From positions 1,178,001 through 1,242,000 of the forward strand of contig NZ_VFWZ01000002.1 in the NCBI RefSeq assembly GCF_006443095.1: 64,000 nt of DNA, given 5' to 3'. The DNA is from Aquimarina algicola (lineage in GTDB: Bacteria > Bacteroidota > Bacteroidia > Flavobacteriales > Flavobacteriaceae). Shown one piece after another: positions 1 to 64,000 of this stretch. Position numbers and translations under genes: made by a program. The notes under the pieces were generated by a model. That model had not been told where the DNA came from. It was given only the letters and a program-made list of their open reading frames with translations, and did not search any database. Each line of letters begins with the position of its first letter. The first letter of the stretch is position 1.

Positions 1-193
1 TATAAACTTTGTAGAAGGTAGGGATGAAAGAGCATACTAAAAAATTAAAAAACCGCGTTGTTAAAAATAGTTAATTTGTGTAGTTCAACAAGTATTTTGA
101 CCTTTCATCTAAAACATTTTCTAACAATGAAATAAGGTTCTATATTAGCAGAGCCATAGCATAAGTAGGTTAAGTTCATGGTAGATTTGGGGC

Positions 194-222
194 AAAAAAA
201 GGTGGATTCTCCACCTTTTTTT
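194..222 (+). terminator. Intrinsic terminator, possibly bidirectional
   Basis: A perfect 6-bp stem GGTGGA/TCCACC with a TTC loop (201-215) is preceded by seven A and followed by seven T, so it could stop transcription from either side. No gene upstream of it is visible in the window. Confidence 0.7.
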
Positions 223-263
223 ATTTTATAATACTTTCTCTTCATTCAAAAAGTCTAGAAAAT

Positions 264-298
264 AAAAAAAGCCGTAATATAAACATATTACGACTTTC
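264..298 (-). terminator. Intrinsic terminator of the superoxide dismutase gene
   Basis: The arms CGTAATAT (273-280) and ATATTACG (285-292) pair perfectly around a 4-nt loop. Read on the minus strand the stem is followed by GGC and a run of T. It lies about 40 nt past the sod stop codon. Confidence 0.7.
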
Positions 299-335
299 TC
301 AGTTTTAACTATTTTATTTACTTATAGTATATGTC

Positions 336-944
336 TTATTTTCCTTGAGCGTATCTGCTGGATACTTCGTTCCAATCTATTACACTAAAAAATGCAGAAA
401 TATAATCAGGACGACGATTCTGATAATTAAGATAATATGCATGTTCCCAAACATCTAATCCTAAAATCGGAGTACCTGCACAGCCAGTATTCGGCATTAA
501 TGGATTATCTTGATTTGGAGTAGAACACACTTCTACCTTTCCTCCTTGTTGAACACATAACCAAGCCCAACCAGAACCAAATCTTGTTGCTGCTGCTTTA
601 GCAAATGCATCTTTAAAAGCATCAAAAGAACCAAACGCTGCATTTATAGCCTCTGCAAGTTCTCCTGTAGGTGTGCCTCCACCATTTGGAGACATTACTT
701 CCCAAAACAGACTGTGATTATAATACCCTCCACCATTATTTCTAACAGCCATATTAGACATATCAAGATTGATAAGGATATTTTCTATTGTTTTACCTTC
801 TAGATCGGTCCCTTCTATTGCAGCATTTAGTTTGTTTGTATATCCTGCATGATGTTTGTCATGGTGTATTTCCATGGTACGTGCATCTATATGAGGTTCT
901 AATGCATCAAAGGCATAGTTTAATTTTGGCAATTCAAATGACAT
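336..944 (-). CDS. sodA: Superoxide dismutase, Fe/Mn family, Mn-like
   Basis: Cytosolic superoxide dismutase of 202 residues, the usual length, converting superoxide to oxygen and hydrogen peroxide. The four metal ligands are visible as H27, H77, D164 and H168, the last two in the motif DVWEHAYY. The [11 protein letters not shown] region and a glutamine near 145 in the STPNQD segment resemble the Mn enzyme more than the Fe enzyme, but metal choice cannot be settled by eye. The start is an ATG at 944. It is transcribed alone and ends at a clear terminator. No signal peptide is present. Confidence 0.95.
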
Positions 945-1078
945 AATTTTCGTTATTTATGTGAGTAAAAATATAAATGACACCAAATTTAACAATTAGT
1001 ACTGATGAATAAAAATTTCTGATTGTTATATATTAATTAAATCTAAATAGGATTTACGAGATTTAAATGCTTCGTGAG

Positions 1079-1110
1079 CTTGCTCCAAAAGTAGTTGACT
1101 TTTATATTTG
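1079..1110 (+). promoter_or_regulatory. Probable Bacteroidota-type promoter for the AddA-like gene
   Basis: A perfect -7 element TATATTTG (TAnnTTTG) lies at 1103-1110. A weak -33 element CTTG lies at 1079-1082, with a spacing of 20 nt. It is about 55 nt upstream of the TTG start of the helicase-nuclease gene. Confidence 0.5.
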
Positions 1111-1165
1111 CCTTATAATAGCAACAACACAACATCTTGTTTTAGTATTTTAGTAAAAAAAAGAA

Positions 1166-4100
1166 TTGAACTCTACTATCGCCTTTACCATATATAATGC
1201 TGCTGCAGGAGCCGGCAAAACATATACTCTTGTAAAAGCTTATCTCATTACGTTGCTAAAAGGAGAATTTAAAGATAGTTACAAAAATATCCTTGCGATT
1301 ACCTTTACTAACAAAGCAGTCGCAGAAATGAAAACAAGAGTTATAGAAAGCCTTGTAGGATTAAGTCAGCCCAATACTCTAAGTAGTTACCAAGAATTAC
1401 TTGACGATTTAATAAATGAAACTAAAATCCCTGAACAGAAATTAAAACACAAAGCTGATCAAATTCTAAAAAGCATTTTACACAACTATGCTGCTTTCGA
1501 TATTGTAACTATAGATACTTTTACACATAGAGTTATTAGAACATTTGCATATGATCTTGGAATTCCTATGAATTTTGAAATTGAAATGGATTCTGAATCT
1601 CTGGTTGAAGAAGCTGTAGATAGTGTAATCGCTAAAATTGGCATAGACAAAGAGCTTACTTCTTTGATTATAGACTTTGCAATAAGTAAACTCGAAGAGG
1701 ATAAAAGCTGGGATATTTCTATAGAGTTAAATAAAGTTGCCAAATTACTATTCAGCGAAAATGACAAAAAACATCTAGACAAACTTTCTGATAAAAAAAT
1801 TATTGATTTTGAAAATTTAAAGAAAAGTTTGATCCAAAAAAAAGATCAAAATAAAAAAACAATAATAACGACATCAGAAAACACTCTTACACGCATTAAA
1901 AATCAAGGAATCGATTTTTCAGACTTTACCAGAGGCTCTATCCCAAAACATTTTCAGAAACTTGCTCAGGGAGAAACAAAGATAGATTTCACAAAGACCA
2001 AGTGGATGCAAGACATAACCACTACTGATTTTTACAACAAAAGCCTGGATCAAACCAAAAAGCAATCTATTGATATGATTCGTAATGAAATAGAATATGC
2101 TTTTAATGAAACAAAGAAAGAGATCATACAACTCGATTTTTATCAAAACATTATAAAAAACCTAACTCCTCTTTCTATACTTAATACCATTAACCAAGAA
2201 TTAGCTGCAATAAAAAAAGAGAGAAGGGTTTTATTAATATCAGAATTCAACACTATTATAAGCAGTGCAATAAAAAACCAACCTGCTCCCTTTATTTATG
2301 AAAGATTAGGAGAGCGTTATCGAGATTATTTTATTGATGAATTTCAAGACACTTCAGAATTACAATGGAACAATATAATACCTCTTGTTGATAATGCGGT
2401 ATCTTCTGAAACACTGAGTGGTAAAAGAGGTCAAATCACTATTGTTGGGGATGCCAAACAAGCTATTTATAGGTGGAGAGGCGGCAAAGCTGAGCAATTT
2501 ATCAATTTGTTTTCAGGACACAATCCTTTTTCTATAGAAGAAAAACAAACACTTAATTTACCTAAAAACTATAGAAGTCATGAAGAAGTCATAAAATTCA
2601 ACAATGACTTTTTTACATTTCTATCAAATGATTTTAGCAATCTACAGCATCAAGAATTATATAAAATAGGAAATCAACAAGAAACCAATTCAAAAACTGG
2701 GGGGTATGTTAATATCTCTTTTATAGAAGCAAAAAACACTACTCAAGAAAATGAAATGTATCCTGAAAAAGTATATCATTCTATTCTTGATTTAAGCAAT
2801 AAAGGATATAAGCTCAATGAAATATGCATCATTGTAAGGAAACAAAAAGAAGGAGCATTTATCGCCGACTATCTTACTGAAAAAGGAATTTCTATTATTT
2901 CTTCAGAAACATTATTAATAAAAAACGCTCCAGAGGTTGCATTTATCATTGATATATTGACTTGGAATATCTATCCTGAAAATTTATTATCCAAAATCAA
3001 CATTCTGCATTTTTTAGTAGATCGCTTTAATATCAAAGATAAACATAGTTTTCTTGAAGAGATGACCAGCTCTAAGAAGGAATCATTTTCAATAGCTTTA
3101 AAAAGTTACGGGATCACATTTAATTTCAACCTACTTACATTAAAACCTGTTTATGATGCTGTAGAATATATTATTTCTTCTTTTGGTCTTGCTGATCATG
3201 CAAAAGCATATATACAGTTCTTTTTGGACGTCGTATTTTCTTTTACACAAAAACATACAGAGAGTACAACTGGTTTTCTTTCATATTGGAACACCAAAAA
3301 AGAGAAACTAAGTATTGTTGCTCCAAAAACAGAGCACGCTATACAAATCATGACGATACACAAAGCAAAAGGATTAGAATTCCCTTGTGTAATATATCCA
3401 TATGCAGACATAAATATTTATGAAGAAATAGAACCAAAAACATGGATTACCATCAACAAAGACCATAATCATAACTTTGAAGAAGCGTTTATCAACTACA
3501 ATAAAAAAATATCAGACTACAACACTCACGGCAATGAAATCGTTTTACAGAGACAATCTCAATTAGAATTAGACAATATCAATCTTCTTTATGTGGTATT
3601 AACAAGAGCCAAAGAACAATTATATATTATTTCAAATGTAAAGCTAAACGCCAGAAAAGAGAAAAACCCTAATAGGTTCTCGGGCAAGCTCATTGCATAT
3701 TTAGAGTATCTAGGAAAATGGAATTCAGAAATCACAACATATGAGTTTGGAAGCTCTAAAAAATGTAGTACCTCTCAAAATAATGAAAAAGAATCATCAA
3801 AAGTAATTCAACTATCGACACGTAAGAATTATCTAAATCAATATAAGGTATATATTTCAACAAACTCTGGAAAGCTTTGGGATACTACTCAACAAAATGC
3901 AATTGAAAAAGGTAATTTGATTCATGAACTCATGGCTTCTATAAAAACGAAAGATGATATAAATTTTGTCGTTAATGAAGCTTTTCATATCGGAAAAATT
4001 ACTTCAACAGAAAAAGAAACCCTTTTAAAAGACATCAGTAATGTTATTAATCACCCTGAACTTTATAAATATTTTGCTATCGACAACAAAATATATAATG

Positions 4101-4321
4101 AAAGAGAGATAATGGCAAATGGCGTTGTATTCAGACCAGATCGAATAATAGTAGACAAAGAAAATACCACCACAATAATCGACTATAAAACAGGCGATTA
4201 CAAAGATTCTCATGCTCGACAGATACGAGAATATGGTATTTTTTTAGAACAAATGGGACATAACCTCAAGCATAGTATTCTTATTTACTTCAATGATCAT
4301 ATTACCTTAAAACATATATAA
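1166..4321 (+). CDS. AddA-like UvrD-family helicase-nuclease
   Basis: Subunit of a double-strand-break resection enzyme of the AddAB/RecBCD class (1051 residues). The N-terminal part has a Walker A motif AGAGKT at 14-19 and a helicase motif DEFQDTSELQW near 391, followed by the UvrD motif series up to the LLYVVLTRAKEQLY segment. The C-terminal part carries a PD-(D/E)XK nuclease: H920 in GNLIHEL, D992 in RPDRI, and D1006 with K1008 in IIDYKTG. The reading frame begins with TTG at 1166, since no ATG fits before the Walker A motif. The AddB-like partner is at 6136-8871, separated only by an ompA gene. The family assignment is firm; the name AddA is an inference from the nuclease plus partner. 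Confidence 0.9.
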   Translation: MNSTIAFTIYNAAAGAGKTYTLVKAYLITLLKGEFKDSYKNILAITFTNKAVAEMKTRVIESLVGLSQPNTLSSYQELLDDLINETKIPEQKLKHKADQILKSILHNYAAFDIVTIDTFTHRVIRTFAYDLGIPMNFEIEMDSESLVEEAVDSVIAKIGIDKELTSLIIDFAISKLEEDKSWDISIELNKVAKLLFSENDKKHLDKLSDKKIIDFENLKKSLIQKKDQNKKTIITTSENTLTRIKNQGIDFSDFTRGSIPKHFQKLAQGETKIDFTKTKWMQDITTTDFYNKSLDQTKKQSIDMIRNEIEYAFNETKKEIIQLDFYQNIIKNLTPLSILNTINQELAAIKKERRVLLISEFNTIISSAIKNQPAPFIYERLGERYRDYFIDEFQDTSELQWNNIIPLVDNAVSSETLSGKRGQITIVGDAKQAIYRWRGGKAEQFINLFSGHNPFSIEEKQTLNLPKNYRSHEEVIKFNNDFFTFLSNDFSNLQHQELYKIGNQQETNSKTGGYVNISFIEAKNTTQENEMYPEKVYHSILDLSNKGYKLNEICIIVRKQKEGAFIADYLTEKGISIISSETLLIKNAPEVAFIIDILTWNIYPENLLSKINILHFLVDRFNIKDKHSFLEEMTSSKKESFSIALKSYGITFNFNLLTLKPVYDAVEYIISSFGLADHAKAYIQFFLDVVFSFTQKHTESTTGFLSYWNTKKEKLSIVAPKTEHAIQIMTIHKAKGLEFPCVIYPYADINIYEEIEPKTWITINKDHNHNFEEAFINYNKKISDYNTHGNEIVLQRQSQLELDNINLLYVVLTRAKEQLYIISNVKLNARKEKNPNRFSGKLIAYLEYLGKWNSEITTYEFGSSKKCSTSQNNEKESSKVIQLSTRKNYLNQYKVYISTNSGKLWDTTQQNAIEKGNLIHELMASIKTKDDINFVVNEAFHIGKITSTEKETLLKDISNVINHPELYKYFAIDNKIYNEREIMANGVVFRPDRIIVDKENTTTIIDYKTGDYKDSHARQIREYGIFLEQMGHNLKHSILIYFNDHITLKHI

Positions 4322-4540
4322 ATAAGCTTTTATTTTTACAATTACTAAAAGAAATATAAGGATAAAAGGTAATTTTATCTTATAATTGTATCATAATTGT
4401 TGATATAAACGTTATATATTTTTCTGAAAAAGGTTAAAATATTAGTTTTTTTTCATTAAAAAAGAGCCAAAAAAAAACTTTAAAAAGCCTGAAAACAGCC
4501 ATGTTTACTGGGCTGTTAAGAAAAATTTATTAGATTTATC

Positions 4541-4571
4541 TTTGACAGTTATGTTTAACATATTACATTTG
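4541..4571 (+). promoter_or_regulatory. Consensus Bacteroidota promoter of ompA
   Basis: TTTG at 4541-4544 is followed after exactly 19 nt by TACATTTG at 4564-4571, a match to the TTTG-N19-TAnnTTTG consensus. The ATG of the OmpA gene lies 34 nt downstream. This is the best promoter match in the window and fits a highly expressed outer-membrane protein. Confidence 0.8.
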
Positions 4572-4605
4572 CTCTAATTAACACTTAAAAATTAAATTAT
4601 TGAAT

Positions 4606-6000
4606 ATGAAACATCTTAGCAGATTTTTAGCGGCTTCGTTACTCGTACTAGGACTTAGTACTGCGAATGCACAAGATGAAAACAATCCTTGGGCGGTTTC
4701 TATAGGTATCAATGCCGTTGATGTCTTTCCTACTGGAGGAGATCTGATGAATCAAGGGGAAATTTTTGAAGAATTTTTTAATGCTAATCAAAATTGGAAT
4801 ATTCTTCCATCTGTTTCTACAGTATCTGTTGGTAGATATATAGGAGACGGATTTTCTTTCACTGCAACGGGATCTGTTAACCAAATAGATAAGTTTGGAG
4901 AACTTCCTGATGGAACTGAAGTAAGAGTAGACGATTTATCATACTACGCTCTTGATGGTAGAATTAGCTACAGCTTCAAAAATGTATTAAACACAGGTTG
5001 GTTTGACCCTTACTTAGGTGTAGGTGGTGGTTACACTTGGGTAGATGAATTAGGTGCTGGAACTTTAAACGGTTCTTTAGGATTTAATTTCTGGCTTACA
5101 GAAAACTTAGCACTTAATCTGCAGTCTACTTACAAGCACGTATTTGAAGACTACGAAACTGGAAGCTACCCTCCAACTCATTTCCAACACTCTGCAGGAA
5201 TCACTTTTGCTTTCGGAGGAAAAGATACTGATGGTGATGGTGTTTATGATAAAGATGACGAATGTCCTGAAGTACCAGGTTTAGAAGAATTCAACGGATG
5301 TCCTGATACTGATGGTGACGGAATTACTGATGCTAAAGATGATTGTCCAGATACTGCAGGTACTGCAGAATTCAACGGATGTCCTGATACAGATGGTGAC
5401 GGTGTAGCAGATCCTAAAGATGATTGTCCTACTGAAGCTGGTCTACCTGAATTAAACGGTTGTCCTGATGCTGACGGTGATGGAATCGCAGATGGTAAAG
5501 ATGGTTGTCCAAACGAAGCTGGTCCTGCTTCTAACAACGGATGTCCTTACCAAGATAAAGATGGTGACGGTGTATTAGATAAAGACGATAACTGTCCAGA
5601 TGTTGCTGGTACTGTTGCAAACAACGGTTGTCCTGAAGTAACTGAAGAAGTACAGAAAACTCTTAATGACTATGCTAAGACTATCTTATTTGACTCTGGT
5701 AAATCTACAATCAAATCAGAATCTAACAAAGTTCTTGGAGATATCATCGCAATCTTAAAAGAGTATCCTAATGCTAAATTTACAGTAGAAGGTCACACTG
5801 ATAGCGTTGGTAGTGAAAAATTAAACCAGAGATTATCTGACTCTAGAGCAAACTCTGTTAAAAACTACTTAACAGAAAATGGTATAGATCAATTTAGATT
5901 ATCTGCTGTAGGTTATGGAGAAAGCAGACCTATCTCTTCTAACAAAACTAGAAAAGGTAGAGCAGATAACAGACGTGTAGAGATTAACTTAGTTAAGTAA
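4606..6000 (+). CDS. OmpA-family outer-membrane protein with thrombospondin-3 repeats
   Basis: Outer-membrane protein that anchors the envelope to peptidoglycan (464 residues from the chosen ATG; an in-frame TTG 6 nt upstream is less likely). A signal peptide ends in TANAQ near residue 22. Residues about 23-205 form an eight-stranded-barrel-like domain. Residues about 206-344 hold repeated calcium-binding segments of the type DTDGDGVxDxxDxCP, as in thrombospondin type 3. Residues about 359-464 are the OmpA C-terminal domain with the peptidoglycan-binding stretch [10 protein letters not shown] and the final NRRVEI motif. It has its own promoter and terminator, so it is a separate transcript although it splits the add gene pair. 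Confidence 0.93.
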
Positions 6001-6024
6001 TCTAAAACACTTATAATATTAAGA

Positions 6025-6054
6025 AAGCGTCCAGAGAAATCTGGACGTTTTTTT
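6025..6054 (+). terminator. Intrinsic terminator of ompA
   Basis: The perfect stem CGTCCAG/CTGGACG (6028-6034 and 6041-6047) has a 6-nt loop and is followed by seven T. Confidence 0.9.
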
Positions 6055-6135
6055 ATGCCTTAATTTTAAAATCATATAAAATACAACACTACTTCTCAAG
6101 ACTTTTCTATCTTTAAAAAATAAAAACACAAACAT

Positions 6136-8871
6136 TTGAAAAGCTTTCTCAAAGAAGTAATAATAGATCTACACAACAACGATACAACTATTAGTGATCT
6201 TATTTTTATAGTTCCTAGTAAAAGAGCAGGTCTTTTTCTTAAAAAAGAACTATTAGCCATGTATCCGAATCGCGTCTTTTTTGCTCCACTAATCTACAGC
6301 ATAGAAGAATTCATTGTAGAGCTGTCGGGTTTGAGACAAATAGATAATACACAGACACTATTCGAATTTTATGAAACGTATTTAAATACCCATACACATC
6401 TTCCTAAAGAAGATTTTGAAACTTTTAGTACTTGGGCTCAAACACTTATATACGATTTTAATGAAATTGATAGATATTGTATTGATCACAAAAGCTTCTT
6501 CAATTATCTATCAGAAATACAAGATTTAAATCATTGGTCACTACAAAAAGAAAAAACTGATCTTGTAAAAAATTATATTCTATTTTGGGAAAATCTATTA
6601 GAATATTACACAAATTTCAAAAACAAACTCATTTCCAAAAAAATAGGCTATCAAGGTTTATTATATCGTAAAGCATCAGAAGACATAAAAAAATATATTA
6701 GTACTGCAAAAAAAACACATATTTTACTAGGGTTTAATGCCCTCAATAATGCAGAACAAACGATCTTCAAATCACTTCTAGAAACAAACCTTGCAAAATT
6801 ATACTGGGACGCAGATCATTTCTTTCTAGACAATCCGTATCATGAAGCATCTTTATTTCTTAGAAGTTACAAAAATCAATGGGAGTACTACAAGCAAAAT
6901 CCTTTTGAGTGGGTACAGAATAATTTCTCTCAAGAAAAAGATATTACGCTTTTGGGTGTACCCAAAAATATAGGGCAAGCAAAATCCGTAGGGCAACTTT
7001 TACAATCTATTGCTCCTACAGATATGGAAAAAACCGCCTTGGTACTCGCTGATGAAACATTATTGCAACCCCTACTTAACTCACTTCCCGGGACAGTTAA
7101 CGCAATCAACATTACAATGGGGTTACCTCTCAAAGAAGTTCCTATTGCTGCTTTCTTTGAATTACTATTTAACCTACATAAAACCTCAAGCCAGAGAGGT
7201 TTTTATCACAAGTCTGTAATAGAAATTCTAAATAGTTTACCTACCCGAAGACTCTTAGGCTTTTTTTCGCAAAAACTAATTTCTATAATCTCACGAGAAA
7301 ATATTGTTTATGTGACTTTACAAAAGCTTAAAGAAACAGCCTCTGATGCCGAAAAAGAAATTTTAAACCTATTATTCAATAATTGGACTGATGCGACAAA
7401 AGCTTTAACTAGCTGTAAAAAAATCATACTACAACTCAAAACCTGCCTTGATAAAGAAAAAAACGAATTAGAATTAGAGTATATATATCATTTTCATATA
7501 ATATTCAATAAAATTTTGGCTATAAATGAAGCCTACACATATATAAACACAATAGCATCGTTACATTCATTATATAAAGATATTTTAACAACAGAAACCC
7601 TTGACTTTTTGGGTGAACCTTTTAATGGATTACAAATCATGGGAATGCTAGAATCACGTTGCTTAGATTTTGATACCGTTATCATTACCTCTGTTAATGA
7701 AGGTATTCTACCGGCAGGAAAAAGCACAAATTCTTTTATACCTTATGATCTTAAAAGAGCCTATAATCTCCCAACATATAAAGAAAAGGATGCCATATAT
7801 ACGTATCATTTTTACAGACTGATTCAAAGAGCAAAAAAAGTATATCTTATCTATAATACAGAAGACGAAGGTGTTGCCGGTGGAGAAAAAAGTAGATTTT
7901 TGCTTCAATTAGAAATTGATAAACGACCTAATCATACCTTAAATAAATATATTGTTGCTACAGAAGTACCTAAACCTTCTAAACAATTACTACATGTTTA
8001 TAAAAATGAAAATATAGTAACAAAGTTGAAACAACTAGCCAATCATGGACTATCTCCTTCAGCCTTGACCTCTTATATAAGAAACCCGCTAGATTTTTAT
8101 TATAAATATGTTTTAGGCATTAATGAAGCAGATCAAGTCGAAGAGACTATTGCTGCCAATACACTAGGTACAGTAATACATAATACATTAGAAACATTTT
8201 ATAAGCCTTTAGAAAATAAAAACGTAACAATCAATGATCTCAAAAAAATGAAAGATCAGATTGATAACCAGCTTCAAAAAGAATTTAGACAAGAGTATTC
8301 TAATCTTAATATTACCCAAGGCAAAAATTTATTAATCTTTGAAGTTGCCAAACGATATATTTTCAATTTTCTTACCTCTGAAGAAGAGATATTAAAGAAA
8401 GGGTCAGAACTCAAAATAGTTTCTATAGAAAACAATCTAAAGGCAGAATTACATATCCCAGAACTAGGTACTCCTGTTTTTATCAAAGGAAAAGTAGATC
8501 GCATTGACATATTAGATGGGCAATTAAGGGTCATCGATTATAAAACAGGTAGAGTCACAAAAAATGAAACAATCATCATGGATTGGGATGCGACTATAGA
8601 AGATTATAAGTATAGCAAAGTCATACAAATTTTGGCTTACGCATATATGCAACAAACAAAGCACCCAATACAAGACTCATTTGTAGCAGGAATCATTTCT
8701 TTTAAAAATCTACAAGAGGGTTTTTTAAAATTTGGAACCAAAGAAAGCATACGAGGCAAAGTAAATTACGAAATTACGAATAGTATCTTTGAAGAATACC
8801 TACATCGACTAAAACAATTAATCTTAGAGATTTTTGATAGCAAAATTCCATTTATAGAAAAAGAAGTTTAA
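6136..8871 (+). CDS. AddB-like PD-(D/E)XK nuclease subunit
   Basis: Probable second subunit of the AddAB-type break-repair nuclease (911 residues). The N-terminal half looks like a degenerate UvrD-type helicase: the segment at about 25-40, VPSKRAGLFLKKEL, stands where a Walker A would be but lacks GxGKT. The C-terminal nuclease is intact, with H682 in GTVIHNTLE, D788 in KVDRID, and D801 with K803 in VIDYKTG, followed by the Q in KVIQILAYAY. The iron-sulfur cysteines that staple the AddB nuclease in Bacillus are missing: the position before the nuclease reads RNPLDFYY rather than CP, and no cysteines occur in the C-terminal tail. The start is TTG at 6136. A hydrolase gene follows after 1 nt. 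Confidence 0.85.
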   Translation: MKSFLKEVIIDLHNNDTTISDLIFIVPSKRAGLFLKKELLAMYPNRVFFAPLIYSIEEFIVELSGLRQIDNTQTLFEFYETYLNTHTHLPKEDFETFSTWAQTLIYDFNEIDRYCIDHKSFFNYLSEIQDLNHWSLQKEKTDLVKNYILFWENLLEYYTNFKNKLISKKIGYQGLLYRKASEDIKKYISTAKKTHILLGFNALNNAEQTIFKSLLETNLAKLYWDADHFFLDNPYHEASLFLRSYKNQWEYYKQNPFEWVQNNFSQEKDITLLGVPKNIGQAKSVGQLLQSIAPTDMEKTALVLADETLLQPLLNSLPGTVNAINITMGLPLKEVPIAAFFELLFNLHKTSSQRGFYHKSVIEILNSLPTRRLLGFFSQKLISIISRENIVYVTLQKLKETASDAEKEILNLLFNNWTDATKALTSCKKIILQLKTCLDKEKNELELEYIYHFHIIFNKILAINEAYTYINTIASLHSLYKDILTTETLDFLGEPFNGLQIMGMLESRCLDFDTVIITSVNEGILPAGKSTNSFIPYDLKRAYNLPTYKEKDAIYTYHFYRLIQRAKKVYLIYNTEDEGVAGGEKSRFLLQLEIDKRPNHTLNKYIVATEVPKPSKQLLHVYKNENIVTKLKQLANHGLSPSALTSYIRNPLDFYYKYVLGINEADQVEETIAANTLGTVIHNTLETFYKPLENKNVTINDLKKMKDQIDNQLQKEFRQEYSNLNITQGKNLLIFEVAKRYIFNFLTSEEEILKKGSELKIVSIENNLKAELHIPELGTPVFIKGKVDRIDILDGQLRVIDYKTGRVTKNETIIMDWDATIEDYKYSKVIQILAYAYMQQTKHPIQDSFVAGIISFKNLQEGFLKFGTKESIRGKVNYEITNSIFEEYLHRLKQLILEIFDSKIPFIEKEV

Positions 8872-8872
8872 A

Positions 8873-9721
8873 ATGATTGAAAGGAAAAAAAACATAATCA
8901 TCCAAGGACAACATGATAAACCTATATTAATAGATACTTTTTATAATAAAAATAGCACATCAAAACCAATCGTTATTTTTTGTCATGGGTACAAAGGATT
9001 CAAAGACTGGGGGGCATGGGATCTTGTTGCCGAGGCATTCGCTAATGCGGGATATTTCTTCATCAAATTCAACTTTTCGCACAATGGTGGTACAGTAAAC
9101 AAACCTATAGACTTTCCTGACTTAGAAGCTTTTGGACAAAACAATTACATAAAAGAACTAGATGACCTCGAAACGGTTATTGATTGGATTACAAGCATTG
9201 ATTCGCAATTTAAAAATGAAACCAATACTGCAAACATTAGTTTAATTGGGCATTCTAGAGGTGGTGGTATTACAATCATAAAAGCTTCAGAAGACTCAAG
9301 AATTTCAAAATTAATTACCTGGGCAAGTGTGTCTGACTTTAAAAAAAGGTTTCCAGAGAAACATAAAATAGAACAATGGGAAAAAGATGGGGTGATGTTT
9401 ATAGAAAATGGAAGAACAAAACAACAGATGCCTCACTATTTTCAATTTTATACTTCTTTTTTAGAAAATGAAAAAAGACTAACAATTTCAACATCAGTTT
9501 CAAAAATCAACATTCCATATTTAATTATTCATGGTAATCATGATCCAACCGTTACTATAGAAGAAGGAAAAAAAATACATAAGTTAACTCCCGAAAGCGA
9601 ATTATTCATAGTAGAAGGCGCTGATCATGTTTTTGGAGCAAAGCATCCATGGGATATGAATCGTTTATCTTCGGACTTAGAAAAAGTAACTCAAAAAACC
9701 ATCGATTTTATAGGCTTTTAA
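8873..9721 (+). CDS. Alpha/beta-fold hydrolase
   Basis: Cytosolic hydrolase of 282 residues with no signal peptide. The nucleophile elbow GHSRGG places Ser at 128, with probable triad partners D224 (GNHDPTV) and H252 (GADHVFG). The oxyanion region HGYKGFKDWG near 38-47 resembles dienelactone hydrolase or acyl-peptidase-like esterases. The ATG is 1 nt after the AddB-like stop codon, so translation is probably coupled, but a role in DNA repair is not implied. The substrate is unknown. Confidence 0.85.
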   Translation: MIERKKNIIIQGQHDKPILIDTFYNKNSTSKPIVIFCHGYKGFKDWGAWDLVAEAFANAGYFFIKFNFSHNGGTVNKPIDFPDLEAFGQNNYIKELDDLETVIDWITSIDSQFKNETNTANISLIGHSRGGGITIIKASEDSRISKLITWASVSDFKKRFPEKHKIEQWEKDGVMFIENGRTKQQMPHYFQFYTSFLENEKRLTISTSVSKINIPYLIIHGNHDPTVTIEEGKKIHKLTPESELFIVEGADHVFGAKHPWDMNRLSSDLEKVTQKTIDFIGF

Positions 9722-9778
9722 CACTTTCTTTTCTAAGAAACACAACAAATAATTATTTTTTTTCGTTTATTTGCTATA

Positions 9779-10069
9779 ATGAAGTATAATAAACAAATAC
9801 TCGCAACTGTATTTTTAGTATTCTTTGGTATCATACAATTGGCAGATTTACATATTCTAAGCCATGATGATGATTCTGGAGATACTGAGTGCGAAACTTG
9901 TGATTTTATTTCTAAACAACATCACGACGATTTTGTTTTTACTCATATAACTTTTACTCCAAAAGTTATTACAATACCTTTGAACATTGTTAAAATTTCT
10001 TATAGAAATTTAGATCATGATATTGTATCTATCTATACATTCCTAAACAAAGCCCCTCCCTTAGCTTAG
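9779..10069 (+). CDS. Small exported His/Asp/Cys-rich protein upstream of a TonB receptor
   Basis: Unrecognised 96-residue protein. Residues about 5-24 form a hydrophobic signal or anchor helix. A metal-binding-like segment follows: HDDDSGDTECETCDF, with a CxxC pair, and KQHHDD. The rest is beta-rich and ends in KAPPLA. It lies 82 nt upstream of the TonB receptor on the same strand. The position and the His/Asp/Cys-rich segment suggest periplasmic handling of a metal such as zinc or copper, which is inference only. Confidence 0.65.
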   Translation: MKYNKQILATVFLVFFGIIQLADLHILSHDDDSGDTECETCDFISKQHHDDFVFTHITFTPKVITIPLNIVKISYRNLDHDIVSIYTFLNKAPPLA

Positions 10070-10151
10070 TTATTATCTCACCTCTTTTAATTGACAACTC
10101 AACTATTAGTGAAAACCTACACTACTAGTTTACTCATTATTTATTTTACAA

Positions 10152-12545
10152 ATGAAAAGACACACTTGGTTATTAGTGTTGATTCTCGGAATTAATTTTA
10201 TTTCAGCTCAAGAATGTGAAAAAACACTTTCTGGAAAAGTAATCGATTTTCATGATGGAGTACCTCTAGAAGGCGCTACAATAGTGTTTAATAATCGTAA
10301 AATTGTGACAGACGCATCAGGAACATATAATATAGAAGGGCTATGCCCTACCTCTTATGCTTTTACTATCTCACATGAAAAATGTAATTCTCAAGTGATA
10401 ACTATTGATGTTTCAAAAACATCAACAAAAGACTTTTATCTTGAGCATCATCTTAATGAGTTAGCAGAAGTAAAAGTTGCGGGTGCCACAACCGAGACAA
10501 ACTCTTCTCAGGAAGAAACTATATCCAATGATGTGATAGAAAAATATAGTAGTGCTTCATTAGGTGATGCCTTAAGAGAAATTACTGGTGTTTCTTCGCT
10601 AAATACAGGTTCTACCATTGTAAAACCAATTATTCAGGGACTTAGTGGAAGCCGTGTAATGATCATAAATAATAATGTTAGGATGCAAGATATGGAGTGG
10701 GGAGATGAACATGCACCAAACATAGATATTAATGCTGCTGGTAGTGTAACGGTGGTCAAAGGTGCTTCTGCACTACAATATGGTGGTGATGCAATCGGTG
10801 GTGTCATTATTGTAGAACCCAATCGTGTACCTGCAAAAGATACGCTATTTGGAAAAACAGTACTTACCGGTGCAACCAATGGTATAGGAGGTTCTGTAGC
10901 TACAGAGTTGGTAAAAGGGTATGAAAACGGATGGTTTTTTAAAATTCATGGGGGCTTTAAACGCTTCGGAGATGTAGAAACCCCGGATTATATACTTTCT
11001 AATACAGGTATTTCAGAAAAAAGTGCTTCACTTGCTTTTGGAGTTAATAAATTTACATCAGGATGGGATGTCTATTATTCTTATTTTGATACTGAAATTG
11101 GTGTATTGGCAGCCTCTCATATCGGTAATGTCGACGATCTTATCAACTCAATCAATAATCAACAGCCAGATATCATAAGAGATTTTACCTATGATATCGA
11201 AAACCCAAAACAAGAAGTAACACATCATTTAGGAAGGTTAAAATATTTTAAAAGGTTTGAAGAACTGGGAAAATGGAGTACTCAATATGATTTTCAATAC
11301 AACCAAAGATTTGAATTTGATATAAGAAGAACAGAAGAATTAAGAAGTAAGCCAAGTCTTGATTTAGAACTTACAACACACACCATAACTTCAGATTTTA
11401 GCTTTGATGCCAAAGCAGATTACAGTCTTAAAACTGGTATTTTATTGCGATACCAAGATAATTTTGCAGATCCTTCTACAGAGGTAAGACGTTTGATCCC
11501 TGACTATGAGAAATACGATGCTGGTGCTTTTGTATCTGGTGAGTATTTTGCTAGTGATAACCTTACCATAGATGCAGGAATTCGTTACGATTTTAATAAA
11601 ATAGATGCAAAGAAATTCTATTTAATTTCAAGATGGGAAGAAAGAGGATATAATAATGATTTTTCGGATATTATTATTGAAAGAGCTCGTGGTTCTCAAT
11701 TCCTGACTAATCCCGTTTTTGAATACCATAGTCTATCAGGAACGATTGGTGCTCAATATACATTTGGTCAAGACAATGCACTAAAAGTTAATTATGCTTT
11801 ATCACAAAGAGCTCCTAATCCGGCAGAATTATTTAGTGATGGTTTACATCATTCTGCTGCAAGAATAGAATTAGGTGATCTACGAATCGATCAAGAAACC
11901 TCTCAAAAGGTATCAATCTCTTTACAAAAAAACACAGAAAAATGGGGATATGAGCTTGCGCCTTATGCAAACTTTATTAATGACTACATTCTTTTAGAAC
12001 CAACAGATGTAGAATTATCAATACGAGGAGCTTTTCCTATTTGGGAGTATAGACAAACCAATGCAAGACTTTTGGGCATTGATGCCAAATTATATATAAA
12101 CTGGTTAGATAAGTGGAGAACAGATCATAATTTTTCTTTAGTAAAAGGGCAAGAGACGGATAATGACATTGCATTGATTAACATGCCCGCACCAAATACT
12201 AATAATAAAATTACTTATCATAACAAAGAATGGAAGGACTTAACAATATCGTTAGAAAGTCAGTTCTTTTTTAGACAAAATGAATTTCCTCCAAATATTG
12301 AGGTTTTTTCAATAGACGCAGATCAAGATGTATTATTAGAAATTAATACCCCGCCTGATGCGTATCACTTACTTAATGCTAATGCAGATTTGAAATTTGC
12401 TTTAGGAACAAAAAGTAATCTAAAGGTTGGTGTAACGATTAATAATATACTTGATGAAACCTATAGAAACTATTTAAACCGTCAGCGATTTTTTGCTGAT
12501 GATATTGGAAGAAATTTTTTACTAAGACTATCTATAAACTATTAA
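10152..12545 (+). CDS. TonB-dependent outer-membrane receptor, possibly for zinc
   Basis: Outer-membrane active-transport receptor of 797 residues. A signal peptide ends near FISAQ (residue 20). Residues about 22-105 form a carboxypeptidase-regulatory-like domain (GKVIDFHDGVPLEGA), about 110-220 the plug, and the rest the 22-stranded barrel ending in an aromatic-rich strand. The plug holds the segment WGDEHAPNID near 182-191, which recalls the D-H-A/G segment of ZnuD- and BtuB-type receptors. It is flanked by a small His/Cys protein and a lipoprotein 9 nt downstream, so the three genes probably form one operon. Receptor class is certain; a zinc or other metal ligand is an inference. Confidence 0.92.
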   Translation: MKRHTWLLVLILGINFISAQECEKTLSGKVIDFHDGVPLEGATIVFNNRKIVTDASGTYNIEGLCPTSYAFTISHEKCNSQVITIDVSKTSTKDFYLEHHLNELAEVKVAGATTETNSSQEETISNDVIEKYSSASLGDALREITGVSSLNTGSTIVKPIIQGLSGSRVMIINNNVRMQDMEWGDEHAPNIDINAAGSVTVVKGASALQYGGDAIGGVIIVEPNRVPAKDTLFGKTVLTGATNGIGGSVATELVKGYENGWFFKIHGGFKRFGDVETPDYILSNTGISEKSASLAFGVNKFTSGWDVYYSYFDTEIGVLAASHIGNVDDLINSINNQQPDIIRDFTYDIENPKQEVTHHLGRLKYFKRFEELGKWSTQYDFQYNQRFEFDIRRTEELRSKPSLDLELTTHTITSDFSFDAKADYSLKTGILLRYQDNFADPSTEVRRLIPDYEKYDAGAFVSGEYFASDNLTIDAGIRYDFNKIDAKKFYLISRWEERGYNNDFSDIIIERARGSQFLTNPVFEYHSLSGTIGAQYTFGQDNALKVNYALSQRAPNPAELFSDGLHHSAARIELGDLRIDQETSQKVSISLQKNTEKWGYELAPYANFINDYILLEPTDVELSIRGAFPIWEYRQTNARLLGIDAKLYINWLDKWRTDHNFSLVKGQETDNDIALINMPAPNTNNKITYHNKEWKDLTISLESQFFFRQNEFPPNIEVFSIDADQDVLLEINTPPDAYHLLNANADLKFALGTKSNLKVGVTINNILDETYRNYLNRQRFFADDIGRNFLLRLSINY

Positions 12546-12554
12546 TTTAAAAAC

Positions 12555-13166
12555 ATGAACACAAACAAATTTTTAACAATGTTAGCTATTTCAGGAACCT
12601 TATTTATCTCTTCTTGTTCTGATGATGATGATAATCCTGATCCTGCCAATGAAGGAGAATTAATTACTACAATGACAGTAACACTTACTAATAGTACAGA
12701 CACTTCAGACACAGTAGTTATGAGATTTTTTGACGAGGATGGTGAAAACGGTCCTACAGAACCTACTCCGACTGTAACGGGTACATTAAAAGCAAGTACT
12801 ACATATAATGGTAGTGTCGCAGTTTTAAACGAATCTGAAGACCCTGTAGAAATAGTTACTGAAGAAATTCAAGAAGAAGCAGATGAGCATCAATTCTTTT
12901 TTATAACTGACGATTTAGGAATAACAACTGCCTATACGGATAATGAATCTAATTATGAAAATGCAGAAGGAGTAGCCTTTACGTCTACAAACCCTGTAGG
13001 TCTTACGTTTACACTTACTACAACCGATACTACCGGTGATGTAGCTCTAAGAGTTGTTTTAAGACATGAGCTTGATAAGGATGCAAGTGGTGTTGCAGAA
13101 GGAAATATAGCTAATGCAGGAGGTTCTCCTGATATTGATTGGACTTTTAATACTTCTGTAGAATAA
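12555..13166 (+). CDS. Acidic lipoprotein paired with the TonB receptor
   Basis: Lipoprotein of 203 residues. The signal ends in a lipobox FISSC with Cys21 as the lipidation site, followed by a string of Asp residues that favours surface or outer-membrane retention in Bacteroidota. The body is beta-rich and threonine-rich, with EEADEHQFFF at about 110 and LRHELDKDASG at about 170, both possible metal-binding patches. Similar proteins often follow TonB receptors in flavobacteria, sometimes labelled type 1 periplasmic binding fold. It likely captures the receptor's ligand, but no function is known to me. Confidence 0.75.
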   Translation: MNTNKFLTMLAISGTLFISSCSDDDDNPDPANEGELITTMTVTLTNSTDTSDTVVMRFFDEDGENGPTEPTPTVTGTLKASTTYNGSVAVLNESEDPVEIVTEEIQEEADEHQFFFITDDLGITTAYTDNESNYENAEGVAFTSTNPVGLTFTLTTTDTTGDVALRVVLRHELDKDASGVAEGNIANAGGSPDIDWTFNTSVE

Positions 13167-13205
13167 TAATTAAAAAAATAATTGAAACACAATCATATGT
13201 GAATT

Positions 13206-13279
13206 TAAGTTGAGTTTGTGTAAAATTAAATTGCATGTCGAGTTTCAATTCTTAACCCCCGGGGTGTATTATCCCGGGG
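13206..13279. repeat. Upstream copy of a duplicated intergenic unit
   Basis: A 21-bp sequence at 13206-13226 (core GTTGAGTTTGTGTAAAAT) recurs exactly at 13441-13461. In both copies it is followed by a GTTTCAATT box and then by a C-rich hairpin. Here the hairpin is CCCCGGG/CCCGGGG (13257-13263 and 13273-13279) with a 9-nt loop but no T run, so it is a weak terminator candidate. The stretch 13167-13541 contains no gene. Confidence 0.6.
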
Positions 13280-13440
13280 ATTATAAAAAAGTTAAATACA
13301 AAAAATAGTAAATAGCTTTTAAAATATAAACCTAAAACTGATTTTAAATACCTTAAAATATATGAGATTTAGCTTTATTTCTAAAACCACATATAGTAAA
13401 GCTTAATCTAAATTAAATTGAAGCTATCATAATTAGTATA

Positions 13441-13508
13441 TAAGTTGAGTTTGTGTAAAATACAATTATGTTTCAATTTAAACCCCTTGTGAGACTTTGC
13501 AAGGGGTT
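13441..13508. repeat. Downstream copy of the duplicated intergenic unit
   Basis: The same 21-bp sequence (13441-13461) and the TTTCAATT box precede a second hairpin at 13481-13508. The pair of units suggests a duplication of an operon end or of a small regulatory RNA leader. Confidence 0.6.
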
Positions 13509-13514
13509 ATTTTT
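13481..13514 (+). terminator. Intrinsic terminator
   Basis: The perfect 9-bp stem AACCCCTTG/CAAGGGGTT has a 10-nt loop and is followed by ATTTTTAT. It is oriented to stop plus-strand transcripts from the TonB receptor operon before the minus-strand regulator gene. Confidence 0.8.
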
Positions 13515-13541
13515 ATATAAAAACTTACATTAAGGTTACAT

Positions 13542-15281
13542 TTAAGCTATTTCTGGTGTCATAATATGTCTTAAGTGCTCTTTTAATGATACATCATCAG
13601 GAACATTAATTTTCTTCTTAACTCTTTTTCTGGCCATTTTTACTGCATGTATAGAAACGCCTAGTAATTGAGCAGATTCTTTAATAGATAAATTGAGTTT
13701 AACTAATAAACAATGTCTTACATCGTTTGCAGAAAGGTCTGGATAACGAGCATTAATCTGCGCAATAATACCTGGGTATTGAGATTCTATTCTATCCTTT
13801 AGAATACCAAGATCTGCAATTGAAGCAATAAACTTATCCAATTTTTTTTCTGCCTCCATGATTTCTTCTTTGTTATCGTATTTTATAGCAGATGACAAAT
13901 ATTTTTTTATCGAACTTAACTTGCTGAGCTTTTCGTTTATAGAAATCATGGTAACCAAAAACTCCTCTTCTCTACCTTGTAAATGGTTTTTGAGAATCAA
14001 CTTTTCATTTTCTTTAAGTTGCTCTATTTCCTTCTCACTCAAATGATATTTTTTATAAAAAGCAATTGACAATAAGATAAGCAAAAAACCACATAAACCT
14101 ACTACTAGAGAGGTAATGTACAATCTTTGTTTCTCATTTTTATACATCAAAATATCATTGTCTTTAATTAACAAATCGTTTTTATATTGTTCTTCTATTA
14201 ATTCTATTCTTCCCTTTGATACCTTTGATATATCTTTATTTCTTTTCATGTAGAGACTATCAATAAAACTTCCATATTTGTTATAATAATTCGTTGATTT
14301 TTCCCAATCATTTAGTCTTTTATGTATAGCCCCCAGGTTTCTGTATGCAAAAGCCATATCCATTGGATCGTTTGTGTTTTGTAGTATAGCATATTCAAAA
14401 TGTTCTATCGCCTTATGAGGATTGTCCAAAGAATTATAGATTTTGCCTAATATAAGTTCATTAACTGCTGTATAAGAGCTTAGTTCTGGTTTATTATCTA
14501 GTATCTTTTTTGCATAAAGCGCTTTCTCTAATGCCATATCATAATCACCAAGACTTCTATATGCATCTGCTATAGAAGATATAATATAACTTATCTCTCC
14601 TTTCTTATCTGTTTTTTCAATACTTTTTAGGTTTGCTGTCCACCAATTTATCGCTTTGCCATATTCTCTTTTATTAAAATGAGCGCTCGCAAGATTAGCA
14701 TATAAACGATATCTTAAATCACGATGTTTTACAAAAATGGTATCCTTAAGTAGCTGTTTAGAATATGCCAGAACCTTATCCGGTTCGCCAAGGGATAGAT
14801 GACATTTAAGAATATTCATTTTTGTAATTGTTGCTGTTTTTCTATCTCCCCATTTTAAGTCGAGTTTATAAGACTTGTGATAGTATTTTAGCGCTTGATA
14901 ATGAAATTTTTGATCAAATAAAATAGCCGCCTTATTGTTATAAATCTGAGAAAGTAAGAAATCCAAATTAGAATTTTCCTTAACGATATTTTCGCCTTTA
15001 TCATATACAATATTTGCACTATCAATCATTGAATTATTTTTATAGTACGCTCCTAGATTGATCAAGCTTTCTAATTCTCCTTTCCTATAACCTATTTCCT
15101 TTGATTTTTTTAACAATTTCTTTAATAGGTCTCCATTTCCGATAAGGTCCTTTTTTGCAACCTTAATTAGGCTGTCAATTTCTTGGTTTTTTTGTGTTAA
15201 AGAGAGGTTTTTTTGACAAAATACAGTTGTCAAATTACACAAAAAACATACAAATAATAGTCTGATTGTTAAGTCTTTCAC
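13542..15281 (-). CDS. TPR-repeat membrane regulator with LuxR-type HTH
   Basis: Transcription regulator of 579 residues with a GTG start at 15281. A signal peptide (FLCNLTTVFCQ) is followed by a periplasmic array of tetratricopeptide repeats at about 40-350. A membrane helix lies at about 385-408, then a charged coiled coil, and a C-terminal helix-turn-helix at about 513-560 (LSANDVRHCLL...LGVSIHAVKMARKRVKKK). This layout is common in Bacteroidota for sensors that need no phosphorelay. It is separated from the lectin and cellulase cluster by a 484-bp divergent intergenic region and is the best local candidate to regulate it, which is inference from position. Confidence 0.85.
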   Translation of the reverse strand: MKDLTIRLLFVCFLCNLTTVFCQKNLSLTQKNQEIDSLIKVAKKDLIGNGDLLKKLLKKSKEIGYRKGELESLINLGAYYKNNSMIDSANIVYDKGENIVKENSNLDFLLSQIYNNKAAILFDQKFHYQALKYYHKSYKLDLKWGDRKTATITKMNILKCHLSLGEPDKVLAYSKQLLKDTIFVKHRDLRYRLYANLASAHFNKREYGKAINWWTANLKSIEKTDKKGEISYIISSIADAYRSLGDYDMALEKALYAKKILDNKPELSSYTAVNELILGKIYNSLDNPHKAIEHFEYAILQNTNDPMDMAFAYRNLGAIHKRLNDWEKSTNYYNKYGSFIDSLYMKRNKDISKVSKGRIELIEEQYKNDLLIKDNDILMYKNEKQRLYITSLVVGLCGFLLILLSIAFYKKYHLSEKEIEQLKENEKLILKNHLQGREEEFLVTMISINEKLSKLSSIKKYLSSAIKYDNKEEIMEAEKKLDKFIASIADLGILKDRIESQYPGIIAQINARYPDLSANDVRHCLLVKLNLSIKESAQLLGVSIHAVKMARKRVKKKINVPDDVSLKEHLRHIMTPEIA

Positions 15282-15765
15282 TTTGATTTGGGGGAGTTAG
15301 TTATATTTCTTATTCTTAAAAACGTAATAAAATAAAAATAGTACGCTTTATGTATTCTTTTTTTTCATAATGTACTCCTAATGTACCCTATGAAAAAACC
15401 AAAATATATGTCATTCTAAAGTAATTTCGTTAAATAAATATAAGAGAATATTCTATGCTATGCTAAAAAAATAGCAGATAACATATTAATCAAACAAGTA
15501 TAATCATAACACAAACTCTATCATGCATTTTATTTCAATATCTCAAAATCAAAATTAAATTTCACATTGTCTTTTTCAATTTTTGATCATCAAAGACCTC
15601 ATCGATATTTAATTTATAAAGATTGTTTGAAACATTAATTTTAAGTAAACTGAATTGGTGATTTATTTATTTTTTATCATTGATAAAATGTAAAATTACC
15701 CCTAGAAACTAAATCATTACATACAAGCATTATTTTTCGAAATATTTAAGGATATCATCCAAATC
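15282..15765. other. Divergent regulatory region between the TPR regulator and the lectin gene
   Basis: No gene is visible. The region is very AT-rich. At about 15509-15518 it carries ACACAAACTC, the inverse of the GAGTTTGTGT core found in the 13206 and 13441 repeats. It should hold the promoters for both flanking genes, but no full TTTG-N19-TAnnTTTG match was found. Confidence 0.4.
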
Positions 15766-16902
15766 ATGAAATCAATAAAACTGATCACCTACATATTCTT
15801 TAGTTTGGGTATCATACAACTCAATGCACAAACCCTCTATCCTGCTCAAGGAAAAAAATGGGGTAAAACTAGTGTGGTTCTGGATAAGTCCGATAATCAG
15901 ATTTCTTTTAAAGATGTTCCTTCTGTATTATATTCACAGATGTCCTATACTTTGGATATGCAATATAAGGCCTCTGATCAAAGAGAAATAGTAGTAAGTT
16001 TTTGGAAAAATAATACTTGGATTGCCAGCAAAGTAGACAAAGTATCTAAAGGGTTAGGTACAAAACCTATAACAGTAACTCTACCCTCTCTTCCTTCAGA
16101 GGGAAACACATATGCATTTAAATCCCACATTAGGCCCGTTGGAACAGATTGGCAACAAGCGTTAGACACAGATGAAATAAAAAATATAAAAGTAAATTTC
16201 AAAGACCTTCCAATTATCGCAGAAGGAACTTATTATATTAGCGCTCTTACCACTAACCAAAGGTTGCTATTTGATATTACAAAAGACCATCTCGTCGTAA
16301 TGAATGACCCTACTGATGTTGACAATCAAAAATGGATATTAAAACATTTGGGAAACAACATTTATACTATAAAAAATAAAGGCTCCAACAGATATCTTGA
16401 GATTCCTAATGGAAAATGTGAAAATGCATCGCAAGTAACAACACATACTCAAGCCAATAAAAACCATCAAAAGTGGAGAATTAATTTAAATAGTAATGAT
16501 GGTAGTTATAGTATTAAACCTGTTCATTGTATTACTAAAGCGCTAGATGTAACAGAAGGTGAGTTTGATGCGACTACCCAGATTTGGGAGTATCATAAAG
16601 ATAACATAAACCAAAAATGGAATATTGTTTCTGTTCATAACACAATTTCCAATACTCATGATATACATCATAAAATTAATACCGAAGAAATCTCTTTGTT
16701 CCCTAACCCTTCAATAGATTTTGTAAAACTCAAGGGAATTAAAGTAGGAGACGAAATCATAGTATATGATCTACTTGGAAACTCTGTTATAAACTTTACT
16801 GCGAAACAGAAAGAAGAAGTAATTCTAACTTCTGGTCTCAGTAAAGGAGTATATATTATTTCAATATCAGAAAGATCTAAATTACAATTTATAAAAGAAT
16901 AA
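15766..16902 (+). CDS. T9SS-exported ricin-type lectin
   Basis: Secreted or surface carbohydrate-binding protein of 378 residues with no catalytic domain that I recognise. A signal peptide ends at LNAQ (residue 22). Residues about 23-145 form a beta-sandwich with the segment IRPVGTDWQQALDTD, which I associate with modules in flavobacterial polysaccharidases. Residues about 150-290 form a ricin B (CBM13-like) trefoil with QKW signatures in each lobe. Residues about 309-378 are a T9SS type A sorting domain beginning SLFPNPS. It precedes the cellulase cluster on the same strand and probably adheres to the same substrate. Confidence 0.85.
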   Translation: MKSIKLITYIFFSLGIIQLNAQTLYPAQGKKWGKTSVVLDKSDNQISFKDVPSVLYSQMSYTLDMQYKASDQREIVVSFWKNNTWIASKVDKVSKGLGTKPITVTLPSLPSEGNTYAFKSHIRPVGTDWQQALDTDEIKNIKVNFKDLPIIAEGTYYISALTTNQRLLFDITKDHLVVMNDPTDVDNQKWILKHLGNNIYTIKNKGSNRYLEIPNGKCENASQVTTHTQANKNHQKWRINLNSNDGSYSIKPVHCITKALDVTEGEFDATTQIWEYHKDNINQKWNIVSVHNTISNTHDIHHKINTEEISLFPNPSIDFVKLKGIKVGDEIIVYDLLGNSVINFTAKQKEEVILTSGLSKGVYIISISERSKLQFIKE

Positions 16903-17822
16903 AAGATACTAATTAATTATAAGCCCCAAACACCCATGAAAAACAACTTTAACACTGCCTCTCTAAGAGAAATGGCAATATTAAAAATTGATCGCCATTA
17001 TTCATCATGATTTACTATCGCCAAAAGTAAAAGGTGAATAACAAAACCAAAATAAAGGAATCAAAAACTTTATTTACAAAACGCAAACTCTTTAAAACAC
17101 AAACTACTCTTAACACGTATTAAAATGAAAACGCTTACACAACCATCTTTTCTAGCCCGAATGGCTTTTAAGATTCCATTGCCAACTCACAAAAATTTAC
17201 CTTTGTTTATACATCAAAATAGGTGTACTACTTATCAAAAAACACTCCGAAGTATTTATTGCTAAAGCTTCTCATGTTATAAATATTTCTAGAGTTAAAC
17301 TCATTGCAAGTCAAACAACGCGAGACATCCTGCTAAATACAACACTTGAAGTGAAGTAGGCCTCAGAGAATTAAACTCCATAATGCGTATTAAGACCTAT
17401 AGATGAGTAGTCTATCATGATCAAAAAGAATTGATGATGTGCTCTATTAATAGTGTGAATTTCCTTTACACCTATAAAAACGTAGAAGTATAATACTGTA
17501 AGATCGCAAACAACTTGTAGCTCCCTAACCATTAGTTATGGATACTACTCTCTAGAATTAATACTAACCCTAAAACACTAAAACAATGAAATACAAAACG
17601 TAAACTGTAATAAAGCATTCGTGTGTAGTAATTGCTTTTGTTACCTAGATATTATTTTGAATATAAAGGTGACAATTAAAAAATTCAAAACTCTAAAACA
17701 ATATAAAATTTAATACAATCAAATCCTTAATTATTGTGTTTTGACACGAATGACTTTAACCAAGACAAATGACACAATTCAATTAAAATTTAGGAAAAAG
17801 ATATTTTAAAACTGTATCGATT
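16903..17822 (+). other. 920-bp gap ahead of the large cellulase gene
   Basis: No convincing gene is present. Two short frames start with ATG: 16936-17010 (24 residues) and 17125-17265 (46 residues, beginning MKTLTQPSFLARMAFKIPLP). Neither is recognised. The base composition around 17140-17560 is less AT-rich than usual intergenic DNA here and contains many short broken frames, which is compatible with a decayed gene. An AATGGC/GCCATT inverted repeat lies at about 16972-17000. The rest may be a long 5' leader of the cellulase transcript. Confidence 0.4.
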
Positions 17823-20800
17823 ATGAGAAACTTTATAAAATCAGGAGCGATGTTACTTTTGCTTCTGGCGTGTGGTACCATAACTGCACAATTTAATTAT
17901 GGAGAAGCTCTCCAGAAGTCCCTTCTCTTTTACGAGACGCAACAATCTGGAGTTTTACCAGACTGGAATAGAATTAGTTGGCGATCCAATGCAGGGGTCA
18001 ATGATGGAAAAGATGTAGGTTTGGACTTAACAGGAGGATGGCATGATGCCGGAGACCATGTTAAGTTTGGATTTCCGATGGCATTTTCTGTTACTGCTCT
18101 CAATTGGGGGTACCTTGAGTATAAAGATGGGTACGACAGCGCAAACCAAACTGAGCACTTTAAGCAAAATATAAAATGGGTAACAGATTATTTTATAAAA
18201 TGTCATCCATCACCAAATGAATTTTATGCTCAAGTAGCAGATAGTAAATCACAAGATCATAACTTCTGGATGTCTCCAGAAATGGTAGACGTACATCCAC
18301 AATACGGGCAACGTAAATCATACAAGTTATCTCCTACTGCTCCCGGTACAGAAGTTGCTTGTGAGACTGCCGCTGCATTAGCTTCTGCAAGTATTATTTT
18401 CAAAGACAGTGATCCTGCCTACAGTGCTACTCTATTACGACATGCAAAAGAATTATATGCTTTTGGAGATACCTATAGAGGATTGTATAATGAGGATGGA
18501 AATATTCCTGCAACCGGTACATATTCTTCAGGAGGTTTTCAAGATGAATTAACCTGGGGTGCACTTTGGTTATATAAAGCTACAGGAGAACAAAAATACT
18601 TAGACAAAGCCGAAGCTGAATATTCACAACCCGACTTTTTATGGAGTCTAGTATGGGATGATAAGTCTTACGGAAACATGGTATTATTATCTATCATCAC
18701 CGGAAAAGATAATTATAAAGCTGACGCAGAACGCCATTTGGACTTCTGGCAAAGAGGAGGAGGAATCAATTACTCTCCAGGAGGACAAGCACATTTAACA
18801 CAATGGGGTTCTCTACGCCATGCTATGAATGCTTCACTTACAGCGCTGATATATAGTGATAACGTTGCTACACCCAAAAAACAACAATATCACGATTTTG
18901 CCGTAGCTCAAGTGAACTATGCATTAGGTGACAATCCAAATAACAGAAGTTTGGTAACAGGATTTGGTGTAAATCCACCAACAAAACCACATCATAGAGG
19001 GCAACATGCAAGCTGGGCAAGAAGTACTTCTGTTCCAGAAGAGTCTAGACATACACTTTGGGGTGCTTTAATGGGTGGCCCGGGAATGCCAAACGACGCT
19101 TTTGAAGAAGATAGAAACGACTTTCAGGCAAATGAAGTAGCCACAGATTACAACGCTTGTTATCAAGGTGTACTAGCAAGAATGGTAATGGAATTTGGAG
19201 GTAGCGAATTAAAAGATTTTCCTCAACCTGAAACACCAGGACTAGAATTTATAAATGAGGTAAGACTCAATAACGACCAATCTCGTTTTACAGAAGTAGC
19301 CATATGGTTAAATAACCGTTCTGCATGGCCGGCACGAGTACCTGGTACACTCAAAGCAAGATATTTTATTGATATTTCAGAAGGAGTAGCAGCTGGTTTT
19401 AGTGTAAGCGATTACTCAATAATTGCACGAGGTGCAGGAACAGCAGTAAGCGGATTACAAGCTTGGGATGCTTCTCAAAACATCTACTATGCAGAAGTTG
19501 AAGTAGATCAGGATCAAATGCCATTTCCCGGAGGTCAGGGAGAGTACAGAAGTGAAATTCAATTAAGAATCGCTTTACCAAACGATGCTCCAGAATCTGC
19601 ATGGGATGCTACAAACGATTTTTCGTATACAGGACTTAACAATAGCTTAAAAATAGTTGATAATGTTCCTATTTATGTAGATGGTGTACTTGCCGGAGGA
19701 AAAGAACCTAATGGTGGCGATACTCCTACAGCTTCATTTACAGCTTCTCCAGAAACAGGAATTGCTCCTTTAGAAGTATCTTTTAACGCTTCTGCGTCCT
19801 CTGATCCAAATGGAGATGCCTTAACCTATTCTTGGGATTTTAATAATGGTCAAACTTCTACTGCTGTTTCTCCAAAAATTACCTTTACACAAGTTGGTAC
19901 TTATGAAGTAACGTTAACAGTAAGCGATGGTAGTAACACCTCTTCTCCTGCAACCAAGACGATCACCGTTACAGATGGTAGCCCTATTGCTTCATTTACA
20001 GCAAGTGCAACCTCTGGTGTTGCTCCTTTTCAGGTTACTTTTGATGCTGCCGGATCTTCAGACCCTGCGGGAGGAAATCTAACCTATAGCTGGGATTTAG
20101 GAAATGGTGATACTGCAAATACTGCAACTGCAAGTACAACGTATACTCAAGTAGGTGTTTTTACAGTTACATTAACTGTAGAAAATGCTGCTGGGCAAAC
20201 AAATACTACTACAGAAACGATCACTATTACAGATGGCAGCAGCCCAAGTTGTGCATTCGATACTCCTCTGGCAACTGCACTACCAAATATAAATTCGCAA
20301 TTTGAGAATATTTATGTACTTGGAAACGGAGGACCAAATCTGGATAATGTAACCAATTTTACAATCAATTGGGACCTTGAAAACAATGGGTTATATCAAT
20401 TCTCCATGAATACCAACAATGGAGTACCAAGCTGGTGGAATGATCTATTGCCAAAAGTAACTCAAAACTTTAATGCCACGCAACCAGAAGTTACAATCAC
20501 CGGTTCTGGATTCGCAGGATTAGATGGTACATACTGGGCAACTGTTGACAATAATAACTTTGTGTTAGTATCAAAAACAGCAGATTTTACACTATATTTT
20601 AGTACATCTGCTACAGCACCGGATTGTGGTAGTTCAACTACAAACCCATCTGTAGTGAGCGGAGGGGCTATTACTGGTGGTCCATTTACATTTACAGTAG
20701 GAGATAATCTTAAAGATAATGTTTCTGGTGTTACATTAGCAGGAAACACAGGAGCAAAATCGCAATGGGTCGTTACCGATGATCAAAACACAATTCTAGG

Positions 20801-23800
20801 ATTACCAGCTTCACCAGAAGTTGTAGATTTTGATGGTGCAGGAACAGGAACTTGCTACATTTGGCATTTAAGTTACGAAGAAGGTCTTCAAGGCTTAGAA
20901 GTAAATAATAAAGTTACTGATCTTTCAGGAGATTTTGATTTCTCCAACTCTATCGCTATTGTTAGAAACCCCGTTGTAGTTAATAACCCTCCTAGCGCTT
21001 TATTAGATTGTACATTCGGAACTCCTTTAGCAACTACTTTACCAAGCATAAATACACAATTTGAAAATATTTATGTTTTAGGAAACGGAGGACCAAATCT
21101 GGATAATGTAACCAACTTTACAATCAACTGGGACCTTGCCAACAATGGGTTATACCAGTTTTCTATGAATACTAACAATGGAGTGCCAAGCTGGTGGAAT
21201 GATCTGTTACCAAAAGTAACTCAAAACTTTAATGCTGCGCAACCAGAAATCACAATTACTGGTTCTGGATTCACAGGACTAGATGGTACATATTGGGCAA
21301 CTATAGACAGTAATAATTTTGTATTAGTATCAAAAACAGAAGGGTTTACATTATATTTTAGCACTTCTTCTATCGCACCAGATTGTGGAGCAGGTAACGG
21401 TAATACTAACCCTGTCGCTAATATTGCTGCAACACCTACTTCTGGTGAAGCACCTCTTTTAGTTTCTTTTGACGCCTCAGGATCAACCGATGCTGACGGA
21501 GATACTCTATCATACAACTGGGACTTTGGAGATGGTACTTCTGCTACTGGGGTTACAGTACAAAATACTTATTCGTCTGTTGCTGATTATGAAGTAACAC
21601 TTACAGTTACTGATGGAAACGGAGGAGAAGATCAGGCAAAAATTACGATCAAAGTAAATGATGGTGATATCATTATTAATCCTCCAACAGGAGACAATGA
21701 ATATATAGATAGGTTTATAGAGATGAGAAATGAATTCTATGATCCCGCTAATGGATATTTCAGTGCAGATGGTTCACCACATCACTCTATTGAAACATTA
21801 ATAGTAGAAGCTCCTGATCATGGTCATGAATCTACCAGTGAGTTATACTCATACTGGTTATGGTTAGAAGTAATGAATGGTAGAATCACAAAAGACTGGG
21901 CTCCGCTTAATAATGTTTGGAATAAAATCGAAGAGTTTATTATTCCTACAAATGCAGATCAGCCTTCAAATGCAGCATATAATCCATCTTCTCCGGCCGC
22001 ATATGCAAGTGAGTTTCCATTACCAAGTGATTACCCTGCGCCTCTTAACTTTGGTGCTCCTGTAGGATCTGACCCGGTTTCACCCGATTTAACTGCTGCT
22101 TACGGACCAGATATTTATCAAATGCATTGGTTACTAGACAATGATAATTTCTACGGATATGGAAACCGAGGTGATGGTGTAAGTACTCCTTCTTATATCA
22201 ATACATTCCAAAGGGGAGAGCAAGAATCTGTTTTTGAAACAGTACCACACCCTTCTTGGGAGAGCTTTGATTGGGGTGGCCAAAATGGATACTTACCTCT
22301 TTTTGTAGAAGATCAAAATTATGCCAAACAATGGAGGTATACCAGTGCTCCTGATGCAGATGCAAGAGCAGTACAAGCAATGTACTGGGCACAGATTTAT
22401 GCCAAAGAACAGGGAGCTAGCTTAAGCAATCTTGATCTTGATAAAGCTGTTAAAATGGGAGATTTCTTAAGACTCTCTATGTTTGATAAATATTTCAAAC
22501 CTCTTGGCGTACAAAGTGCAACAAGTGGTGCAGGAACCGGTTATGATAGTGCTCATTATCTTATGTCATGGTATATGTCTTGGGGTGGTTCTGCTGACCC
22601 GGCATCTCAATGGGCATTTAGAATTAGCTCTAGCCACTGTCATTTTGGATATCAAAATCCTGTAGCAGCCTACGCACTTACGCAAGTAGACGAATTAAAG
22701 CCAAAATCTCAGAACGGAGAAAGAGACTGGACAGAAAGTCTGAAAAGACAAATGGAATTCTATACATGGTTACAATCTAAAGAAGGAGCTATTGCCGGTG
22801 GAGCCACAAATAGCTGGAATGGAGACTACAGCCCTTATCCTTCTGGCAAATCTACATTCTACGATATGGCATATGACAAAGATCCTGTATATCACGATCC
22901 AGGAAGTGGAACTTGGTTTGGATGGCAAGCATGGTCTATGGAAAGAGTAGCCGAGTATTATTACATTACAAATGATGCTATGGCCAAAAATCTAATGGAC
23001 AAATGGGCAGCATGGGTAAAAAGCCAGGTAGTACTTATAGGAAATAACGATTTTGATATTCCTGCTACCTTAGAGTGGTCTGGAGAACCTGATACATGGA
23101 ATCCTAATAATCCTGGAAGCAATAATAATCTAAGCGTTACGGTAACGGATTATAACAAAGACCTTGGGGTTGCTGCTTCTATGGCAAAAGCACTGATTTA
23201 TTATGCTGCTGCTACGCAAAAGTATGGCACTCTTGATACAGAAGCCAAAGACCTTGCAAAAGAAGTATTAGACAGAATGTGGGTTACTTATCGAGACGAC
23301 AAAGGAGTATCTTCTCCAGAAGAAAGAGGAGACTTCAAGAGAATTTTTGAGCAAGAAGTATATATCCCTCAAGGATTCAGTGGTACAATGCCAAATGGGG
23401 ATCAAATCAAACCCGGTGTAAGTTTCTTGGATATCAGATCAGATCTTAAAAATGATCCTGAATTTGATAGATTACAACAAGCGTATGACTCAGGTACAGA
23501 CTTTACTCAGAACTACCACAGAAGCTGGGCTCAAATTGAAGTTGCTCTGGCAAACGCAGAATTTGGATTCTTCTTTGGTGATGCTAATTCTGCAGGTACA
23601 GCTGCTGTACAAAGACAATTTGATGCAGTTGTAAGTCCTAACCCTGCCAAAAATTACGTAAATGTAATGAGCAAAAATATGGTAGGTAATGTTCAAATGA
23701 GATTGATCAGCTTATCAGGAAATGTAGTTGCAACAAAACTCTTAAAAGACAAGCAAGTACAAACTCGCCTCTCTTTACAAGGTGTTCCTGCCGGAATTTA

Positions 23801-23864
23801 TGTTCTGGAAATGGTAGATCTTACAACAAGAGAAGTTTCTAGAAGCAAAATAGTAGTTAAGTAG
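17823..23864 (+). CDS. Bifunctional GH9-GH48 cellulase, T9SS-exported
   Basis: A 2013-residue secreted enzyme joining an endo- and an exo-acting cellulase. The signal peptide ends at residue 22. Residues 23-460 are GH9, with catalytic-base motif GWHDAGD (D75, D78) and the acid E438 in NEVATDYNA. About 470-630 is a family 3 carbohydrate-binding module placed directly after GH9, as in processive endoglucanases. PKD domains occupy 631-718 and 719-806. A domain at 809-936 is repeated at 1061-1189, with a different module (about 946-1050) between them. A third PKD (1195-1280) leads to GH48 at about 1290-1922. There VEAPDHGHESTSE supplies E1329 and E1340, aligned by recollection with E44 and the acid E55 of Cel48F. 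A T9SS sorting domain (1936-2013, VVSPNP) ends the protein. The layout recalls CelA of Caldicellulosiruptor. Confidence 0.93.
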   Translation: MRNFIKSGAMLLLLLACGTITAQFNYGEALQKSLLFYETQQSGVLPDWNRISWRSNAGVNDGKDVGLDLTGGWHDAGDHVKFGFPMAFSVTALNWGYLEYKDGYDSANQTEHFKQNIKWVTDYFIKCHPSPNEFYAQVADSKSQDHNFWMSPEMVDVHPQYGQRKSYKLSPTAPGTEVACETAAALASASIIFKDSDPAYSATLLRHAKELYAFGDTYRGLYNEDGNIPATGTYSSGGFQDELTWGALWLYKATGEQKYLDKAEAEYSQPDFLWSLVWDDKSYGNMVLLSIITGKDNYKADAERHLDFWQRGGGINYSPGGQAHLTQWGSLRHAMNASLTALIYSDNVATPKKQQYHDFAVAQVNYALGDNPNNRSLVTGFGVNPPTKPHHRGQHASWARSTSVPEESRHTLWGALMGGPGMPNDAFEEDRNDFQANEVATDYNACYQGVLARMVMEFGGSELKDFPQPETPGLEFINEVRLNNDQSRFTEVAIWLNNRSAWPARVPGTLKARYFIDISEGVAAGFSVSDYSIIARGAGTAVSGLQAWDASQNIYYAEVEVDQDQMPFPGGQGEYRSEIQLRIALPNDAPESAWDATNDFSYTGLNNSLKIVDNVPIYVDGVLAGGKEPNGGDTPTASFTASPETGIAPLEVSFNASASSDPNGDALTYSWDFNNGQTSTAVSPKITFTQVGTYEVTLTVSDGSNTSSPATKTITVTDGSPIASFTASATSGVAPFQVTFDAAGSSDPAGGNLTYSWDLGNGDTANTATASTTYTQVGVFTVTLTVENAAGQTNTTTETITITDGSSPSCAFDTPLATALPNINSQFENIYVLGNGGPNLDNVTNFTINWDLENNGLYQFSMNTNNGVPSWWNDLLPKVTQNFNATQPEVTITGSGFAGLDGTYWATVDNNNFVLVSKTADFTLYFSTSATAPDCGSSTTNPSVVSGGAITGGPFTFTVGDNLKDNVSGVTLAGNTGAKSQWVVTDDQNTILGLPASPEVVDFDGAGTGTCYIWHLSYEEGLQGLEVNNKVTDLSGDFDFSNSIAIVRNPVVVNNPPSALLDCTFGTPLATTLPSINTQFENIYVLGNGGPNLDNVTNFTINWDLANNGLYQFSMNTNNGVPSWWNDLLPKVTQNFNAAQPEITITGSGFTGLDGTYWATIDSNNFVLVSKTEGFTLYFSTSSIAPDCGAGNGNTNPVANIAATPTSGEAPLLVSFDASGSTDADGDTLSYNWDFGDGTSATGVTVQNTYSSVADYEVTLTVTDGNGGEDQAKITIKVNDGDIIINPPTGDNEYIDRFIEMRNEFYDPANGYFSADGSPHHSIETLIVEAPDHGHESTSELYSYWLWLEVMNGRITKDWAPLNNVWNKIEEFIIPTNADQPSNAAYNPSSPAAYASEFPLPSDYPAPLNFGAPVGSDPVSPDLTAAYGPDIYQMHWLLDNDNFYGYGNRGDGVSTPSYINTFQRGEQESVFETVPHPSWESFDWGGQNGYLPLFVEDQNYAKQWRYTSAPDADARAVQAMYWAQIYAKEQGASLSNLDLDKAVKMGDFLRLSMFDKYFKPLGVQSATSGAGTGYDSAHYLMSWYMSWGGSADPASQWAFRISSSHCHFGYQNPVAAYALTQVDELKPKSQNGERDWTESLKRQMEFYTWLQSKEGAIAGGATNSWNGDYSPYPSGKSTFYDMAYDKDPVYHDPGSGTWFGWQAWSMERVAEYYYITNDAMAKNLMDKWAAWVKSQVVLIGNNDFDIPATLEWSGEPDTWNPNNPGSNNNLSVTVTDYNKDLGVAASMAKALIYYAAATQKYGTLDTEAKDLAKEVLDRMWVTYRDDKGVSSPEERGDFKRIFEQEVYIPQGFSGTMPNGDQIKPGVSFLDIRSDLKNDPEFDRLQQAYDSGTDFTQNYHRSWAQIEVALANAEFGFFFGDANSAGTAAVQRQFDAVVSPNPAKNYVNVMSKNMVGNVQMRLISLSGNVVATKLLKDKQVQTRLSLQGVPAGIYVLEMVDLTTREVSRSKIVVK

Positions 23865-23890
23865 CGTATGCTATTGATTTTAGTAAGTAT

Positions 23891-23924
23891 GAACAGGAAG
23901 AGAGCTACACTCTCTTCCTTGTTC
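23891..23924 (+). other. Intergenic RNA hairpin after the GH9-GH48 gene
   Basis: A long stem GAACAGGAAGAGA / TCTCTTCCTTGTTC with one bulge has a short loop. No T run follows, so it is more likely an mRNA-stabilising or processing hairpin, or an attenuator, than a full terminator. Confidence 0.6.
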
Positions 23925-23986
23925 TAATACTTCTGAGATCATGGCTTGATTTTACAAATTATAACTACACTAAAAATGAAGAAGAT

Positions 23987-26404
23987 ATGAAGAGATTGAT
24001 AAATTATATAATACTAGCATTACTGTTTAGTAATGCAATGACATTAATAGCACAACAACAAAACTTTTTAAGCACATCTGGTAACAAGCTATTTGACACA
24101 ACCGGAAAAGAAGTTAGGCTTACAGGTGTTAACTGGTTCGGTTTTGAAACGCAAACGTATTTTCCTCACGGCATCTGGACTCGTGATATGAAAAGTGTAT
24201 TGCAGCAAATTAAAGATCTGGGATTTAACACTATACGGGTACCATGGTGTAATGAAATGCTCAACCCCGGAGTAACCATAGAAGTTAATTCTTTTGGTAC
24301 GGATTCGTATACAGGTGTTTCTCCTATGAATGCAGAAGAATCTAAAGTAACAACACCTATAGAGTTGATGGATATTATGGTAAAATGGTGTCAGGAAAAC
24401 GATATTAAAATTGTTTTGGATAACCATTCGAGAGCCGCAGATGGCTTTTTAAATGAAGCTTTATGGTATACTGATGAATATTCCGAAGAAAGATGGATCA
24501 ATGACTGGATTTTTATGGCAGACCGATATAAAGAATACTCTGCCGTAGTGGGTATGGATCTCAACAATGAGCCACACGGATCAACATGGGGTGATAACGA
24601 CCCTGCTACAAACTGGAATAAAGCCGCAGAACGCTGTGGTAACGCTATTTTAAAAGTAAACCCAAACGTTTTAATTATTGTAGAAGGTGTTGGAGAGTTT
24701 GAAGGAAATTCATATTGGTGGGGAGGTCAGCTTATGGGAGCCAGACAATATCCTGTACAATTATCTGATCCTAGCAAACTAGTATATTCAGCACATGAGT
24801 ATGGTCCCGAAGTAGCTCCACAAGATTGGTTTGAAGCCGCAGATTTTCCCAGTAATATGCCCGGTATATGGCAAGAAAACTTTCATTACCTATATGAAGA
24901 CGAGACCTCTCCCATATTTGTAGGTGAATTTGGTATTAAAGATCAAGATGCCTTTGGAGGTATATCATTGACATGGATCACCGAATGGATGAAATTTATG
25001 GGAGATATTTACTCGTGGACTTTTTGGACAATGAACCCTAACTCCGGAGATACCGGAGGAATTCTAGCAGACGATTGGTCAACTGTAAACGAATGGAAAA
25101 TGGATCTATTACGTCCATATTTTGCACCGCGTATTCCCAATGTAATTGGGGGCAATTCAAATAATGCTCCAATAGCAAAAATAAGCGTTGATACTAGCTC
25201 AGGAAATGCGCCTCTTACAGTACAATTTGATGCTTCAGCTTCTTCTGATGCTGATGGGGATACATTAATATATTCATGGGATTTTGATGATACTACCACA
25301 GATACTGGCAGCCTTGTCTCACATACATTTACAACACCCGGAGAATATAATGTTGTCCTTACGGTAAATGATGGTACGGTTACAGATACAGAAACCATAA
25401 TTATAAATGTAAATGGCTCTGGTACCCCAACTGTTACCGCAGTGATCTCTTCTGATAATACTTCCGGTATAGCTCCTTTATTAGTTAATTTTGATGCTTC
25501 AACATCATCAAGCACAGACAATAGTGCATTAACGTATACCTGGGATTTTGGAGATGGTACTGCAGGAAGTGGTACTACAGTATCTCACTCATACGATAGT
25601 GTAGGAGGTTATATCGTTACCCTTACAGCAACATCACCTTCTGGAATAACAGATACAGAAACAATAACAATCACAGTTACAGAACAAACAAGTGCAGATC
25701 TGGTAGTAGAATATCTTGATGGAGGCTCTGGTAATAGTAATGATAGTGCAATCAATCCACATTTTAGAATTATAAATAATGGAAACCAAGAGTTCGCATA
25801 CAGTGACATTACAATAAGATACTGGTTTACTTCAGAAGAAAATAATATTTTGAATTTTTGGTGTGACTGGGCACAGCTAGGTACTGAATTCGTAAATGGG
25901 TCATTTGGTCAGGTTTCAGGAATAGACTTTGTAGAAGTCTCATTTGATAATACTGCAGGAGTTCTTAAAGGACTAAGTAATTCTGGGGCTATACAAACCC
26001 GTTTTGCCAAAACCAACTGGAGTGCCTTTGATGAGACCAATGACTATTCTTATGATGATACAAAAACATCATTTACAAGTCACGATAGAGTAACATTGTA
26101 CGTAAATGGTAGTCTTGTTTGGGGTATAGAACCAGCTAATACAGCTTTTGCAAATACTATGAAGAAAACTTCAATAGAAGCTTTTCCTAATCCCGTTACT
26201 ACTCAACTCAACCTGACGAGTAATGATAATTTGAAAGGAGCTGTAATTAATATTATAAATCTTTCAGGAAAAATAATGTCTTCTCAGCATATCAAAACCT
26301 CTGATACAAAAATTGCAATAGATATGGCAAAGCTTATTCCGGGAATTTATTTTGTAGAAATTATACAAAATGGTAACACCATTATAAAACAAATTGCCAA
26401 ATAA
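23987..26404 (+). CDS. GH5 cellulase with PKD domains and CBM3, T9SS-exported
   Basis: Secreted endo-beta-1,4-glucanase of 805 residues. A signal peptide ends at about residue 22 (LIA). Residues about 26-380 are a GH5 barrel with acid/base E195 in LNNEP and nucleophile E314 in VGEFG. The segment VLDNHSR is also typical of the family. Two PKD domains (about 395-477 and 482-565) lead to a family 3 cellulose-binding module at about 568-718 (RYWFTSEE, WCDWAQ). The T9SS sorting domain at about 727-805 begins EAFPNPV. It follows the GH9-GH48 gene after 122 nt and should supply new chain ends for the GH48 exo-enzyme. The cellulase call is firm for GH5 and CBM3; the substrate is inferred. Confidence 0.9.
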   Translation: MKRLINYIILALLFSNAMTLIAQQQNFLSTSGNKLFDTTGKEVRLTGVNWFGFETQTYFPHGIWTRDMKSVLQQIKDLGFNTIRVPWCNEMLNPGVTIEVNSFGTDSYTGVSPMNAEESKVTTPIELMDIMVKWCQENDIKIVLDNHSRAADGFLNEALWYTDEYSEERWINDWIFMADRYKEYSAVVGMDLNNEPHGSTWGDNDPATNWNKAAERCGNAILKVNPNVLIIVEGVGEFEGNSYWWGGQLMGARQYPVQLSDPSKLVYSAHEYGPEVAPQDWFEAADFPSNMPGIWQENFHYLYEDETSPIFVGEFGIKDQDAFGGISLTWITEWMKFMGDIYSWTFWTMNPNSGDTGGILADDWSTVNEWKMDLLRPYFAPRIPNVIGGNSNNAPIAKISVDTSSGNAPLTVQFDASASSDADGDTLIYSWDFDDTTTDTGSLVSHTFTTPGEYNVVLTVNDGTVTDTETIIINVNGSGTPTVTAVISSDNTSGIAPLLVNFDASTSSSTDNSALTYTWDFGDGTAGSGTTVSHSYDSVGGYIVTLTATSPSGITDTETITITVTEQTSADLVVEYLDGGSGNSNDSAINPHFRIINNGNQEFAYSDITIRYWFTSEENNILNFWCDWAQLGTEFVNGSFGQVSGIDFVEVSFDNTAGVLKGLSNSGAIQTRFAKTNWSAFDETNDYSYDDTKTSFTSHDRVTLYVNGSLVWGIEPANTAFANTMKKTSIEAFPNPVTTQLNLTSNDNLKGAVINIINLSGKIMSSQHIKTSDTKIAIDMAKLIPGIYFVEIIQNGNTIIKQIAK

Positions 26405-26422
26405 ATATTGTTAGAACCCCAC

Positions 26423-26459
26423 CACTTTCTCTGGTATATATTATCAGAGAAAGTGTTTT
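26423..26459 (+). terminator. Hairpin with short T run after the GH5 cellulase gene
   Basis: The perfect 11-bp stem CACTTTCTCTG/CAGAGAAAGTG (26423-26433 and 26445-26455) is followed by TTTTAT. It could be a partial terminator that lowers expression of the next gene, only 38 nt further on, or an mRNA-stabilising element. Confidence 0.65.
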
Positions 26460-26496
26460 ATCAAATCTAAACCAACAATTTAACAAACCACAAATC

Positions 26497-29400
26497 ATGA
26501 AAAACAATCTTAAAACCTTACTTGTAGTATGTTATGCAATACTTACCACAAGTTATCTAAGTGCTCAAACAACGGTACCTCCCGGTTTTGTCTATACCGA
26601 TGGTGACAAATTCATGCTAGACGAAAGGCCTTTTTATTTTTCGGGAGCTAATGTCTATGATTTTTTTACCTACGGTTCTTCTAGTGGAGATATAGAAACT
26701 CAATTTATGGATAAAGACCGTATAGACGCTCATATGCGAACATTATATGTAAGTGGTGTTCGAGTAGTGAGGTTATGGGGGTTTAGTCATGAGGATTGGC
26801 ACGGTTTTGAACCACAAAAAGGAGTATATAGTGAAGCCCAGTTCTCATTATTCGACTATGTGGTAAAATCTGCTGAAGCCAATGGTATTAAACTCATTGT
26901 AGCATTAGAAAACTATTGGAATGATTATGGCGGTATCAAAGACCGGTTGAAATGGGAAGGTATAGAAGTAGAAGGAGCCGGAACTCATGATCAGGGTCAG
27001 TTTTTTACCAATGCCTCTGCTATACAAGGATATAAAGATTATGTAAAATACTTTATCACTCGCAAAAATCATTATGATGGTGTAGAATACAGAAATGACC
27101 CTACTATTCTCGCTTGGGAACTCATGAACGAACCTAGATATCAAGGATTTGGAGATGACCTCTCTTCAAATACATTACGAGCATGGGTAGACGATATGGG
27201 AGAATTTATAAAATCTATAGATTCTAACCATCTTTTAGGAACAGGCCTTGAAGCTCATGGAGCCAAGTATGGATTTGGAGGAGACGAAGGAAATGATTTT
27301 ATAAAAATACACGAATCCCCCTATATTGATTTTACCTCTGCACATCCATATATAAGAGAAAGTTGGTCAAACTTTACACTAGAGCAAACTATGGAACTTA
27401 TGGCAACCTGGGCAAATGAGTCTCATAATATCATCAAAAAACCCTTATATGTAGGAGAATTTAATGTCGAAATCCAAGAAAGATACGAGTGGTGGGAAGA
27501 AATCTATGGGTATATCGAAAAAGAAAAAATCGGAGCAAGTGCCTTTTGGTGGTTTCCAGATAGTGAAACACCAAGAGATAAATTTGCTGTATTCGAGGGT
27601 GATGTAGAAGTAGGTATCTACAAAGAACACGCTCATAGAATGGAAGCCATGTCTGGTGGAGAAGCTATTTACCTTTCTTTATTATCACCAAAATCAGGAG
27701 ATAAATTCGTATCGGGAAGCAGCGTTCATGTCGAGGCAAACCTAACGAATGAAAACAACACAGTAGTCAAAGTAGAATTTTATAGCAATGGCGAACTGGT
27801 AGGAGAAGATACTACTGCTCCTTATGAATTTGATCTTACAGGATTATCAGATGGTCAATATAAAATCACATCTGTGGCAACAGCTATAGATGGAAAAACA
27901 AAAGAATCTACTCCTAGAAATATTCAAATAGGAGGCGATGGTATTTTATCATTAGAATATAAGGATGCTTCTGCAAATGTAGTAAGCAATATTATCAAAC
28001 CTCATTTCAGAATATTTAATAACTCTTCACAAGATGTAGCATATTCAGACCTCAGTATCAGATATTGGTTTGAAACCGAAGAAGATCTTGCACTAAGCTT
28101 TTTTACAGACTATGCCATGATAGGGAGTAGTAACGTAAATGGTAAAATTGTTAACGTAGAAGGAAACTCTTACTATATGGAAGTTACTTTTGATTCTGCT
28201 GCCGGAACACTGGGTAGTAGTGATGGATCAGGAAGAATAGAAACCAAAATTGCAAATAGTGCTTGGTCTGATACAGATCAGTCCAACGATTACTCATATG
28301 ATGGAACCAAAAAAGAATTTGCTGCATGGGATCGAGTAGCATTATACCTTAATGGAAATCTTATTAGTGGTACAGAACCTAATGGCGCAGAAACCCCAAA
28401 AGCTGTTATAACAACAAATATCATATCAGGAGACGCACCTTTACTAGTATCTTTTGATGCTTCAGGATCAACAGATCCAAATGGAGATATTCTGACATAT
28501 AGTTGGGATTTTGGTAGTGGTAACACTGCATTAGGTGTAACTGCAGATTATGAATTTACAACAATAGGAGATCAAACAGTAAAACTCACTGTTGATGACG
28601 GTAACGGAAACTCTAGCAGCACATCAATTATCATCACAGTGACTGACCCCAATCAACCTCCGGTAGCAGATTTTATAGCCGATAAAATTACAGGTACAGC
28701 TCCGCTACAAGTAAACTTTGACGCATCTGGTTCTTCAGACCCAAAAGGTAATACACTTACATATAGTTGGGATTTTGGTGATGCCACTACAGGTACGGGA
28801 GAAACAACAACACATACCTTTGATACTATCGGTGAATATATTGTGATCCTTACTGTAGATAACGGACAAGGAGGTACAGCTACAAAAACCCTTACAATCG
28901 AAGTAGTAGATCAATTACCTGCTTCTGATATTGTCTTGACTTACAAAGATGGAGGTAATGGCAGTGCAACAGACAATACAATCAATCCACACATACAACT
29001 TGTCAATAATGGAGATAACCCTGTTGATTACAAGGATATTACCATACGATACTGGTTTACTTCAGAAGACAGTAATGATCTTAATTTCTGGTGTGATTGG
29101 GCACAAGTAGGAACTGATAATGTATCTGGAACTTTTGGACAAAGTGCAGGTAATAACTATCTAGACATCACATTCAACCAAAGTGCAGGTATTCTTGCTT
29201 CTAAAACAAATTCAGGGCCTATACAAGCACGCTTTGCAAAAACAAACTGGAGTAATTTTAATGAAGCTGATGATTACTCATATGATGATACCAAAACCGA
29301 CTATACAAATCACGATAAAATCGCCGTATATCTCAATAGTACACTAGTATGGGGAGTTGAACCTAGTACTTCTGGTATATCTCCAATTCAAATAAAAGCA

Positions 29401-29622
29401 TTTCCTAATCCCGTGTTTGATGAATTAACAGTAAACACAACTACAAGTTTCAAAAATGCAAACATCAAAATCATTGATTTGGCAGGAAACATATTTTACG
29501 AAGAAATCATCCAGAAAAATACTGATATAAAAAACCTGGATTTCAGTCAATTAAGATCCGGAATATATTTTATTCAGATTGAGCAAGGTGGCAAAACCAC
29601 TGTAAAGCAAATCGTAAAATAA
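26497..29622 (+). CDS. GH5 beta-mannanase-like enzyme with two CBM3 modules, T9SS-exported
   Basis: Secreted 1041-residue hydrolase. A signal peptide ends at YLSAQ. Residues about 25-388 are a GH5 barrel of the mannanase type (subfamily 7 by resemblance), with VRLWGF, acid/base E212 in LMNEPR and nucleophile E321 in VGEFN. An Ig-like domain (about 391-480) is followed by a divergent CBM3 (482-630), two PKD domains (633-718 and 720-806), a second CBM3 (810-958) and a T9SS sorting domain (965-1041, KAFPNPV). Cellulose-binding modules on a mannanase fit attack on mannan coating cellulose fibres. The second CBM3 and sorting domain are nearly the same as in the next gene. Subfamily and substrate are inferred. 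Confidence 0.88.
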   Translation: MKNNLKTLLVVCYAILTTSYLSAQTTVPPGFVYTDGDKFMLDERPFYFSGANVYDFFTYGSSSGDIETQFMDKDRIDAHMRTLYVSGVRVVRLWGFSHEDWHGFEPQKGVYSEAQFSLFDYVVKSAEANGIKLIVALENYWNDYGGIKDRLKWEGIEVEGAGTHDQGQFFTNASAIQGYKDYVKYFITRKNHYDGVEYRNDPTILAWELMNEPRYQGFGDDLSSNTLRAWVDDMGEFIKSIDSNHLLGTGLEAHGAKYGFGGDEGNDFIKIHESPYIDFTSAHPYIRESWSNFTLEQTMELMATWANESHNIIKKPLYVGEFNVEIQERYEWWEEIYGYIEKEKIGASAFWWFPDSETPRDKFAVFEGDVEVGIYKEHAHRMEAMSGGEAIYLSLLSPKSGDKFVSGSSVHVEANLTNENNTVVKVEFYSNGELVGEDTTAPYEFDLTGLSDGQYKITSVATAIDGKTKESTPRNIQIGGDGILSLEYKDASANVVSNIIKPHFRIFNNSSQDVAYSDLSIRYWFETEEDLALSFFTDYAMIGSSNVNGKIVNVEGNSYYMEVTFDSAAGTLGSSDGSGRIETKIANSAWSDTDQSNDYSYDGTKKEFAAWDRVALYLNGNLISGTEPNGAETPKAVITTNIISGDAPLLVSFDASGSTDPNGDILTYSWDFGSGNTALGVTADYEFTTIGDQTVKLTVDDGNGNSSSTSIIITVTDPNQPPVADFIADKITGTAPLQVNFDASGSSDPKGNTLTYSWDFGDATTGTGETTTHTFDTIGEYIVILTVDNGQGGTATKTLTIEVVDQLPASDIVLTYKDGGNGSATDNTINPHIQLVNNGDNPVDYKDITIRYWFTSEDSNDLNFWCDWAQVGTDNVSGTFGQSAGNNYLDITFNQSAGILASKTNSGPIQARFAKTNWSNFNEADDYSYDDTKTDYTNHDKIAVYLNSTLVWGVEPSTSGISPIQIKAFPNPVFDELTVNTTTSFKNANIKIIDLAGNIFYEEIIQKNTDIKNLDFSQLRSGIYFIQIEQGGKTTVKQIVK

Positions 29623-29630
29623 GAAACAAT

Positions 29631-29672
29631 AATCATTGCTTGTAGAGTACATAAAACCTACAAGCAATGATT
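29631..29672 (+). other. Intergenic 15-bp RNA hairpin ahead of the next GH5 gene
   Basis: AATCATTGCTTGTAG (29631-29645) pairs perfectly with CTACAAGCAATGATT (29658-29672) around a 12-nt loop. No T run follows. It lies 8 nt after one stop codon and 17 nt before the chosen ATG of the next gene, and it covers the alternative TTG start at 29636. Confidence 0.75.
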
Positions 29673-29689
29673 ATAAAAAATTTAAAGAG

Positions 29690-32431
29690 ATGATGAAAGC
29701 TACAAAAGAATCAATACTCAAGACACTGTCAATTCTATTATTTATGATGTTAGGATTAACAGGTTATAATTCTTTTTCTCAAAATACTATACGTGTAGAA
29801 GAAGGAAAAATCTATACATCATGCAATGAAGAAGTTGTAATGCGTGGTGTTAATGAAATGTTTGTCTGGTCTCAAGATAGAACAGGGACTACTATATTAC
29901 CAGAAATTGCAAAAACAGGGTCTAATGCTGTAAGGCTAGTGTGGACTACTCAAGGAGACGAAACTGAGCTTGACCAACTTATCAATAATAGTATCAAAAA
30001 CAAAATGATACCGGTTGCAGAATTGCACGATGCTACAGGAGATTTTAGCAAATTACAAATGCTTCTCGATTATTGGACAAGACCCGCAGTTTTATCTACC
30101 ATTCAAAAATACAAGAAATGGTTGATCGTAAATATTGGTAATGAAGTAGGAAACGGATCAGAATCTACAGCACAATGGGTTGCTTATTATAAAGATGCAA
30201 TTACACAGTTACGAAATGCAGGAATCGACACTCCGTTAATGATAGATTGTGGAGGATATGGTAATAGAGAAAGCTATTTTCTTGAAGGAGGAAACGAATT
30301 ATTAGAATTCGACCCATTGCACAATATCATATTTGCTGTACATACCTATTGGACAAACGGAGATGATCAAGCAAAAATCGATCGTTTGAATACAATGATC
30401 GAGGACGCAAAACTCAAAAAATTACCCTATATCATAGGAGAAGGCCCACAAGAAGCTGCCTCTCCTATTGCCTGTGGGCAGCCTTTTCCGTATCAAGAAA
30501 TGATCAAAAGGTTACAAGAAGAAAAAATTGGCTGGCTATCCTGGTCTTGGGGAGCAGTAGATAATAGTGATTGTGGTGCCCCAAATAGTGTTTTTGATAT
30601 TACTTCTAATGGTAACTATGGAAGTTGGGCATCTACCTTTGCAGAAGAAATCTGCGTTACAGATATCAATTCGATTAAAAACACCTCTATCATTCCCCAA
30701 TCTATGATAGATCCTACAATTACATCTTGTGGAACGACTTACACTATTAGTGCTTCAGCTAATCCGGGAGGAACCATATCTCCCTCTGGAAACATCATCG
30801 TTTCAGAAAACGATAATCAAATATTTGATATTACAGCCAATATCGGTTTCAAAATTGAAGATGTTCTTGTTGATGGAAGCTCTATAGGTGATGTAAATAC
30901 ATATACGTTTTCTAATGTTACTCAAAACCATACCATCGAAGTTATATACGCTACTGTTCCACTACCTCCACAAGAGCCATATGTAAATGGAGTTCCACAG
31001 GTAATCCCTGGAAAAATAAAAGCCACAAGCTTTGATTTGGGAGGAGAAACTGTAGCCTATCACGATATTTCTTTAGGAAATGATGGCAATGGTATAAGAC
31101 AAGATGAAGATGTAGATACCGAAACTAATGGAGATGGTGGTAACATTGGATATACCGCAAAAGGAGAATGGATAGAATATACCGTTAATGTTGCACAAGC
31201 CGGAATATACAATATCGAAGTTCTAGTAGCCTCAGAAAATTCTAATGGTCAATTTCATATAGAGTTTGATGGTACAGATGTAACGGGTATTCAAAACGTA
31301 GCTGCAACAAGTAGTTGGGCAAGTTTTGTTCCTCAAAAAATTTCTAATGTTACTCTAACTAAAGGAGAACAAGTTATGAGATTTTTTATCGATAATGGAG
31401 CTTTCAACTTTTCTACCATGACCTTTTCCGATGATGGAACTATAGAAAATAACTTTCCTTTAGCTGATTTTATAACAGATAAAGTTACAGGTCTGGCACC
31501 ACTCGAAGTTAGTTTTGATGCCTCCAATTCTTCAGATCCAAAAGGAAACCCTCTAACTTATAATTGGGATTTTGGTGATGGAAATATAGCCAACGGACAA
31601 AAAGTAACACATACTTTTGATACCATAGGTGAATATACAGTAACACTTACCGTAGATAACGGACAAGGCGGAACTGATACAAAAACAATTACAATCAAAG
31701 TAGTAGATCAACTACCTACTTCTGATATTATACTCACTTACAAAGATGGGGGTAACGGCAGTGCGACAGACAATACGATCAATCCACATATACAACTCAT
31801 TAATAATGGAGACAACCCTATTGATTACAAGGATATTATCATACGATACTGGTTTACTTCAGAAGATAGTAATGATCTTAATTTCTGGTGTGATTGGGCG
31901 CAATTAGGAACCAATGACGTTTTAGGAGTCTTTGGTCAAAATGCTGGTATGAACTATCTTGACATTTCGTTTACAGCAAATGCCGGTTTACTACCTGCCA
32001 AAACAAATTCTGGACCCATACAAGTACGTTTTGCCAAAGCAAACTGGAGTAATTTTGATGAAACTGATGATTACTCCTATGACAATACCAAAACAGCGTA
32101 TACCAACCACGATAAAATCGCTGTTTATGTAAATGGTAACCTTGTATGGGGTGTTGAACCAAGTACTACTCTTTCTAACATATCTAACCCAATTCAAATA
32201 AAAGCTTTTCCTAATCCTGTGTTTGATAAACTAACGTTAAATACAACCACAAACTTTAAAAATGCAAATATCAAAGTCATTGATCTATACGGAAACTTAC
32301 TTTATGAAGAAACGATACAGAAAAATACCAATATAAAAAATATGGATTTCAGTCAATTAAAGTCAGGCATATATTTTATTCAGGTAAAACAAGATGATGA
32401 TAACATAATTGTAAAACAAATCATAAAATAA
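29690..32431 (+). CDS. GH5_8-like mannanase with CBM6-like and CBM3 modules, T9SS-exported
   Basis: Secreted enzyme of 914 residues from the chosen ATG; a second ATG lies 3 nt on. An upstream in-frame TTG is rejected because it sits inside a hairpin and would bury the signal peptide (LSILLFMMLGLTG). Residues about 35-320 form a GH5 barrel resembling subfamily 8 mannanases: VMRGVNEMFVW, AELHDATGDF, acid/base E152 in NIGNE and probable nucleophile E251 in IIGEGPQ, where GEF is more usual. An InlB-like repeat (about 349-425), a CBM6-type module (430-583), a PKD domain (589-676), a CBM3 (677-825) and a T9SS sorting domain (834-914) follow. Confidence 0.87.
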   Translation: MMKATKESILKTLSILLFMMLGLTGYNSFSQNTIRVEEGKIYTSCNEEVVMRGVNEMFVWSQDRTGTTILPEIAKTGSNAVRLVWTTQGDETELDQLINNSIKNKMIPVAELHDATGDFSKLQMLLDYWTRPAVLSTIQKYKKWLIVNIGNEVGNGSESTAQWVAYYKDAITQLRNAGIDTPLMIDCGGYGNRESYFLEGGNELLEFDPLHNIIFAVHTYWTNGDDQAKIDRLNTMIEDAKLKKLPYIIGEGPQEAASPIACGQPFPYQEMIKRLQEEKIGWLSWSWGAVDNSDCGAPNSVFDITSNGNYGSWASTFAEEICVTDINSIKNTSIIPQSMIDPTITSCGTTYTISASANPGGTISPSGNIIVSENDNQIFDITANIGFKIEDVLVDGSSIGDVNTYTFSNVTQNHTIEVIYATVPLPPQEPYVNGVPQVIPGKIKATSFDLGGETVAYHDISLGNDGNGIRQDEDVDTETNGDGGNIGYTAKGEWIEYTVNVAQAGIYNIEVLVASENSNGQFHIEFDGTDVTGIQNVAATSSWASFVPQKISNVTLTKGEQVMRFFIDNGAFNFSTMTFSDDGTIENNFPLADFITDKVTGLAPLEVSFDASNSSDPKGNPLTYNWDFGDGNIANGQKVTHTFDTIGEYTVTLTVDNGQGGTDTKTITIKVVDQLPTSDIILTYKDGGNGSATDNTINPHIQLINNGDNPIDYKDIIIRYWFTSEDSNDLNFWCDWAQLGTNDVLGVFGQNAGMNYLDISFTANAGLLPAKTNSGPIQVRFAKANWSNFDETDDYSYDNTKTAYTNHDKIAVYVNGNLVWGVEPSTTLSNISNPIQIKAFPNPVFDKLTLNTTTNFKNANIKVIDLYGNLLYEETIQKNTNIKNMDFSQLKSGIYFIQVKQDDDNIIVKQIIK

Positions 32432-32448
32432 TTAAGCAGTAATATAAA

Positions 32449-32497
32449 AAATCTGATCAGTTTGTACAGCAAAAACTATAGCTGTATGGTCGGATTT
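32449..32497 (+). other. Intergenic hairpin ahead of the DUF5060-type gene
   Basis: The outer arms AAATCTGA/TCGGATTT and inner arms TACAGC/GCTGTA pair, with an internal loop between them. No T run follows. It is another hairpin in the series found in the gaps of this cluster. Confidence 0.5.
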
Positions 32498-32701
32498 GTG
32501 TCAAATAATCAATAGTGATTAACGAATTCTATTTTTAAAGCATCGTGTACTAATTACGGGAGACTATACTAGTAATAAATGATTAGTTTCGGCTGGCTTT
32601 CGAAAAATCATTTTACTCGCCAACACAAAACCTAAAATTACACAGACTTTATAAATGGTATAAACAATCAATTATATAAACTATCAAACACAATTTAAAT
32701 C

Positions 32702-35700
32702 ATGAAGCTTACGAAAGTCAATTTTCTAATTGCGTTCTTCCTTCTAGGGCTAGTGTCAAAAGCCCAGACCCCCCAGGGAGAATTAAAACGATGGCACAAG
32801 GTCACTTTAACATTTAACGGACCTAATACCACAGAAACCTCAAGTCCAAACCCTTTTACAGATTACAGACTGGATGTTACATTTACACATTCTGGTAGCA
32901 ACAAGAGCTATACCGTACCCGGATACTATGCTGCTTGTGGTAATGCTGCCAACAATAGCTGTAATTCTGGTAATAAGTGGAGAGTACATTTTACTCCTGA
33001 TAGAACAGGAACTTGGAACTGGTCTGCCTCTTTCAAAAAAGGAACTAATGTAGCTGCCAATGGTGGTGGTTCTGGTGCAGGTTTTATGGATGGTACAAAT
33101 GGAAATTTCTCCATTTCAGAATCTGATAAATCAGGAAGAGACTTCAGAAACAAAAACCTAGGACGTTTACAGTATGTTGGAGAACATTACTTAAAACACT
33201 CTGGTACTAACCCTGACAATCCAAATGGTCCTTGGTTTTTTAAGGCTGGAGCAGATTCTCCTGAAAACGCGTTTAATTATGTAGATTTTGATGCTACGCC
33301 AAGTTTTAATAATAATCTTAATAAGATTGGTAACAAAACATGGGGTCCTCATCAACAAGACTACAATGCAAATGATGCAGGAGCTTATACCTGGAACAAT
33401 GGTAACAAAGGAACCGAAATATTAGGGATGCTTAATTATCTTGCCGGGCAGGGAGCCAATGTAGTATCTTTTTTAACTTGGAACACTGATGGAGACGGTG
33501 GTGCTGTTTTTCCTCATGTCCTTAAAGTATCAGAGCAAGAATATGGTAATACACCAAGAGGGCAACAATGGAACAAAGTGCACAAAGACCGTTTTGATGT
33601 ATCTAAGTTAGACCAATGGGAAAAGGTGATGGAATATGCCGATAAAAAAGGGATATATCTTCACTTTAAAACCATGGAGACTGAAAATGACAACAAAATG
33701 GACGGTAATAATTTTGGAAGAGAACGTAAATTATATTACCGCGAAATCATTGCAAGATTTAGTCACCACCTGGCTCTAAATTGGAACCTTACCGAAGAAA
33801 CGACATTAAAAGACGATGTGGTAAGAGCTACAGCAAAGTATATCAAGGATAATGATCCTTATGATCACAACATTGTAATCCATACCTACCCTGGCGAAAA
33901 AGATCAGCGATATACACCACTACTTGGTAACAAATCCTTATTAACAGGAGCTTCTCTTCAATCCAATCAAAACAGCATTCATAATGATGTAAAAACATGG
34001 TTAGAAAGATCGAGAAATTCTGGAAGAAAGTGGGTAGTAGCCAATGACGAGCAAGGAAGCGCTTCTCAAGGAGTTCGAGTATCTGATAAGCAAGTTAGAC
34101 ACAGAGTATTGTGGGCAACACTTCTTGCCGGTGGTGCCGGTGTAGAATACTATAGCGGTTATACCAACGACGATGGAGACATCAATGGTAATGATCATAG
34201 AAAAAGAGGAAACAAATATAGAGAAGGTGGTTATGCGATCAACTTCTTTAATAAATATCTAGAGCCACAAGTAACAAAAATGGTAAGCTCAGATGGTGTT
34301 ACCTCTGACAATAATGACTATGTATTTGCTCAGGCAGGAAAAATATATGCTGTATACAGACCTAATGGTGGATCTACTGGATTAAACCTACCTGCTGGAA
34401 ATGGCAAATATGATGTGCAATGGTATAACCCTCGTACAGGAGGTAATTTAACTGCTAAACAAACTTTAGGTGGTAGTCTTGTTGCTCCCGATAATAATGA
34501 CTGGGTAGCATTAATCACTAGCAAAGATGGTAACGGTGGTGGTTGTGATAACACCAAAGTAGCAACTGCTTCTCAAGATGCATATCTGCAAGGAACAACC
34601 AAATTTAACAATGCAGATCTAAGAGTAGAAAGCGGTAAAAGAGTTTCTTATCTCAAATTTACAGCGCCTTCAACTACTGAAAAAGTAACTAGTGTAACAC
34701 TAGAACTTACTGTATCTACTGATGATGGAAGTGGACTTATTGAAATCTTTAAAGGAAATTCTAATAACTGGACAGAAGCAAACCTTTCTAATAGCAACAA
34801 ACCGGGAGAAGGTGCTAAAATAGGTGCGCTTAATACCACATATAGTAAAGGACAATCTTACCAATGGAATTTATCAAATATTGCTCCGGGAGAAACTGTT
34901 TCACTAATTGTAAAACAAACAGGTGGTAATGATGTATCTTTCTCTTCTAAAGAAGGAACTAATGCCCCAAAACTTATATTTGAGTTAGAATGTAATGATG
35001 GTGGAAACGATGGGCAAGGTAATTGTGATGGTGTTGCATTACAAGCAATTACAGATTTTCCTGCATTAACTACAGCTGGTTTTTCACCTGCCTATAAAGA
35101 TAATGCGAGAAATGCTTTGGCTATAGATGCTTCAAAATACAAAGATCAATTTGCTGCAGTAGAAAAAACATTCAGCGGTAATACAGGTACATACGATATA
35201 AAGTTAACAACGCTTACAGAAATCGATGGAGAATCTACTTATAGAATTTCTGTAGATGGAGTGAATGTTGGAGAATATACAAACCCTACTACTACAACTG
35301 ATTATACTGAATCAGGAACTGTATTTGAAGGTGTTGATATAAAAAAAGGAGCCAAAATCAGAATAGAGTTTAACTCACATACAAATGGTAAGATTCCTGA
35401 AGGAAATAGTACAGCATATTCTCGTGGTAGATGGACTGCTCTAGATTTTATTTGCCAAAGTAATGATGGTGATAATGGAGGTAACAACGGCGGTAATTGT
35501 ACTGCAGATTTTGAAGAAAAAAATGGACTTGTTGTTATGGAATCTGAAAACCTGAATGTATCAGGAACACAATGGAACATCAAAACTGCTAAGTCTGGAT
35601 TTACAGGAAATGGATACTTATCATGGGATGGTAATGACGCTTTTGGAACACCTGGTAATGGAACTATTACTGTTAAAGTAAAAATCAACTCACCAGGTAA

Positions 35701-37258
35701 ATACCGTTTTCAGTGGAGAAGTAGTATCGGAAAAGGAACAAATTCTACCGAGCATAATGATAGTTGGTTACGATTACCGGATGCCAATGCATTTTATGGA
35801 GAGAAAAATGGAAACCGCGTATATCCAAAAGGTAGTGGGCAGACTCCCGTACCAGAAGGTGCAGGTGCAAACGGATGGTTCAAAATATATCTTTCGGGAT
35901 CTACAGACTGGACATGGTCTACCAACACTAGTGATAATGACGCTCATCAAATATTTGCAGAATTCAATAGTGCAGGAGTATATACTATAGAAGTCTCAGG
36001 ACGTTCTAAAGATCATTTAATTGATAGAATTGTAATGTACAAAACGGGCACGCCAAACCCATTAAACCTTAGCAATCAAGAAACACCTTGTACAGGTACA
36101 GGAACTCCTCCTGTAAGTTCAATTGCTATTCCTGGTGCTTTTGAAGCTGAAGCTTTTAAAACAAAATCAGGTAGTGTTCGTATAGAAGATACTCCAGGAG
36201 TTTCTGGTAAAAACCTTGGGTTTATCAAAAATGGAGACACTACTGATTATACTGTAAATATTACCGAAAATGGACAATATGCTATAGACGCATTTGCTTC
36301 AAGTAACGGTACAGGCGGTACAATAGATATTATCGAAGCCGGCAAAACTGTAGGGACTATAACTATCCCTAAAACTGGTCAATGGCATGATTACAAAGCT
36401 TTTTCTGCTACAGTTGCATTAACCAAAGGACAAAAAACATTACAGTTGGCATACAAAGGTAGTGCAGGGTTCTTATTTAATATAGACAAGATTGTTGCAA
36501 GCAAAACTGCGGCATCAAGTGCTCTTATAGAGCAGACTCAGGTACTGTCTCCAGTTCAGGATGCATTTCTACAAGGAACCATACGTTACAACCAATCTAT
36601 TGTAAGAGTAGAACAAAACAAACGTGATGGATATTTGATGTTTGACCTTTCTACCATACCTGGTAAAATAACCAATGCTCAATTAAAGTTTACTGTAAAC
36701 TCTGATGAAGGTAATGGTGACCTTACTGTTAATAAAGGAAATAGCAATAATTGGACAGAAGATAACCTCAGTCTAGCCAATAAACCTGGAAAAGAAGTTG
36801 TATTAGGAAAATTAAATGATACTTATGGATTAGGAACTACAAAAGTTGTGGACCTAGATGCTGATGCATTAGACAGAGACAGAGTATCTTTAATCCTAAC
36901 AGCGACTTCGGGTAATGATTTTGCATTCGGTTCAAAAGAAAATAAGCTAAATATTGCACCTCAGCTTATTATCACTTACGAAAGCTTCCCAAAATCCGGA
37001 CGTTTTGAAGAGAACAAAATTGCTGTAAAAGCTTTTCCTAATCCTGTAAAAAATATAATAAATGTTTCTGGAGCTACAAATGGTAGCAGAGTACAATTAT
37101 TTAACTCTACAGGAATTTTACGCAGAGAGGCTATTATAAAAGAAGGTCAGAATACTATTGACGTTAATAATCTTCCGGCAGGATATTATATTTTGAATGT
37201 TTTGGATCAAACCAAAAGCAATACTGTAATATTTACCAAAAAGATTATCAAGCAATAA
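32702..37258 (+). CDS. DUF5060-type putative glycosidase with five accessory beta-modules, T9SS-exported
   Basis: Secreted 1518-residue protein. After the signal peptide (SKAQ, residue 22) comes a DUF5060-like beta-sandwich (WHKVTLTF, RTGTWNW), then a TIM-barrel-like domain and a collagenase-type C-terminal sandwich (VQWYNPRTGG), together about 22-610. Candidate catalytic residues are E365/E366 in NWNLTEE, where the relatives I recall read NLGEE, and E450 in ANDEQG. Downstream are a CBM96-like (DNRLRE) module at 614-764, an unrecognised module at 775-918, a GH115-C-like module at 933-1117, a CBM6-like module at 1140-1270, a second CBM96-like module at 1282-1427 and a T9SS sorting domain at 1440-1518. 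The reaction is unknown; the neighbours suggest a cell-wall or algal glycan. Confidence 0.8.
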   Translation: MKLTKVNFLIAFFLLGLVSKAQTPQGELKRWHKVTLTFNGPNTTETSSPNPFTDYRLDVTFTHSGSNKSYTVPGYYAACGNAANNSCNSGNKWRVHFTPDRTGTWNWSASFKKGTNVAANGGGSGAGFMDGTNGNFSISESDKSGRDFRNKNLGRLQYVGEHYLKHSGTNPDNPNGPWFFKAGADSPENAFNYVDFDATPSFNNNLNKIGNKTWGPHQQDYNANDAGAYTWNNGNKGTEILGMLNYLAGQGANVVSFLTWNTDGDGGAVFPHVLKVSEQEYGNTPRGQQWNKVHKDRFDVSKLDQWEKVMEYADKKGIYLHFKTMETENDNKMDGNNFGRERKLYYREIIARFSHHLALNWNLTEETTLKDDVVRATAKYIKDNDPYDHNIVIHTYPGEKDQRYTPLLGNKSLLTGASLQSNQNSIHNDVKTWLERSRNSGRKWVVANDEQGSASQGVRVSDKQVRHRVLWATLLAGGAGVEYYSGYTNDDGDINGNDHRKRGNKYREGGYAINFFNKYLEPQVTKMVSSDGVTSDNNDYVFAQAGKIYAVYRPNGGSTGLNLPAGNGKYDVQWYNPRTGGNLTAKQTLGGSLVAPDNNDWVALITSKDGNGGGCDNTKVATASQDAYLQGTTKFNNADLRVESGKRVSYLKFTAPSTTEKVTSVTLELTVSTDDGSGLIEIFKGNSNNWTEANLSNSNKPGEGAKIGALNTTYSKGQSYQWNLSNIAPGETVSLIVKQTGGNDVSFSSKEGTNAPKLIFELECNDGGNDGQGNCDGVALQAITDFPALTTAGFSPAYKDNARNALAIDASKYKDQFAAVEKTFSGNTGTYDIKLTTLTEIDGESTYRISVDGVNVGEYTNPTTTTDYTESGTVFEGVDIKKGAKIRIEFNSHTNGKIPEGNSTAYSRGRWTALDFICQSNDGDNGGNNGGNCTADFEEKNGLVVMESENLNVSGTQWNIKTAKSGFTGNGYLSWDGNDAFGTPGNGTITVKVKINSPGKYRFQWRSSIGKGTNSTEHNDSWLRLPDANAFYGEKNGNRVYPKGSGQTPVPEGAGANGWFKIYLSGSTDWTWSTNTSDNDAHQIFAEFNSAGVYTIEVSGRSKDHLIDRIVMYKTGTPNPLNLSNQETPCTGTGTPPVSSIAIPGAFEAEAFKTKSGSVRIEDTPGVSGKNLGFIKNGDTTDYTVNITENGQYAIDAFASSNGTGGTIDIIEAGKTVGTITIPKTGQWHDYKAFSATVALTKGQKTLQLAYKGSAGFLFNIDKIVASKTAASSALIEQTQVLSPVQDAFLQGTIRYNQSIVRVEQNKRDGYLMFDLSTIPGKITNAQLKFTVNSDEGNGDLTVNKGNSNNWTEDNLSLANKPGKEVVLGKLNDTYGLGTTKVVDLDADALDRDRVSLILTATSGNDFAFGSKENKLNIAPQLIITYESFPKSGRFEENKIAVKAFPNPVKNIINVSGATNGSRVQLFNSTGILRREAIIKEGQNTIDVNNLPAGYYILNVLDQTKSNTVIFTKKIIKQ

Positions 37259-37294
37259 TTGATTCTAAAGATCAAGAATTGATATGGGTAAAAG

Positions 37295-37326
37295 ATAGGC
37301 TGCCATTATTGGCAGCCTATTTTATT
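37295..37326 (+). terminator. Strong intrinsic terminator closing the cellulase cluster
   Basis: The perfect 11-bp stem ATAGGCTGCCA/TGGCAGCCTAT (37295-37305 and 37310-37320) has a 4-nt loop and is followed by TTTTATT. It is the strongest terminator in the 17.8-37.3 kb cluster. Confidence 0.9.
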
Positions 37327-37450
37327 CTAGTAGGACTAATACCCCGAGGCTTGACTCGCCAGCAAAACGTAAACAGTTTGAAAACGAGAAGTCCTTTGAA
37401 TGTTCCGTGAGGTTTTTACTTAAATCGAGATTTATATTCTATGTGCACGA

Positions 37451-38272
37451 TTAACAGAATTTACCACAATAAGCCTTAAAAGTATAAGCAATACCACTAC
37501 CTAATGCTTTTAAGATGCACCAGATCATTCCCCATGCATTTCCAAGATTTGTAAAAATGCAAAATATTACTTTGGGTAAACTTCTAAATACACCCCATCC
37601 TAGTATTCTCCACTTATTTCTGTAAACACAATTGATACAATCTCTAAATCCTTTTTGCGAAGTATAGTCTGTATACATTAAACCTTTCATACTAGATGCA
37701 TATAAAAGCATAGTATTCTTTTCAAAAGAAGGTAATTCTTTACTCTCAGAAACATTTCTTTTAAAACTATCCAGTATATTCATTGATTCTTCAAACGAAG
37801 ATGCTTTACTCATTTGAGCATCTAACTCCAAAAATAAGTTTAACTGAGCATCAGAATACATATTTGTTTCTGATAATACTTGAGTAAGATCGGTAGCTTT
37901 TGCATCTGGATTTCTAATGATTTCTTCTGTTTGATAATAAAATCTTTCAGTATCTATAGGAGATGCTCCTTTATATCTTAAGTAATCATTAATAGCGCTC
38001 AAATCAGGAACCTCTTCTGTATCAAAATTTTGTATTTCTTTAATCAAACTAATTTCTTTTCCTGCTTCAATTAGCCCTGCCTCAATATCATTTAACTCAT
38101 CTTCATTAATTTTTTCTAACGCCGAAAAATCAAATTCTTGATTTGCATTTCGTTCTTCGACTTTAATACTATCTAATTGGTTTTCATTAACTGTTTGAGA
38201 GTCATTTTCGCAACTAGCAAATAATAAAAGACAAGCAATTACAGGCGTGATAATAAATTTGATGTATTTCAT
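37451..38272 (-). CDS. Lipoprotein with a Cys-rich hydrophobic C-terminus, unknown function
   Basis: Unrecognised protein of 273 residues. The N-terminus is a lipoprotein signal with lipobox LFASC (Cys21). Residues about 25-205 are acidic and helical. The last 65 residues change character: they contain six cysteines (CINC, FC, WC, YC and the final FC), many Trp, Gly and basic residues, and a hydrophobic stretch GNAWGMIWCILKALG. Such a tail resembles a small hydrophobic peptide fused to a carrier, as in bacteriocin-like precursors, though that is only a resemblance. It lies convergent to the cellulase cluster and divergent from the kinase unit. Confidence 0.65.
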   Translation of the reverse strand: MKYIKFIITPVIACLLLFASCENDSQTVNENQLDSIKVEERNANQEFDFSALEKINEDELNDIEAGLIEAGKEISLIKEIQNFDTEEVPDLSAINDYLRYKGASPIDTERFYYQTEEIIRNPDAKATDLTQVLSETNMYSDAQLNLFLELDAQMSKASSFEESMNILDSFKRNVSESKELPSFEKNTMLLYASSMKGLMYTDYTSQKGFRDCINCVYRNKWRILGWGVFRSLPKVIFCIFTNLGNAWGMIWCILKALGSGIAYTFKAYCGKFC

Positions 38273-38483
38273 AATAATAGTTTTAAGATTACCTACTCTT
38301 ACGCTTTTCGGTTTACGCGACCACTATGCATTGTGAGTTTAAAAACAGAGAGGATGATCAGTCCTGATGCAATTGCATATATCTTTGATTTATAATTTTT
38401 GTTTCTCAAAATTCAGAATTTCTTTAGTATAAATTGATGATCAAATAGCCTAAAAATACAAGAACAAACAACGTTAATTTTTT

Positions 38484-38515
38484 GGGGTATTTTCCCCTTT
38501 TTAATTGGGGTATTT
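38484..38515 (+). promoter_or_regulatory. Direct repeats GGGGTATTT, candidate operator of the two-component unit
   Basis: GGGGTATTT occurs at 38484-38492 and again at 38507-38515, a start-to-start distance of 23 bp, about two helical turns. The first copy is also part of a GGGG-TATTTT-CCCC palindrome followed by five T. The site lies 77 nt upstream of the first gene of the kinase unit and could bind its response regulator. The rest of the gap 38273-38592 holds no gene. Confidence 0.5.
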
Positions 38516-38592
38516 AACTTTATAAAACAAAAGCAAAAACCTTTTCCTTTGTACTAACACAAAGAATTATAACTTCTAAAAACCAATTTATT

Positions 38593-39267
38593 ATGGTATC
38601 AACTTCATTACTCATTGTAGTAACTTTTGCTTTTGCAGCCTATATTTATAAGTATCCACCTAAAAAACCATCTCTATCCCAGAACAAGCAAAATATCTGT
38701 ATGGATTATTCTCATGAGCCCGCACCTACTCTAAAAGTTAATTTGATTCATGAAATGACAAATGGATATAGACAAAATCAACTAGACTTTATCAAAAGAG
38801 TAATAACAGATGACGCTCATTCTATTTGGTTTGATTTAGAAACACTAAAAAAGTTTATATATCATATAGAATTCAGCTCCAAAAAAAATAATGTTTCTAG
38901 TAAAGATCTGGGGGTTCGCATTTACTATTCAAGATATCCTGAGATAGAAACCTGGGAGAAAAAATATCCTGACTTATCATTTTTTCTTAGAAACGCTTTG
39001 ACTAAAAGTTATCAAAAACGGCATACTCTAATCATGATTCCTACTATCCATCGAGATAAAATAGATATTGATTTTAATCCTGATGATATAAGAACATATA
39101 CTCAAAGCATGCGAAATATAGAAGATTATCTTTCTAGTAATGATGAGAGTTTTATTCCTGCATTAACGATTACAAAAGCTTCAAAAAACTCGAGTTCTTC
39201 ATCTCCTATTTCTCAAAATCATGGTAGTCTAATTCCGCCAGCTAATGGTTCTGGCGAAGCTTTCTAA
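38593..39267 (+). CDS. Conserved flavobacterial protein of unknown function, first gene of a two-component unit
   Basis: Protein of 224 residues with an N-terminal membrane helix (about 3-20) and a soluble domain that I recall seeing repeatedly in flavobacteria without a known function. Landmarks are CMDYSHEPAP near 37, the region DDAHSIWFDLETLKKFIYHIE near 76-96, and GVRIYYSRYP near 108. The C-terminal tail is Ser-rich and ends in the motif NHGSLIPPANGSG. It is followed after 9 nt by a membrane protein and then by a kinase and regulator, so it may be part of the signal input. Confidence 0.6.
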   Translation: MVSTSLLIVVTFAFAAYIYKYPPKKPSLSQNKQNICMDYSHEPAPTLKVNLIHEMTNGYRQNQLDFIKRVITDDAHSIWFDLETLKKFIYHIEFSSKKNNVSSKDLGVRIYYSRYPEIETWEKKYPDLSFFLRNALTKSYQKRHTLIMIPTIHRDKIDIDFNPDDIRTYTQSMRNIEDYLSSNDESFIPALTITKASKNSSSSSPISQNHGSLIPPANGSGEAF

Positions 39268-39276
39268 AACAAAAAA

Positions 39277-39930
39277 ATGCAAGAATATCATTTTTTGCTC
39301 AAGAAATTGTTTTTGGTGGCAGAGTTCATCTCTGCCATAGTTGGCTTATTATACATAGTAGAATTGAAAAAAAGCTACTGGAAATGGTTCTCTCTATATT
39401 TGTTTTTTATTATGACTCAGGAGTTTTTTTGGTATTTTAATTCTTTTTTTCCTGACAATATAAAACAAGGGTATTATGCTTTTATCGGCATCCCTATTCA
39501 ATATCTATTTCTGTTTTGGTTATACGCATATAAATCTCTAAAAAATAAAAAGTTATTGTTTTATTGCATTGTTATCTATTTGACAACATATATACCTGTA
39601 GAATTATTCTTTAAAAAAATAGACGTAGTATATTCTATCAATTTGACTATGGGTACCCTATTGCTCGCTTTTTTGATAGTATTAGAGTTTTTAAAACAAA
39701 TCAAAGATGATAGTATCATTAATTTTGAAAAAAATAAAATGTTTTACATTACTATTGGTATCATCTTATCCTATATAGGAACCTATCCATTTTTCTGTTT
39801 TTATAACGAATTATGGTATGATCATCGTCAAATATGGCAGATCTATTTTGCATATTTTCTTTGTTCTAATACTATAATGTATCTTTTATTTACGGCTTCG
39901 TATATATGGGGGAAACGTCCTTTATCATAA
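39277..39930 (+). CDS. Multi-pass membrane protein of the two-component unit
   Basis: Unrecognised 217-residue membrane protein with about six hydrophobic helices and many aromatic residues (FFWYFNSFFP, YIWGKRPLS). Its 3' end overlaps the start of the kinase gene by 25 nt, so the two are translationally coupled. It may be the membrane sensor for a kinase whose own sensory part is only one short helix. This is inference. Confidence 0.7.
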   Translation: MQEYHFLLKKLFLVAEFISAIVGLLYIVELKKSYWKWFSLYLFFIMTQEFFWYFNSFFPDNIKQGYYAFIGIPIQYLFLFWLYAYKSLKNKKLLFYCIVIYLTTYIPVELFFKKIDVVYSINLTMGTLLLAFLIVLEFLKQIKDDSIINFEKNKMFYITIGIILSYIGTYPFFCFYNELWYDHRQIWQIYFAYFLCSNTIMYLLFTASYIWGKRPLS

Positions 39931-40682
39931 CGCTTATATTGTTTAATATCATTTTTGTAGCATTCTTAATTGGTATTGTTGTTTTTATATATCAGTATAA
40001 AAGCAAAAGAAAACAACATCTACAACAGATTAATATTCTAGACCAAAACCATAAAAAAGAACTTCTAGAAACTCAAATAGAAATACAAACCAATACAATG
40101 GAATATATCGGGCGAGAAATACATGATAATGTGGGACAAAAACTTACATTGGCAAGCTTGTATATCCAACAATATCTAATAGAAAATAAATTGATCAATA
40201 CAAATACAACTATCAATTCGACAAATGAGATGATCAATGAAGCATTAGACGAGCTTAGGCAATTATCAAAATCTTTGACCAATGACTATATCAAAAACAC
40301 TTGTATAAGCCAATTAATCCAAGAAGAATGCACTAGAATAAATAGTTTACAAATATGTAATGTAACTGTTTATATTGATCCTACAGTTCATTTGGATTCT
40401 TATATACACAAAAGTGTCGTTTATAGAATAACTCAAGAGTTTTTACAAAATAGTATCAAACATTCTCGCTGTAAGAATATTTCTATCGTATTGATAAAGC
40501 AAAGAGAGCATCTCACCCTCTCTATAAAAGATGATGGTATTGGCTTTGATATTGGCAAATTAAAAAACGATGGTATTGGCACCTATAATATTAAAAAAAG
40601 AGCACAATTAGTTAATGGTCTTATCAAATTAGACAGCCAGAAGGATAAAGGCACAGAATTAATTTTAGAATTTTCAATTTAA
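39906..40682 (+). CDS. NarL-type sensor histidine kinase
   Basis: Membrane kinase of 258 residues. One helix (about 8-30) anchors it, followed by a short coiled coil. The HisKA_3 dimerisation domain carries the phospho-acceptor H73 in GREIHDNVGQK, and the ATPase domain shows the N-box QEFLQNSIKHS and the G-box DDGIGFD. It has no sensory domain of its own. The response regulator starts directly after its stop codon, so the pair is coupled. Confidence 0.92.
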   Translation: MGETSFIITLILFNIIFVAFLIGIVVFIYQYKSKRKQHLQQINILDQNHKKELLETQIEIQTNTMEYIGREIHDNVGQKLTLASLYIQQYLIENKLINTNTTINSTNEMINEALDELRQLSKSLTNDYIKNTCISQLIQEECTRINSLQICNVTVYIDPTVHLDSYIHKSVVYRITQEFLQNSIKHSRCKNISIVLIKQREHLTLSIKDDGIGFDIGKLKNDGIGTYNIKKRAQLVNGLIKLDSQKDKGTELILEFSI

Positions 40683-41321
40683 ATGAAAAAGACAATAGTT
40701 ATTATAGACGATCACCTCCTTATTGCAAGTGCTTTAAGCAGTATTATCTCTAGTTTTAATCAATTTGAAGTACTGTATATATGTGAAAATGGCATGGATT
40801 TTCAAGAAAAATTAAATCATAAAAAAGTACCAGATATTGTATTACTCGATGTTAATATGCCAATAATGGATGGTTTTGAAACTGCTAAATGGATGCATAA
40901 GACACACCCACAAATTTTGATTATGGCATTAAGCATGCAAAATGATGATTCTAGCCTCATAAAAATGATTAAAAGCGGTGCTAAAGGATACATGCTCAAA
41001 AATATTCAGCCCCTCGACCTTGAAAAAGCTTTAGAAAGCCTCGTCGAAAAAGGTAGATATTTTCCTGAATGGGCCTCTAAAAAAATTTTTGAAAACGTAT
41101 GTGCCGACGAAAAAGAGCTTAAAGAAATAAAATTGTCTGATCGTGAAACTGAATTTCTAAAATATACTACTACAGAAATGAACTATAAGCAAATTTCTGA
41201 AAAGATGTTTTGCAGCCCCAGAACAATAGAAAATTATAGAGATAGCTTGTTTGAAAAACTACAATTAAGAACCAGAGTTGGTTTAGCTGTCTACGCTATA
41301 AAAAATGGATATTCAATATAA
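40683..41321 (+). CDS. NarL/LuxR-family response regulator
   Basis: Response regulator of 212 residues and partner of the preceding kinase. The receiver domain (about 1-120) has acidic pocket D9/D10 and the phospho-acceptor D56 in VLLDVNMP, with the later K in GYMLKN. The C-terminal LuxR-type helix-turn-helix is at about 145-208 (LSDRETEFLKYTTTEMNYKQI, then CSPRTIENYRDSLFEKL). It may act on the GGGGTATTT repeats upstream of the unit. Confidence 0.93.
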   Translation: MKKTIVIIDDHLLIASALSSIISSFNQFEVLYICENGMDFQEKLNHKKVPDIVLLDVNMPIMDGFETAKWMHKTHPQILIMALSMQNDDSSLIKMIKSGAKGYMLKNIQPLDLEKALESLVEKGRYFPEWASKKIFENVCADEKELKEIKLSDRETEFLKYTTTEMNYKQISEKMFCSPRTIENYRDSLFEKLQLRTRVGLAVYAIKNGYSI

Positions 41322-41342
41322 AAATGACCTAAATAAGCAAAA

Positions 41343-41384
41343 ATTAAGATCAAAAACCCACAGTAATAGATTTTTGATCTTAAT
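41343..41384. terminator. Long stem-loop between convergent operons
   Basis: ATTAAGATCAAAAA (41343-41356) pairs perfectly with TTTTTGATCTTAAT (41371-41384) around a 14-nt loop. It lies 21 nt after the response regulator stop and 79 nt from the end of the opposing operon, and probably terminates or protects transcripts from the regulator side. The T residues lie inside the stem rather than after it. Confidence 0.6.
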
Positions 41385-41463
41385 ACATTCTATTCAATGT
41401 TTTAACAATTCTATTTCTAGCGTAATCAGTATTGATAGGATTGAAATAGTTAAACTTAAGACA

Positions 41464-41862
41464 CTACTTATTGATCAAAGGAAGTCCTAAAGGACAATCA
41501 ATAAAATACTGCCAAGAACCGTCTTCTCTTTGTTTAAGTACTTCTGTAGAGGCTCCTTCTCCCATAACATTTCCTTGTGTGTCGACAATACTCCAATCAG
41601 CCTGTAATAGAGCAATATCCCCATTAATCAATTCTCCGGTTACATTACTTATAAGTTTGGCTTTTGCATCAATAAAAGGTTGAAAACTTGTTTTTATAGT
41701 GTCTAGACCAGATTTTGGCGATTCAGTTGGAGGAAAAGACATAAGATAATCTGAATGAAAAAAATCTAAGATATTTTCCATATTACCTTCTGTAATACAT
41801 TCACTAATTTGGTTAGCGACATCTCTTGGTCGCATTGCTTTTCTTGTTATCATTTCATTCAT
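41464..41862 (-). CDS. SnoaL-like / DUF4440 protein (second copy)
   Basis: Soluble 132-residue protein of the NTF2-like cone fold. The segments ENILDFFHSDYLMSFPP and NGDIALLQADWSIVDTQGNVMGEG are typical of the SnoaL/DUF4440 group. It is the last gene of a five-gene minus-strand run after the Rrf2 regulator and follows a similar gene after 3 nt. The two copies may act as a heterodimer. The substrate is unknown. Confidence 0.8.
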   Translation of the reverse strand: MNEMITRKAMRPRDVANQISECITEGNMENILDFFHSDYLMSFPPTESPKSGLDTIKTSFQPFIDAKAKLISNVTGELINGDIALLQADWSIVDTQGNVMGEGASTEVLKQREDGSWQYFIDCPLGLPLINK

Positions 41863-41865
41863 TTT

Positions 41866-42264
41866 CTATATTGTTACATCTGGCGGACGATTGTCCATAT
41901 CAAATACTAATTTCCATTCGCCAACTTCGTTTCTTCTAAAAATGACGACTACACGACCTGACTCTCCAACTGCACTACCATCCTCGGGGCTGGTACCTGC
42001 TACTCTAAATTGTCCTGCTATATAACCGAGGTCATCTACAGCGATCGCTTGTTCTTCTTTGAAAAAAACCTTTGGTTTTATGCCAAAACTTTTTATAAAA
42101 CCTTCTTTTACCATTGGTATTCCTATCTCAATAGGTTTGGCACTATTGGCATATACAATTTCAGAATCATATACAGACATTAATGCTTCTATATCATTAT
42201 TATTAAATGCCTCTAGCCATTGATCTAAAGCATTTCTGACTTCTTTTACTAAACTTTCATTCAT
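41866..42264 (-). CDS. SnoaL-like / DUF4440 protein (first copy)
   Basis: Soluble 132-residue NTF2-like protein. WLEAFNNNDIEALMSVYDSEIVY and the ending VFDMDNRPP are typical of the DUF4440/YybH group, proteins that bind small hydrophobic molecules or act in detoxification. Its ATG overlaps the stop codon of the flavin-binding gene upstream (ATGA), so the two are coupled. Confidence 0.82.
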   Translation of the reverse strand: MNESLVKEVRNALDQWLEAFNNNDIEALMSVYDSEIVYANSAKPIEIGIPMVKEGFIKSFGIKPKVFFKEEQAIAVDDLGYIAGQFRVAGTSPEDGSAVGESGRVVVIFRRNEVGEWKLVFDMDNRPPDVTI

Positions 42265-43196
42265 TTTTTTACGTTTTCCGGATTGAATGGTGAAAAGCTA
42301 ATCAACTTCCAATCTATTTTATGATGAAACTCGGTTTGTATCCATTGTGTGGTTTTAAATAACCAGTAACGTCCTGTTCCCATTGTTTTTTCTATATCTT
42401 TTTCTTGTTCTTGATCAAAAACCAATTCTGTACTCCCTGTAAGTTGTAAAGAATGTCCTTTTTCAAAATCAACAAATAATAAACCTGCTTTTGAAACCTG
42501 AAGAAAGTTACCCAATGTATTAAACAGATTGTTACCTATATAATCGGGAATTTTTAATGTTCCATCCGCTAATATTTCTACAAAACCTGTGGCACCACCT
42601 CTGTGAGAAGCATCCATGTCACCCTCTTTATTCATACTACCTAAGAAAAAGGTATCAGCCTCTTTTATCAACTGCTTATGATCATTGTTTAGCACATCTC
42701 CTTTTGATTCTCTTGTCTCAAGTTCTGAAGGTGTGTCTGAAAATACAGGTACTCGTTGTTGAATATACTTTGGGCAATTAGGGTAAGCCTCTACTACAGT
42801 AATTTCTATTCTGTCTGAAAATAACGATGCACTGCCATTTAGCCTATATCTGGTTCTAGTCACAGTATCAATAAATAATACTCCAATATTGGATTGTGGA
42901 CGAATATTTTTAAAGAGAATATCTTTCTGAGTCGTCTTTAATTTATCTAAATAAATAATTACCTTTTTAGATGTTTTTACTTTAATAAACCCGTTTTCAC
43001 CAACAAGCATAGAAGCCCATATATTATAGTCTGTATCTAAAGAAGATAAAATAACAGTAGACTGTTTTTCTATAAAAGGAATCAGTTGATCTACAATGTT
43101 ATCTTTTAATAACCGCTCTACAAGTGTTGGATCATGGTAGGCATTGTACTTATTCTGAATCTCTAATTCCCCTTCGTGGAAATACGTTTTTTTCAT
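42261..43196 (-). CDS. Pyridoxamine-5'-phosphate-oxidase-like flavin-binding protein
   Basis: Protein of 311 residues from the ATG at 43196; an in-frame TTG 9 nt upstream is less likely. It looks like two split-barrel halves of the PNPOx family. The segments VILSSLDTDYNIWASMLVGENG in the first half, and EADTFFLGSMNKEGDMDASHRGG with GLLFVDF in the second, match the PNPOx-like pattern. CPKYIQQR recalls related flavin or heme-utilisation proteins. It probably binds FMN or F420-like cofactors and reduces a small molecule. It is encoded in the Rrf2-linked operon. Confidence 0.82.
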   Translation of the reverse strand: MKKTYFHEGELEIQNKYNAYHDPTLVERLLKDNIVDQLIPFIEKQSTVILSSLDTDYNIWASMLVGENGFIKVKTSKKVIIYLDKLKTTQKDILFKNIRPQSNIGVLFIDTVTRTRYRLNGSASLFSDRIEITVVEAYPNCPKYIQQRVPVFSDTPSELETRESKGDVLNNDHKQLIKEADTFFLGSMNKEGDMDASHRGGATGFVEILADGTLKIPDYIGNNLFNTLGNFLQVSKAGLLFVDFEKGHSLQLTGSTELVFDQEQEKDIEKTMGTGRYWLFKTTQWIQTEFHHKIDWKLISFSPFNPENVKK

Positions 43197-43249
43197 GTCA
43201 CCCAAGTTTGAAAATTAGCTTAACTTCCTTTTTCTTAAATAAAATATCT

Positions 43250-44128
43250 TTAGGATAAATTCCAGTTTATAGAATCCACCCATTCATTCAGGGGTTGTGG
43301 TTCGATACCTAGAAGCTCATTTGTGTTTGTAAAGTCTTTATTTGTAAAATCTGTATGATACTGTTCTACATATCGATAAAGATTAGAAATTTCTCTTGCA
43401 GCCAGCGCTCCAAATCCTGGTTCGAGTTGTTGCTCAAATTCATTTACGGGAACTTCTACAAAATGAAGCTTTTGATTTATTTTGGATGAAATCGCTGCAG
43501 TGATTTCGGTTCCGGTAACAAGATTTCCTCCAATGGGAAGTGTTTGCCCGCTCAATTCGGGCTTGGCAATTGCTTTTACTACATACTTAGCCAAATCGTG
43601 ATGGCTGATCCAGGGATTTTTTTTATGCGAAGCTAATGGGTAAGATACAACTTTGTGTTCTAAGATAACCGGTATAGACCATGGCGCAGCAATATTATCC
43701 AAATATATATCTGGTGCTAGTGTAATGACATTTAAACTGGATTGGTCGAATAGTTTTTTCATCGCAACTTTTAGATCAAGTGCTAAAAAACCTGTTTCTT
43801 CTTTTGCTAAATGAAACGTAGTATTAAAAATGATTACTTCTACTTTTTCCTGTTTGGCAGCGGCAATAAAATTTGCTGTGTAAGCTTTAGCCAGTTCCAT
43901 ATCAAAAATAAGAGGAAAAGAGTACACTGCGGCTTGCGCATTTTTCATAGCTTGAGCTAAGGATTCTTGGCTATCCAATCCTCCTTTTATTGTTTCTATT
44001 CCCTCTATTGGCGGCATCCCAATATTAGAGTCTCTTTTAAGTGTTGTTACTTGATGACCTTCATTTAATAATGCTTGAGCAATACTTCCTCCTTGAAACC
44101 CTGTGGCTCCTGTTACAAATACTTTCAT
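43250..44128 (-). CDS. NmrA-like NAD(P)-binding oxidoreductase
   Basis: Atypical short-chain dehydrogenase of 292 residues. The N-terminal Rossmann motif TGATGFQGG (residues about 7-15) fits NAD(P) binding, and the sequence resembles NmrA/HSCARG quinone reductase-like proteins. The classical YxxxK pair is not evident, which is usual for the NmrA group. It lies 11 nt before the upstream hydrolase stop, in one operon with flavin and SnoaL proteins, suggesting detoxification of reactive electrophiles or quinones. Confidence 0.85.
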   Translation of the reverse strand: MKVFVTGATGFQGGSIAQALLNEGHQVTTLKRDSNIGMPPIEGIETIKGGLDSQESLAQAMKNAQAAVYSFPLIFDMELAKAYTANFIAAAKQEKVEVIIFNTTFHLAKEETGFLALDLKVAMKKLFDQSSLNVITLAPDIYLDNIAAPWSIPVILEHKVVSYPLASHKKNPWISHHDLAKYVVKAIAKPELSGQTLPIGGNLVTGTEITAAISSKINQKLHFVEVPVNEFEQQLEPGFGALAAREISNLYRYVEQYHTDFTNKDFTNTNELLGIEPQPLNEWVDSINWNLS

Positions 44129-44139
44129 TTTATCTATTT

Positions 44140-44982
44140 TTATTTTATAAAGTTTTTAATTAATACTGATACATCCTTTGCATACTCTTCTAGCATAAAA
44201 TGTCCGCCATCAAAAAAATGTATTTCTACATCTTTTAAATCTTTAGCATAGGCTTCACCTCCAGGTTTACTAAAAAACTTGTCATTAGAACCCCAAACCA
44301 CAAGGGTAGGCGGTTGGTATGTTTTTAAATAATGTTGCCATTCTTCATATTTTTCAAAGTTGGTTCCGTAATTATCAAAAAGAGTCAAGAATAACTCTTG
44401 TACACCCGGTCTTTGTAAAAAAGCATAATCTAAGAAGTAAGAAGAAGGATCAATTAAACTCACATCCTTGGCTCCAGTTACATATTGTTCTTTGAGTCCT
44501 TCTAAACTTACCAAATGCTTTTTGTATGCATTGAGTTGTTCTAAATTATTATTTTGAATATACTCTCCTATTTTTATGGCCCATTCTCCAAAACCTTCTG
44601 TATAAGCATTGGCGTTTTGGATAATTAGTCCATTAATCAATTCTGGTCGTCGTGTAGCAATACGAAACCCTATTGGTCCCCCATAGTCTTGCATAAAAAG
44701 ATAGAAGTTCTTAAGGTTAAGTTTATCAATAAATTGGTTCATTGTATTGCTAATGTTATCAAAAGAATATTCATATTCTGATACCCGGGGCCTATCACTA
44801 AAACCGTAGCCTGGATAATCCGGAGCAATAACATGGTACTTATCTTCTAATAGACTCATCAAACCTTTATACATATGAGATGATGTAGGGTTTCCGTGAA
44901 GAAATAAAATAGTTTCTTTGTTTTGCACACCTGATTCTCTGTAAAAGATCGTTAGGTCGTTAATTTTAATAGATTTATTCAT
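44140..44982 (-). CDS. Alpha/beta hydrolase, haloalkane dehalogenase/epoxide hydrolase-like
   Basis: Soluble 280-residue hydrolase. The oxyanion segment FLHGNPTSSHMYKG near 28-41 and the nucleophile elbow MQDYGGPIG near 97-105 show an aspartate nucleophile, as in haloalkane dehalogenases and epoxide hydrolases rather than serine esterases. The catalytic His is in FDGGHFMLEE near the end. It is the first structural gene after the Rrf2 regulator. The true substrate is unknown. Confidence 0.87.
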   Translation of the reverse strand: MNKSIKINDLTIFYRESGVQNKETILFLHGNPTSSHMYKGLMSLLEDKYHVIAPDYPGYGFSDRPRVSEYEYSFDNISNTMNQFIDKLNLKNFYLFMQDYGGPIGFRIATRRPELINGLIIQNANAYTEGFGEWAIKIGEYIQNNNLEQLNAYKKHLVSLEGLKEQYVTGAKDVSLIDPSSYFLDYAFLQRPGVQELFLTLFDNYGTNFEKYEEWQHYLKTYQPPTLVVWGSNDKFFSKPGGEAYAKDLKDVEIHFFDGGHFMLEEYAKDVSVLIKNFIK

Positions 44983-45032
44983 ATCAAATTCTTTACTGTT
45001 ATCTAAATTGTTACAGTTTAGTATAAAAAAAA

Positions 45033-45443
45033 CTAAAACTGATTTTTAAATGCTTCTAAAGTTTGAGGTTTCAAAATATTTACAATCGCATCATCAATAT
45101 CATTAAACATCAATAGTAATTTTTCGTTAATTTGTCCTCCGATTTTGCAAGTTGCATCTGGGATATTATTGGATAGATTAAGTACATGGGTACTTCCTTT
45201 GGCAGCTTCAAAAATATCGGCTAGTGTAATATTCTTTGCCGATTTTCCTAATCTTACACCTCCATTTTTCCCTTCTTTACTTTCTACTAACCCTTTTTCT
45301 TTAAGAGCTTTTAATTCTTTTCGTACCAAAACCGGATTGATATTCAGGCTTTCAGCAATAAGGGCAGAAGTATGCCACTCATCAGAATAATAAGCTAACA
45401 AAGTCATTATATGAAGCGATATGGAAAATTTACTTTTAACCAA
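45033..45443 (-). CDS. Rrf2-family transcription regulator, YwnA-like
   Basis: Winged-helix repressor of 136 residues from a TTG at 45443. That start gives MVKSKFSISLHIM, matching the family N-terminus. A longer frame from a TTG at 45476 is rejected because that codon lies inside the promoter. The HTH region is SALIAESLNINPVLVRKELKALK, followed by the wing GGVRLGK. Only one cysteine remains, so it does not bind an iron-sulfur cluster like IscR or NsrR and resembles YwnA. It heads the operon of hydrolase, NmrA, flavin and SnoaL genes and probably represses it. Confidence 0.85.
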   Translation of the reverse strand: MVKSKFSISLHIMTLLAYYSDEWHTSALIAESLNINPVLVRKELKALKEKGLVESKEGKNGGVRLGKSAKNITLADIFEAAKGSTHVLNLSNNIPDATCKIGGQINEKLLLMFNDIDDAIVNILKPQTLEAFKNQF

Positions 45444-45465
45444 TTTTATACTGAAATAATTTTTG

Positions 45466-45505
45466 TTACAGTACAAATGTAATAAAAATATTTTAATATC
45501 AATTT
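45466..45505 (-). promoter_or_regulatory. Promoter with overlapping palindromic operator for the Rrf2 operon
   Basis: The palindrome TTACA-N7-TGTAA covers 45466-45482. On the minus strand the -7 element TACATTTG (45481-45474) lies within it, and an ATTG-like -33 element is found about 18 nt further upstream. A repressor bound to the palindrome would cover the promoter, which suggests autoregulation by the Rrf2 protein. Confidence 0.6.
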
Positions 45506-45644
45506 GATTTAATTTGTATTTCTATAAAAATTCTGTTGTTTTCTTTATGTAAGAAAAGTGAATTTGATTAATTGTGCATGCAGATTAAATGTTCACAACC
45601 TGTATTTTAGGAAACTGTACCCCATAGAACATAACTATCATTAG

Positions 45645-45718
45645 TGGAGAAGATGGGACTCGAACCCACGACCTCTTGACTGCCAGTCAAGCACTCTAGC
45701 CAGCTGAGCTACATCCCC
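45645..45718 (-). tRNA. tRNA-Ala (anticodon GGC)
   Basis: A 74-nt cloverleaf without an encoded CCA. The acceptor stem pairs GGGGATG with CTTCTCC and includes the G3-U70 pair that defines alanine. The D arm is GCTC/GAGT, the anticodon stem CTTGA/TCAAG with loop CTGGCAG (anticodon GGC), and the T arm GTGGG-TTCGAGT-CCCAT. A -7-like TATTTTTG lies on the minus strand at 45739-45732, just upstream. Confidence 0.95.
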
Positions 45719-45823
45719 ATTTATATTTAACCAAAAATACAAGAATTTTGTAAAATCCGCTACAAAACATAAGTTTATTATAAAACCATAATTGTATATA
45801 GGTTTTGTTTATATATTTGATCT

Positions 45824-46324
45824 ATGATTCGCAAAGCAAAACTATCTGATTTAGACTCTATATACTTATTATCTCAAGCTTGTGGCACCGCAATGATTGC
45901 AATAGGAATCTATCAATGGAATGAGCATTACCCTACCAAAGAAAAGTTTCAAAAAGATATAGAACTGCAAGAATTATATATACTAGAAAAACAAGGTCAA
46001 ATTATAGGTACGATTGTGCTTACCGAGATTATAGATGAAGAGTATAGATCTGTAACATGGATAACTCAGAACAACAATAATCTATATATACACCGCTTAG
46101 CAATTCATCCAGAATACTGGGGCAAAGGGTACGCACAACAGCTTATGGATTTTGGAGAAAACTATGCAAAAGACAACAATTATCAATCAATTAGGTTAGA
46201 TACATTTAGCCAAAATCAACGAAATATTAAGTTTTATGAAACTCGAGGATATCAACGTTTGTCTGATATCTATTTCCCAAAACAAAGTGAATACCCTTTT
46301 CATTGTTATGAGCTAGTTTTATGA
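45824..46324 (+). CDS. GNAT-family N-acetyltransferase
   Basis: Cytosolic acetyltransferase of 166 residues. The acetyl-CoA-binding motif is RLAIHPEYWGKGYAQQLM near 88-105, followed by SIRLDTFSQNQRNIKFYETRG, the usual motif B. The acceptor is unknown. Its stop overlaps the start of the MATE transporter gene (ATGA), so the two are translationally coupled. Confidence 0.9.
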   Translation: MIRKAKLSDLDSIYLLSQACGTAMIAIGIYQWNEHYPTKEKFQKDIELQELYILEKQGQIIGTIVLTEIIDEEYRSVTWITQNNNNLYIHRLAIHPEYWGKGYAQQLMDFGENYAKDNNYQSIRLDTFSQNQRNIKFYETRGYQRLSDIYFPKQSEYPFHCYELVL

Positions 46325-47652
46325 GCAACATTATCAGTTTTAAAAATATAAATCGCTTGGCTATTCCTGCCATTATTGCTGGTATAGCAGAACCTTTGCT
46401 ATCTATTACAGATACTGCAATTGTTGGTAATATTCCACAATATGGTACCGAGTCTTTGGCTGCTGTAGGTATTGTTGGCTCATTCTTATCTGCTTTGATA
46501 TGGATTTTAGGACAAACTCGTAGTGCAATATCTGCCATTATCTCTCAATATCTTGGCGCCGGTAAAATCGAAGAAGTCAAAACACTTCCTGCTCAGGCAA
46601 TATTCTTCAATATATTGCTAAGTATTTTTGTGTTGGTATCAACCATTTTTTTTGTCGAAGATATTTTTAGATTATACAATGCTTCAGGAAAAATATTAGA
46701 ATACTGTGTCATCTATTACGATATAAGAGTATGGGGATTTCCCTTAACACTGTTTACTTTTGCTGTTTTTGGAATTTTTAGAGGACTTCAAAACACGTTC
46801 TGGCCCATGATTGTTGCCCTAATCGGTGCAGTAACCAATATTGTTTTAGATTTTATTCTTGTATATGGTATAGACACCATCATTGATCCGATGGGTATTC
46901 AGGGTGCTGCTTGGGCGAGTTTATTATCACAAATGCTTATGGCAATTATTGTATTTTTTCTCCTCGTAACCAAAACAAATGTTACTCTTAGACTTCGTTT
47001 TCCGATTAATAAAGAATTAGGGAGATTAATAACCATGAGCCTTAACCTTTTTGTAAGATCTATAGCTTTAAATACAGCTTTGTATTTTGCAGCTTCTAAT
47101 GCTACTTCTTATGGCGATGAATATATTGCTGCATATACCATTGCAATGAATATATGGATGTTTACTGCTTTCTTTATAGATGGGTATGGGGGTGCCGGTA
47201 ATATTTTGGGCGGAAGACTATTAGGTTCACAACAATACAAACTCTTATGGCAGTTAGCAAAACGAGTATCTCTCTATGGTATAGGTGTAAGTTTAATTCT
47301 TGCTGTATTTGGATTTATATTCTATGCACCTATCGGGAAAATATTTACAAGCGAGGTGGTTGTACTCGATACGTTCTACAGCATATTTTTTATTGTACTT
47401 CTTGTACAACCAATCAATGGACTTGCATTTGTTTTGGATGGGATATTTAAAGGGCTTGGTGAGATGAAGTATCTAAGAAATGTACTACTAGGAGCAACAT
47501 TCTTAGGTTTTATCCCTTCTTTGTATATCTGTAACTATTTTGATCTAAAACTTTACGGAATATGGATTTCATTTATGGTATGGGCTCTTTTTAGAGGAAT
47601 AGCTTTATTGATTAAATTCAGAAAAAAGTTTTTACCGCTTATAACAGGATAA
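46321..47652 (+). CDS. MATE-family multidrug efflux transporter
   Basis: Inner-membrane antiporter of 443 residues with about twelve helices. The N-terminal segment NRLAIPAIIAGIAEPLLSITDTAIVG and the central ISQYLGAGKIEEV match the MATE (DinF-like) group. It probably exports cationic drugs or metabolites in exchange for sodium or protons. Translation is coupled to the GNAT gene. Confidence 0.92.
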   Translation: MSNIISFKNINRLAIPAIIAGIAEPLLSITDTAIVGNIPQYGTESLAAVGIVGSFLSALIWILGQTRSAISAIISQYLGAGKIEEVKTLPAQAIFFNILLSIFVLVSTIFFVEDIFRLYNASGKILEYCVIYYDIRVWGFPLTLFTFAVFGIFRGLQNTFWPMIVALIGAVTNIVLDFILVYGIDTIIDPMGIQGAAWASLLSQMLMAIIVFFLLVTKTNVTLRLRFPINKELGRLITMSLNLFVRSIALNTALYFAASNATSYGDEYIAAYTIAMNIWMFTAFFIDGYGGAGNILGGRLLGSQQYKLLWQLAKRVSLYGIGVSLILAVFGFIFYAPIGKIFTSEVVVLDTFYSIFFIVLLVQPINGLAFVLDGIFKGLGEMKYLRNVLLGATFLGFIPSLYICNYFDLKLYGIWISFMVWALFRGIALLIKFRKKFLPLITG

Positions 47653-47844
47653 ATATAAGCAAAGGCATATATATTAGAATTAAGATGAAGCCTATACGAA
47701 GTTTATTTTTTATAAAAAATTGTTCCATTTCATAAAGTATTCTATATAATCTTGTACTAAAGACCTGGTTTCTAATACATCGTTACATCAAGTCTTTCAA
47801 ATCCTTTAGTATTTGATTATTTTTATCTCAAATATTTATCAAAA

Positions 47845-48609
47845 ATGATACCACAATCCAACGGTAGTCTATATACAGCTATCCAAAATTCAATTGCAAC
47901 CATAGAGTTTGGTCACCCAGCTAGCAATTCTTTTCCTTTAGAATTATTACAAAGACTTTCTAACGCTTTTAGACAACTGTCTGAAGATGATACTGTAAAA
48001 GTAATCATATTAAAGTCTGAAGGAGATCGTATGTTTTGTTCAGGTGCTTCTTTTACAGCATTGTTATCAATAACAAACTTTGATGAAGGAAAACATTTTT
48101 TTTATGGATTTGCCCATGTTATTAATGCAATGCGCTTATGCAAAAAGCCAATTATAGGACGAATCCAAGGTAAAACTGTTGGAGGAGGTGTAGGAATTGT
48201 TGCCGCTTGCGACTATTGTCTTGCTACCGAAGCAGCATCAATACAACTTAGTGAACTCACTATAGGTATTGGCCCATTTGTAATAGAACCTGTAGTTTCC
48301 AAAAAGATAGGCGACGGTGCTTTTGCTACATTAGCTTGGGATGCTACACAATGGCAAACAGCATATTGGGCAAAAGAAAAAGGATTGTTTAATCGTGTTT
48401 TTGAATCCATTACAGAATTGGATAAAGAAACTCAAATTTTTGCAGAAAAAATAGCAAGTTATAACCCTCAGGCTACACAACAAATGAAAAAAATACGATG
48501 GGAAGGTACCGAAAACTGGGATAAACTACTTTTACAAAGAGCAGAAATTTCTGGAGAATTAATCTTATCTGATTTTAGTAAAAAAAGCCTTAAGAAATTT
48601 AAAAAATAA
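47845..48609 (+). CDS. Enoyl-CoA hydratase/isomerase
   Basis: Crotonase-fold enzyme of 254 residues acting on CoA thioesters. The oxyanion segment FCSGASFTALL near 66-76 and GGGVGIVAACDYCLA near 111-125 are typical, and SELTIGIGP carries the conserved glutamate. It may serve in fatty acid or leucine/aromatic catabolism. A hairpin without a T run (ACCGGGCAAC/GTTACCCGGT, 48611-48641) follows the stop. Confidence 0.9.
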   Translation: MIPQSNGSLYTAIQNSIATIEFGHPASNSFPLELLQRLSNAFRQLSEDDTVKVIILKSEGDRMFCSGASFTALLSITNFDEGKHFFYGFAHVINAMRLCKKPIIGRIQGKTVGGGVGIVAACDYCLATEAASIQLSELTIGIGPFVIEPVVSKKIGDGAFATLAWDATQWQTAYWAKEKGLFNRVFESITELDKETQIFAEKIASYNPQATQQMKKIRWEGTENWDKLLLQRAEISGELILSDFSKKSLKKFKK

Positions 48610-48839
48610 TACCGGGCAACAACAACTAAAAGTTACCCGGTATCCCAACTACACAAACTATAATAATGATTTCTCATTATTTTCCCCCAAAGCTTGTAAT
48701 CATCTAATTAAGTAATATCAAATTGAATTAACTTACTTCCTTAAGATATGTATTTCCCCAAATACAATTCAAAAATAAGTTAATTAGAGAGACTACCTAT
48801 TGTCAAAAAATCACTTTTTTAAAACTTTAACATCTTACT

Positions 48840-49443
48840 TTATCTGTTATTGTTTAATGTCTTCTTTAGATATTTAACATCAGAACGTACTTTTTTTCTC
48901 CATTTTACACCATATTTTCTATCCATTAGCTGAAAAATACGTTCATTATAAGCTTTAATACATTCTTGAATTGGTGGTGTACATCCAAAGTCAAAATATT
49001 CAATCTTATATTTTCTCTCAAATTTTTTGTCAGAAAGAGAGTTCGCTATTGGTACAATTGAACCAACCAGAAGTAATTTTGGTTTTCCATTTTTCCAATC
49101 TTTTTCAGCTAGGTCTTTATTATATTTACAAATGGCTTCAAGCGTTAAAATAATCTTTGTTGTTCCATTTTTGATTTTTATAACCAAAAGCAGAAATTTC
49201 GATTATATAAGATCTATTGAGTTCAAGATTTTTAATTTGAAAAAAACCTGTACTATCGACCATTAAAGTATTTTTCAGATTTGATTTGCTACTTTTCAAT
49301 TCTTGGATATAAACATCAGAAATTGGTCTTAACTGAGTTATTGAAGATTTTACATATCCATTAATTTCGACCTGAGAATATGATATTCTACAAATTAAAA
49401 TAAACATAACTGTTAGTTTTTTTTTGCCCAAACTCTTTTTCAT
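48840..49443 (-). pseudogene. Frameshifted carboxypeptidase-regulatory-like secreted protein
   Basis: Two overlapping minus-strand frames read as one broken gene. The first (49443-49138) has a signal peptide (ICRISYSQ) and a carboxypeptidase-regulatory-like domain (GYVKSS, STGFFQIKNLEL, ISAFGYK). The second (49187-48840) has no start of its own except TTG and continues with GKPKLLLVG, ERKYKIEYFDFGC, ECIKAYNERIFQLMDRKYG and KWRKKVRSDVKYLKK. I associate this C-terminal block with intact flavobacterial proteins of the same layout. The shift probably lies in an A-rich run near 49165-49180. It could also be a sequencing error. Confidence 0.65.
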
Positions 49444-49675
49444 TTAATACTGGTTATTGAAGAATTAAAACTATTATATAATTGAATATCTAGATAGCAT
49501 AAATGAGTGAACTCTACTTTCAAATTAGTCAAGGTTTATTTCAGTATTTAAAACTTTAACATCTTATTGATATGCAGAACTTAAATTTCCTTGTAATTTT
49601 TTGATGAATAATTCTTTGGTTCATGCAAGTTCATTAGAATCTTCCTTAACTTTGCCGAAAATTATAATATAGGCA

Positions 49676-50128
49676 ATGAGCAAAATTCGTATTACCAAGC
49701 AATTTTCTTTTGAAACCGGTCATGCTTTGTATGGTTATGATGGTAAATGTAAAAATGTTCATGGTCATAGCTACAAGCTAAGTGTTACTGTAATTGGTAC
49801 TCCTATTACAGATACTTCGCACGTAAAATTAGGAATGGTTATTGACTTTGGAGATTTAAAAAAGATTGTAAAAGAAGATATTGAAGATGTATTTGACCAT
49901 GCAACAGTATTTAATAAAAATACGCCTCATGTCGAACTTGCAAGAGAACTAGAAACCAGAGGTCACAATGTTATCTTAGTGGATTATCAACCCACTAGTG
50001 AGAATATGGTTCTTGATTTTGCAGAAAAAATTCAGAAAAAACTACCTGATACTATAAAGTTACACTCACTAAAACTTCAAGAAACCGAAACATCATATGC
50101 AGAGTGGTATGCTTCTGACAACCAATAA
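49676..50128 (+). CDS. queD: 6-carboxytetrahydropterin synthase (QueD family)
   Basis: Enzyme of 150 residues in queuosine (7-deazaguanine) synthesis, making 6-carboxy-tetrahydropterin from dihydroneopterin triphosphate. Zinc ligands H16, H29 and H31 (FETGH and NVHGH) and catalytic C25 are present, with the catalytic Asp-His region VFDHATVFN and the substrate-binding QETETSYAEW near the end. It stands alone. A 6-pyruvoyl-tetrahydropterin synthase role is less likely because C25 sits in the QueD-like KCKNVHGH context. Confidence 0.9.
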   Translation: MSKIRITKQFSFETGHALYGYDGKCKNVHGHSYKLSVTVIGTPITDTSHVKLGMVIDFGDLKKIVKEDIEDVFDHATVFNKNTPHVELARELETRGHNVILVDYQPTSENMVLDFAEKIQKKLPDTIKLHSLKLQETETSYAEWYASDNQ

Positions 50129-50239
50129 ACACTTCAGGATAAGTCTAAAAGAGAACCAAAAATAACATTTTAATGAGGTTGGTAGAATATTTTATATACT
50201 TCGATCGTTAAGAAGTATTAAAAACCCCCTTTAATTGTT

Positions 50240-50623
50240 ATGCAACGAATGAAAATAACCGCTGGTCACCAGCAGGCTATGCCATATTTGGTAGTAGAAA
50301 AAGCTGAAGATTTTATTGACTTTATTCGTAAAATTTTTCATGCGCAAGAAATGGTAAGAAATCTTGATACAGATAATAGGATTCAACATTCTGAAATTAA
50401 AATAGGAGACAGTACCCTTTTACTTGCAGAAGCTTCCAAAAATTTTCCTGCGCATCCGGGATCTATGTACGTGTATGTAAAAGATACAGATCAAACTTAT
50501 TTTGATGCAATAGATGCAGGCGCAAAATCACTTATGAAACCCATGGAAGAAGATTATGGAGCCAGAGGAGCAGGTTTTCAAGATCCTTTTGGTAATACCT
50601 GGTGGATCGCTACCTTAAATTAG
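50240..50623 (+). CDS. VOC-family (glyoxalase-like) protein
   Basis: Protein of 127 residues with the paired beta-alpha-beta-beta-beta units of the vicinal oxygen chelate fold. The segments MPYLVVEKAEDFIDFIRKIF and FQDPFGNTWWIATL are characteristic of the PhnB/bleomycin-resistance-like branch. The start is ATG at 50240; a second ATG 9 nt on is possible. The substrate is unknown. Confidence 0.88.
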   Translation: MQRMKITAGHQQAMPYLVVEKAEDFIDFIRKIFHAQEMVRNLDTDNRIQHSEIKIGDSTLLLAEASKNFPAHPGSMYVYVKDTDQTYFDAIDAGAKSLMKPMEEDYGARGAGFQDPFGNTWWIATLN

Positions 50624-50654
50624 ACTATAAATACTTCTCCAATAAACAAAGTAT

Positions 50655-50682
50655 AACAAGTAATCTATTTACTTGTTCCTTT
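50655..50682 (+). terminator. Terminator between convergent glyoxalase-like and brnQ genes
   Basis: The perfect 9-bp stem AACAAGTAA/TTACTTGTT (50655-50663 and 50669-50677) is followed by CCTTTT. The hairpin includes the brnQ stop codon. Confidence 0.6.
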
Positions 50683-51948
50683 TAAGGATAAATACAAATT
50701 AGTTACTAATAATGTTAGTAAAGATGGTAGTAGCCATGCCAGACTATACCTTCCCAATGGAAGAATATCTAGAATTGGTGTTGTAAAATCATCTAAACCT
50801 ATTGACTTCAAAAAATCGGGAATGCTAAAAACAATGGTAATAATCACTACCGCTTTAAATACCAGTGAGGATGTATATTTTTCAGATAAAATGTTTAATA
50901 CAATCAAAATAATCGTAATAGGATAAATAAACATAAGTGCTGGTACAGCGACATAGATAATGTAATGTACATCAAACTGCCCCATAAGTACACCCAAAAT
51001 ACAGCCCAAAATCACCGTGATAACATATGCCCTTTTAGAATCATACAAGATCCCTTTTATAAAATCTGCCGTACCTGTAACAATCCCTACTGCAGTGGTA
51101 AAGCAGGCAAGGCTTACCAAAATACTGAGAAAAACTTTTCCGATACTACCCAAAGTCTTTAAACTCAATCCCGAAAGTAGTGTAGTACGACTCACACTAG
51201 ATTCAAATTCTGAGTGAAATAATGCTCCATTATAAATCATCCCGGCATAAATAATCAACAACCCAATACCGGCAACAACTCCTGATTTAATAATCAGTTT
51301 TCGGTTGCGCTCAAAATTATGTTCTCCTTTTATTCTCAATGAAATAATGACCACACCACCAACTACCACAGCGCCTATAGCATCAAAAGTTTGATATCCT
51401 TCTAGTAACCCACTAACAATTGGTGTTTCAAATTCAGAAATGCCCTCTATTGGTATTTCAACAGAAAAAATACCAATACAGATAATACTTAATACTACTA
51501 TAAATATGATTGGAGACAGAAACTTTCCTAGTACGTCGAGAACTTTTGAACGATTAAGAGCAAAAACCAATACCAAAGCAAAATAGAGAGTACTGGTTAA
51601 CAAAGCACTGGTACCAAAAAAAGGTTGAATTGCCATTTCGTGAGTTACCGAAGCGGTTCTGGGAGAAGGCAATGCAATAGAGATGATATATACAATAATA
51701 CAATATACCAGGCTAAAAGTTGGTGATACCTTTTTTGCAAAATCCATCATTGTACCTTGCAAACGTGCATGAGCAAAAATACCAAGCAAAGGAATAAATA
51801 CCGCAGAAATCACAAAACCCAAAGCAACAAGGTGCCAGTTATCTACAGCCTTAAGTCCTAAAAGTGGGGGTAGCATCAAGTTTCCTGCTCCAAAAAACAT
51901 AGAGAACAAAGCAAATCCCGCAATAAAAGTTTCTTTATTAAATCTCAT
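50665..51948 (-). CDS. brnQ: Branched-chain amino acid transporter, LIVCS family
   Basis: Inner-membrane sodium-coupled carrier for leucine, isoleucine and valine (427 residues, about twelve helices). The N-terminal signature FIAGFALFSMFFGAGNLMLPP is diagnostic for BrnQ. The gene is divergent from the following hydrolase gene with 37 nt between their starts, so they share a very compact promoter region. Confidence 0.93.
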   Translation of the reverse strand: MRFNKETFIAGFALFSMFFGAGNLMLPPLLGLKAVDNWHLVALGFVISAVFIPLLGIFAHARLQGTMMDFAKKVSPTFSLVYCIIVYIISIALPSPRTASVTHEMAIQPFFGTSALLTSTLYFALVLVFALNRSKVLDVLGKFLSPIIFIVVLSIICIGIFSVEIPIEGISEFETPIVSGLLEGYQTFDAIGAVVVGGVVIISLRIKGEHNFERNRKLIIKSGVVAGIGLLIIYAGMIYNGALFHSEFESSVSRTTLLSGLSLKTLGSIGKVFLSILVSLACFTTAVGIVTGTADFIKGILYDSKRAYVITVILGCILGVLMGQFDVHYIIYVAVPALMFIYPITIILIVLNILSEKYTSSLVFKAVVIITIVFSIPDFLKSIGLDDFTTPILDILPLGRYSLAWLLPSLLTLLVTNLYLSLKGTSK

Positions 51949-51985
51949 TTACCTAGGTTTATGCCGCTAAAAATAAACTTTCAGA

Positions 51986-52771
51986 ATGATATTAGCATAC
52001 AAAGGGATAAAAATAAAATACCTTATCGCCGGTAAAGGTTCCCCTATACTCTTTTTACATGGGTTTTTAGAAAACGCTTCGATGTGGCAAGATACATTTT
52101 CTGAGCTGTCAAACGACTATACCTGTATTGCTATTGACTTGTTAGGGCATGGGGGCACACAGTGCATGGGTTATATTCATACTATGGAAACAATGGCAGA
52201 AGCTGTAGATGCAGTCGTACAACACTTGCAATTAGAACCCTTTGTAATTGTAGGCCACTCTATGGGTGGATATGTAGCTTTGGCCTATGCAGAACTATTT
52301 TTACAAAAAATCTCAGGGTTAGCACTACTCAATTCTACAGCGCTTCCTGATAATCAAGAGCGAAAAATAAACAGAGGCAAAGCAATAGCTATTGTCAAAA
52401 AAACTCCAAACGCTTATACTAGTATGGCTATTGCCAACCTATTTGCTCAAAAAAACAGATCTGAATTTTTATCTCACATCAACAATTTAAAAAATCAAGC
52501 ATCAAATATGCCTGTGCAAGGTATCATTGCAGCATTAGAGGGGATGAAAATTAGAAAAGACAGAAGTTCTCTTTTGTCTTCTCTTACCGTACCAAAAATT
52601 ATTTTTGCAGGCATCAAGGATTCAGTAATTTCTTACGATCAATCTGTTAAAGAAGCACATCAACATAATGTAAAAATTGTTAGTTTTGATGGAGGACATA
52701 TGTCTTATCTAGAAAACAGAGATGATTATATCTCAGAATTACAGCACTTTATAAAAGGTTTTTCTTCTTAA
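51986..52771 (+). CDS. Alpha/beta-fold hydrolase, serine esterase-like
   Basis: Cytosolic hydrolase of 261 residues. The triad is Ser92 in VGHSMGGY, an Asp in GIKDSV near 210, and a His in DGGHMSYLE near 236. The oxyanion segment is LFLHGFLENASMW. It resembles MhpC/BioH-type esterases. Substrate and pathway are unknown. Confidence 0.87.
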   Translation: MILAYKGIKIKYLIAGKGSPILFLHGFLENASMWQDTFSELSNDYTCIAIDLLGHGGTQCMGYIHTMETMAEAVDAVVQHLQLEPFVIVGHSMGGYVALAYAELFLQKISGLALLNSTALPDNQERKINRGKAIAIVKKTPNAYTSMAIANLFAQKNRSEFLSHINNLKNQASNMPVQGIIAALEGMKIRKDRSSLLSSLTVPKIIFAGIKDSVISYDQSVKEAHQHNVKIVSFDGGHMSYLENRDDYISELQHFIKGFSS

Positions 52772-53000
52772 AAGTATATTTAATTTATCATAAAAATAAA
52801 TCAGTACATTTTTAAAATAAACAGACAAAAAACTTGTTTTTAAAGACAAAAAACACAAAAAAATATATTATTGTCTTAAAATTTGTACATTTTAAAGAAA
52901 TTTTCTTACAAAAATATTGTTAATCGACAAAAAAATATTATTATTGTACTGATAATGAATCATTAAAGTTTTTTTATGACATTTTAACCCCCTAGATACT

Positions 53001-53279
53001 ATGGAAAAAACCACCCCAAACTCCGTATTTTCCTTCACAAAAATCCGTTGTTCTATTTTTGGACACAATTATGTACTTTCAAAAAATGTTACTCATCATA
53101 TTAAAGAATATAAATGTTCTTGCTGCGGTGAGATTGTAACTACAAACAGCAAAGGAAAACTTGAGGTAATGACACCCAAATTAAAAGAAATTAATACAGC
53201 TCTTGCTATGGTTCATGCCAAAAAATTAGCAAGAAACAAGAATTCAAATACAAATACTACCCTTCAAGTAGCTTCTTAA
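53001..53279 (+). CDS. Small zinc-ribbon-like protein of unknown function
   Basis: Protein of 92 residues with CSIFGHNY, KEYKCSCCGE and VTTNSKGKLE, which could form one zinc site from cysteine and histidine. It ends with a basic helix (VHAKKLARNK). Similar short proteins are frequent in flavobacteria, but no function is known to me. It is preceded by 229 bp of AT-rich DNA with no gene. Confidence 0.75.
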   Translation: MEKTTPNSVFSFTKIRCSIFGHNYVLSKNVTHHIKEYKCSCCGEIVTTNSKGKLEVMTPKLKEINTALAMVHAKKLARNKNSNTNTTLQVAS

Positions 53280-53296
53280 TCAGTTTTAGTTCTTTA

Positions 53297-54343
53297 TTAT
53301 TCTTTTATAGGATTCCATCCCTGTGCAGTCATTCTAATCTTTTCATTAGCTCTTGTTACTAATCCTATTCCACTATCTTGATCTGTTATATGACCAATAA
53401 CAGTTAAGTTAGGATTTGCCTTTATTTTCGGAAAATCTTCTTGACGAATTGTAAACAATAGTTCGTAATCTTCTCCTCCATTAAGTGCCACAGTGGTACT
53501 ATTTAATTTGAACTCTTCGCAAGTTGATATTACCGTTGGGTCTAGAGGTAATTTTTCTTCATACACATTAGCCCCAACATTAGATTGGGTGCATAAATGT
53601 ATTACTTCAGAAGACAAACCATCACTAATATCAATCATGCTGGTAGGTTTTACCTCTAGTGCTTTAAGAAGTTGAGGGATATCTTTGCGAGCCTCAGGTT
53701 TTAATTGCCTTTCTATAATATATGTATATTGATCAAGATCTGGTTGCGAATTTGGATTTACTTTAAAAACTTCTTTTTCTCTCTCTAGTACCTGAAGTCC
53801 AAGGTATGCAGCTCCCAAATCCCCTGTAACTACCAAAAGATCATTTTCCTTTGCACCACTACGGTACACTAATTCTTCTTGATTGGCATGCCCTACGGCA
53901 GTAATACTTATAATAAGTCCTGTTGTCGAAGATGTGGTATCCCCTCCTACTAAATCTATACCATAAATTTTTGCTGCAGTTTCTATACCAGAATATAACG
54001 CTTCTAATGCCTCTAGAGGAAATCTATTGGATACCGCTATAGAAACCGTTATTTGTGTAGCTTTAGCATTCATAGCATATACATCAGATAGATTTACAAC
54101 AACTGCTTTATATCCCAAATGCTTAAGTGGTACGTATGATAAATCAAAGTGAATCCCTTCTATCAATAAATCTGTGGTAAGTACACATTGCTTTTGTTTA
54201 AAATCTAGTACTGCAGCATCATCACCAATTCCCAGCACAGTAGTTTCTTGCTGAATTTTAAAATTCTTGGTCAAGTGATCTATTAACCCAAACTCACCTA
54301 AATCAGAAAGTTGTGTCTTTGATGTATTTTTATCTTCAATCAT
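53297..54343 (-). CDS. thiL: Thiamine-monophosphate kinase
   Basis: Last enzyme of thiamine diphosphate synthesis (348 residues), phosphorylating thiamine monophosphate with ATP. The AIR-synthase-like fold shows GIGDDAAVL near 42-50, LIEGIHFDL near 66, KAVVVNLSDVYAMNA near 84, GGDTTSS near 139 and GGEDYELLFT near 281, all characteristic of ThiL. It stands apart from other thiamine genes. Confidence 0.95.
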   Translation of the reverse strand: MIEDKNTSKTQLSDLGEFGLIDHLTKNFKIQQETTVLGIGDDAAVLDFKQKQCVLTTDLLIEGIHFDLSYVPLKHLGYKAVVVNLSDVYAMNAKATQITVSIAVSNRFPLEALEALYSGIETAAKIYGIDLVGGDTTSSTTGLIISITAVGHANQEELVYRSGAKENDLLVVTGDLGAAYLGLQVLEREKEVFKVNPNSQPDLDQYTYIIERQLKPEARKDIPQLLKALEVKPTSMIDISDGLSSEVIHLCTQSNVGANVYEEKLPLDPTVISTCEEFKLNSTTVALNGGEDYELLFTIRQEDFPKIKANPNLTVIGHITDQDSGIGLVTRANEKIRMTAQGWNPIKE

Positions 54344-54830
54344 TTTGCAAAGGTAGACAAGATTCTATTTTCAATCCTATCATTTTTCAAATTAAATTAT
54401 AGCATTCATGATAGAGCACTTGCAAACATCTGACCTTATTATTTCTCAACAGTTCTACATTTGATTTTAATCTATATTTACATCATCGATTTTAGTTATA
54501 AGTCTTTTTTAGGAATTTGAGTCGTATTTACAGAGAAGAAAAATATCATTTCGGGTTAAAAAGCACATTTCAAAAAACACAAAAGATACTTTGTATTTTA
54601 CACTTTTTATGGTTCATGAACATCGTTATCAAGAACTTTTTTCTTCTTCTTATAGTACTTTTGACAATGATAGAAACTCTGGTTATTGTATTGCAAGTAA
54701 TGGCCTGTAATCTGCTAGTATAGGCAGCGCCTATTTTTACATTTGTTATATATATGTTAGGAATTGTAAAACAAAACTACTTATGTAGTATATTTGTAGC
54801 GATTTAGAATTAATCTATTTATAAAAAAAC
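54344..54830. other. Gap upstream of the SUF genes
   Basis: No convincing gene. A TTG-initiated 68-residue hydrophobic frame at 54517-54723 has no landmark and is not called. Two perfect -7 elements occur on the plus strand, TACATTTG at 54738-54745 and TATATTTG at 54789-54796, either of which could drive the SUF genes, but neither has a -33 TTTG at the right distance. No IscR-like operator was recognised. Confidence 0.4.
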
Positions 54831-55160
54831 ATGATTAAAGTATCAGACATAGCAAAAAATAAAGTCATCGAATTAATGACAGAAGACGGCTATAACTCTA
54901 CTTCAGATTATGTTCGTGTAGGCGTAAAAAGTGGAGGTTGTTCCGGTCTATCATATGATTTGAAGTTTGATAAAGAACAGGCAGAAGGTGACAAGGTCTT
55001 TGAAGATAATGGAATAAAAATTATTGTTGATAAAAAAAGTTTTCTATATCTCATTGGTACTACTCTAGAATATTCTGGAGGATTAAATGGTACCGGCTTT
55101 GTATTTAATAACCCCAATGCAAGTAGAACTTGTGGTTGTGGAGAGAGTTTCTCACTTTAA
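54831..55160 (+). CDS. A-type iron-sulfur carrier (SufA/IscA-like)
   Basis: Iron-sulfur cluster carrier of 109 residues. The three conserved cysteines are C37 in SGGCSGLSY, and C101 and C103 in RTCGCGESF. It is the first gene of the SUF set, 34 nt before sufB, and probably takes clusters from SufBCD to target proteins. Confidence 0.93.
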   Translation: MIKVSDIAKNKVIELMTEDGYNSTSDYVRVGVKSGGCSGLSYDLKFDKEQAEGDKVFEDNGIKIIVDKKSFLYLIGTTLEYSGGLNGTGFVFNNPNASRTCGCGESFSL

Positions 55161-55194
55161 CTGAAAAAAAACCCTGCTTTAAGGAAAAAGAACA

Positions 55195-56640
55195 ATGGCA
55201 TATACAGAAGATGATTTAAAGAAAGAATTAGAGACCAAAGAATATGAGTATGGATTTTATACCGATATAGAATCTGATACTTTTCCTGTTGGTCTTAATG
55301 AAGATATAGTTCGTGCAATTTCTAAGAAAAAAGAAGAGCCCGAGTGGATGACAGAATGGAGGCTTCAGGCGTTTCATGCATGGAAAGAAATGGAAGAACC
55401 CGAATGGGCAAATGTGAACTACAAGAAACCTGATTTTCAAGATATTTCTTACTATTCGGCTCCAAATAAAAAGCCTAAATACAATAGTATAGATGAAGTA
55501 GATCCAGAATTACTAGAAACATTTGAAAAGCTTGGTATTTCTTTAGAAGAGCAAAAGAAACTTGCAGGAGTAGCTGTAGATATCGTAATGGATTCGGTAT
55601 CTGTAGCCACCACTTTCAAAGAAACCCTTGCCGAAAAAGGAATTATCTTCTGCTCAATCTCTGAAGCAATCCAAGAACATCCAGAGCTAATTAAAAAATA
55701 TATAGGATCTGTTGTACCACAAAAAGATAACTTTTATGCAGCGTTAAACTCTGCTGTATTTAGTGATGGTTCTTTTTGTTACATCCCAAAAGGTGTACGC
55801 TGCCCAATGGAACTTTCTACCTATTTTAGAATCAATCAAGCCGGTACAGGTCAATTTGAGCGTACTTTGGTTATTGCAGACCAAGGGAGTTATGTAAGTT
55901 ACCTAGAGGGTTGTACTGCTCCATCAAGAGACGAGAATCAATTACACGCAGCAGTAGTAGAGCTGATCGCACTAGATGATGCAGAGATCAAATATTCTAC
56001 AGTACAAAACTGGTATCCTGGTAATGCCGAAGGACATGGGGGTGTTTATAATTTTGTAACCAAAAGAGGGCTTTGCGAAACCAATGCAAAAATCTCCTGG
56101 ACCCAAGTAGAAACAGGATCAGCTATTACCTGGAAATATCCATCTTGTGTACTTAAAGGAGATCATTCAGTAGGAGAGTTTTATTCTATTGCTGTGACCA
56201 ATAATTTTCAGCAAGCCGATACAGGAACCAAAATGATTCATTTAGGTAAGAATACCAAAAGTACCATTATATCCAAAGGTATCTCTGCCGGAAAATCTCA
56301 AAATAGCTATAGAGGACTGGTGCAAATAAATAGTAGAGCGACCAATGCACGTAATTTTTCACAATGTGATTCATTATTGATGGGCAATGAATGTGGTGCA
56401 CACACGTTTCCTTACATAGAAGCAAAAAACAAAACAGCTCAAATAGAACATGAAGCTACTACGAGTAAAATAGGTGAAGACCAAATATTTTACTGCAACC
56501 AACGTGGAATTGATACAGAAAAAGCAATTGCATTGATTGTCAATGGTTTTAGTAAAGAGGTTTTAAATAAATTACCTATGGAATTTGCTGTAGAGGCACA
56601 AAAACTTCTAGAGATTTCACTAGAAGGTTCTGTTGGGTAA
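55195..56640 (+). CDS. sufB: Fe-S cluster assembly protein SufB
   Basis: Scaffold subunit of the SufBCD complex (481 residues), on which clusters are built. The C-terminal half has the parallel beta-helix of the family. The conserved [20 protein letters not shown] contains the cysteine equivalent to C405 of E. coli, followed by [21 protein letters not shown]. Start and length match the family. Confidence 0.96.
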
Positions 56641-56673
56641 TATGATCAAACCATCAAACTCAAACCGGCATTA

Positions 56674-57039
56674 ATGAAAAAATTATGTATTCTAATTGTA
56701 TTAAATCTGTTCATATTTTCATGTAAATCCGATAAAAAAAGTGAGGAATATGATATTATACGTGGCGAATTTATCCTTATCGATGATGCTGCTGTTATAA
56801 AAGGCGAAGATTTTATTTATGGTGTAATGATCGATGATCTCACCAGAGAACTTGCCAAAAAAGTAATCCCTTTACAAAGAGAAGAGTACGATATGGTACC
56901 TGTAGTTGTAAAAGGGGTGATCAAACAAAACCCAGAACAAGGTTGGGAAGAAATTGTAGAAATAAAAGAAATTATAGGGGTTAGCGCCCCAACTTCAGAA
57001 TTACCGACAAAGATTAAGTCGACTGAAGAACAACAATAA
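56674..57039 (+). CDS. Small lipoprotein inserted between sufB and sufC
   Basis: Unrecognised 121-residue lipoprotein. The signal ends in the lipobox IFSC (Cys17), and the rest is a small acidic beta-rich domain of about 90 residues with IRGEFILIDDAAVIKGEDFIYGV and VVVKGVIKQNP, patterns that suggest an OB-like barrel. It lies 33 nt after sufB and 96 nt before sufC. A lipoprotein within this operon is unexpected, and its role is unknown. Confidence 0.75.
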   Translation: MKKLCILIVLNLFIFSCKSDKKSEEYDIIRGEFILIDDAAVIKGEDFIYGVMIDDLTRELAKKVIPLQREEYDMVPVVVKGVIKQNPEQGWEEIVEIKEIIGVSAPTSELPTKIKSTEEQQ

Positions 57040-57135
57040 ATATTGATTTGACAAAGACCTAATTTTTTTAGGAGAACAAAAACAAACATAGAATTTTTAT
57101 ATATCTCCAAAAAGAGATAAAATAATGATAAAACA

Positions 57136-57888
57136 ATGTTAGAAATAAAGGATTTACACGCTAGTGTCGAAGATAAAGAAATTCTAAAAGGCCTTAACTT
57201 GAATGTTAATGCAGGAGAAGTACATGCGATCATGGGTCCAAATGGAGCCGGAAAAAGTACATTGGCTAATATTATTGCCGGTAAAGAAGAATATGAAGTT
57301 ACCAAAGGAGGCATCCTTCTTGCTGGTGAAGATATAGAAGAACTTGCAGCAGAAGAGCGTGCGCACAAAGGGGTATTTTTATCCTTTCAATATCCTGTAG
57401 AAATCCCTGGTGTTACGGTAACCAATTTTATGAAAACAGCGATTAATGAGACTAGAAAAGCACAAGGATTAGAAGAGATGCCTGCCAAAGATATGCTCAA
57501 AAGAATACGCGAAAAATCAGAGCTTTTAGAAATCGACCGTAAATTCTTATCTAGATCATTAAACGAAGGATTCTCTGGTGGAGAAAAAAAACGTAACGAG
57601 ATCTTCCAAATGGCGATGATGGAGCCAAAACTGGCAATCCTAGACGAAACAGATTCTGGACTTGATATCGATGCCCTGCGTATTGTTGCTAATGGTGTAA
57701 ATAAGCTTAAAAATGAAAATAACGCAATTGTAGTGATTACACACTACCAAAGATTGCTAGATTATATTGTTCCTGATTTTGTACACGTACTGTATGATGG
57801 TAAAATCGTAAAGTCTGGCACAAAAGAATTAGCTTTAGAATTAGAAGAAAAAGGATACGACTGGATCAAAGAAGAGATAAATGCATAA
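57136..57888 (+). CDS. sufC: Fe-S cluster assembly ATPase SufC
   Basis: Cytosolic ABC-type ATPase of the SufBCD complex (250 residues). Walker A is GPNGAGKST (34-42), the signature SGGEKKRNE at about 143-151, and Walker [13 protein letters not shown], with the H-switch ITHYQR typical of SufC. The neighbours sufB and sufD confirm the role. Confidence 0.97.
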
Positions 57889-57961
57889 TCCGATAAAGCA
57901 TTTTTGATCACAATAATGCTACAATCAGATTACAAGCAACAAACAATTAAGAAATAAGATT

Positions 57962-59275
57962 ATGGATTTGAAAGAAAAATTAGTGTCTTCTTTTCTGGCT
58001 TTCGAAAACACGATAAATGTAGATGATACTGTTCATGACATAAGAAGCCAAGCTATCAAGACTTTTGAAGAAAAAGGATTTCCTACCAAAAAAGAAGAAG
58101 CTTGGAAATATACCTCTCTCAATACAGTTCTTAAACATGATTATAGTATTTTTCCTAAAGAAGAAAATGCTATAGAATTTAAGGATATCAAGAAATATTT
58201 CTTACATGATCTTGATACCTACAAGATTGTTTTTATAGATGGTAAATATTCTTCTCATCTTTCAGAAACTACACACGAAAAAATAGATGTATGCCTGATG
58301 TCATCTGCATTGACGTATGACAAATACAGGGCTGTTATCGATAATTATTTTAACAAGATAGCACGTCAGGATGGTCTTACATCGCTCAATACAGCTTTTT
58401 CAAAAGAAGGTGCATATATTTATATCCCAAAAAACAAATTAGCAGACAAGCCTATACAGATTATTCATTTTTCTACCGGTAATGAGGCTGCACAAATGCT
58501 ACAACCGCGAAACTTGATTGTTGTAGAAGAAAACTCGCACGTTCAGATCATCGAACGTCACCAGAGTTTGACAGACAATCCTGTACTTACGAATTCTGTT
58601 ACAGAGATTTTTGTAGACAAAAGAGCTATTGTAGACTATTACAAGATTCAAAATGATAATCAAAACGCATCTTTGATAGACAATACATACATTGAGCAGC
58701 AAGCACAAAGTGTTGCGTCTGTACATACATTTGCTTTTGGAGGAAATATTACACGTAATAACCTGAACTTTTATCAAAAAGGAGAAGGGATCGATTCTAT
58801 CTTGAATGGGGTAACTATACTTGAAGAAAAACAGCATGTAGACCATAATACCCTTGTACACCATACAGAGCCTAATTGCGAGAGTCATCAGGATTATAAA
58901 GGTATCTTTGATGAAAAATCAACAGGAGTCTTCAATGGAAAAATTATTGTGAATAAAGAAGCACAAAAAACAAATGCTTTTCAATCCAATAATAACATCT
59001 TATTGAGTGATAAAGCTACGATTAATTCTAAACCTCAGCTGGAGATTTTTGCCGATGATGTAAAATGTTCACATGGGTGTACTATTGGACAATTAGATGA
59101 CAATGCTTTATTCTACATGAGATCGCGTGGTATTGGAGAAAAAGAAGCTAAAGCACTTCTTATGTACGCATTTGCTAATAATGTCTTAGAAAGCGTAAAA
59201 ATACCTCAGCTCAAAAACAGAATCAATGCCCTTATTGCCAAAAAACTTGGTGTAGATATTGGTTTTGATTTATAA
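57962..59275 (+). CDS. sufD: Fe-S cluster assembly protein SufD
   Basis: Partner of SufB in the SufBCD complex (437 residues). The C-terminal region DDVKCSHGCTIGQLDD, followed by MRSRGIGEKEAKALLMYAFA, is diagnostic and includes the conserved Cys and His of the cluster assembly interface. A hairpin terminator follows directly, so sufS and sufE are not in this transcript. Confidence 0.96.
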   Translation: MDLKEKLVSSFLAFENTINVDDTVHDIRSQAIKTFEEKGFPTKKEEAWKYTSLNTVLKHDYSIFPKEENAIEFKDIKKYFLHDLDTYKIVFIDGKYSSHLSETTHEKIDVCLMSSALTYDKYRAVIDNYFNKIARQDGLTSLNTAFSKEGAYIYIPKNKLADKPIQIIHFSTGNEAAQMLQPRNLIVVEENSHVQIIERHQSLTDNPVLTNSVTEIFVDKRAIVDYYKIQNDNQNASLIDNTYIEQQAQSVASVHTFAFGGNITRNNLNFYQKGEGIDSILNGVTILEEKQHVDHNTLVHHTEPNCESHQDYKGIFDEKSTGVFNGKIIVNKEAQKTNAFQSNNNILLSDKATINSKPQLEIFADDVKCSHGCTIGQLDDNALFYMRSRGIGEKEAKALLMYAFANNVLESVKIPQLKNRINALIAKKLGVDIGFDL

Positions 59276-59303
59276 TTAAGACTGTAAAAAAATAATTTTT
59301 ATA

Positions 59304-59336
59304 AAAAACCTCTTCATATATTTGTTGAGGTTTTTA
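59304..59336 (+). terminator. Terminator of the suf genes abutting the next start codon
   Basis: AAAAACCTC (59304-59312) pairs with GAGGTTTTT (59327-59335) around a 14-nt loop, and the 3' arm itself is the T run. The next gene's ATG begins only 4 nt later, so its leader is short or its ribosome site is inside the hairpin. Confidence 0.7.
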
Positions 59337-59339
59337 TTT

Positions 59340-59966
59340 ATGTATAAAACAACTACATATCACTTTTTACTTCTTCTAATATATACTTTCTTCTGTTTTT
59401 TGATGTTAAAAATCACGTTACAGTATTTTCCTATTGATTTTGACGTTGCCTTTTTGAGAATAAAACAACAATATATCCGCTTTACACATTACAAGATTGC
59501 CTTTTATATTCATGTCTTTTTTTCAATATTTTCACTTCTGGCAGGGTTTACACAATTTTCAACAAAAATACGGGTCAACTATGCGCGGCTACACAAAGGT
59601 ATAGGATGGTTGTATTTGGTCTCTATTATCGTATTTGCAGCTCCATCAGGATTAATCATAGGGTATTATGCCAATGGTGGATTTTGGTCTCAATTAGCAT
59701 TTTGTTTATTGGCTTTAGGTTGGTTTTGGTTTAGTTTGCAATCACTACTGGCACTAACTCAAAAAAAATATCGTAAGCATCAAATTTTTGCAATCAGAAG
59801 TTTTGCATTAACCCTTTCTGCCATAACTTTACGATTATGGAAATATCTGATTGTTCTAATATTTCAACCTCGCCCTATGGATGTATATCAGATAGTCGCC
59901 TGGTTAGGTTGGGTATTAAATCTTATTATTGCAGAAATCATCATTCAAAAATATATCAAAAAATGA
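59340..59966 (+). CDS. DUF2306-like integral membrane protein
   Basis: Membrane protein of 208 residues with about six helices from the ATG at 59340; an upstream TTG at 59322 lies inside the terminator hairpin and is rejected. Conserved features of the DUF2306 group are FTQFSTKIRVNYARLHKGIGWLY and KKYRKHQIFAIRSFALTLSAI, with His and Arg at the membrane boundary that may bind heme or another cofactor (inference). The stop overlaps the next start (ATGA). Confidence 0.8.
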   Translation: MYKTTTYHFLLLLIYTFFCFLMLKITLQYFPIDFDVAFLRIKQQYIRFTHYKIAFYIHVFFSIFSLLAGFTQFSTKIRVNYARLHKGIGWLYLVSIIVFAAPSGLIIGYYANGGFWSQLAFCLLALGWFWFSLQSLLALTQKKYRKHQIFAIRSFALTLSAITLRLWKYLIVLIFQPRPMDVYQIVAWLGWVLNLIIAEIIIQKYIKK

Positions 59967-60880
59967 GAAACCTGATCCTTTTTACCCTCGCGTCGTTGCT
60001 AATACTTTCTTGTAAACAAGAAAACAAACCACAAACCGATACAATAGAAGATACCATAACAGAGACGACACCTAGCCAAAAAAAAATCGAAACCAAAAAA
60101 AGTATCAATGATACACCAAAACCGACTGGAGATCACACTGAACTACTAGGGTACTATGTTGGTAGTTTTAATGCCGATGATTATGAAAATGTATATGAAA
60201 AAAAGGGATCTTTTAGCAATAAAATTAATATTGCTATCGATGCCATAAAGAACGATTCTATACATGGTCATTCTGTAGTTGCAGGTAACTCAAGACCTTT
60301 TAAGGGGATTATAGATGTAGAAACACTTTCTGTAAAAGTTACCGAACCTGGAGATAACAAGTATGATGGTATTTTTGAATTTACGATCTCTTCAGAAAAA
60401 AATACAATTACCGGTATCTGGATTGCAAATGATAAAAACCTTGCAGTGCCCAAAAGAAAATATGACCTCAATAAAAAAGAATTTACATATGAGCCAGAAT
60501 TAAATTTGGATTTTAATGTCGAATATGACTACAACCTAAGTTTATCAAACTCTCAACTAGATGAAAATGGAGAAATGGAAGCGATCAATCCCAAAGTCAT
60601 TGGCAAACTCAACGCTTCTACCCAAACACTCAACAATACCGATGTAGAAAACCTAAACAAAGGAGAATTAGAAGTACTACGCAATCTTATCTATGCCAGG
60701 CATGGGTATTCTTTCAAAAACCGTAAGATGCGATACTTTTTTGATAGCCAAATAGAATGGTATATTCCTATATCTACTGATATCAGAGATCAACTTACCA
60801 GTATAGAAAAGAAAAATATCGACCTTATCAAACGATATGAGCAACATGCTGAGAGGTATTATGACTATTTTGGGAGATAA
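59963..60880 (+). CDS. YARHG-domain lipoprotein
   Basis: Lipoprotein of 305 residues. The start is the ATG at 59963, which overlaps the stop codon of the upstream gene; an in-frame extension to 59837 would place the signal peptide internally and is rejected. The lipobox is LLILSC (Cys16). A Thr/Ser-rich linker is followed by a beta-rich domain with YVGSFNADDYENVY and a C-terminal YARHG domain near 238-262 (IYARHGYSFKNRKMRYFF). The YARHG domain is extracellular in known cases, but its ligand is unknown. Confidence 0.85.
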   Translation: MRNLILFTLASLLILSCKQENKPQTDTIEDTITETTPSQKKIETKKSINDTPKPTGDHTELLGYYVGSFNADDYENVYEKKGSFSNKINIAIDAIKNDSIHGHSVVAGNSRPFKGIIDVETLSVKVTEPGDNKYDGIFEFTISSEKNTITGIWIANDKNLAVPKRKYDLNKKEFTYEPELNLDFNVEYDYNLSLSNSQLDENGEMEAINPKVIGKLNASTQTLNNTDVENLNKGELEVLRNLIYARHGYSFKNRKMRYFFDSQIEWYIPISTDIRDQLTSIEKKNIDLIKRYEQHAERYYDYFGR

Positions 60881-61080
60881 GTTTTTTTAAAAAAGTACTG
60901 TTCTAAATTTTGTTAATCCTTTCACTACATTGTGAAGAATATGAATTAGAAAAAACAAACTTCTTTGAATTCATTTATTAAATAGAGTAAGAGAAGGTAA
61001 CATTTTGCTTCGTTACGACACTCATATAATAAACAGTCATATTTTTAATAAGCATATAAGTTAATTTTAAAAATCAAATT

Positions 61081-61260
61081 ATGAAAAAAATAAATGAATC
61101 ATATATGTTAGGTTTGGGTAGTATTATATCAGTTATTGGCATGATGTTATTTACACTTGGACTTTCTCCAATATTATATCTTAGTACTTTTGCTTTTGCT
61201 TTAGTACTAATGGTTACAGCTGTTCTAATCAAGGCTAAAAAAGAAGGTACCGTTTTTTAA
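61081..61260 (+). CDS. Microprotein 1, two-helix membrane protein
   Basis: Unrecognised 59-residue protein. It has two hydrophobic segments (about 9-29 and 31-51) and a basic C-terminal end KAKKEGTVF. It starts the set of four small membrane genes and is preceded by AAATTATG after a 200-bp gap. It is too short for usual gene callers and is supported only by its hydrophobic pattern and its position. Confidence 0.55.
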   Translation: MKKINESYMLGLGSIISVIGMMLFTLGLSPILYLSTFAFALVLMVTAVLIKAKKEGTVF

Positions 61261-61323
61261 AAACATAAATATATTTTGTTAATAGACTTGGTAAAACATT
61301 AAATCCATCAATATAAAACGAAC

Positions 61324-61434
61324 ATGAAAAAAGAAATTGCTAATAACATCCCTTGGTTAATCCTTTTATTACTTTTTGCTTCTTATAAAGCAGGTGTTTT
61401 TGTGGGTAATCTGGGAATTGTATTACCATTTTAA
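61324..61434 (+). CDS. Microprotein 2, single-helix membrane protein
   Basis: Unrecognised 36-residue protein. A polar N-terminus (MKKEIANNIP) leads into one helix (WLILLLLFASYKAG) and a short tail. The ASYKAG end of the helix resembles AIGYDYAG and MIGYQIGK in the next two microproteins. Confidence 0.55.
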   Translation: MKKEIANNIPWLILLLLFASYKAGVFVGNLGIVLPF

Positions 61435-61446
61435 AAAACAAAAACT

Positions 61447-61587
61447 ATGAAAGATTTTATAAAAGACCTTACTAAAGAATTAAGTCTTATTACACCAGAT
61501 ACGATCCTATGGCTCTCATTTATAACAGTAGCGCTATTTTCTTTATTTTTTGCTATAGGATATGACTATGCAGGAGCAATGCACTAA
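61447..61587 (+). CDS. Microprotein 3, single-helix membrane protein
   Basis: Unrecognised 46-residue protein. A charged amphipathic N-terminus (MKDFIKDLTKEL) precedes a helix LWLSFITVALFSLFFAIGY and the tail DYAGAMH. It shares the pattern LW-S-F...FAIGY with microprotein 4, so the two look like paralogues. Confidence 0.6.
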   Translation: MKDFIKDLTKELSLITPDTILWLSFITVALFSLFFAIGYDYAGAMH

Positions 61588-61605
61588 TCTAAAACCTTAT
61601 ATTAT

Positions 61606-61719
61606 ATGAAGAAAATGAAAACCAAAACTGTAGAAATTGTTCTTTGGAGTTGCTTTACAACACTATTAATATTTATGATTGGATATCAGATAGGAAAAGA
61701 TATAGCGCTAATACATTAG
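61606..61719 (+). CDS. Microprotein 4, single-helix membrane protein
   Basis: Unrecognised 37-residue protein. A basic N-terminus (MKKMKTKT) is followed by a helix IVLWSCFTTLLIFMIGY and the tail QIGKDIALIH. It lies 18 nt after microprotein 3 and resembles it in the helix and the GY turn. Confidence 0.6.
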   Translation: MKKMKTKTVEIVLWSCFTTLLIFMIGYQIGKDIALIH

Positions 61720-61735
61720 CGAAATAATCTGTAAT

Positions 61736-61866
61736 GCTAAACTCGATCAACATCCCACTAGGGTTGTTTCTCTCCTTGTGTGACCCTGAATCGAGTTCAG
61801 GGAGACGTACATTTATTTTTAACGTTACTGTTTTCAGACTATCTTCAACAAGCTCAGACTGACAGC
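61736..61866. repeat. Interspersed palindromic repeat (REP/MITE-like)
   Basis: The element contains the perfect stem CCCTGAA-TCGAG-TTCAGGG (61784-61802) and, at 61841-61865, the inverse complement of CTGTCAGTCTGAGCTTGTTG. Such CTGAGCTTG-TTGAAGA and CCTGAA-TTCAGG pairs occur in intergenic repeats of many flavobacteria, as I recall. The gap 61720-61950 carries no gene. Confidence 0.65.
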
Positions 61867-61950
61867 ACATCGTACTCTTTATACCTCAATCCTTAGACCT
61901 AATCCCATTGATAGTCCTCACATTCTCAAAACTCACACCGAAGCATTTCG

Positions 61951-62388
61951 TTAATCAACCAATGTTCCTTCGCTTTTTGTAAGAATATAATTAAAGTGAT
62001 CAACATCTTCACTATTGAGTTTTAAAACCCCGGTAACAGTAATAATATCATCAGTTTTGAAAACAGGTTTGGATAAAAACTCTAATTCTATTGCAGTTTC
62101 TGGCCCACCAATTCCACAAAAGAAGCAAGCAGACATTGGACCTTTAGATAGAATATATAGTTTTCCTTTCGGGTCAATATTTAGAAAATACCCTGTGATC
62201 GTAACCTTTTTTCCCTCTAAACTTTTTATCGATTGTGAAAAATTAGGGTACAAAAAAGACTGATCATAACCAGGAAAATATTTATCTACAAACTTTACCT
62301 TTGATAGATCTTTCCAAGTAATTTTCTTTTGGGCAAAGGCTCCCAAGCTCAATAAAAGGATGATAGTAACTAAAATTTTATTTTTCAC
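61951..62388 (-). CDS. DUF3299-like exported protein
   Basis: Exported 145-residue protein. The start is GTG at 62388, inside the end of the permease gene, so they overlap by 11 nt. A signal peptide ends at LGAFAQ. The body has a small OB-like fold, with KKVTITGYFLNIDPKGKLYIL and a CFFCG motif in MSACFFCGIGGPE, as in DUF3299 proteins linked to metal transport. The paired cysteines may bind metal or a disulfide partner. Confidence 0.75.
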   Translation of the reverse strand: MKNKILVTIILLLSLGAFAQKKITWKDLSKVKFVDKYFPGYDQSFLYPNFSQSIKSLEGKKVTITGYFLNIDPKGKLYILSKGPMSACFFCGIGGPETAIELEFLSKPVFKTDDIITVTGVLKLNSEDVDHFNYILTKSEGTLVD

Positions 62389-63682
62389 GGCTTAAAATAC
62401 TTGATATACTCATTTTCATAATCGGACGAATCGCTAACAAAATTGACAAAATTGTTATCAACAAAACTAAACTTACCGGATATAATAGTTGCTCAAACGG
62501 TAAATTTTGTAAAATGTTTTGCTGTTTTGTACCATCTAAAACATTCAAAATATAATGTAGTGCTATTTTTAGAACAAAAAAACCAACTACAAATGCAAAA
62601 CCTACGATTAACAACCCTTCGTAAGTTATAATCTTAATGAGTTGCACATTGCTAGCTCCATATGTTCTTAGAAGTGCAAGATCAAAAGCACGTTCTTTTA
62701 CCATTTTATACAAACTGATAAAAATAGTAAGCCCGGAAATGATAAGGATTAAGTAGGCAATCCAAGAAACGGTTTTAAATCCAACCCCCAGAAACTGATA
62801 TAATCTATCTAATTCATATTTTGGCAACGCCGCTTGCATATTGGTGTTTTTATTGATGTTTCTCGGAAAAGTTAAAAGAGCCGAGGGGTTTCTAAACAAG
62901 ATCAAAAGCGAGGTGATCTCCTTCTCTTCTTGATGTTGATCATGGCTATTATGATTATCGTGGTCGTCACCTTGAACATGTTCTTTTGCTTCCTCTTCTC
63001 CGTCATGATCATCGTGGTCATGATCTTCAGCATGTTCTTCTGCTTCCTCTTCCTCGTCATGGTCGTCATGATCGTGTACTTGCCATATGCTTTCTAAATT
63101 AGTAATAATTAATCGATCAATCACTCTTTGAGTTGGGGTTAAAATCCCTACTACTGTTAATTCATCTGAATGTACGTCTATCTCATTTTCAATCAATCCA
63201 TGAGAGCTTAAAAAAGTGTCTCCTATATTGAGATAAAGCCTCTCTGCCACTAGATACCCCAAGACAACCTCCATAGGTTTTTGTACAGGATTTCCTTTTT
63301 GTAATGATGCGCCATAAAGAGCTATAAACTCTGACGTAGTTCCAACAATACGATACCCTTTGTAATTATCTCCATAAGAAATAGGAACTGCTTTTTTGAT
63401 CATCGGATTTTTTCTTATTTTTTGGGCTTCATCATAAGGTATATTTCCTGTAGGATTATCTAAATGTAGTACTGAAGACACTACTAATTGCAGCGGACTA
63501 CCCTTTGCCCCAATCACTAAGTCAACTCCTGCTAAATTATTTTTAATCTGGTGTTCAAAAGAGTTTTTAAGTTGTTGAACCCCTAATAAAAGTGCAATAC
63601 TTAGCGCTAAAATGAAGATACTTAAAAAAGTATATAAGGGTTTGATCTTCATATTTTGTATGCTAATCTTCAAGAGATTCAT
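62378..63682 (-). CDS. FtsX-type ABC transporter permease with His/Asp/Glu-rich loop
   Basis: Membrane permease of 434 residues in the MacB/FtsX class. One helix near the N-terminus (about 18-40) is followed by a large periplasmic domain and three helices at about 300-425, with FDLALLRTYGASNVQL between them. Residues about 199-252 are a low-complexity loop with repeated HDHDD, EEHAEDHDH and HDNHNSHDQH, which is a plausible metal buffer. It overlaps the ATPase gene by 4 nt. The set ATPase-permease-DUF3299 resembles the Zrg-type zinc uptake genes of Vibrio by recollection. Confidence 0.87.
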   Translation of the reverse strand: MNLLKISIQNMKIKPLYTFLSIFILALSIALLLGVQQLKNSFEHQIKNNLAGVDLVIGAKGSPLQLVVSSVLHLDNPTGNIPYDEAQKIRKNPMIKKAVPISYGDNYKGYRIVGTTSEFIALYGASLQKGNPVQKPMEVVLGYLVAERLYLNIGDTFLSSHGLIENEIDVHSDELTVVGILTPTQRVIDRLIITNLESIWQVHDHDDHDEEEEAEEHAEDHDHDDHDGEEEAKEHVQGDDHDNHNSHDQHQEEKEITSLLILFRNPSALLTFPRNINKNTNMQAALPKYELDRLYQFLGVGFKTVSWIAYLILIISGLTIFISLYKMVKERAFDLALLRTYGASNVQLIKIITYEGLLIVGFAFVVGFFVLKIALHYILNVLDGTKQQNILQNLPFEQLLYPVSLVLLITILSILLAIRPIMKMSISSILSREK

Positions 63683-64000
63683 ATCGTAATTGTATTAGAA
63701 AAAAATGATTTCACTCTGTGATCGTGAGTAATTACAATAAGGTTTGCTTCAGTTTGCTTGGCTTGTTTTTTAAGAAGTTCTATAACAATTTTGCAGTTTT
63801 CGTCATCAAGACTTGAAGTAGGTTCGTCTGCCAAAATAACTTTTGGGTTGTGTATAACTGACAATGCAATCCCCAAGCGTTGCAATTGCCCTACACTAAG
63901 CTCTTGTATAGCGCTATTTTTATACTCAATAAGACCTAATTCTATTAATAATTGATCAATCGCTTTGGGATGAATAGCTTTTTTGCTAAAAAAAAGACGT
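63679..64000 (-). CDS. ABC transporter ATP-binding protein (C-terminal part, cut by the window edge)
   Basis: The frame runs off the right edge, so only about the last 106 residues are visible. They show the ABC signature LSVGQLQR, Walker B VILADEP, the D-loop SSLDD and the H-switch ITHD. Together with the overlapping permease gene it forms a MacB/LolD-like exporter or importer. The Walker A part lies outside the window. Confidence 0.92.
   Translation of the reverse strand, partial: RLFFSKKAIHPKAIDQLLIELGLIEYKNSAIQELSVGQLQRLGIALSVIHNPKVILADEPTSSLDDENCKIVIELLKKQAKQTEANLIVITHDHRVKSFFSNTITI

Follow-up and report, generated by a model that had tools for sequence, protein, structure and literature searches.

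The closest described systems include two multimodular enzymes. CelA (CbCel9A/Cel48A) of Caldicellulosiruptor bescii has the architecture GH9-CBM3c-CBM3b-CBM3b-GH48, and synergy between its endo- and exo-acting parts has been measured, according to the available text of PMC3865294. CelAly, from Aquimarina itself, is a GH5-PL31 enzyme with modules B1, B2, and UKD; the family CBM113, with dual binding of cellulose and alginate, was defined in this protein (available text of PMC13235733). Searches of an open-access literature library gave no description of a GH9-GH48 protein from Bacteroidota among the entries and passages listed, and none was contained in passages of PMC10469889, PMC4928363, PMC6004670, PMC6247017, PMC13070388, and PMC10535946.

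Module organization of a GH9-GH48 protein in Aquimarina algicola

We analyzed a 64,000-nt stretch of the A. algicola genome (contig NZ_VFWZ01000002.1; hereafter the window), in which positions 17823..23864 form one ORF of 2,013 amino acids (this and all features below are on the plus strand). Based on its translation and Pfam domains, the module order from the N-terminus is signal peptide, GH9, CBM3c, PKD, PKD, CBM113, X, CBM113, PKD, GH48, and a T9SS type A tail. The ORF, coordinates, and domains thus bear out the preliminary description of a GH9 with CBM3 at the N-terminus, a GH48 near the C-terminus, and a T9SS tail. Like CelA, the protein combines an N-terminal GH9-CBM3c, a C-terminal GH48, and binding modules between them in one secreted chain; its host, unlike that of CelA, is a flavobacterium, whose life is presumably marine and aerobic judging from the genus.

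The signal peptide (residues 1-22, 17823..17888) was judged by eye, with cleavage near TA/QFNYG (TA, then QFNYG). It is followed by the GH9 catalytic domain (residues 26-451, 17898..19175; 479.5 bits in Pfam), which is of the head type designated A, and by CBM3c (residues 471-628, 19233..19706; Pfam CBM3 match of 37.8 bits at residues 483-559), which is joined to GH9 as in Thermobifida fusca Cel9A (E4), as judged from the 1js4 alignment across residues 23-628. Cel9A is the best solved match to this GH9-CBM3c region (58.8% identity for GH9) and, to our knowledge, has neither a GH48 domain nor a T9SS tail. At the positions equivalent to D55, D58, and E424 of Cel9A, which we take to be its catalytic residues, the window protein has D, D, and E, and with GH9 followed by CBM3c it belongs to the Cel9A type. 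The GH48 catalytic domain (residues 1294-1918, 21702..23576) contains EAPDHGHESTSE at residues 1329-1340, in which both glutamates of the EAPD...TSE motif, E1329 and E1340, presumably catalytic (acid/base motif), are kept. A profile search of this C-terminal block, which had been proposed as a check, placed it inside GH48 (PF02011) with 970.5 bits against a cut-off of 25 and across model positions 1-619 of 619. The Pfam scores exclude chance for both the GH9 and GH48 assignments.

The region between the two halves differs from that of CelA. Pfam gives a sole CBM3, directly after GH9, and no CBM3b was found between the GH9 and GH48 halves. The earlier suggestion that the CBM3 linkers had been replaced therefore fails for CBM3c, which is kept, and holds for the two CBM3b modules of CelA, which have no counterpart and in whose place PKD, CBM113, and X modules are found. 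The modules first called unknown are three PKD, two CBM113, and one X: two PKD (residues 631-806, 19713..20240), CBM113 copy 1 (residues 809-936, 20247..20630), X (residues 937-1062, 20631..21008), CBM113 copy 2 (residues 1063-1188, 21009..21386), and the third PKD (residues 1191-1280, 21393..21662). The PKD modules were assigned by Pfam and the CBM113 (UKD) copies by homology to PDB 9kvn, the UKD/CBM113 of CelAly (149 and 144 bits for copies 1 and 2). The X module, a predicted beta-rich module of about 114 amino acids, has no Pfam match; its AlphaFold2 model (mean pLDDT 86.8) is beta-rich, and its fold was left unnamed because Foldseek gave no match at E <= 0.001 (best E 0.11, to fibronectin-like modules of CbhA). 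The number of spacer modules varies among fused relatives, with X present in 0-6 copies in a set of 44 fused proteins that includes the one in the window, which has a single copy. PKD and X would act as spacers, and the two CBM113 modules may anchor the enzyme on an insoluble cellulose surface.

Export and neighboring genes

The T9SS type A C-terminal sorting domain (residues 1938-2011, 23634..23855) was recognized by Pfam (Por_Secre_tail, 34.4 bits; cut-off 27) and by NCBIfam, barely above its threshold (24.1 bits against 23). The same genome has a T9SS translocon gene, with SprA_N matches of 408 and 192 bits within one 2415-aa frame. The signal peptide and tail would route the protein first through Sec and from there through the type IX system, either to the cell surface or into the medium, and a surface location is predicted.

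Four CAZyme genes follow downstream: a GH5 resembling endocellulase E1 with two PKD, CBM3, and a T9SS tail (23987..26404); a mannanase-like GH5 with Big_7, two PKD, two CBM3, and a T9SS tail (26497..29622); a second mannanase-like GH5 with CBM6, PKD, CBM3, and a T9SS tail (29636..32431); and a protein with DUF5060, two CBM96, CBM6, and a T9SS tail (32702..37258). Their domains were assigned by Pfam. Because two of the GH5 neighbors are mannanase-like, the natural wall is perhaps rich in mannan, with cellulose perhaps one target among several. A scan for promoters and terminators gave counts that match those of shuffled sequences (61 versus 59.3 and 9 versus 9.1). The G+C content is 35-40% across 18-36 kb and 28-34% in the 8 kb upstream, a difference that we do not take as evidence of transfer.

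Occurrence of GH48 and of the fusion in Bacteroidota

GH48 is rare across the phylum, with 3 of 395 sampled Bacteroidota genomes above the cut-off (A. algicola included), and common in Aquimarina (33/66 genomes). In a close-relative scan of named genomes that yielded 63 loci, a GH9-GH48 fusion was present in 43, all of them in Bacteroidota. Since it recurs so widely, the fusion in the window is no assembly artefact, and these counts contradict the initial view that Bacteroidota have no established case of GH48 or of GH9-GH48. A separate GH9-CBM3c gene lies within 8 kb of GH48 in seven of the 63 loci (Clostridium left out; one of the seven is an unclassified MAG) and near GH48 in three additional genomes (L215, L218, and L219); the GH9 and GH48 genes of unfused relatives are often adjacent. 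For instance, a Fulvivirga MAG (L078), Geofilum (L079), and Saccharicrinis (L083) resemble the window in having GH9 and GH48 within 8 kb, with GH48 identity of 65-67%, but the two are separate proteins there, and Saccharicrinis also differs in having two GH48 in one chain. Among the 61 Aquimarina genomes searched for GH9-CBM3c, it was found in all 31 with GH48 and in 4 of the 30 without GH48.

Origin of the fusion and probable exchange of catalytic heads

Phylogenetic trees were built after removal of redundant Aquimarina rows and of long or odd rows. The label "separate" that L181 and L182 bear in the trees for GH48 is due solely to truncation of their loci; both are fused, as L213 and L214 show. 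The Bacteroidota GH48 sequences form one clade (support 100/96), in which the deepest-branching rows are unfused to GH9, and CelA GH48 falls in a Clostridia clade (95/91). The window GH9 belongs to a clade of 60 rows (support 100/99) that also includes actinobacterial Cel9A, and CelA is outside. The top solved match of the window GH48, PDB 4fus ("RTX toxins and related Ca2+-binding protein"), which we take to be the GH48 of Hahella chejuensis, is a long branch adjoining but outside the Bacteroidota clade (93/85). Because Bacteroidota GH48 is one clade, CelA groups with Clostridia, and the GH9 is off the branch of CelA, we regard the window fusion as an independent CelA-like fusion, both halves of which have an origin separate from that of the CelA halves. 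The fusion may have started from adjacent GH9 and GH48 genes, with heads exchanged later.

The preliminary description had left open a transfer of a fused gene or an independent fusion, and the trees favor the latter. We take 4l0g to be the GH48 portion of CelA and 4dod its GH9 portion; these PDB codes do not occur in three Caldicellulosiruptor papers checked for them. In a transfer, a complete CelA-type GH9-GH48 gene would have come from Caldicellulosiruptor or a relative and would then have gained a T9SS tail and different linkers. This would agree with the shared order of the catalytic domains and CBM3c and with the 60.8% identity of the window GH48 to 4l0g, which is level with the 61.4% to 4fus. 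However, approximately unbiased (AU) tests reject the grouping of CelA with the Bacteroidota fused clade for GH48 (p 1.2e-5) and with type A for GH9 (p 1.5e-4), so that shared ancestry of the two fusions fails for both halves and transfer of CelA as a unit is rejected; the GH9 half clusters away from CelA, and unfused Bacteroidota GH48 branch deeper than the fused ones. This origin is thus extremely improbable. Grouping all Bacteroidota and a Verrucomicrobia row with CelA gave p 0.0056 for GH48, and a test on fused rows alone (p 3e-57) was not counted as support, since omission of the nested unfused rows by itself breaks that group. A single ancestral fusion with vertical descent, in which GH9 discordance is tree error and separate genes reflect recent splitting, is also unlikely, although several points speak for it: the fused state is the commonest in a 37-row clade, fused versus separate requires five changes only, some separate rows lie among fused rows, and the A/B head labels need six changes, compared with 8.7 on average after shuffling, which indicates some inheritance along the GH48 tree. 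Against it, Aquimarina L038 and Tenacibaculum L060 share 94% identity in GH9 and 81% in GH48, whereas L056 and L060, both Tenacibaculum, share 55% in GH9 and 90% in GH48, a mismatch far exceeding tree error; the identity step at the CBM3c/PKD border is sharp; and L093 has a GH5-GH48 protein. The many close Bacteroidota homologues that the preliminary description had named as part of a refutation were indeed found, but not a long vertical history, given the swapped heads and the Flavobacteriaceae GH48 rows interspersed with rows labelled as other families.

Closely similar GH48 ends carry two GH9 types (A and B) and, once, GH5. In addition, the GH9 type fused in L046 is encoded by its own gene in L050, and the type fused in L050 likewise by its own gene in L046 (the separate GH9 frame of L050 starts at the edge of the locus examined), which is apparently a reciprocal head swap between two genomes. 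On balance, it is probable that the GH48-T9SS end of marine Bacteroidota is a stable tail on which different endoglucanase heads (GH9 of type A or B, and E1-type GH5) have repeatedly replaced one another through recombination within the PKD/CBM113/X repeats that form the spacer, with reciprocal tandem-gene exchange and between-genus head transfer among these events, and that selection acts on covalent endo-exo pairing itself and not on one particular fusion.

Predicted function

Judging from its domains, the protein is likely an exported endo/exo cellulase for crystalline cellulose. The N-terminal GH9-CBM3c would make cuts as a processive endoglucanase, and the C-terminal GH48 would act as a cellobiohydrolase that moves along the chains so released; the activities, processivity, and endo/exo synergy of the window enzyme are predicted. 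As weak activity is reported for the GH48 part of CelA (available text of PMC3865294), synergy should not be assumed for the window enzyme.

A brown-algal wall, with cellulose in alginate and CBM113 binding both polymers, seems a rather doubtful main substrate. The window protein resembles CelAly in genus, CBM113, and multimodular bifunctional design, and both its CBM113 copies are clear homologues of the dual-binding module (available text of PMC13235733), but its catalytic pair is GH9 and GH48, without a lyase domain. Residues R36, K100, and K110 of CelAly are described in that text only as ones that may be involved in alginate binding. In the window copies, R36 is replaced by T and K100 by V or I, so that of the three only K110 is kept, whereas the cellulose-site positions are Y50, W63, and W64 in both (Y, Y, and Y in CelAly). 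Among 80 CBM113 copies of GH9-GH48 proteins, all three cellulose positions are aromatic in every copy, with K110 kept in 65, R36 in 22, and K100 in 3. Of the 52 copies that belong to other proteins encoded at these loci, none keeps R36; its loss is therefore not peculiar to the window protein, and R36 may be no general mark. After this comparison, our estimate of CelAly-like dual binding was lowered; besides, GH5 domains (E1-like or mannanase-like) occur in three of the four CAZyme neighbors. It is more improbable still that the GH48 half is a chitinase or xylan-active enzyme and no cellulase: chitinase activity is reported for some GH48 (PMC3865294) and a Fulvivirga paper classes GH48 under chitin (PMC10113389; available text of both), but the domain matches three GH48 proteins of solved structure at 58-61% identity and keeps EAPD...TSE, cellulose-type CBM3 and CBM113 are present, and an E1-like GH5 adjoins. 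Overall, we consider the protein likely to be a secreted, cellulose-directed bifunctional cellulase, CelA-like in action, with an origin of its own within marine Bacteroidota.

In one marine genus, GH48 occurs in half of the genomes sampled, and it is also present in several other genera. Fused, split, head-swapped, and GH5-headed natural versions with closely similar GH48 would offer a test of whether and why endo-exo linkage pays, and these bacteria may serve as a source of T9SS-exported cellulases from salt water.

Domain architecture

The reading frame at window 17823-23864 (+) is stop-free over 2,013 codons. Pfam recovered the whole GH9-GH48 chain of the preliminary description, with its CBM3 and T9SS tail: GH9 (residues 26-451, 479.5 bits), CBM3 (residues 483-559, 37.8 bits), three PKD stretches, GH48 (residues 1294-1918, 970.5 bits, model covered in full) and the T9SS tail (residues 1938-2011, 34.4 bits). 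A signal peptide was judged by eye. Among solved structures, T. fusca Cel9A is nearest to the GH9-CBM3c half (alignment spanning residues 23-628), with 58.8% identity in GH9, against 52.0% for 4dod. For the GH48 half, the nearest structures are 4fus, presumably from Hahella, and 4l0g (61.4% and 60.8% identity), with 58.5% identity to 8zu1 (CelS). We take 4l0g and 4dod to be the GH48 and GH9 parts of CelA, the GH9-GH48 cellulase of Caldicellulosiruptor bescii.

Of the modules described as unknown, one, X, has no Pfam hit in the window protein. Residues 809-936 and 1063-1188 (149 and 144 bits) are two copies of the UKD (PDB 9kvn) of CelAly, an Aquimarina GH5-PL31 protein; the accessible part of PMC13235733 names this domain CBM113. 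X lies between them (window 20631-21008) and is predicted to be beta-rich (mean pLDDT 86.8 in a structure model), and a fold search with the model gave no significant match. As a repeat of about 110 aa, it was counted 94 times in the window and 63 compared loci, spread over 40 ORFs, and each of 44 fused proteins has 0-6 copies. Both window CBM113 copies have T36, Y50, W63, W64, V/I100 and K110. In CelAly, the aromatic positions belong to the cellulose site, and R36, K100 and K110 may take part in alginate binding. Across the 80 copies in GH9-GH48 proteins (window plus 63 named loci), these aromatic positions are always Y, W or F (80/80), while R36 is retained in 22, K100 in 3 and K110 in 65. 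The change of R36 is not peculiar to the window protein, because R36 is absent from all 52 other CBM113 copies of the same loci (0/52). Judging from these residues, the window copies are predicted to bind cellulose, and alginate weakly or not at all.

Distribution of GH48 and of the fusion

The preliminary description took Bacteroidota usually to lack a GH48-based strategy and knew of no established case among them, a view contradicted by GH48 in 33/66 genomes of the window's genus and the fusion in 43 of the 63 loci, two counts that are not independent, as some genomes are common to both collections. GH48 was also found in 4/299 sampled family genomes (including its own and one other of the genus), 3/395 sampled phylum genomes above the cut-off (own included; one further match was weak and partial), 8/194 genomes in the order of Fulvivirga marina, 14/291 in the class of Clostridium puniceum, 18/148 in the class of Cellulomonas persica, and in a Verrucomicrobia MAG, which is the sole case among 96 genomes of its phylum (1/96). 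In the genus, 29/33 GH48 frames measure 1,874-2,355 aa; the remainder are 974 aa (G004, at a contig edge), 990 aa (G017 and G034, separate genes) and 1,737 aa (G048).

The 63 loci come from scanning named genomes with the window GH48, a method that picks up close relatives. Every fused locus is in Bacteroidota (Aquimarina, Tenacibaculum, Flammeovirga, Flavivirga, Reichenbachiella, and further Flavobacteriaceae and Cyclobacteriaceae). One locus is GH5-GH48, eight have a separate GH9-CBM3c gene within 8 kb (one Clostridium and one unclassified MAG among them), ten have no GH9 in the examined 8 kb (some on short contigs, and including the Verrucomicrobia MAG), and one is cut by a contig edge. GH9-CBM3c was present in 18 of 19 of these genomes searched, the exception being the Verrucomicrobia MAG; thus, loci L065, L074, L075 and L080 carry it elsewhere in the genome. 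Among 61 genus genomes searched, GH9-CBM3c occurs in 31/31 with GH48 versus 4/30 without, which fits a working pair. A tail resembling the T9SS tail of the window protein was found by single-sequence search in 38/44 fused proteins, window included. One fused gene (L048), whose GH48 is 88% identical to the window's, lies on a contig labelled Cyclobacteriaceae, reflecting either transfer or a mislabelled assembly.

In the accessible part of PMC5831590, the genome studied is described as without GH6 or GH48, consistent with other Bacteroidetes genomes, and that of PMC10113389 lists a single GH48 per genome for three Fulvivirga genomes, filed under chitin. No description of a GH9-GH48 fusion in Bacteroidota was found in the open-access literature searched.

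Origin of the fusion

A careful GH48 tree of 61 rows unites Bacteroidota with the Verrucomicrobia MAG in a 46-row clade (100/96) and places CelA among Clostridia (95/91). The Bacteroidota rows that branch deepest (Fulvivirga, Geofilum, Saccharicrinis, Pseudarcicella) have no GH9 joined to their GH48; all fused proteins fall within a nested 37-row clade (100/99). In the GH9 tree, Bacteroidota heads and actinobacterial Cel9A form a 60-row clade (100/99) with CelA outside, and the branching order of Bacteroidota heads at its base was not resolved. The preliminary description had offered transfer of a fused gene or independent fusion. Transfer from CelA is rejected by AU tests in which CelA is forced onto the 37-row GH48 clade (p 1.2e-5) or onto the window's GH9 head type (p 1.5e-4); a constraint grouping CelA with the MAG and every Bacteroidota row in GH48 gave p 0.0056. 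Since both halves lie away from CelA, these sequence comparisons indicate that the fusion is independent of it. Fused and separate states require at least five changes among Bacteroidota rows of a quick GH48 tree, with the GH5-GH48 locus L093 scored as separate and L181 and L182 omitted. The deeper rows suggest that separate neighbouring GH9 and GH48 genes were the starting state.

Probable exchange of heads on GH48

GH9 heads of fused proteins are of two types, A (the window's) and B. On the quick tree (31 rows), these labels require at least 6 changes versus a shuffled mean of 8.7 (9/300 shuffles as low or lower), which points to a head type partly inherited and often changed. Two Tenacibaculum loci (L056 and L060) are 90% identical in GH48 and 55% in GH9; Aquimarina L038 and Tenacibaculum L060 are 94% identical in GH9 and 81% in GH48. 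In seven different-head pairs, CBM3c is 40-44% identical and the adjoining PKD 67-88%. Locus L046 has a fused GH9-B-GH48 and a separate GH9-A gene, and L050 a fused GH9-A-GH48 and a separate GH9-B gene (its frame starting at the locus edge); compared in 50-residue steps over GH9-CBM3c, their A copies are 84-94% and their B copies 80-98% identical. In Aquimarina L093:4959-10169, one frame encodes GH5(E1-type)-X-X-CBM113-X-X-GH48-T9SS beside a GH9-B gene, and this GH5 is a third kind of head. Three genomes (G017, G034, G692) have a split form, GH9...CBM113-T9SS followed by CBM113...GH48-T9SS.

Other architectures were also observed. Two loci of the genus, L216 (G040) and L217 (G062), encode GH9-CBM3c-PKD-CBM113-X-CBM113 without GH48 (1,374 and 1,378 aa), resembling the front part of a fused protein, and L221:5138-11083 (G028, same genus) encodes GH9-CBM3-GH5-GH5-PKD-CBM113-T9SS in one 1,982-aa frame. 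In Saccharicrinis aurantiacus, L083:5715-10907 joins two tandem GH48 domains, CBM64 and a T9SS tail in one chain adjoining a GH9-CBM3c gene. The Verrucomicrobia MAG, whose GH48 groups within the Bacteroidota clade, encodes GH5-CBM6-GH48-Big_2 repeats-CBM2-GH124 in one 2,350-aa frame (L081:5268-12317). Two loci in the class of C. puniceum (L224 and L225) have the reversed order GH48-GH9-CBM3c in single frames of 1,572 and 1,363 aa, resembling the engineered CelYZ fusion named in the accessible part of PMC3865294.

Genomic context

The gene is followed downstream, in the same orientation, by a gene for an E1-like endocellulase of GH5 (342 bits to E1), with relatives (>300 bits) in 35/63 related loci, then by genes for two GH5 mannanase-like proteins and one DUF5060/CBM96/CBM6 protein; all four proteins carry a T9SS tail. 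A 14-pair hairpin followed by a T run lies between the GH5 and a mannanase-like gene (window 26423-26455); the number of such sites in the region is similar to that in shuffles. Other contigs of the genome encode two more CBM113 proteins, LPMO_10 (AA10)-PKD-CBM113-T9SS (L230:1204-2829, minus strand) and GH5-CBM113-T9SS (L229:439-2148). The genome has one GH48, one GH9-CBM3c match at E <= 1e-60, and SprA.

Likely mode of action

The accessible part of PMC3865294 describes CBM3c as carried by processive endoglucanases of GH9, places cellobiohydrolases among GH48, and reports synergy of CelA GH9/CBM3c and GH48 constructs on crystalline cellulose. By analogy, the window protein probably works like CelA, although not a member by descent: GH9-CBM3c would act as a processive endoglucanase and GH48 as a cellobiohydrolase, in synergy on crystalline cellulose, with CBM113 replacing CBM3b for binding and the T9SS probably exporting the protein. 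We conclude that the window protein is real and, as its sequence relationships indicate, represents a widespread type of predicted T9SS cellulase that resembles CelA, evolved independently of it and probably exchanges its heads.
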